From positions 1 through 20,066 of the IMG/VR virus record IMGVR_UViG_3300040751_000904: a stretch of 20,066 nt of DNA; one strand, 5' to 3'. The notes below the pieces were generated by a model. It was not told where the DNA came from and did no database searches. It worked only from the letters and a program-made list of their open reading frames with translations. Source of the stretch: a virus. Both the position numbers and the translations under genes were made by a program. This document shows positions 1-20,066 of the stretch, in pieces. Position 1 is the stretch's first letter; every line of letters starts with the position of its first letter.

Positions 1-537
1 AATTAACGCTGTTTGACTTGCGTTTAAATCGAATTGTGTCGGACTTACAACAAAAATTGTTTCGTCTTCAATAACAGCAGCAATTATTCCTCTAGTAGCA
101 CTTGTAGTATCAAGAACTTCAAGACTTTGCATTTGGGTTACACCTTCGCCTGCATTCTGTGGTCCTATAAGTACAAAACTTGTTCCATTATATACATAAA
201 GTTGATCGTTGCCGCTATCCCACCAAAAATCTCCAGTAGCTAATCCTGTTGGTTCAGCTGCACCTATTTCTGAGCCGCCTGTTGTACGCCATTGTGTTCC
301 GTCATAAAATTTTAGTTTGCTTGTGCCGCTGTCAAACCAAACTTGACCACTGATTGGTCTGCTTGGTTGATTTGCTCCGCTAAAGTTTTCTAACAAAAAC
401 AAAAAGTTTTCGTTTTGTATTTCGCCGTATCCAGCGTAATTTTTACCAATAAATTTAAGATCAGTTGTTTGATCAACTGTCCCATCTTCCACTGTTGTTA
501 ACAGTGTGTTATTGTATCTGTCTATTGCATATGCCAT
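1..537 (-). CDS. Tail fibre-like protein, third paralogue of the fibre family (C-terminus outside window)
   Basis: The frame opens at ATG 537 and is uninterrupted to the left edge, giving 179 N-terminal residues. It matches the N-termini of the two fibre genes upstream. Residues 31-55 carry the G-K-N-Y...GYGE..NENF..LLENF signature. Two GxxW repeats follow: GQVWFDS...LKFYDG..W at about 64-83 and GDFWWDS...LYVYNG at about 102-118, ending in an LIGPQ turn. This shared N-terminal domain probably anchors different fibres to a common site on the particle, which is inference from paralogy. The start is supported by AGGGG eight bases upstream. The gene follows the 636-residue paralogue by 38 bp, the widest gap in the window, which holds a possible late promoter. 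Nothing can be said about the receptor-binding end. I am confident it is a real gene of this family and less sure of its exact virion location. Confidence 0.88.
   Translation of the reverse strand, partial: MAYAIDRYNNTLLTTVEDGTVDQTTDLKFIGKNYAGYGEIQNENFLFLLENFSGANQPSRPISGQVWFDSGTSKLKFYDGTQWRTTGGSEIGAAEPTGLATGDFWWDSGNDQLYVYNGTSFVLIGPQNAGEGVTQMQSLEVLDTTSATRGIIAAVIEDETIFVVSPTQFDLNASQTALI
160..447 (-). other. Shared fibre N-terminal domain, copy 3 (GYGE/NENF + two GxxW repeats)
   Basis: Residues about 31-126 of the partial gene. They contain NENF..LLENF followed by two repeats of G-x-x-W-[FW]-D...L-x-[FV]-Y-[DN]-G. Equivalent blocks sit at 2109-2381 and 4147-4446. This is seen directly by comparing the three translations. 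Confidence 0.85.
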
Positions 538-545
538 TTATGTAA

Positions 546-550
546 CCCCT
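546..550 (-). promoter_or_regulatory. Ribosome binding site for the partial fibre gene
   Basis: The minus strand reads AGGGG, then eight bases, then ATG at 537. It is a partial match to the Shine-Dalgarno consensus at normal spacing and supports this start. Confidence 0.6.
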
Positions 551-563
551 AGTGCTATTATAT

Positions 564-571
564 TATTTATC
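564..571 (-). promoter_or_regulatory. Candidate T4-like late promoter box GATAAATA
   Basis: The minus strand reads GATAAATA inside the 38-bp gap, ending 26 bases upstream of the ATG at 537. It differs from the T4 late consensus TATAAATA at the first base and fits the NATAAATA form proposed for cyanophage late genes. A transcript starting a few bases downstream would keep the ribosome binding site. In AT-rich DNA an 8-mer like this can arise by chance, so support comes mainly from position. Confidence 0.45.
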
Positions 572-575
572 GTTT

Positions 576-2486
576 TTACGGATACACAGTTGTTGACTGG
601 TAAATCCATGCTGTTCCGTTTGATTTATATGTCATCATTGTTCTTGCCGGAGTAAGAATAACATTACCGCTTGCTCCTCCTGCATTAAACACTACATCTT
701 GCACTACTGATTCGTTCTGTGTTCCGTTTGAGTCAACTGATATATAACTTACATTCTTAGCACTTTCGACATCTACACCTTCAACTGTTGCTCCTTCATA
801 TGACGTTGTGTGTATACGTGCTACTTTGTTAGCATTTAATGTTGCAGCAGGATATAAATCATCCAAATATGTAGCGACTGCATTTTGCAATGCTGTGCTA
901 GTACCTAATCCTGTAATGTCCATACTAAACACTACTGGATCTGTAGCAATTTCTTGGTCTACATACTCTTTTGTTGTAACCGTGCCTGCTGTAGATTCTG
1001 TTACACTCAACCGTGCTGCTTCTCTTGCACTAATTGCTTTACCCACACCAGTAATCTTTTGACTGTCAGTAATGTTAATGTCGGCGCCGCCAGTTATAGC
1101 AATACCATTTGTTGACGCAATAGCTATATCATTTGTAGAGCTAATTGTTTTGCCGTCAATTGCAATTTCATCAACTTGTAATTGTGTTAGTGTACCAATA
1201 CGGTCTAGATCAAGTGCCTTAGTAACATTCACTAAGCTGTTGTTTGTAAGTTTATCTATGCCGCCGATTTTGTAACTCGAAGTATTATTTAATAAGTCAA
1301 AGTTTACGTTTGAAGTGAATGCATTTGTAGCAATTTTCCAAAGTATGTCTTTACTACCTGCGCTACTATTAACTTGTATACCTGAACTGTCTGCTTGTGC
1401 ATCAGTAAGTTCTGTACTATCATTTAGTACACCAATTTCGATAATTTTATCTTCAACTCTTAGAGTTTGTACATCTAATGCAACTCTGTCGCCTTCAACA
1501 ATTAAATCACCAGTTACTCTTAGATCGCCTTCAACATCTAGTGTATATTCTGGCAATCTATTAGTTGTAAATATACCAACTCGTGCAGTACTTGCATCTA
1601 CATAAATTGCATCAACTGTAATACTACCAAAAGATGACGATTTAACACGCAAACTTAAATCGTGATCAGTAAGTTGGTTTTCAATATAAAATCTAGGACC
1701 AACAACTTTTTGTACGTTATTTTGTGATAGACCAATTGTTAAACCACCTGAGTTTTGAATTGTTAATGTACCAGTTGTAATACCGTTTGCTGTTGATGGA
1801 AGGAAACTGTCAGCTGTTCTAACTACGCCGCCTGCTGTAACAAGTGCGTTTGCTGAATCTGCAATGCCCCTATATTTAAAGTTAGCAGTATCAATTATGT
1901 TGTATCCTACACGAATAATACCGTTAGGATTGGATACTGTAACAAGACCTAAAATTCTCTGTGCATATTGCGGCGTGAATTCAATATTACTAATCACTGC
2001 CGAAAGCGTGCCGCCTACATATAAGTAGACAACTGTACGTGATCTACTTTGAGAGTCTAATATACTGCCGATTTCAAATCCACTCTTGCCTTGTGATTCT
2101 GTGTATTGCGGACCCATTAGCATTAAATCAGTGCCATCAAATGCGTATACTTGATTGTTTAAGTTGTCTATCCACAAATCGCCTGCAACCATTTGCGGAC
2201 GAGTATTTTGTACTATCGGGCCGCCGCTTGATTTCCAAACTGCACCATTGTATACTTTTAAACGTTGGTCTGCACTATCCCACCAAGTTTGCCCTGTTAA
2301 AGGATTACTCGGAGCAGCAGTATTACTAAAATTTTCTAATAATTTAATAAAGTTTTCGTTAAAAAATTCTCCGTATCCTGTATAGTTTCTTCCTACTAGC
2401 ACAAGGTTAGTACTAGTTGTGTCAATCTGCCCGTCAATTAAGTCTGTTAGCAGTGTGCCGTCTGTCTTGTTTAATTGATAGCTCAT
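576..2486 (-). CDS. Tail fibre-like structural protein, 636 aa, paralogue without a collar domain
   Basis: Likely a virion fibre or adhesin. Residues 32-126 form the shared N-terminal domain: GYGE and NENF..LLENF, then GQTWWDS...LKVYNG..W and GDLWIDN...VYAFDG ending in LMGPQ. Residues about 205-320 still align with the 684-residue neighbour (SANALV..GGVV.TADSFLP, then G.TIG, then LPEYTLDVEGD). Beyond that the two part. This protein continues with repeated short beta-type segments (DLRVTGDLIVEG, then VEDKIIEIGVLND at about 344-356) and ends in a different tip (about 518-636), including LTPARTMMTYKSNGTAW near the C-terminus, a pattern I associate with marine phage fibres. It has no cysteine, no signal peptide and no membrane segment. 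The start follows the previous stop by one base and has GGAG six bases upstream. The tip's target is unknown; an uncharacterised structural protein rather than a true fibre is the alternative. Confidence 0.87.
   Translation of the reverse strand: MSYQLNKTDGTLLTDLIDGQIDTTSTNLVLVGRNYTGYGEFFNENFIKLLENFSNTAAPSNPLTGQTWWDSADQRLKVYNGAVWKSSGGPIVQNTRPQMVAGDLWIDNLNNQVYAFDGTDLMLMGPQYTESQGKSGFEIGSILDSQSRSRTVVYLYVGGTLSAVISNIEFTPQYAQRILGLVTVSNPNGIIRVGYNIIDTANFKYRGIADSANALVTAGGVVRTADSFLPSTANGITTGTLTIQNSGGLTIGLSQNNVQKVVGPRFYIENQLTDHDLSLRVKSSSFGSITVDAIYVDASTARVGIFTTNRLPEYTLDVEGDLRVTGDLIVEGDRVALDVQTLRVEDKIIEIGVLNDSTELTDAQADSSGIQVNSSAGSKDILWKIATNAFTSNVNFDLLNNTSSYKIGGIDKLTNNSLVNVTKALDLDRIGTLTQLQVDEIAIDGKTISSTNDIAIASTNGIAITGGADINITDSQKITGVGKAISAREAARLSVTESTAGTVTTKEYVDQEIATDPVVFSMDITGLGTSTALQNAVATYLDDLYPAATLNANKVARIHTTSYEGATVEGVDVESAKNVSYISVDSNGTQNESVVQDVVFNAGGASGNVILTPARTMMTYKSNGTAWIYQSTTVYP
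2109..2381 (-). other. Shared fibre N-terminal domain, copy 2
   Basis: Residues about 36-126 of the 636-residue protein. GYGE..NENF..LLENF precedes the GxxW repeats GQTWWDS...YNG and GDLWIDN...FDG. It is paralogous to 160-447 and 4147-4446. Confidence 0.85.
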
Positions 2487-2487
2487 T

Positions 2488-4542
2488 TTATTCTCCGGTA
2501 TAGATGATATAGTTAACTGCTAAGAATGGATTCATAACGTCGATTGGTGTTCCAAGTGAAGCATCTGTTTTAATGCCGCCACTCGAAGCAATACCTTGTG
2601 TGCCGCCTAGACCTGGCTCGATTGGCAATGCAATGGCATTATCGTCAACTGGCTCGCCTGCTCCGACTCTAACTCCGTAGAATTGAGTACCGCTTGCGCC
2701 CTCTAAGTCATGCTCATGTTCTGGTAAGTTATCAGTTGATATTGACTTTGTTTCTGTTCCGGCGTTTCCGCCAATTGCATCAGCAGCAATATCAGTTACT
2801 CTGTTTGCACTTGGTCCGCCCATATTGTCGAGACCTAATGCAAATCTTCCTCTAAAGTCTGGTAATGTAAATTTATTTACACCGTTGTCTGACACCAATG
2901 AAGGATCTTTAAAGTTATGTTGTATTGCTATCCAAAGTTCATTATAATCGGACTTATTAACTTCGCTGCCGTCACATAGTAACCAGCCTGCAGGCGCTTC
3001 TTCTCCGCCGAATGGCATCATTGCACCTGCTGGTACAAGCGGAATTGTTTTTAAGAAGTTACGCTTTGTAATTCTATAAACTCCAGTTGTGCCAGAAGTT
3101 ACATTTAGCAGTAATTCATCTGCATTACCTGCATCATATGTTACAGATTTGTTACTAATAAAACTGTTGGCAATATTTACTGCAAATGTTTTTGTGCTTC
3201 CGCCTGTTTGTCCATCAAACTCAAAACTATTTGGTTCAACATCTCCGCTTAACGCAAACGTAGTAGAACTTGCTAGTCTATCTGCACTGCCGGCTCTGCC
3301 ACTAACAGTACCACTTACATTGCCTTGTATATTACCAAAGAATGTTGTAGCATGTATTTGGTCGTATTTGTTAATTGCAGTGCCAATAGTCCTCGAACTA
3401 TTGCTGTCGGGGGCAATATTACCTGTGTTTAGTACACCGCCTACATCTAAATCGCCGCCGATGTATGCGTTGAGTGCAATGCCTATGCCGCCAGTTGTAG
3501 TAATACTACCAGTTCCGATAGAATTTGAATTAATAGTACTAGTAATGTTTAGTACTCCGGTTTCAGCTTCGCCTGTTTTTGGAGAGATTTTAATATTGCC
3601 TTTTACATCAACTGTTTCTTCAGGTGCTGCATTATTAAATCCAACATTACCGTCACTATTAATACTTATAATAGTAGGTGTTAAGTTTCCGTTGCGCATC
3701 CTAAAATCAATACTTGAACCGCTAGTATTGTGTTGTATAACTCCAGTTTCGCCGTCAATTCCTAAACTTAGCTGTCCTCCGGTACCAATTTTGACGCCGT
3801 CATTACTTTTAATGCTTAGTTGAAAGTCTGTTGAACTAGCTGCATTTCCTCTTAAGAAATTACTAGCCGGAATAGTTACATTACCAACAACTAATGCTTC
3901 TGCTTTTTCAGCAGTTCCAAAATACTTTAATGCCTGTGTGCCGACAATTGCTTCGTCGGCAATATTCATACCAGGATTAATGCCTTTTCTAAATCCTTTA
4001 ATTGATGTTTTTGGAACAAAACTTTGGCTACTGATAATAATTACTGGCTGATCCTCAACTTTAATTGTAAGTACATTATAAGTTACATCGTCTGTTCCTA
4101 CAAGCGCATCTGCTTGAGCTCCAGTTAAAAGTCCGTCGCTAAAGTCAGGCCCTACTAATACCCATGTACTCCCTGTGAATAAATACAACTGTTGGCTTTC
4201 TGTATTAACCCATAAGTCGCCTGCGCTCGAGTTTGCTACTGCTGGTGCAGCACTAGCTTTTTTAAGTCCGCCACTTGCTACCCAATTAGTTCCGTCATAA
4301 ACTTTAAGTTGATCTACTCCTTGTGTAGAATCATACCAAAGTTGTCCTTCAACTGGGCGACCAGGAGCAGTTGTGTTTGCAAAGTTTTCAAGTAAGTGTA
4401 AAAAGTTTTCATTTACTGCTTGTCCGTATGCTGTTGTACCACGTCCTGGAAAGTTTAAACTTGTTTCATTGTTAAGTGTATTGTCAGCAACTGTAATCGT
4501 ACCTTTATTAACAGTGTCAGTGTAGCTTATTGTATATGGCAT
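2488..4542 (-). CDS. Short tail fibre-like protein with phage tail-collar domain, 684 aa
   Basis: Probable receptor-binding fibre of the tail baseplate. Residues about 33-132 form the shared N-terminal domain (YGQAVNENF..LLENF, then GQLWYDS...KVYDG..W and GDLWVNT...TGSTWVLVGP). Residues about 205-315 parallel the 636-residue paralogue. A linker of fibre-type repeats follows (IHATTFFGNIQGNVSG at about 396-411). Residues about 503-573 match the phage tail-collar family seen in T4 gp12: PAGAMMPFGG, then PAGWLLCDGS, then LPDFRGRFALG. After it come LPEHEHD (His609 and His611), resembling the metal-binding His-x-His of gp12, and the usual terminal MNPFLAVNYIIYTG. The start has a strong AAGGAG site. 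Naming it gp12 would overstate the case, because the N-terminal two-thirds is unlike gp12 and collar domains occur in many fibres. Confidence 0.92.
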   Translation of the reverse strand: MPYTISYTDTVNKGTITVADNTLNNETSLNFPGRGTTAYGQAVNENFLHLLENFANTTAPGRPVEGQLWYDSTQGVDQLKVYDGTNWVASGGLKKASAAPAVANSSAGDLWVNTESQQLYLFTGSTWVLVGPDFSDGLLTGAQADALVGTDDVTYNVLTIKVEDQPVIIISSQSFVPKTSIKGFRKGINPGMNIADEAIVGTQALKYFGTAEKAEALVVGNVTIPASNFLRGNAASSTDFQLSIKSNDGVKIGTGGQLSLGIDGETGVIQHNTSGSSIDFRMRNGNLTPTIISINSDGNVGFNNAAPEETVDVKGNIKISPKTGEAETGVLNITSTINSNSIGTGSITTTGGIGIALNAYIGGDLDVGGVLNTGNIAPDSNSSRTIGTAINKYDQIHATTFFGNIQGNVSGTVSGRAGSADRLASSTTFALSGDVEPNSFEFDGQTGGSTKTFAVNIANSFISNKSVTYDAGNADELLLNVTSGTTGVYRITKRNFLKTIPLVPAGAMMPFGGEEAPAGWLLCDGSEVNKSDYNELWIAIQHNFKDPSLVSDNGVNKFTLPDFRGRFALGLDNMGGPSANRVTDIAADAIGGNAGTETKSISTDNLPEHEHDLEGASGTQFYGVRVGAGEPVDDNAIALPIEPGLGGTQGIASSGGIKTDASLGTPIDVMNPFLAVNYIIYTGE
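2493..2496 (-). promoter_or_regulatory. Ribosome binding site GGAG embedded in the upstream coding sequence
   Basis: The minus strand reads GGAG, AATAAA, ATG. The GGAG lies in the last sense codons of the 684-residue gene, and that gene's TAA falls inside the spacer, so translation of the two genes is probably coupled. Confidence 0.75.
2710..2718 (-). other. His-Glu-His candidate metal site in the fibre tip
   Basis: Codons for His609, Glu610 and His611 in LPEHEHD, about 35 residues after the collar. In T4 gp12 a His-x-His from each of three chains coordinates a metal ion in the trimeric tip. Equivalence here is inferred from motif and position. Confidence 0.6.
2824..3036 (-). other. Phage tail-collar domain
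   Basis: Residues about 503-573. It opens with P.GAMMPFGG..APAGWLLCDG, has a central YNELW..I...F, and closes with F.LPDFRGRFALG.D. This is the classic collar pattern and ends the fibre just before its receptor-binding tip. Confidence 0.93.
4147..4446 (-). other. Shared fibre N-terminal domain, copy 1
   Basis: Residues about 33-132 of the collar fibre, with NENF..LLENF and the GxxW repeats GQLWYDS and GDLWVNT. It is paralogous to 2109-2381 and 160-447. Confidence 0.85.
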
Positions 4543-4548
4543 ATTTTA

Positions 4549-4554
4549 CTCCTT
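4549..4554 (-). promoter_or_regulatory. Strong ribosome binding site AAGGAG overlapping a stop codon
   Basis: The minus strand reads TAAGGAG, TAAAAT, ATG. The TAA stop of the 200-residue gene shares two bases with AAGGAG, six bases before the collar-fibre ATG. It is the best Shine-Dalgarno match in the window and implies coupled translation. Confidence 0.85.
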
Positions 4555-5155
4555 ATCCTGCTAAACTTTGTACACGCACTGTGTAGTCGATTTGAATCAA
4601 ACGGTTGAGCGACTTTTGTACTGGGTGGAAGATAACATGCGTAATTAATTTACCTGTGCCGCTTGTGCTATAACTACGTAATCCTAATTCATCAAAAACA
4701 TATGCATTGTCTGTTGAGCTAGCAGTGTCAAATGCATCCTGTCCGTTTGGCTCACCATAATCTAACAAGCAACTTACTACAATATCAGTATAGTTAGTAC
4801 CACTTACATGACGTGTTTCTAACTTGTTTCTTACTGGATCAGTATTGTTTACACTTCTGTCATCAACAACTTTAGTATAGGTTTGGTTGTACAGACTTGC
4901 ATTTGTTCCTGTGCTATTTGGTGTTAAGTACGTAATGATTCCAGTAGGATCAACACTAGTTCCGCCGTTACCAAAACTCATTTCGTATATAAAGCCTTGA
5001 CCGGCATTTGATAAACTTTCTGCTAAAGCAATACTCATATTTTCATAGTGAATTGCATTGCGCTTGTCAATATATACCTTTTGTGATTCAGGATCAAATA
5101 TCTTAATATGTCCTTGAATCAGTACCCCGTTTGTGTCTTGCATGTTATCGCTCAT
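4553..5155 (-). CDS. Conserved marine T4-like phage virion-type protein, 200 aa, function unknown
   Basis: A soluble 200-residue protein with no signal peptide or membrane segment. Notable segments are GHIKIFDPESQKVYIDKRNA (about 15-34), IHYENM (35-40), GFIYEMSFGNGGTSVDPTG (about 54-72), TYTKVVDD (92-99), VSCLLDYGEPNG (127-138), VFDELGL (153-159) and ITHVIFHPVQKSLNRLIQID (171-190). I recognise this as a family common in marine T4-like phages near tail and fibre genes, but that is memory of the pattern and no role is known to me. Its place between the giant structural gene and the collar fibre suggests a baseplate or fibre-attachment component. The start has AGGA eight bases upstream, and a NATAAATA box sits in the 21-bp gap and preceding stop region. 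Gene reality is very likely; the role is open. Confidence 0.85.
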   Translation of the reverse strand: MSDNMQDTNGVLIQGHIKIFDPESQKVYIDKRNAIHYENMSIALAESLSNAGQGFIYEMSFGNGGTSVDPTGIITYLTPNSTGTNASLYNQTYTKVVDDRSVNNTDPVRNKLETRHVSGTNYTDIVVSCLLDYGEPNGQDAFDTASSTDNAYVFDELGLRSYSTSGTGKLITHVIFHPVQKSLNRLIQIDYTVRVQSLAG

Positions 5156-5163
5156 TTAATTTT

Positions 5164-5167
5164 TCCT
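5164..5167 (-). promoter_or_regulatory. Ribosome binding site for the 200-aa protein
   Basis: The minus strand reads AGGA, then eight A/T bases, then ATG at 5155. The match is partial but normally spaced. Confidence 0.6.
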
Positions 5168-5173
5168 ATACTG

Positions 5174-5181
5174 TATTTATT
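5174..5181 (-). promoter_or_regulatory. Candidate T4-like late promoter box AATAAATA
   Basis: The minus strand reads AATAAATA across the TAA stop of the giant gene, ending 18 bases before the ATG of the 200-residue gene. It is one base from TATAAATA and fits NATAAATA. If active, it would let the 200-residue protein and the fibres be transcribed independently of the roughly 15-kb giant gene. Confidence 0.45.
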
Positions 5182-8100
5182 CAGGTAGCTCAGATGTAGC
5201 TGCACGTAAGAATCTTGCGATTCCATTTTCTGTATCTCCTAGTGTTGTACCTTCATTAGTCCAACTTTGGCCAACTTTCTTAACAACTGTTACTCGTGTA
5301 TCTTTTGCAGGAGCATCAAGTAATGTAATTTCATTTGTATCTGCGTCAAATGTAAAGTCTGCTGCAACTGTAGTATCGCCTTCTGAACTATCTAATGCTA
5401 CTGTAGGATCAAATACATCTAGTGGTGTTTTACGCAAGCGCACACCGCCTACAAACACTTCAATCTCATTAATCGATGCTACTGGATAGCCAATCTCAAA
5501 CGTTGCTGTAAGGCCGTCTGCGGTAGTGTTATACACTAGTGTTCTGTCTTTATACGGAACAGTTTTACTTATGTTTTGATCAAACACTTTTGTATCTGTT
5601 GCATGTGTATCTTTAACACCAGTGCCTAATGTACCTCTGCGTAGTTGACGTAGCGTATTTTCTTCTTTTACAAAGTATTCAATACGTTCGCCTTCGATAA
5701 AGATTACGCCTGGTAAGTTTTGTCCTTTGTTTGGTACTGACAATTCGCTTGCATTATCAAGTTCAATTCTTAAATCATAATAATTTAATGGCTGTGCTAA
5801 TTTAGCAGCAGATTTTTCAAGACGTTTAAAGTGCGTTCTGTTTAACATATCTTTGAACTGTCTGTATGCAAACTTAGGTGTACTTACAGGCGCAGTAAAG
5901 TGAATAATATCAATTACATCATTTGCTTCAGGATGCCTAACAAGTTGCACTTTTAACTTATCATCAGTTACATAATAATCTACACTTGGTGATAACAATT
6001 CGTTGTTAACACTTACCCATACGTATTGTGCATCAACAGCAGATTTACGCAGTTTAATTTCTCCAACTGTTAACCTGTTATATGTAATATAATCAACATC
6101 TTCAGGTATTAGCGTAGTTCTTGAAACAACGTCATAATTAATGCGTTCTAGGCCTAATAAGTTGTGATTGGTAAATTGTATTACTTCAACAACTGCTCCG
6201 TTAACAGGCGCAGTGTCTAAAGTAACTGTGGTTCCATTAATTCGGTAGTCGCCATCTGTAATTACATATATTTCAAGTAAGTCACCCGGAGCTCCTACTT
6301 CATCTGCTAAGGTAATACTACTATTTGCAATTTCAAAACGCCATTGTAGCGGAGTATTAATTGCAGTCCCATTTAGGAATACTTTAAGATCTGCAACATC
6401 TAAACTACCTGCTGGCATTTGGAATATCTCTAATGGATATTCTCTTTGACTGTTTTCAGGAATTGTATACTGGACATTGTATCCTGCATTTAATATTTTG
6501 TTATCAACTTTAACAATTACATTGTGCTCTGACGGAATAGCATACAGTGGCGCATTTGCTAATGTAAACACTGCATTAGTGCCGTTGCCAGTAAATGTAT
6601 CTTTAGTAATTTGACTATAATTAACTTGCTCATTTGCTGAGAATACAGTATAATTAATTATTGCGTCTTCAACGACTACTTCTTCAAATCTAATAACAGT
6701 CTTAGGTCCAGTTTCTGATTTAAATGCGACAACTGTTTGTTGCACACCATTAATACTTGCATATACACTTGCATTTGTTTCCCAATCAACAATTGTTTCG
6801 AATTCAGTAGTTGAACCATCGCCAACAAGCTGTCCAAAGTCTAATATATTTTGTGTTCCTTGTGCAACTGTTACAATATTGAGTTCTGCTCCTAGTGTTG
6901 CAGAATTTAATGTTACAGTGTTAGCTGCCCAGTTAATAGTATACTCAGTCTGCGGTAATATAACGTTAGCAACTTTTACAATAACTGCATCTTTGCTGCT
7001 TGGAGTAACACCCAAATCGTAAGTTAGTGCGCTATCCATAATATAGCTTTGACTGTTAATAACGCCTTGTCCTGCACTGTCTCTAGTGTAAACTTTAATG
7101 TCAAGAGTATCTAATACTTGTCCAGGAACAACTTCTTCAGGTCCTGCACTTGTAGTCGGAGTAACAAATCCGTCACCGTCTACAATAATTTCTTCTGCTG
7201 CAATGCCACGTGCTGATGTGTAAGCTAAATCGCCGCCGCTTAGTGCTGTATCATAACTCTCTAGATCAGGAATAACACTGCCGTCACTTGTAGTTTTTCT
7301 TACAACAAATACATCACCGTCATTAAGTTCAATACCTAAGTCTTGTACAAAAATTGTATCAGTTACGCCGTCCCCTGTAATACTATTTGTAATAGCGTTT
7401 ACATTAGTTGGTGTCCCTGCATCAAAGTTAGGATCGTCAATTCTTACACCGTTCTTATAAAGGTTATAAACAACACCATCCTCAAGCACTGCACTTAACG
7501 GTACTGCAATTGTTGAGCCATCTGCTGTAAATATTTCATCTTCAAATGTGTTATCAAACTCATCCCACTGATCAGTATACCATCCAGCTGTATCAAATCC
7601 AGCAGGGCCATCAAAGTCAAAACTACGTACTTCGACGCCGCCGTAATCTACACCAGTCATTAACTGTGCTAAGTCTTTACCGTACATTCCTGCAATTGGA
7701 TTGTATGCAAATTTAATTCTGTCTTCAGCATTTAACATACTTAGAGGAATATTATATTCAACACGTATTATTGCATTTAACTTTGGCGGAGTTGCAAATA
7801 ATATTTTGCCTTGTTCTCTTGCATAACTCTTGTCTAAGTTTTCAATATTTTCATATGTATATTTGCTACGCAACTGTAGAATATTGTCTACATATACACT
7901 AACTTTCTTAAGGGCTAGATCCATTGGCCATTCTAGGAAGAATCGATTTTCAAATCCTGTGCCTGTAAATGTTTCTGTTTTGGCTAATGTATCAAACGTA
8001 AATGTTCCGCTAGTTCTGTCAAACTTGATTTTAACCCTTGGGCTTCTTACAACGCCGTTTCCTAATATTGCTGTCGCTTTTGCAGGAGTTCCAGTTTCTA

Positions 8101-11100
8101 ATTGCGAACCTGAGATTACAACAGTCGGAGCACTAGTGTATCCGCTACCAGGATTAGTAACTTTAATACTAGTAATTTTTCCATATCCTAAATATGCCTT
8201 AGCAGTTGCACCTGTGCCGCCGCCGCCTATTAGAGTAACAATTGGTTCAAACGTAAATCCTGAGCCGCTGTTTCTAATTTTAACTTCATTTATTTTATAT
8301 CCAATATTATCTTTCCAATTTTTACGTGGATACACAGATGTGTCAAAGGTTTCATCAACAATTTCTCCATCTACTATTTTAGCGTTACTTGCTTCAAACG
8401 TCTTGTTAACATTGTTGTAGGTAGGCGGCAAATCAAAGTCACTAATAGAAGTATTAGTCGAGTCTATAGCTGTATACTGGCTTACAAATTCTCTTATCTT
8501 TGTTGAATATGGTTTAAATTCTTCAACAAACTTTTTATAGCTTGTTAGATTATCATTATTAAATGTTATATCTTGTTGACTTAGTGATTCTCTATTATGT
8601 TTTGCTTTTACAAAACTAGTTTTAAACATCCAATCAACTGACTGTTGCTCTGACATTACATAACGTAATGCAGCCATAAACAATTGATTGTATTCAGTTG
8701 CTAGTTCACCGACAAAAATATTATCTCTAATAGTTTCAAGTATAATTCTCAATTCAACACTTGGATTATTGTCGTAAAAATTGCTATCAAAACTACGGTT
8801 ATCAAATCCTACAGTATTCTTTGAATAATCATATAATAAATCTTTAAATTGTATAGTGCCGTTTTCTCGACCAATTGTATTATAATTAATTGTATAGTCT
8901 TCGCTGTCTTGATTGTCTATTTTTTGTAGAAGTAGCCAGCCGCCAGTACCTACATTTTCAATTTTAACAATGTCTCCTATATTGTCATCTAAACTCGGTA
9001 GTAAATAAGATCCCTGAATTGTATCAGTAATATTAGTGAACTGATTAAACCCGTCTGCATACCAATCTACATAGTCCCAATATAAATCTACATTATAGCT
9101 CTGTAGCTTTCTTCTATACCAAGATGATTCTGTTCCATCCCAAGAATACAATGCCCATTTGTTTTGTATATTGCTATCTGAATTAACTAATACAGTAAAC
9201 GGTCTAACAGTTATTGAAGTTGCACTGTTATACCCACTGCCCGCGTTAGTAATATCTACACTTATAATTTGACCTAAATTGTTAATATTTACATTAAATT
9301 CTGCACCTTTTCCTTCACCGTTAATTTTAAAACTAGGAGCAACTTTGTAGCCTCGGCCTGCATCTGTGATATTAACTCTAGAAATTCTGCCATTAGTAAT
9401 GATAGGAGTTAATATTGCTGGCGAAACTTTATTTGTACTAACAAACGTAAGTTCTGATAATGTGTCAATTGCAGTATCATATTCTTGAGATATTAGTGTA
9501 GGAACTTCGTCTTTAATACTTAATTTTGAAATATCATATTCGTCTACTATAAGATTTTCAGAAAGTTTTAGATTTATTCTCTCAATAGTTTGTTTCAGTG
9601 CTTCAAATCTATTAACAAACATACTTTGTCTTGGGCGATTTTGTACGCCATAACGATTTTTAACAGTAATTGTCGGATCTGGAACAATTCTATTATTATC
9701 ATCAAAGCCAATTAAACTATCAAACCATTTACGCTCAATATCAGGATCAGGTCTACTTGTGTTTAGTCCATCTGATATTAATTTATACTGACTATGTAAG
9801 TTTTGTGTTTTCTTTGGACCTGTTGAATATTTAATGTTTAGCACTAAATCATTATTATCAATAAAGGTATCAAAATTGTTAAGCACAAATTTATTGCTAG
9901 ATAGCAAACTTAAGAACGGATATCCTTGTGTTCTAGGATTTTCAATTAGTGCTGCAATATCACGTATACTTAGTCTTCTATTTTCCATTACAGGAACTGT
10001 AACTTTATTAACTACCCAGAAGTAATACTTATTACCAAATGTTTTGCTTACTTCATCGTATGTAATTTTAGTTGAATATTTTGTATCGCCATACAAACTT
10101 GTGCCACTGATCTTAGCTGCTATACCATCCGGCGTATCTGCAATGCTATCCCATATACTAGGGATAAAGTTACTCTCAACCCACTCAAATACATCAATTC
10201 TTGCTCCAGGTGTTAATTTGTTCCACGCATTTTTTTGGAAAGTTGTCGAACTTTGATATGCATATTCAAATTTTGCACTATTAATATTCCACCACACTTG
10301 TCCTGTATGCTTATCTGTCCATGCTCTATTAGGATCTACTAAGCTATCCGCTGTATTGCCTGTATTATACACTGCCGGATCGAATGGCGTTTTGAATGTA
10401 ATCTCTTGATCAGCAGGACCTGCTATTTTTCCTTGTACAGGATCAATATAATCAATATAACTCACAATTCTATTTTCACGCTTGTTGTATAAGAAAGCGC
10501 CTCGAATATTATCAACATCAACTGGAGTAATACCTTCGCTAATAACCTTCCATGCAAATGTATTTTTATTTTTTCTAAAGTCTAGTAATTGTCCCTTTGT
10601 ACTATTATTAACTTGATCTGGCATACCAATATAAACGTGGTTACCATTAGTATAAATGTTTTCGCCAAATGTAGTTTGAGTTAAAGGATATCTAAACTGT
10701 TCTGAATATATTAACGAGTTGTTAATTGTTTCGTAAACGTATACAACGCCTTTGTCAAGTTTTATGTTTGCAAAATTTGTAAATCCATTATCAAAAGTAG
10801 TGTTAACTGTTGATACGTTAGAAGCATTATCTAACACATACGACGATAATACAGGATTATCGTCGTCGTCGATTCCTACTTGAGGCTGCAACTCTAATAA
10901 TGTACTATGAACATCAAAAATAGTCGGTATTGTCTGATCACCGTTTAAGCTTGATACTGCTAAGTTATCTGTGCCAAAATCTAAACCAAACCCAAAACCT
11001 TCACTTTCCTCATTTTGTGGCGGTGTTAGTGTTTGATTAGCAATTCTAGTTATACCGTCAGTATCCAACAATCCAAATTTTCCATCTGCTTGTTGAGTAT

Positions 11101-14100
11101 AAATGTACACAACACCTTGATTAATTTTGTTAGTGTCTACTAACATTGAACTAACTGCAATTTGTGTGCCGTCAGGACTTAATGAAACTTTATCTGCCCA
11201 CGCTGTGACATTATCTGGTGCGGTAATTACTTGATCTAATTGAAACTTGTTACCAATTTCTCGATAAATTGCAATTTTTGTATTTACTGTACTATCTAAA
11301 TCTGCTTCATGTTGTTTACTTGTTACAATTAATACCTGTGCATCAGTACTAATATCAAAACTTTTACTAAATTCTAATATGTTTTCAGCTGGATCAAAAA
11401 CATCTTCGTTAAAGAAAGCATTTGCAGTTAAGTTTGGCAAGTATCCTAGGTAGTCAACATCTGTACTAATGCGTGTCCAAGAATTATTTGACACACTAGG
11501 AATTGTTGCTCCGACTGCTATATTAGTAGTAGCTTTCCATAGTTTGTTATCTTGTACAACAATACTGCCAGATTTGTAAGTATAACTATTATCAAAATCG
11601 CCACGATAATTTGAGTCTTTGCCATGCTGCCAGCTAATTTTGTTCCAATAAATTGGATCAAGAATAACATTTTGTGTCGCTGTTGTTGCTTTACGACAAA
11701 TGTAATAATCATCTTTATAGATAACAATATCACCTATTTGGTAAGCAGCTAATTGATATTCACCTTTAAAACTGTCTGTTGATTTAGTACCATGACGGAA
11801 AATTTCAATTGATCCAGGATGCACTCTGCGTTCTGTAGAATCGTCGCCTGGTAGAACAACACTGTCTGTGCCTACTAACAGTGTGTAATAGTTTCCAGTT
11901 TGTACAATTGCAACTTTGGATCCGAAATATCTATTAGCTGTGCGATATTCTGATATAAATGTATGTTGATATCTATAAGTTCCATCACGCAATCTTCTAT
12001 AGATTGCTACAGCACCTTCATTATTAAGTGATATTTCTGTTCCAAACTTGTCAGCAGGAATATTATAAATTTGTGTGTAATCTTTGTTTAAACTATAAGG
12101 TGGATTTGAAAAACGTTGTACACCGTCTTCTTGAGTTTCATCAAAGAACCAGTATTCTTCGTCAGTAATGGCAGGATTGTTAACTACTGGAAAATTAGTT
12201 GTACCAGCAGTAGGACCTGTTTCAAACACTATATCATTAGTAAATACAATTAACTTACCAACTAACGAATTGCCTAATACTATACTATTATTAATATCTG
12301 TTACAATTCCAATTGTACGATCAACATCAGTAACTCCGCCTCTAATATTAGGATTAACTGTATTATTATTACCAGACTTTCTGCGAATTTGGAATCGTCC
12401 AATATTTGATTGTTCTAGCCATTCTCCGCTTATTATTTTTAGATAAACTCTAATATTGTTAAATTTACGTTGCATAAACATTACTTCAGCACTACTAGTT
12501 GTAATACTAGTAAGTGCAAGGCCGCCTTGCCCGTCTCTTGGTATTTGAACATCTTCAACAATATCGCCTACTTGTGGTTCATATGCAAACCCTTCAAAAT
12601 CAAATTCTGTTAATTCGAAATCAATGTATCCATCCCATAAATCTACAATAGTTTGTTGTTTATTTAAAATATCATATGTAAAGCCTGCCCCTGCAACATC
12701 AACTACTCTGTTATCAAGATTATATAATCTAAATTCTGTAAGGGCGGGAACTGTTAAGTTGTCACTAAATGTCCTGCCTACTCGCGCTATCCATTTGTTA
12801 GTTAGCTGCTCTTCTTCGGTGCCGCCGATACCATCAGCACCAGATGGGTCTCCGCGATATGATAGATTACTAATAAAACTTGCTTGATTCTTATTAGTGA
12901 CATATGACCCAATTGCTCCTACAGTATCTTGGATATTATAATACTTATTTAGGTCTCTTAATTGTATTCCGGGGGTCAAAAGGTCAATATCTGTATTAGT
13001 TCTAATATCAGCATAAACTAATCCTCGACCTGGATCATAATATGTGCCGTTGTTTGAATATTCAAATCCGCTAATTAATGTGCCTGTTTCGTCTTTTTCG
13101 CCTGTGTTAATATACCAAAAGCCGTCAACTGCATCAGTTGTACTGTATGTTGATTCTTCAGTATAAAATCCTACAAAACTCAATTCGTTAATAAACAATT
13201 CGCCATTAATATTAAAGACACCGTTAGTATCCTTGACGTAAATAACTGCACTGTCTTTACGTGTTCCTACATAAAATACTTCAGCTGCGCCCGTATCAGT
13301 TGTAACAATGTCTCCTACTTCGGGCAGCGACACAAATGTATCAACAAAGAATATGTGATCAATTTTTTCGACAATTGTGTGACCTTGGCTTAACCATTCT
13401 GGAGTTATTTGAGTAATTTTATTATCAAACGGCAAGAATACATCTAATGTAGGATATGCATAACTACGTCTGTTCCAGAACAAATTAAGTGTATCACCTG
13501 CTGTTGTACCAATATACATATCTCTCGGCGCACGTACTAATAAATGAGTAATGTTACTGTTGTTTAAACCAGGATCGCCTGCAACTAATAAATTTAAAGT
13601 TGTACTATCAGCATCAGCAGAGGATGCAATATTTATATATGTATCAAATGTACTAAATGGTTGATTTGCAATTTCTGGCAGAATTTCTCTGTTTACTTTC
13701 CACAAACTTTCTCTATAACGTACAATATCATTTTTAATATATGTTGCATCAGGTTGGAAATCAAACGTGCTTAATCCTGTGCTAGCATCTGTTTTATATG
13801 CTAGTCGAGTCTTAACATTGCTTGCTTGCGGAATACCTACTACAAGATATTCACCATCTGGCGACACTGCAATACTTCTACCAAAGTCTGAATCAGTAAT
13901 ATCAAAATATTCTGCAGGACTATCTGTTAGTGTCCATTTTGAAGATGCTAAGTCATCTTCAAAAGACTCAGAGCTAGTATGTTGTTCTGTCGATATATAA
14001 TATTTTGGAATATTATTCGTAGTATATATTATTTTTGTATCTATTAGATAAAGAGTGTTTTCTTTCCAGCGCACTGCATCATCGAGGGTAATTTCTTGAT

Positions 14101-17100
14101 CTAGTATTAAATTGTTTTGTTCTCTAGTTCTGCGATATACCGAAACTTTACCGTTTAAGTCATTTGGCGATGATACAAAGACATTGTTATTATTTTTTGT
14201 TGCAGCAACACTATCACTAAACCCCTGATCAGTACTGTCATATAAAGACGGGTTAACAATATTTTGAGAATTTTCATAAACTGAAGTATTTTCTAATACG
14301 GCCCAATCACTGTTATAAGTGTCAATCCATAACTTTTGTTTACTATAAAGATCTTGACTTATTGCAGAATTAATTTCTAACACGCTACTGACTCGTATAT
14401 TTCTTAATTTAGAAACTGCAAACAGTTCGTCTTCAAAGTCTGTTATTTCGTTATCTAACGGAACTCTTATACGAGCAGTATTTAGATTAATACTATCAAC
14501 TTCATACAATCCATTTATTGAATACTGTGTTGCGCTGCGAATGCCAATATATTCTCCAACAGTGAATACACCGGTGGCCCATTTATCTAATGTTATTTCT
14601 ACTAACTGTAATCCGTTTACTGCTATTTCAGTTATATCAGAATTTATACTTAGCACATTTACATTAGCTCTGATTAGTTGCATAACTGTCCAAGATTTAT
14701 TGTCAGTATCAGTTATCCAAATTGTGTCGCCTAATCCAATTTGATTAGTGTCAACTGCTGAAAGATCAAGAAGATTATTAACAACATAATCAACGTCGTC
14801 CTCATTTGTATAACCAGAAGTTCTAATATATTCATTAGTTAATGTTTTAGTTGGAAGCGGTGCATGTGTATAATCTGCAGGTTTGTCAAAAACTTCATTT
14901 GGTAAAATTCTGTAAATCTTATCAAAGTTAGTTGCAGGCAATGTGTTTACAAGCTCAACTGCTTGGGGCGACTCTTGCATCTTTTCTTGTTGTAAGTTAT
15001 ACTCAACTTGCTGAATATCATCTACTGCACCATAGCGCCCAACTTGTATTGCCCATTCTTCATAAAAATCTAAGTTGTCAGCAGTATTGCCAAGCGCATC
15101 AAATAGTTTAGTAAACACATTCATTGTGCCTTTGTCTGCAATAGCACCACGATAGAATTTAAACTGACTTACATCGTCATTAATAATGTTAGCAAGGTAC
15201 TGACGTTTTTGATAACCTATTAAGTGTTGCGCCATCTTCTGCTGTTCAACATCAAAGCTGTCACTATCTAAATCATAAAAATCAGTAAACTGCGTAACTC
15301 TGTAATCAAAGTTAGTCATTAATTGAGATGTTGGTTTTTCGTTTAATTGGTACCAATTATTAGAATTAAAATTTTGCGAACCTGTAACATTAGCAGTTGC
15401 TACATAATAGTATTGTTTATATTTTACAATATCGCCAATTACATAATCTTTCCACTGTGACCAATCAGTAAATCTTGCATCATCGTATACAAATCCGGGA
15501 ATGTTTAATCCACCGTTCCAGTTATCTGATCTATATCCGTTAACACGTATTCTATCTTGTCTATATCCTGTTGTAGGATTGTAAATATTATCATTAAAGT
15601 CTGTTATATTATCTAATAATATAACATGTTCTTTTTGTACTAACGGCAGTGATGCATGATAAAGGCCTTCGTCTGTTCCAACAACTTCAATGCCAAAACT
15701 ATTTTGCTCTCTTAACAAACTATTAAATTCTGCATCTAAAAACAAACCGTCTGCTTTAAAAATGTTATAGCCGTAAAAATCATCTTTAATATTATCAACG
15801 ACATAGTAATCTCTAGCAAACTCTAATAGATTTGCGCCCGGGCTTATCGTAATTAGTGCACTTTCAGACCATCCTTGTGTTGTCCAAAACAAAAATTCTT
15901 TTGCGCTTTGACTCCAATTTTCAACAGTATTAGTGTCTTTAGATACTGCTTCAAAACTAAACCCAATTTCTTTTTGTCTTACACCGTAACCTAAAATAAA
16001 ATCAACAACTTCTTGTGCTGTGTTAATACGAGAACCGTACTGCAACTCTTTAAGTTGTGTAGTATCAAAATCTCTTTTAAACTTTGCAGTTTTTCCTCCA
16101 GTTAATGGCAATGCAGGAAGTTTAACTATATTATCAGTGTCAAATGTTCTACTACTAGTAAAAGAGTTAATAACTCTATAATATGCATTATTATGTAATA
16201 ATACTTCGCCACTTATATAAGATGTGTCGCTATCCCACTCAACTACTTTTTCAGAGATTCCGCCTACAGTTACAGTAGGTCCAGTTGATCCTGTATACGG
16301 TTCATAATATTCAAAATATGGCTTTTCTAAATTGTAGCCACGAATTACATATCCTAATTCAGTACGTTCTATAATAATGCCACTATAAATTGCTAATTCA
16401 TTGGGACTACTAGTATTTAAAAATACTTGATAGTTTTCTTGTGGTACAAAAATTCCGTCTTGGGTAAGTTCTTGTGTAGGTGAACGACTATCAAGTATTA
16501 AGTTAAACTTTTCTTTGCTAGTAAATCCTGCAATTTTAAGACCTATTTGATTAGTAATTGATTGTAGTTCTGTTTTATAACCATCATACACAGTTAATAT
16601 ATCGCTTGCAACGAGATTATAGATGTAGTTTACTAACCCTGATGTATTAGTACGTACAGATGATTCAAAAGTGTTAGGCAATTTTAAATCTTTAATAACA
16701 ATTGGCTTATTAGTTTCTGTATCAACCCACTGATTTGCTAAGTTTTTAGATGTTCTTGAAACATCAAACCCTAGTCCCATTGTTTTTGCAGGTTGATTTA
16801 ACGTCATTGCAGTTAATACAGCAAATGGATATTCTGAACTTCTGCGCCAGGCAGTTTCTACTGGAGAATAATCGCCAAATTTGAAATTTTTAGTTGAACT
16901 TGATAACTGAAAGTTTTTAACATATCTACTATCTAACGGAGATAACAGTTTACCAGTGCTATCAACTGGAATAAAGTTAGTTAAGCCAGGACGAACATAG
17001 TTTAAGTCAATTCTAGTATTAAGTGGATCGGCGATGCGGCCTTCTTCTAAATCTTTCCAAAGAACTAAATTGTCGCCAGTGTACGGAGCAGGACCATAAA

Positions 17101-20066
17101 CAGTATTCCACCATTTAGGCTTAGTTGTTAAACCTAACATTTCCCAAGGATGGCTATGCGGACGATCAGTATCAAACGCTTTTACATATATACTTCTCCA
17201 AAATCCAGGATTTTCATTATCGTTTGGTGAAGTTGTATCCGAATAATTAAATGACCAATTGTTGTTTCTATCATAAAATGTATTATTAGTGTATGATTGA
17301 TTATTTAAGTTTTGCTGTATCCACTGCGTAAAATTACCAAGCAGTGTATCATCAATTTCAGTTTTTGTAAATTCATTAATTCTAAATTCGCCGCCAATAA
17401 AACTATTAACATCCATTCTATCTGTAGAATATTCAGCTTTAATATTATTAAAAATTCTTTTTTCTAGTTCTAATAATAATTCGTCTCTAAAATCTTTGTA
17501 TGCTTTAACATAACTGCCATCATGACCTCTAATGAACGCAACACCAATCGGATATTCGTCTATTTCAATGTCGTCGTTGCCTGCAAGAGTTGCCCCTGTA
17601 GTTGGCATATAGAATAGTTTATTCATTCCTGTAAATGTGTATGACTTTGATGTTGCGCCAGGGCCTGCTGCACTCTTAGTAGTGTACACAGGATAAAACC
17701 AACCTCTAGTACCAGTTGCACTATCTTCGCCGTATATCTTAAACGGACCAGTGGTGTTTGGTTCGATACCTTGTACAGTATCGTCAATTGTTAATTCAGG
17801 ATAATACTTAGGATATAAGCCTAGCTTTGTTGGTGTTGGTGGTATAAAACTACCGTCAGTAGTTGCATACTCGTGTATTTCAATTATATCATTTTGTACT
17901 TGTCCAGCACTAATTGAAACATATCCTGGAATATTAAAATTATAATCTTTAATATGTGTTAATTGTGTACCATTTAAATATACTAACACACTAGTCGAAC
18001 TTAACTCTTTTAAATTAAAACTATTAGTAATAGGATAATCGTTTGTTCTTGCATCTAAAACAGTATATTCAATTTTATTAGATGCTCTAGATGCAGTCAT
18101 ATCAGAAAAGTAAAATGGTTGTGACTTTAATTTATCTTTGTTAATTTCTCGAAGTATAAGATCTACGTGAGTTTTAGTAACACCGTCGTATCCTAAATTA
18201 GAAGCAGTATCTAAAAATGTTTTTTTAAATCTAGAATATTCTTGTTTAGAATATTTTAGTGCTTTTATAATATTATAACTTTTATTAGTTACGTGATATA
18301 ACGGTAAATTAATTGGTCCACTATGTTTTACAAATCTTTTTCCATACTTATCTAAATCACCTAAATCTCGTAAATTACTTGCTCCGAGATAATTTCCTGT
18401 ATATCCCGGAATATCTTCTAACATACTATCAACGTGTTCTATTACTTCGCCAAGGGTGAATTGATTAATATCGTCATTTAACGGATTACGTTCTAAATTA
18501 TATGGAAATTCATAGTATCCGTTAGAATTTTTTATAGTCTTACTATCAGTCTTAATTTTAATAATATCATCTACATCTAAATCTTTATTAAATTTAATAA
18601 TTGCATCTGCTTCAGTTTTATCAATTGTATAATCTGTAGTATATAATTGCAATTTATTATTAACAAAAACAACTACTTTTAGATCATTAATACTACTTGA
18701 GTTGTTATATACGTCAATTTTAAAATTATTGTTTTGAATATCTGTTGCAGCATACTCTTTTATAACATACTGTTTACTAATTGTAGGAGTACTACTAAAT
18801 CCATTTACATATGAAAAGTTTGTAAGAGAAGTATACTTTTTTAAATACCCATTATTAATCTGCTGTGTAAACAATTCAGTGTCTGTTTGATATGTAAATA
18901 TATCGCTTAATAGATTAAAATCAAATACAATATCTCCAGAATTATTAATAGATTTATAACTTAGTGCAAACCCTAATTCAGTATCTACTGTACCTTCTCC
19001 TTCGGCATAAGAAAATAACTTAGTTCCTTTAAATGTAGTCGAACCGTAATATTTTTCATCACTAAAGCTATTTCCATTAACATCGCAAACAGCAAACATA
19101 GGTGGTTGATTGCGTGTTGTTTTTTCTTGTGCTAAAATCCATTGATTGTTATGATAATGATAACTTTTACCTGCATTTTTTACACCCTGTGTAACTAATA
19201 CAGTTTCAAGATCAACCGGAGTAGTATCAGCAGTTTCTATTAAACTAATCTGACGATTGTTTCCAATTTTAACAAATTTTACTTGATAAATTTTACCACT
19301 TACTAATAGATCTGTATCTGCTGTAAATAAGATACGCATATTGTCAGCTAAATCGATACCGTCAATGTTATATCCAGACTGTCCTTCAATGACACTGAAA
19401 ACATCAGTTGTAAATGTATCAATTAAATCAACATCTTTTTTAGCTACTGCTCCAAAATTATTTAATTTTAACCCTGCTTCAAATTCGATAATTGGCCGTT
19501 TTGCACGAGTTAATTCGTCAACGTTTATAGGTAATTGATTTAATTCAAAACTTTTTATAATTACATCTTTATGATGCCATCTGTTATAACGACTCCAGGC
19601 ATTTCTATCAAGCGATGCTCTGTTGACAACAATATAATCTTTTTCACTTGCATATGCACTTGCATCACTAAATGGCAAGGTATCAAAATTATCGCTGTCA
19701 AACGCTATTTGTTTATTACTACTATATGCTGCTGGAATAATTAAATCTTGATCTTTAATTAAAGTTATTTTGGTACCAACTCCTTCAACATACCAGTCGT
19801 TAGTTTCGTATTCAACAGGTAACACATCTCCCTGGAATCTAATTTTCATTCCGTTAGAAAGTTCAACACCGTTTGCACTTAGATACGTTTTCTTGCCTAA
19901 AATTTCTTCTTCTACATTAAGAAATGCATTTTCTTCAATGTCATAAATTCTAAATTGTCCACTTGTATCTACAGCATTTTTACTAATATAAAATAATCTG
20001 TCAGGTGCGTTAAACGGAATAGTAAATTCAATTGTGCCTTTTTCAATGTATGCAACTGCAACTTCT
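5177..20066 (-). CDS. Giant multidomain virion structural protein, at least 4,962 aa (N-terminus outside window)
   Basis: One frame with no stop for 14,890 bases. The in-frame ATG at 19849 has no ribosome binding site, and 72 open codons precede it without another ATG, so this is the C-terminal part of a larger protein of well over 500 kDa. Domain order: conserved segments (NRASLDRNAWSRYNRW near 19.6 kb, FGDYSPVETAWRRSSEYPF near 16.85 kb, HLIGYQKRQYLANIINDD near 15.2 kb); CBM5/12-like modules; an FG-GAP_2-like propeller interrupted by more such modules (14.2-10.5 kb); RQSMFVNRFEALKQ near 9.6 kb; GSGY repeats; DWMFKTSFVKAKH near 8.6 kb; about eight beta-fibre modules; and GERIEYFV...RQLRRGTLGTG near 5.65 kb. 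I found two cysteines and no catalytic motif. I recall similar giant proteins in marine and rhizobial T4-like phages, unnamed. It probably forms or decorates a long tail structure contacting the host surface, which is inference. Confidence 0.9.
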   Translation of the reverse strand, partial: EVAVAYIEKGTIEFTIPFNAPDRLFYISKNAVDTSGQFRIYDIEENAFLNVEEEILGKKTYLSANGVELSNGMKIRFQGDVLPVEYETNDWYVEGVGTKITLIKDQDLIIPAAYSSNKQIAFDSDNFDTLPFSDASAYASEKDYIVVNRASLDRNAWSRYNRWHHKDVIIKSFELNQLPINVDELTRAKRPIIEFEAGLKLNNFGAVAKKDVDLIDTFTTDVFSVIEGQSGYNIDGIDLADNMRILFTADTDLLVSGKIYQVKFVKIGNNRQISLIETADTTPVDLETVLVTQGVKNAGKSYHYHNNQWILAQEKTTRNQPPMFAVCDVNGNSFSDEKYYGSTTFKGTKLFSYAEGEGTVDTELGFALSYKSINNSGDIVFDFNLLSDIFTYQTDTELFTQQINNGYLKKYTSLTNFSYVNGFSSTPTISKQYVIKEYAATDIQNNNFKIDVYNNSSSINDLKVVVFVNNKLQLYTTDYTIDKTEADAIIKFNKDLDVDDIIKIKTDSKTIKNSNGYYEFPYNLERNPLNDDINQFTLGEVIEHVDSMLEDIPGYTGNYLGASNLRDLGDLDKYGKRFVKHSGPINLPLYHVTNKSYNIIKALKYSKQEYSRFKKTFLDTASNLGYDGVTKTHVDLILREINKDKLKSQPFYFSDMTASRASNKIEYTVLDARTNDYPITNSFNLKELSSTSVLVYLNGTQLTHIKDYNFNIPGYVSISAGQVQNDIIEIHEYATTDGSFIPPTPTKLGLYPKYYPELTIDDTVQGIEPNTTGPFKIYGEDSATGTRGWFYPVYTTKSAAGPGATSKSYTFTGMNKLFYMPTTGATLAGNDDIEIDEYPIGVAFIRGHDGSYVKAYKDFRDELLLELEKRIFNNIKAEYSTDRMDVNSFIGGEFRINEFTKTEIDDTLLGNFTQWIQQNLNNQSYTNNTFYDRNNNWSFNYSDTTSPNDNENPGFWRSIYVKAFDTDRPHSHPWEMLGLTTKPKWWNTVYGPAPYTGDNLVLWKDLEEGRIADPLNTRIDLNYVRPGLTNFIPVDSTGKLLSPLDSRYVKNFQLSSSTKNFKFGDYSPVETAWRRSSEYPFAVLTAMTLNQPAKTMGLGFDVSRTSKNLANQWVDTETNKPIVIKDLKLPNTFESSVRTNTSGLVNYIYNLVASDILTVYDGYKTELQSITNQIGLKIAGFTSKEKFNLILDSRSPTQELTQDGIFVPQENYQVFLNTSSPNELAIYSGIIIERTELGYVIRGYNLEKPYFEYYEPYTGSTGPTVTVGGISEKVVEWDSDTSYISGEVLLHNNAYYRVINSFTSSRTFDTDNIVKLPALPLTGGKTAKFKRDFDTTQLKELQYGSRINTAQEVVDFILGYGVRQKEIGFSFEAVSKDTNTVENWSQSAKEFLFWTTQGWSESALITISPGANLLEFARDYYVVDNIKDDFYGYNIFKADGLFLDAEFNSLLREQNSFGIEVVGTDEGLYHASLPLVQKEHVILLDNITDFNDNIYNPTTGYRQDRIRVNGYRSDNWNGGLNIPGFVYDDARFTDWSQWKDYVIGDIVKYKQYYYVATANVTGSQNFNSNNWYQLNEKPTSQLMTNFDYRVTQFTDFYDLDSDSFDVEQQKMAQHLIGYQKRQYLANIINDDVSQFKFYRGAIADKGTMNVFTKLFDALGNTADNLDFYEEWAIQVGRYGAVDDIQQVEYNLQQEKMQESPQAVELVNTLPATNFDKIYRILPNEVFDKPADYTHAPLPTKTLTNEYIRTSGYTNEDDVDYVVNNLLDLSAVDTNQIGLGDTIWITDTDNKSWTVMQLIRANVNVLSINSDITEIAVNGLQLVEITLDKWATGVFTVGEYIGIRSATQYSINGLYEVDSINLNTARIRVPLDNEITDFEDELFAVSKLRNIRVSSVLEINSAISQDLYSKQKLWIDTYNSDWAVLENTSVYENSQNIVNPSLYDSTDQGFSDSVAATKNNNNVFVSSPNDLNGKVSVYRRTREQNNLILDQEITLDDAVRWKENTLYLIDTKIIYTTNNIPKYYISTEQHTSSESFEDDLASSKWTLTDSPAEYFDITDSDFGRSIAVSPDGEYLVVGIPQASNVKTRLAYKTDASTGLSTFDFQPDATYIKNDIVRYRESLWKVNREILPEIANQPFSTFDTYINIASSADADSTTLNLLVAGDPGLNNSNITHLLVRAPRDMYIGTTAGDTLNLFWNRRSYAYPTLDVFLPFDNKITQITPEWLSQGHTIVEKIDHIFFVDTFVSLPEVGDIVTTDTGAAEVFYVGTRKDSAVIYVKDTNGVFNINGELFINELSFVGFYTEESTYSTTDAVDGFWYINTGEKDETGTLISGFEYSNNGTYYDPGRGLVYADIRTNTDIDLLTPGIQLRDLNKYYNIQDTVGAIGSYVTNKNQASFISNLSYRGDPSGADGIGGTEEEQLTNKWIARVGRTFSDNLTVPALTEFRLYNLDNRVVDVAGAGFTYDILNKQQTIVDLWDGYIDFELTEFDFEGFAYEPQVGDIVEDVQIPRDGQGGLALTSITTSSAEVMFMQRKFNNIRVYLKIISGEWLEQSNIGRFQIRRKSGNNNTVNPNIRGGVTDVDRTIGIVTDINNSIVLGNSLVGKLIVFTNDIVFETGPTAGTTNFPVVNNPAITDEEYWFFDETQEDGVQRFSNPPYSLNKDYTQIYNIPADKFGTEISLNNEGAVAIYRRLRDGTYRYQHTFISEYRTANRYFGSKVAIVQTGNYYTLLVGTDSVVLPGDDSTERRVHPGSIEIFRHGTKSTDSFKGEYQLAAYQIGDIVIYKDDYYICRKATTATQNVILDPIYWNKISWQHGKDSNYRGDFDNSYTYKSGSIVVQDNKLWKATTNIAVGATIPSVSNNSWTRISTDVDYLGYLPNLTANAFFNEDVFDPAENILEFSKSFDISTDAQVLIVTSKQHEADLDSTVNTKIAIYREIGNKFQLDQVITAPDNVTAWADKVSLSPDGTQIAVSSMLVDTNKINQGVVYIYTQQADGKFGLLDTDGITRIANQTLTPPQNEESEGFGFGLDFGTDNLAVSSLNGDQTIPTIFDVHSTLLELQPQVGIDDDDNPVLSSYVLDNASNVSTVNTTFDNGFTNFANIKLDKGVVYVYETINNSLIYSEQFRYPLTQTTFGENIYTNGNHVYIGMPDQVNNSTKGQLLDFRKNKNTFAWKVISEGITPVDVDNIRGAFLYNKRENRIVSYIDYIDPVQGKIAGPADQEITFKTPFDPAVYNTGNTADSLVDPNRAWTDKHTGQVWWNINSAKFEYAYQSSTTFQKNAWNKLTPGARIDVFEWVESNFIPSIWDSIADTPDGIAAKISGTSLYGDTKYSTKITYDEVSKTFGNKYYFWVVNKVTVPVMENRRLSIRDIAALIENPRTQGYPFLSLLSSNKFVLNNFDTFIDNNDLVLNIKYSTGPKKTQNLHSQYKLISDGLNTSRPDPDIERKWFDSLIGFDDNNRIVPDPTITVKNRYGVQNRPRQSMFVNRFEALKQTIERINLKLSENLIVDEYDISKLSIKDEVPTLISQEYDTAIDTLSELTFVSTNKVSPAILTPIITNGRISRVNITDAGRGYKVAPSFKINGEGKGAEFNVNINNLGQIISVDITNAGSGYNSATSITVRPFTVLVNSDSNIQNKWALYSWDGTESSWYRRKLQSYNVDLYWDYVDWYADGFNQFTNITDTIQGSYLLPSLDDNIGDIVKIENVGTGGWLLLQKIDNQDSEDYTINYNTIGRENGTIQFKDLLYDYSKNTVGFDNRSFDSNFYDNNPSVELRIILETIRDNIFVGELATEYNQLFMAALRYVMSEQQSVDWMFKTSFVKAKHNRESLSQQDITFNNDNLTSYKKFVEEFKPYSTKIREFVSQYTAIDSTNTSISDFDLPPTYNNVNKTFEASNAKIVDGEIVDETFDTSVYPRKNWKDNIGYKINEVKIRNSGSGFTFEPIVTLIGGGGTGATAKAYLGYGKITSIKVTNPGSGYTSAPTVVISGSQLETGTPAKATAILGNGVVRSPRVKIKFDRTSGTFTFDTLAKTETFTGTGFENRFFLEWPMDLALKKVSVYVDNILQLRSKYTYENIENLDKSYAREQGKILFATPPKLNAIIRVEYNIPLSMLNAEDRIKFAYNPIAGMYGKDLAQLMTGVDYGGVEVRSFDFDGPAGFDTAGWYTDQWDEFDNTFEDEIFTADGSTIAVPLSAVLEDGVVYNLYKNGVRIDDPNFDAGTPTNVNAITNSITGDGVTDTIFVQDLGIELNDGDVFVVRKTTSDGSVIPDLESYDTALSGGDLAYTSARGIAAEEIIVDGDGFVTPTTSAGPEEVVPGQVLDTLDIKVYTRDSAGQGVINSQSYIMDSALTYDLGVTPSSKDAVIVKVANVILPQTEYTINWAANTVTLNSATLGAELNIVTVAQGTQNILDFGQLVGDGSTTEFETIVDWETNASVYASINGVQQTVVAFKSETGPKTVIRFEEVVVEDAIINYTVFSANEQVNYSQITKDTFTGNGTNAVFTLANAPLYAIPSEHNVIVKVDNKILNAGYNVQYTIPENSQREYPLEIFQMPAGSLDVADLKVFLNGTAINTPLQWRFEIANSSITLADEVGAPGDLLEIYVITDGDYRINGTTVTLDTAPVNGAVVEVIQFTNHNLLGLERINYDVVSRTTLIPEDVDYITYNRLTVGEIKLRKSAVDAQYVWVSVNNELLSPSVDYYVTDDKLKVQLVRHPEANDVIDIIHFTAPVSTPKFAYRQFKDMLNRTHFKRLEKSAAKLAQPLNYYDLRIELDNASELSVPNKGQNLPGVIFIEGERIEYFVKEENTLRQLRRGTLGTGVKDTHATDTKVFDQNISKTVPYKDRTLVYNTTADGLTATFEIGYPVASINEIEVFVGGVRLRKTPLDVFDPTVALDSSEGDTTVAADFTFDADTNEITLLDAPAKDTRVTVVKKVGQSWTNEGTTLGDTENGIARFLRAATSELPE
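5265..7990 (-). repeat. C-terminal array of about eight beta-sandwich fibre modules
   Basis: Diverged modules of roughly 60-100 residues share the pattern F-T-G-x-G...F.L, then V.V.VNG..L....Y, then ITL..AP..GA.V.V. Clear members start with FTGTGFENRFFL (7745-7990), FTADGSTIAVPL (7430-7540), ITGDGVTDTIFV (7280-7390), LTYDLGVTP (6840-7045), LVGDGSTTEFE (6640-6835), FTGNGTNAVFTL (6160-6600, probably two fused units), one at 5900-6130, and the terminal TADGLTATFEIGYP unit (5265-5560). Two related modules lie far upstream at about 17800-18090 (VLVYLNGTQL) and 18535-18800 (VVVFVNNKLQL). The array is a likely rod or shaft, with boundaries approximate. Confidence 0.7.
8030..8300 (-). repeat. GSGY repeat pair A
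   Basis: Two tandem protein repeats: INEVKIRNSGSGFTFEPIVT followed by GGGGTGATAKA, then KITSIKVTNPGSGYTSAPTV followed by a similar Gly/Ala-rich strand. The pattern is [VI]-x-[VI]-x-N-x-G-S-G-[YF]-x-x-x-P, which I associate with phage structural proteins as a beta-rich spacer. Confidence 0.75.
9190..9390 (-). repeat. GSGY repeat pair B
   Basis: Two repeats of the same type about 0.9 kb upstream of pair A: RVNITDAGRGYKVAPSFKIN, then IISVDITNAGSGYNSATSIT. Pairs A and B flank the DWMFKTSF segment. Confidence 0.72.
10215..10310 (-). other. GxxW motif shared between the giant protein and the fibre N-domains
   Basis: The giant protein reads HTGQVWWNINSAKFEYAY followed by a downstream Trp, closely resembling GQTWWDSADQRLKVY and GQVWFDSGTSKLKFY of the fibre genes. 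It lies directly after the last propeller blade region. Confidence 0.55.
11470..11615 (-). other. CBM5/12-like aromatic module 6
   Basis: Between propeller blades. GDFDNSYTYKSGSIVVQDNK is followed by LWKATTN and a closing NNSWTRIS. The order Y..GS.V......LWKA......W is that of small chitin/cellulose-binding modules. Confidence 0.6.
11625..11765 (-). other. CBM5/12-like aromatic module 5
   Basis: YQLAAYQIGDIVIYKDDYYI, then CRKATTA, closing with IYWNKISW. It directly precedes module 6 in the protein. It contains one of the only two cysteines seen in the giant protein. Confidence 0.62.
12060..13635 (-). other. 1.6-kb insertion inside the propeller
   Basis: About 525 residues between blades 2 and 3. 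They include two segments of the same style, PEVGDIVTTDTGAAEVFYVG (near 13.3 kb) and PQVGDIVEDVQIPRDGQGG (near 12.55 kb), each followed by an alternating hydrophobic strand pattern (VIYVKDTNG and IRVYLKIISGEW). Between them is VDGFWYINTGE...YYDPGRGLVY. I cannot name a fold. It may be a separate beta domain projecting from the ring. Confidence 0.5.
13635..13770 (-). other. CBM5/12-like aromatic module 4
   Basis: FDFQPDATYIKNDIVRYRES, then LWKVNRE and PFSTFD. The Y..ND.VRY...LW core is clear; the terminal Trp is absent. It follows propeller blade 2. Confidence 0.52.
13925..14075 (-). other. CBM5/12-like aromatic module 3
   Basis: RWKENTLYLIDTKIIYTTNN, then YYISTEQHTSS, then SSKWTLTDSP. It lies between propeller blades 1 and 2. 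The core is W...T.Y......I.Y......YYI......W. Confidence 0.52.
15335..15475 (-). other. CBM5/12-like aromatic module 2
   Basis: DWSQWKDYVIGDIVKYKQYY, then YVATANV, closing with NNWYQLNE. It is the best match among the six modules to the W...Y..GD.V.Y...YY.A......W pattern. Confidence 0.68.
16110..16240 (-). other. CBM5/12-like aromatic module 1
   Basis: VVEWDSDTSYISGEVLLHNN, then AYYRVINSF. It starts with the W.....Y..G.V......YYRV core but lacks a clear closing Trp, so it may be degenerate. Confidence 0.55.

Follow-up and report, generated by a model that had tools for sequence, protein, structure and literature searches.

The question raised by this locus is what a row of FG-GAP-type units, interrupted by modules of a sugar-binding type, makes up in the middle of a giant phage structural protein, and what it may do there. 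The window is the whole stretch of viral DNA analysed (20,066 nt; IMG/VR record IMGVR_UViG_3300040751_000904). Its features are collected in Table 1, where residue i of the giant ORF begins at nt 20065 − 3(i − 1).

Table 1. Features of the window, with the predicted ring resolved into blades and inserts
Feature	Residues	Position (nt)	Strand	Basis or remark
Giant virion-protein ORF		5177..20065	(-)	4962 aa visible; N-terminal part beyond contig end
N-terminal scaffold	1-1928	14282..20065	(-)	kept in jumbo-phage giants
Seven-bladed propeller with all decorations	~1929-3180	10526..14281	(-)	insertion absent from jumbo phages; predicted fold
Blade 1	1945-1993	14087..14233	(-)	strand mapping
CBM-like module, D1-A2 loop	1994-2056	13898..14086	(-)	homologous in L060, L057, L072, L069
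Blade 2, strands A and B	2059-2083	13817..13891	(-)	strand mapping; strands at 2064-2078
CBM5/12-like module, blade 2 B-C loop, first part	2096-2132	13670..13780	(-)	
~530-residue block nested in blade-2 CBM	~2133-2660	12086..13669	(-)	
Last strand of interrupted CBM, YTQIYNIPA	2661-2671	12053..12085	(-)	W/Y-x-x-[IV]-x-[YV]-[IV]-P conserved in relatives
Blade 2, strands C and D (EGAVAIYRR)	2684-2703	11957..12016	(-)	earlier "shortened unit"
Blade 3, strands A-C	2711-2761	11783..11935	(-)	strand mapping
CBM5/12-like module, C3-D3 hairpin	2764-2808	11642..11776	(-)	only large insert on opposite face
Blade 3, strand D	2809-2814	11624..11641	(-)	strand mapping
CBM5/12-like module, D3-A4 loop	2818-2868	11462..11614	(-)	
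Blade 4	2896-2948	11222..11380	(-)	strand mapping
Blade 5	2956-3013	11027..11200	(-)	strand mapping + FG-GAP match
Blade 6	3022-3129	10679..11002	(-)	strand mapping; ~65-residue B6-C6 insert (3040-3104)
Blade 7	3133-3177	10535..10669	(-)	strand mapping
C-terminal scaffold	3181-4962	5180..10525	(-)	homology to jumbo phages
Conserved 200-aa protein, phrog_11259		4553..5155	(-)	downstream of giant ORF
Tail collar / fibre protein		2488..4542	(-)	Phage Tail Collar domain

The giant gene and its insertion site

In full-length relatives, the giant protein measures 5.05–5.26k aa. Relatives have a gp6-type baseplate wedge gene (phrog_10646/219) directly upstream of the giant gene, which has the wedge gene on one side and collar/fibre genes on the other. 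Its homologues in RaK2, Atu_ph07, PA5oct, and CBB likewise come after gp6. Among these homologues, CBB_236 was detected by mass spectrometry (PMC5259590), and PA5oct gp355 is annotated as a virion protein from ESI-MS/MS. The RaK2-like jumbo-phage giants (RaK2 ORF070, PA5oct gp355, Atu_ph07 gp180, CBB_236, SCTP-2 gp140) share with the window both this gene order and the orthologous scaffold flanking the ring, with 24–28% identity in the best conserved segment; residues ~3184–3400 are the part of the C-terminal scaffold most conserved with jumbo phages. However, these giants have no propeller; in the window, it interrupts the scaffold midway. The insertion site is defined by RaK2, PA5oct, and SCTP-2, in which the scaffold continues without a propeller: the site is closed by about 20 residues in RaK2, and is filled with other sequence in SCTP-2, PA5oct, and Atu_ph07.

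The gene right after gp6 in T4 is gp7 (order gp6-gp7-gp8), and the giant gene holds the same place. This equivalence is one of gene order only: hhalign gave no signal between the giant and gp6, 7, 8, 9, or 10, where divergence could hide one. Identification as a neck protein from a match to phrog_460 ("head closure") was rejected, as we read this match as the effect of a shared Gly-Tyr repeat. The ring sits in a giant protein encoded beside a baseplate wedge gene, and not in a generic tail fibre. Such a position, between the wedge gene and the collar/fibre genes, favours the view that the propeller is a docking hub, one face of which would grip the wedge protein beside it, or else fibres or spikes, the modules mainly shaping this interface. 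The frequent role of propellers as protein–protein hubs and the fact that the jumbo relatives manage without a ring point the same way; the behaviour of the inserts, described below, bears on this view from the other side.

The predicted seven-bladed ring

The FG-GAP-type units proposed from the sequence alone for positions 10530–14230 were recovered there in order. A unit model built from two undecorated relatives only matched the zone in sequence order with a best score of 25.1 bits, and 300 shuffles of the whole protein yielded zero matches of 8 bits or more; the best FG-GAP match in the window is blade 5. The Pfam family PF14312 reached 19.3 bits in the window protein, against a cut-off of 23 bits, and was matched in 35 of the 37 close relatives (best E 1.3e-12), with 25.4, 39.7, 57, and 62.5 bits in L001, L107, L111, and L130, respectively.

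The fold was predicted on relatives. The AF2 model of the compact relative L111, which bears two CBMs, is a closed ring of 7 × 4 strands (pLDDT 87.8, pTM 0.87), the model of L001, which is 77% identical to the window, has the same 7 × 4 strands, and the window aligns strand by strand with the 28 strands that both models show in order. The closure of the ring rests on these models of relatives, the window's own ring being longer than 1200 aa. The best Foldseek matches of the ring model were integrin alpha chains (best E 2e-13), and its superposition on the integrin alpha propeller gave a VIA Z of 33.0 with an rmsd of 3.0 over 345 residues (model residues 18–555). The FG-GAP units of the window ORF are thus predicted to form a seven-bladed propeller that closes and is of the integrin-alpha type, in keeping with the earlier idea that the units may close into one ring. 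The count of seven full units plus one shortened unit was not upheld: because relatives without the ~530-residue block have an unbroken blade 2, the short unit is assigned to strands C and D of that blade, and an eight-unit ring was rejected.

The integrin alpha propellers of the I-domain types (alphaM, alphaX, alphaL) have the same seven-bladed FG-GAP ring and are the best PDB matches, but the sequence identity in the structural alignments is only 10–19%. No integrin-type calcium loop (D-x-D-x-D-G) was found in the window ring, and one of the 66 homologues has one; hence, we call the ring integrin-like in fold and do not call it an integrin. A sequence search of the PDB with the whole giant gave zero matches, and one with the alignment of the zone gave only All3316 (7b5h), weakly, at a CBM-like stretch. 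At tblastn sensitivity, the ring was not found in isolated phages, save for three weak FG-GAP matches in other genes.

The ring might also be an enzyme that breaks down polysaccharide on the host surface, its CBMs serving to anchor the substrate; a CBM joined to a propeller is a common layout among glycan-active enzymes. We consider such a role highly improbable: the best fold matches are integrin alpha chains and not glycosidases, and no catalytic family was found in Pfam or PHROGs.

Modules inserted in the loops

One feature of the inserts is nesting. The ~530-residue block interrupts the blade-2 CBM just before its last strand, and the order of nesting is scaffold, propeller, CBM, and block. 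The sequence-only reading had placed a module after blade 2 and a 525-residue block between blades 2 and 3; since the short unit belongs to blade 2, both lie within that blade, in its B-C loop, and the block lies within the CBM. The earlier location of the module that separates blades 1 and 2 was correct. The two modules put as a pair after the fourth unit sit apart: the first occupies the C-D hairpin of blade 3, the second the loop that leads from this blade to blade 4. The block matched no PHROG family, and its pLDDT in the L001 model ranged from 22 to 87.

The assignment of the modules comes from profiles. PF02839 scored 28.1 bits on the pair at residues 2764–2868 (cut-off 26.2) and 35.7 bits on the whole protein; the blade-2 CBM of the window scored 16.8 bits, under the cut-off, which relatives exceed there. 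The D1-A2 module has no CBM match of its own in the window, but its homologue in L072 has a Pfam CBM match (3.8e-7) exactly at that place. This module is missing from the window's 45 nearest relatives; as it has homologues in the four loci given in Table 1, its uniqueness to the window was rejected. In profile comparisons, the modules weakly resemble the chitin-binding domains present in solved structures of chitinases and deacetylases (E 0.007–0.03), and glycan binding by the modules is put forward here as a putative property. Two more CBM5/12-like modules lie outside the ring, on the N-terminal scaffold (residues 1276–1304 and 1534–1585), and so these modules may be generic spacers.

Another feature is the bias toward one face. 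Large inserts occur in 7 of the 13 loops on one face and in 1 of the 14 on the other (Fisher p 0.013, with faces assigned from strand order and not from geometry measured on model coordinates). The earlier picture of modules projecting from one platform therefore holds for most large inserts and fails for one of the paired modules, which lies on the opposite face. Since most large inserts share a face, they are most naturally read as a head of several modules that would project from the ring.

A further feature is variation among relatives. The rings of five loci (L107, L130, L110, L120, L109) are nearly bare, with B2-C2 loops of 6–28 aa, and L137 is a further bare ring; this loop has at least 60 aa in 60 of the 66 loci. 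The modules being missing from bare rings, CBMs as integral blade strands were rejected, and the inserted-module claim survived the structure prediction. On sequence comparison, the CBM5/12-like modules are optional loop inserts. The decoration state changes at least 7 times on the tree, against about 23 times with shuffled labels. Because the bare rings nest inside decorated clades (in a tree with a distant root), losses are likely, and the bare ring as the ancestral state is unsupported. The D3-A4 CBM and the short loops of the same face diverge faster than the blade strands or the scaffold: across 23 close relatives, identity is 69.6% for this CBM and 74.7% for these loops, against 81.8% for the strands and 79–82% for the scaffold.

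These data bear on the docking hub in both directions. The blades are conserved as much as the scaffold, which suits it; however, insert content that varies between close relatives and the existence of a bare ring are awkward for a fixed assembly interface, and so is the finding that divergence is fastest in one CBM and in certain short loops of its face. We regard it as unlikely. Rather less probable still, in our judgement, is that the inserts are passive accretions like the Ig-like domains of other phage structural proteins, weakly and non-specifically sticky or without any effect, and tolerated since loop insertions leave the ring undisturbed. The occurrence of CBM5/12-like modules at several sites of the giant, scaffold included, the nested insertion, and the patchy presence agree with such accretion, but insertions that are merely tolerated, and random, would not be expected to gather on one face unless the opposite one is buried, and several CBM positions persist in divergent lineages. 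From sequence and fold prediction together, the anatomy itself, that is, the insertion site, the seven blades, their closure, the loop inserts, the one-face bias, and the repeated gain and loss, is very probably right.

A possible adhesion platform and its parallels

In I-domain integrins, an adhesion module is inserted in the ring between blades 2 and 3 (PMC10659397); this ligand-binding domain lodged in an integrin propeller is a textbook parallel. The inserts here are on loops of the same blade edge, but unlike those of integrins, they are CBM-like, occur in several loops, and belong to a phage virion protein. Propellers in phage tails and receptor-binding proteins are also on record (PMC4901313). 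There, phiKZ gp131 is cited as having, at its C-terminus, a seven-bladed propeller that lies on the periphery of the baseplate and is suggested to be a receptor binder (PDB 4GBF), and the phi11 receptor-binding protein as having a propeller platform for host recognition, thought to read GlcNAc. The phiKZ gp131 propeller resembles our case as a seven-bladed propeller in a myophage baseplate, and is set apart, by description, in that its ring is a C-terminal domain and ours is decorated and mid-scaffold; the phi11 propeller is five-bladed, trimeric, and from a siphophage, and the passages on it report no inserted CBMs. FG-GAP propellers were also found in giant viruses, the Atu_ph07 "Hemagglutinin", a structural protein of cyanophage S-TIM5, and a UFOVP FG-GAP gene; these have the same fold, but are separate proteins or other genes, and none was seen inserted in a gp6-adjacent giant. 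Neither propellers in phage tails nor FG-GAP proteins in viruses are new. We know of no sequence shared between phiKZ gp131 and the giant. A literature search outside the subscription journals turned up no report of a phage baseplate with a propeller of the FG-GAP or integrin kind, which is weak evidence of absence.

We lean toward the reading in which the ring is an adhesion platform, exchangeable and carried by the baseplate, that works much as the I-domain integrins do. The ring would be held at the baseplate periphery, and its outward face would display exchangeable sugar-binding-type modules that bind polysaccharide on the host surface weakly and multivalently; the phages might then retune binding as modules are plugged into loops, unplugged, or nested, in parallel with integrin alpha chains, some of which gained ligands via an inserted I domain. 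The CBM on the opposite face, the blade-2 CBM, which is as conserved as the blades, and the stability of the block and CBMs in most relatives, with changes in some only, are points against an adhesion platform.

A wider proposal is made tentatively, at somewhat less than even confidence: the giant may correspond, in a phage, to an I-domain integrin, with a propeller that the baseplate carries and that has one face as an open plug-in site. Modules, glycan-binding and otherwise, would enter this face, leave it, or nest there over evolution and so change how the phage attaches to its host, across the whole of an abundant lineage of aquatic jumbo phages. No ring, bare ring, ring with a CBM, and ring with an interrupted CBM form a natural series, through which the idea could be tested on small recombinant proteins. 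If the proposal is right, long ORFs mostly labelled just "virion structural protein" would gain a probable identity, a phage baseplate would house an adhesion architecture of the integrin type, inserted binding domains included, and this large uncultured marine phage group would diversify its attachment without replacing whole tail fibres, by means of a fixed ring and exchangeable loop domains.

A seven-bladed ring within the giant gene

The virus record of 20,066 bases carries a giant ORF whose protein start lies beyond the contig end. An IMG/VR scan, confirmed by tblastn, found 46 relatives of its propeller zone, and those with a complete giant have 5.05–5.26 thousand residues; the ORF is thus a real, conserved gene. 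In a profile of the giants, the scaffold on either side of residues ~1925–3184 carries on in RaK2, PA5oct and SCTP-2; the gap between the two scaffold anchors is ~20 residues in RaK2, whereas it is 1,259 in the window. On this sequence comparison, the ring is an insertion in the scaffold, with borders uncertain by ~10–20 residues because a W-x-V stretch is present at each end. L137, a distant relative on a Rickettsiales MAG contig (36% identity in the downstream scaffold), has a bare propeller at residues ~2103–2582 of its giant, without CBM matches.

As the sequence-only reading had supposed, the FG-GAP units are predicted to close into one ring: seven blades of four strands (A–D) were found in the AlphaFold2 models of two relatives. 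These are L001 (77% identical, 1181 aa; blades mostly at pLDDT 75–90, whole model 62) and L111, a compact relative of 603 aa with two CBM-like modules, modelled from the 66-sequence alignment A3 (pLDDT 87.8, pTM 0.87). A unit model made solely from L107 and L130, both bare relatives, matched several window blades in order, and none of the shuffles reached 8 bits. Bare and decorated profiles align over blades 4–7 and the following scaffold (probability 100%, E 3e-42).

Giant ORF (window positions) and propeller blades (residues of the giant, from L111 strands mapped onto the window)
Feature	Coordinates	Details
Giant ORF	5177-20065	minus strand; 4962 aa
Blade 1	1952-1992	
Blade 2	2064-2078; 2684-2703	strands A/B; strands C/D
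Blade 3	2717-2814	
Blade 4	2896-2948	
Blade 5	2956-3013	
Blade 6	3027-3129	
Blade 7	3136-3177	

Nested inserts and their turnover

The shortened unit, earlier counted as an extra one, proved by this mapping to complete blade 2 as its second half. In the bare rings L107 and L130, ~6 residues form the blade 2 B-C loop; in L111, L085 and L092 this loop holds one CBM. In L102, L093 and L100 an interruption precedes the last strand of this CBM; in the window's group, the interrupting sequence is a ~530-residue block. This block is followed by the final CBM strand, of pattern W/Y-x-x-[IV]-x-[YV]-[IV]-P, with strand C after it. The nesting order is scaffold, propeller, CBM and block. The scaffold beyond the ring carries two more CBM5/12-like modules (window 15311–15466 and 16112–16258), the latter of which contains the window's best single CBM stretch.

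A scaffold-segment tree of 70 taxa, with jumbo phages as the outgroup, requires at least 7 changes in the state of blade 2 (none, bare, CBM or block) versus ~23 for shuffled labels; this state is thus inherited yet labile. Decorated clades enclose bare rings, so the latter probably represent loss, although the root is distant. The window's D1-A2 module has a patchy distribution: it is missing in the 45 nearest relatives and present in L060, L057, L072 and L069. In pairwise comparisons of 23 close relatives, the blade strands are 81.8% identical, the scaffold 79–82% and the initial part of the blade 2 CBM 81.5%; identity is 74.7% in the short same-face loops, 74.0% in the C3-D3 CBM and 69.6% in the D3-A4 CBM.

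Inserts of at least 30 residues, counted in 66 loci, occur in 7 of the 13 B-C and D-A loops at one blade edge versus 1 of the 14 A-B and C-D loops at the other (Fisher p 0.013, with the face assigned by strand order rather than coordinates and the loops being non-independent observations). The one loop at that other edge is C3-D3, which holds a CBM in the window's clade. That the inserts are passive accretion seems improbable to us. The D3-A4 region of L109 and L123 holds other, non-CBM-like modules; thus, this loop accepts different domains.

Integrin likeness, virion context and proposed role

Integrin alpha chains were the best PDB matches of both models (Foldseek), and L111 aligned with integrin alphaM by VIA-align (Z 33.0, 345 residues, rmsd 3.0, model residues 18–555). 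In integrins, the B-C and D-A loops make up the ligand-binding face. The integrin I domain sits between blades 2 and 3 (PMC10659397). The integrin calcium motif is absent from the ring; therefore, the resemblance is limited to fold and layout.

Propellers are already known in phage host-recognition proteins, as described for phi11, PRD1 P2 and phiKZ gp131 (PMC4901313), and CBB has Kelch-type proteins (PMC5259590). Other viral proteins also have FG-GAP rings. LR797314, a freshwater phage contig, encodes such a propeller as a stand-alone gene (5971–7392), and Sinorhizobium phage Phosso (PV764938) has one within a ~3,160-codon gene away from its gp6-adjacent giant. An FG-GAP ring set within the giant beside gp6, with loops that bear CBMs, was not reported in any paper found by a literature search of incomplete coverage.

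In the relatives, the gene upstream of the giant encodes a gp6-type baseplate wedge subunit (phrog_10646, phrog_219). The giant is ~25–27% identical over long stretches to the post-gp6 virion protein of RaK2-like and other jumbo phages; its homologue CBB_236 was found in virions (PMC5259590), and the record of another, PA5oct gp355, states mass spectrometry detection. The gene position matches T4 gp7, and sequence comparison found no similarity to that protein, so "giant protein in the gp7 position" would be a fitting name and "gp7" would not. With the downstream scaffold segment as the query, a further scan found at least 576 relatives. A related gene on the 335-kb contig PBPT01000016, binned in a marine Neomarinimicrobiota MAG, suggests that genomes of the lineage are of jumbo size; the contig is probably a misbinned jumbo phage of this lineage. 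A Gly-Tyr-rich repeat (window ~8098–8458, residues ~3870–3990) matches phrog_460 'head closure Hc2', and Atu_ph07 gp180 has several copies of it, some where the propeller would sit.

In the window, the giant is followed by genes of collar and fibre type. Three consecutive downstream proteins (window 1–537, 576–2486 and 2488–4542) share an N-terminal domain (phrog_15511/14394) and appear to be tandem paralogues of fibre or collar type. A propeller serving as a docking hub for fibres is a tentative alternative, somewhat less doubtful than accretion. The modules weakly resemble chitin-binding domains at the profile level, and the pair at residues 2764–2868 shows significant similarity to CBM5/12. 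The evidence shows that the giant has virion-protein homologues encoded beside a baseplate gene and that it contains a ring of integrin type with optional CBM-like inserts; we infer that it would function in adhesion.

Follow-up and report, generated by a model that had tools for sequence, protein, structure and literature searches.

Six CBM5/12-fold modules in a giant phage protein at the gp7 place of the baseplate: possible docking domains

The window, that is the whole stretch of 20,066 nucleotides analysed here, carries most of the gene of a giant protein, which is a baseplate protein of an environmental jumbo-type phage, standing by gene order at the place of gp7 (baseplate wedge) in T4 and cyanophages. 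Six modules of the CBM5/12 kind are scattered through it. The residues with which this family grips chitin are mostly lost, so the modules may be tail joints as easily as sugar-binding pads. We tentatively prefer, at not quite an even chance, the reading that the six modules were added to a gp7-place baseplate protein mostly for docking or as joints, and that glycan contact is secondary.

Results

A giant protein at the gp7 place

The protein is read from a single open frame followed by two smaller genes on the same strand.

5177..20065, minus strand: giant baseplate-region protein, single open frame, 4,962 aa seen, 5' end past the end of the window
4553..5155, minus strand: next gene, 200 aa, function unknown (phrog_11259)
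2488..4542, minus strand: tail-fibre-like protein with Collar domain (PF07484, E 3.6e-14; tail phrogs)

A further fibre-like protein is encoded nearby, at 576-2486. Full-length relatives have about 5,050-5,270 codons from stop to stop, and the protein matches phrog_10938 (virion structural protein) at E 7e-266. What is its place among the tail genes? The window ends before that point, and the order was read in relatives L010 and L030, where gp25 (phrog_261/43) and gp6 (phrog_10646/219) stand immediately upstream of the giant gene. This is the gp7-like place, directly after gp6 in the T4 order gp25-gp6-gp7. A search for sequence kinship to T4 gp7 itself came out negative: hhalign gave a probability of 0.1, with the full alignment and with aa 1130-1760 as input, and a gp7-core profile of nine sequences (P-SSM2, seven further phages and T4) did no better than shuffles. 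As sequence kinship to gp7 was not found, we call the giant protein a gp7-position protein only. A match of aa 3870-3990 to phrog_460 ('head closure') was put down to GSGY.SAPTV-type repeats and does not mark a neck protein. A psbA/psbD-type gene (PF00124) was found in none of the 16 related contigs, which are fragments.

Proteins of the phrog_10938 type in the jumbo phages PA5oct (gp355), RaK2 (gp465), PBECO4 (gp538), CBB (gp236), Atu_ph07 (gp180) and SCTP-2 (gp140) are homologous to the window protein in several long stretches, with 23-29% identity over the full alignment. In the first three, CBB and Atu_ph07 the gene comes after a baseplate wedge (gp6-like) gene and the product is annotated as a virion protein, that of PA5oct with an ESI-MS/MS note; the genes of SCTP-2 are unlabelled. 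M1 is the only module in PA5oct and Atu_ph07, SCTP-2 has two modules, and RaK2, PBECO4 and CBB have none. The PAC2 copy of the giant protein is already named chitin-binding type-3 domain-containing protein. Cyanophages also have giant gp7 proteins, such as PSSM2_111 of P-SSM2 (5,195 aa, annotated gp7, between gp6 and gp8) and gp7 of P-SSM4. The P-SSM2 protein shares gene place and size class with the window protein and has one CBM5/12 match, but it shows no convincing kinship outside short repeats: blastp between the two gave weak matches only (best E 0.002), mostly to GSGY-type repeats.

Six modules related to CBM5/12

M1 and M2 lie in the first half of the giant protein, and M3-M6 among the blades of a predicted propeller.

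16112..16246, minus strand: M1, CBM5/12-like module, aa 1274-1318 (Pfam 19.3 bits; M1 profile finds ChiA1; predicted fold)
15344..15484, minus strand: M2, CBM5/12-like module, aa 1528-1574 (Pfam 10.6 bits; matched by M1 and M5 profiles; predicted fold)
13919..14080, minus strand: M3, CBM5/12-like module, aa 1996-2049 (matched by M1 profile; low-confidence model)
13628..13768, minus strand: M4, CBM5/12-like module that lacks the final Trp, aa 2100-2146 (Pfam 15.4 bits; M4 profile finds M6)
11630..11776, minus strand: M5, CBM5/12-like module, aa 2764-2812 (Pfam 18.9 bits; M5 profile finds M2)
11462..11614, minus strand: M6, CBM5/12-like module, aa 2818-2868 (Pfam 13.9 bits; matched by M4 profile)
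10634..14233, minus strand: modelled stretch aa 1945-3144, predicted integrin-alpha-like beta-propeller with M3-M6 among its first four blades (Foldseek, VIA-align)

Are the modules related to CBM5/12, and to each other? Against the whole giant protein the Pfam profile CBM_5_12 (PF02839) scores 35.7 bits, over its cut-off of 26.2. Taken singly, five of the six modules (M1, M2, M4, M5 and M6) are found, each below the 26.2-bit cut-off alone, and M3 has no match to PF02839 in this single-module search. In a cross-module test, the profile of one module's orthologs was run against the other modules and against 101 decoys, of which 100 were shuffles and one was the protein reversed. The M1 profile found M2 at 14.8 bits and M3 at 9.0, that of M2 found M5 at 14.4, that of M5 found M2 at 21.2 and that of M4 found M6 at 17.0, with no decoy at or above any of these scores; the remaining pairs are weak, for example M5 to M6 at -3.5 bits with 72 decoys higher. 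A combined profile, trained on the very modules that it recovers, marks six places at 31-60 bits and gives everything else in the window frames of at least 60 aa no more than 1.5 bits. Among 177,635 PDB sequences the best match of the M1 profile is the ChiA1 chitin-binding domain (1ED7, E 7.1e-7). The M2 profile retrieves no CBM there with E values allowed up to 10, its best match being an unrelated one at 0.39; the M2 model nonetheless matches the fold.

The predicted M1 superposes on COD 3WX7 with an rmsd of 1.3 over 45 residues, and M2 on the fibre of phage 7-7-1 (9RKV_M) with 1.3 over 46; several CBM5/12 members fall within 1.3-1.5 A. By Foldseek both match the CBM12 of chitin deacetylases with probability 1.00, and 1ED7 with a TM of 0.74 by target length. 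The models of M1 and M2 show the L-shaped small beta fold (VIA-align Z 5-7). The CBM5/12 kinship proposed in a preliminary description of this DNA is backed by Pfam, by the PDB profile search and by the predicted fold of M1 and M2, where Foldseek and VIA-align bear out the assignment; similarity to CBM profiles is clearly there in both the profile and the PDB searches. Its "at least six" modules in one phage protein, spanning 11470-16240, become exactly six in one minus-strand frame, with bounds of 11462-16246.

As a candidate seven-bladed propeller, the model compares with integrin alpha headpieces at a Z of about 20-21 over 324-343 residues, with equal Z for WD40 propellers and a mean pLDDT of only 61. 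Blade motifs were located by regular expression at aa 1949, 2061, 2713, 2899, 3024 and 3133. FG-GAP stays below the Pfam cut-off in the giant protein (FG-GAP_2, 19.3 against 23 bits). T4 gp7 is absent from the structure matches listed for this low-confidence model, which carries no weight.

Module gain and loss among relatives

The number of modules per homolog runs from 0 to 6. M1, M2, M4 and M6 hold their positions across 46-51 homologs, and their core residues hardly vary; conservation of M2 and M4 is mostly equal to or above that of the median stretch, and the identity of M1 and M6 is below average. M3 lies almost wholly inside a clean insertion of 54 aa (aa 1999-2052) common to the window and two of 45 close relatives, and a phmmer search for its donor across all the loci analysed gave only its two orthologs. 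In the alignment, the L040/L047 clade lacks M5 as a whole.

Ligand residues

Do the modules keep the residues that bind sugar? Two conserved aromatics of CjCBM5, Y265 and W299, are described as core residues (PMC8449059). They align with the Tyr of Y..GD.V and with the final Trp of the modules; the Tyr is present in all six, and the Trp in M2, M3, M5 and M6 and absent from M1 and M4. At the places of the exposed CjCBM5 pair Y282-W283 none of the modules has Tyr-Trp; M1-M6 read SF, NV, QH, EI, AT and NI there, respectively. At the position of the ChiA1 Trp, the chitin-binding W687, the homologs have Phe in M1 (51/51), M2 (48/48), M3 (3/3) and M4 (46/46), and Val or Ile in most M5 and M6. Neither the exposed triad (Y282, W283 and Y296 of CjCBM5) nor the ChiA1 Trp was found in the modules by alignment and offset.

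On this alignment the shared aromatics would mainly be core residues, and the conserved ones would largely be buried as judged from Y265 and W299 of CjCBM5. The preliminary description had taken them as a sign of glycan binding, and this part of it is not supported as it was put, while the CBM5/12 kinship, the six copies and the lack of a catalytic domain are, as is the predicted fold of M1 and M2: the Pfam scan of the giant protein finds no enzyme family, only CBM_5_12 and sub-threshold FG-GAP_2. Compared with the CBM5/12 family (1ED7, CjCBM5, CBM12 of the DA1 and COD chitin deacetylases), the modules are alike in profile score, core Tyr (6/6) and final Trp (4/6), and unlike in having neither an enzyme nor exposed ligand aromatics. 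The family flanks a catalytic domain, whereas here the modules are scattered through a giant virion protein.

Discussion

Why would a baseplate protein keep the fold and drop the ligand site? In the scheme that we prefer, the protein is the giant baseplate protein whose gene stands right after gp25 and gp6 in this phage group. It has acquired six CBM5/12-fold modules, two of them (M1 and M2) in the first half and four (M3-M6) in loops among the blades of the predicted propeller. Most of them may serve as small joints or docking sites that keep tail fibres, adjacent baseplate proteins or one another in position, and if they touch glycan at all, that contact would be weak and of secondary importance. 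The same fold is found in other contractile machines: Milano (8FQC), 7-7-1 (9RKV), the Anabaena CIS (7B5H), KP1 (9F4A) and the A-1(L) fibre (8KEC, residues 134-184). The A-1(L) residues fall inside the joint domain of gp33 (111-215), which binds the wedge periphery (PMC10966104); of the A-1(L), Milano, 7-7-1 and Anabaena cases, gp33 is the only one for which we saw a published joint function. In Milano, 7-7-1 and KP1 the fold appears, from its position, to dock. The short tail fibre gp33, the Milano and 7-7-1 fibre N-termini and Anabaena Cis13 resemble the window protein in carrying small domains of this fold on contractile tails, and differ in being fibres or spikes with one or two copies. 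A chitin-binding-like insertion domain bridges neighbours in the T4 capsid as well (PMC3185693). With the exposed ligand aromatics missing and the fold near fibre-baseplate joints, glycan avidity is possible, and docking at least as likely.

Could the modules be accessory adhesins instead? As the preliminary description suggested, many weak sites, in six or more copies per baseplate, would bind GlcNAc-containing or other envelope or capsule glycans avidly and reversibly before the fibres lock. Such binding is the function of the CBM5/12 family, and this phage group also has fibre proteins with tandem module arrays. These arrays sit at the N-terminal end, which in fibre proteins is the baseplate end, and the modules studied here are in a baseplate protein; both facts speak against an adhesin, as do the loss of the exposed Tyr-Trp pair in all six modules and the replacement of the ChiA1 Trp in all six, by aliphatic residues in M5 and M6. 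On the other side, the invariant Phe at that Trp position in M1-M4 favours glycan binding, and in M1, M2 and M4 it is also compatible with a stacking residue that has been retained, which counts against docking. That M3 and M5 come and go as whole modules, and that the identity of M1 and M6 is below average, agrees with adhesion no less than with a joint role. There is experimental precedent too: in phage Vp4 the wedge protein Gp119, which carries CBMs, binds host cells, while its CBM-less homolog does not (PMC11406892). One of the two CBMs of the AlgoCIS baseplate protein Alg11 has a conserved sugar site (PMC8894135). By analogy both would weigh against docking, and Gp119 keeps the host-glycan idea possible. 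The CBM-bearing evolved Dit proteins of siphophages point the same way. We regard adhesion as a possible role, though a somewhat less likely one than docking.

Another explanation makes spacers or selfish inserts of the modules: being small and stable, they would have spread by recombination between phage structural genes and be tolerated in surface loops without a specific partner. The clean insertion of M3, the varying module counts and the position at loops of the predicted propeller would agree with this. However, four modules are kept with near-invariant cores in 46-51 homologs, M2 and M4 are mostly at least as conserved as the median stretch, and no donor of M3 was found among the loci analysed, which makes it unlikely. 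That short aromatic motifs have come together by chance in a protein rich in Tyr and Trp, as the sub-cut-off score of every single module might suggest, can hardly be entertained, being ruled out by the whole-protein Pfam score, the decoy test and the ChiA1 domain coming first in the PDB search, and further opposed by the fold match and the unit-wise indels.

Gp119 and Alg11 are, like the giant protein, wedge-type or baseplate proteins that incorporate CBM folds; they differ in being smaller and in their CBM families (CBM16-, xylanase- and CBM27-like). As CBMs on myophage wedges are thus already known, the window protein is a variant. Among the papers listed on CBM modules on phage baseplates, the nearest cases were Vp4/Deep-Blue and AlgoCIS, and none of the listed titles dealt with this protein.

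Phage records that name proteins chitin-binding or CBM5/12, such as PAC2 and a Vibrio phage gp6-like gene, invite guesses about host range. Since the fold is kept, the ligand site is lost and the same fold lies near fibre roots in solved tails, docking is a concrete and testable alternative to the chitin-binding label, and the M3 insertion offers a natural pair, with and without the module, for testing it against glycan binding. A broader view, which we hold open at somewhat under an even chance, is that contractile tails have taken over the CBM5/12 fold as a general protein-protein joint, pasted singly into baseplate and fibre-root proteins with its core kept and its chitin site dropped. If so, many phage proteins named chitin-binding would be misnamed.

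Six CBM5/12-like modules in one structural protein

The modules lie in the giant protein of the window, a virus record of 20,066 bases:

5177-20065, minus strand: giant protein, 4,962 residues, a single open frame that continues past the window's end

It matches phrog_10938 (virion structural protein) at 7e-266. Are its six modules, M1 to M6 (residues 1274-1318, 1528-1574, 1996-2049, 2100-2146, 2764-2812 and 2818-2868), related to CBM5/12? In a Pfam-A scan of the protein with an E limit of 1, CBM_5_12 scored 35.7 bits (cut-off 26.2), and the only other family was FG-GAP_2, sub-threshold. A module-by-module CBM_5_12 search gave five places with 10.6 to 19.3 bits, all below cut-off, and M3 was not found by it. 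Profiles were also built for each module from its orthologs and searched against 101 decoys. The M1 profile found M2 (14.8 bits) and M3 (9.0 bits), M2 found M5 (14.4 bits), M5 found M2 (21.2 bits) and M4 found M6 (17.0 bits), each with 0/101 decoys as good; many other pairs gave no match in this cross-search. Against 177,635 PDB sequences, the top match of the M1 profile was ChiA1 at 7.1e-7, followed mainly by chitin-active enzymes, and the M2 profile gave no CBM5/12-type match. The six-module window profile (A4) matched Anabaena Cis13 (0.0042), deacetylase DA1 (0.0084) and ChiA1 (0.018), with chitinases 4TX8 and 2RTS also among its matches. An all-module profile, trained on the same modules, found exactly six places in window frames of at least 60 amino acids. 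The Pfam score, the ortholog profiles and the match of M1 to ChiA1 thus bear out the CBM5/12 kinship proposed in the preliminary description, and its count of at least six modules in one protein becomes six and no more. The feature is real and well conserved.

Place of the protein and turnover of the modules

The giant gene is followed downstream by one for a 200-residue protein of unknown function and, further on, by three encoding proteins that match tail or virion phrogs, one with a Collar domain. By eye, the neighbour proteins at 1-537, 576-2486 and 2488-4542 have a common N-terminal stretch like YGE..NENFL.LLENFSN..GQ.W.DS, which suggests that they are fibre or pin paralogs. In two compared loci (L010 and L030), gp25 (phrog_261, phrog_43) and gp6 (phrog_10646, phrog_219) genes precede the giant gene, whose start overlaps the gp6 gene by one base. 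A baseplate wedge gene also stands immediately before it in the jumbo phages PA5oct, RaK2, PBECO4, CBB and Atu_ph07, and the PA5oct copy is annotated with the note ESI-MS/MS. The corresponding place in T4 and P-SSM2 is held by gene 7; P-SSM2 gp7 has 5,195 residues and a single CBM5/12 match of its own. Since sequence comparison did not establish kinship with gp7, we use the label gp7-position protein. At about 8130-9540 (residues 3510-3980) there are repeats of GSGY.SAPTV type, which P-SSM2 gp7 seems to share; a 'head closure Hc2' phrog match probably stems from them.

Close relatives of the giant protein occur in 49 virus contigs, and distant ones in 57 phage records, jumbo phages for the most part. 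Counting only sequences that span the respective place, window included, M1 is present in 51/55, M2 in 48/55, M3 in 3/53, M4 in 46/53, M5 in 38/52 and M6 in 46/52. Compared with most of its close relatives, the window protein has one insertion of at least 25 residues and no other, M3, which 2/45 of them share; in relatives lacking it the flanking sequence runs through uninterrupted. M5 is absent as a whole unit from one clade (L040/L047). Among the jumbo phages, RaK2, PBECO4 and CBB have 0/6 modules; M1 is kept in PA5oct and Atu_ph07.

Two regions were modelled from alignments of 22 and 23 sequences. The model of residues 1130-1760 is poor overall (mean pLDDT 48.5), with clearly higher values in M1 (about 67-85) and in M2 (about 80-88). 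Foldseek matched it to CBM12 of chitin deacetylases (probability 1.00, rmsd 1.8 over 44 residues) with E-values of 0.06 and worse, which are weak because the module is a small fraction of the model. With VIA-align, M1 fitted COD (rmsd 1.3 over 45 residues) and M2 a phage 7-7-1 fibre (1.3 over 46), at Z of 5-7, a size not telling by itself. The model of residues 1945-3144 (mean pLDDT 61.3) best matches integrin-alpha and WD40 propellers (Z 20-21). A simple motif search put blade starts near residues 1949, 2061, 2713, 2899, 3024 and 3133, which would place M3 between blades 1 and 2, M4 in or after blade 2, and M5 and M6 between blades 3 and 4; M3 and M5 have low confidence in this model.

CBM5/12 matches at E up to 0.01 were present in 24/27 records searched, including these proteins:

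L062 (same contig as L034), 2547-7472 and 7506-11501: two additional fibre-like proteins, each starting with about eight CBM5/12-like modules in tandem
L060, 6605-10468: gp6-like wedge protein of Vibrio phage 2.275, with a CBM5/12 match, annotated as carbohydrate-binding module family 5/12
L055, 8802-12398: gp6-like wedge protein of Atu_ph07, with a CBM5/12 match

Fibre proteins of P-SSM2, S-SSM7 and pelagiphage Mosig carry similar arrays, beginning at the N-terminus or close to it. A 443-residue protein of another contig (L063, 2887-4218) has CBM5/12-like motifs, and its gene neighbours resemble, by eye, glycosyltransferases and a radical-SAM enzyme; six of the searched contigs have frames of 443-447 residues with one CBM5/12 match. 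In PA5oct (NC_071039, 204801-205217), a second protein (1,015-codon frame), distant from the baseplate genes, has three matches.

Glycan binding or docking

Is the ligand site of known CBMs kept in the modules? According to PMC8449059, the CBM5 binding surface consists of Y282, W283 and Y296, with Y282-W283 nearly fully conserved, and Y265 and W299 are core residues. The conserved Tyr and final Trp of the preliminary description align with these core residues, which leaves glycan binding unsupported by them. Counting from the core Tyr, with a shift in M3 to allow for its insertion, the exposed pair reads SF, NV, QH, EI, AT and NI in M1 to M6. A further position, taken from alignment (M4 and M6 placed by eye), is that of the ChiA1 Trp (W687), which binds chitin. 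It is Phe in M1 (51/51), M2 (48/48), M3 (3/3) and M4 (46/46), chiefly Val or Ile in M5 (Phe 2/46), and never aromatic in M6 (0/36). So the modules retain the CBM fold but not the known ligand site. Nonetheless, the invariant Phe could stack on a sugar.

We rank docking first because the same fold recurs in contractile machines. VIA-align found it in Milano baseplate chains, 7-7-1 and KP1 chains, Anabaena Cis13, and residues 134-184 of the A-1(L) chain 8KEC_a, which we take, judged from chain length, to be gp33. PMC10966104 has the gp33 joint domain (111-215) binding the wedge periphery, and PMC3185693 describes a chitin-binding-like domain of the T4 capsid protein bridging neighbours; T4 capsid chains are present among the VIA-align matches. 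The alternative is that the modules may be glycan-binding adhesins, as the preliminary description had it. It gains from Vp4, whose wedge protein Gp119 contains CBM folds and attaches to cells; a homolog lacking CBMs does not bind them (PMC11406892). Alg11, a CBM-bearing baseplate protein of AlgoCIS (PMC8894135), and the turnover of modules also count against docking; the loss of known CBM5/12 ligand residues from M1-M6 counts against adhesion. On these comparisons, a joint role of the modules is slightly favoured over glycan binding.
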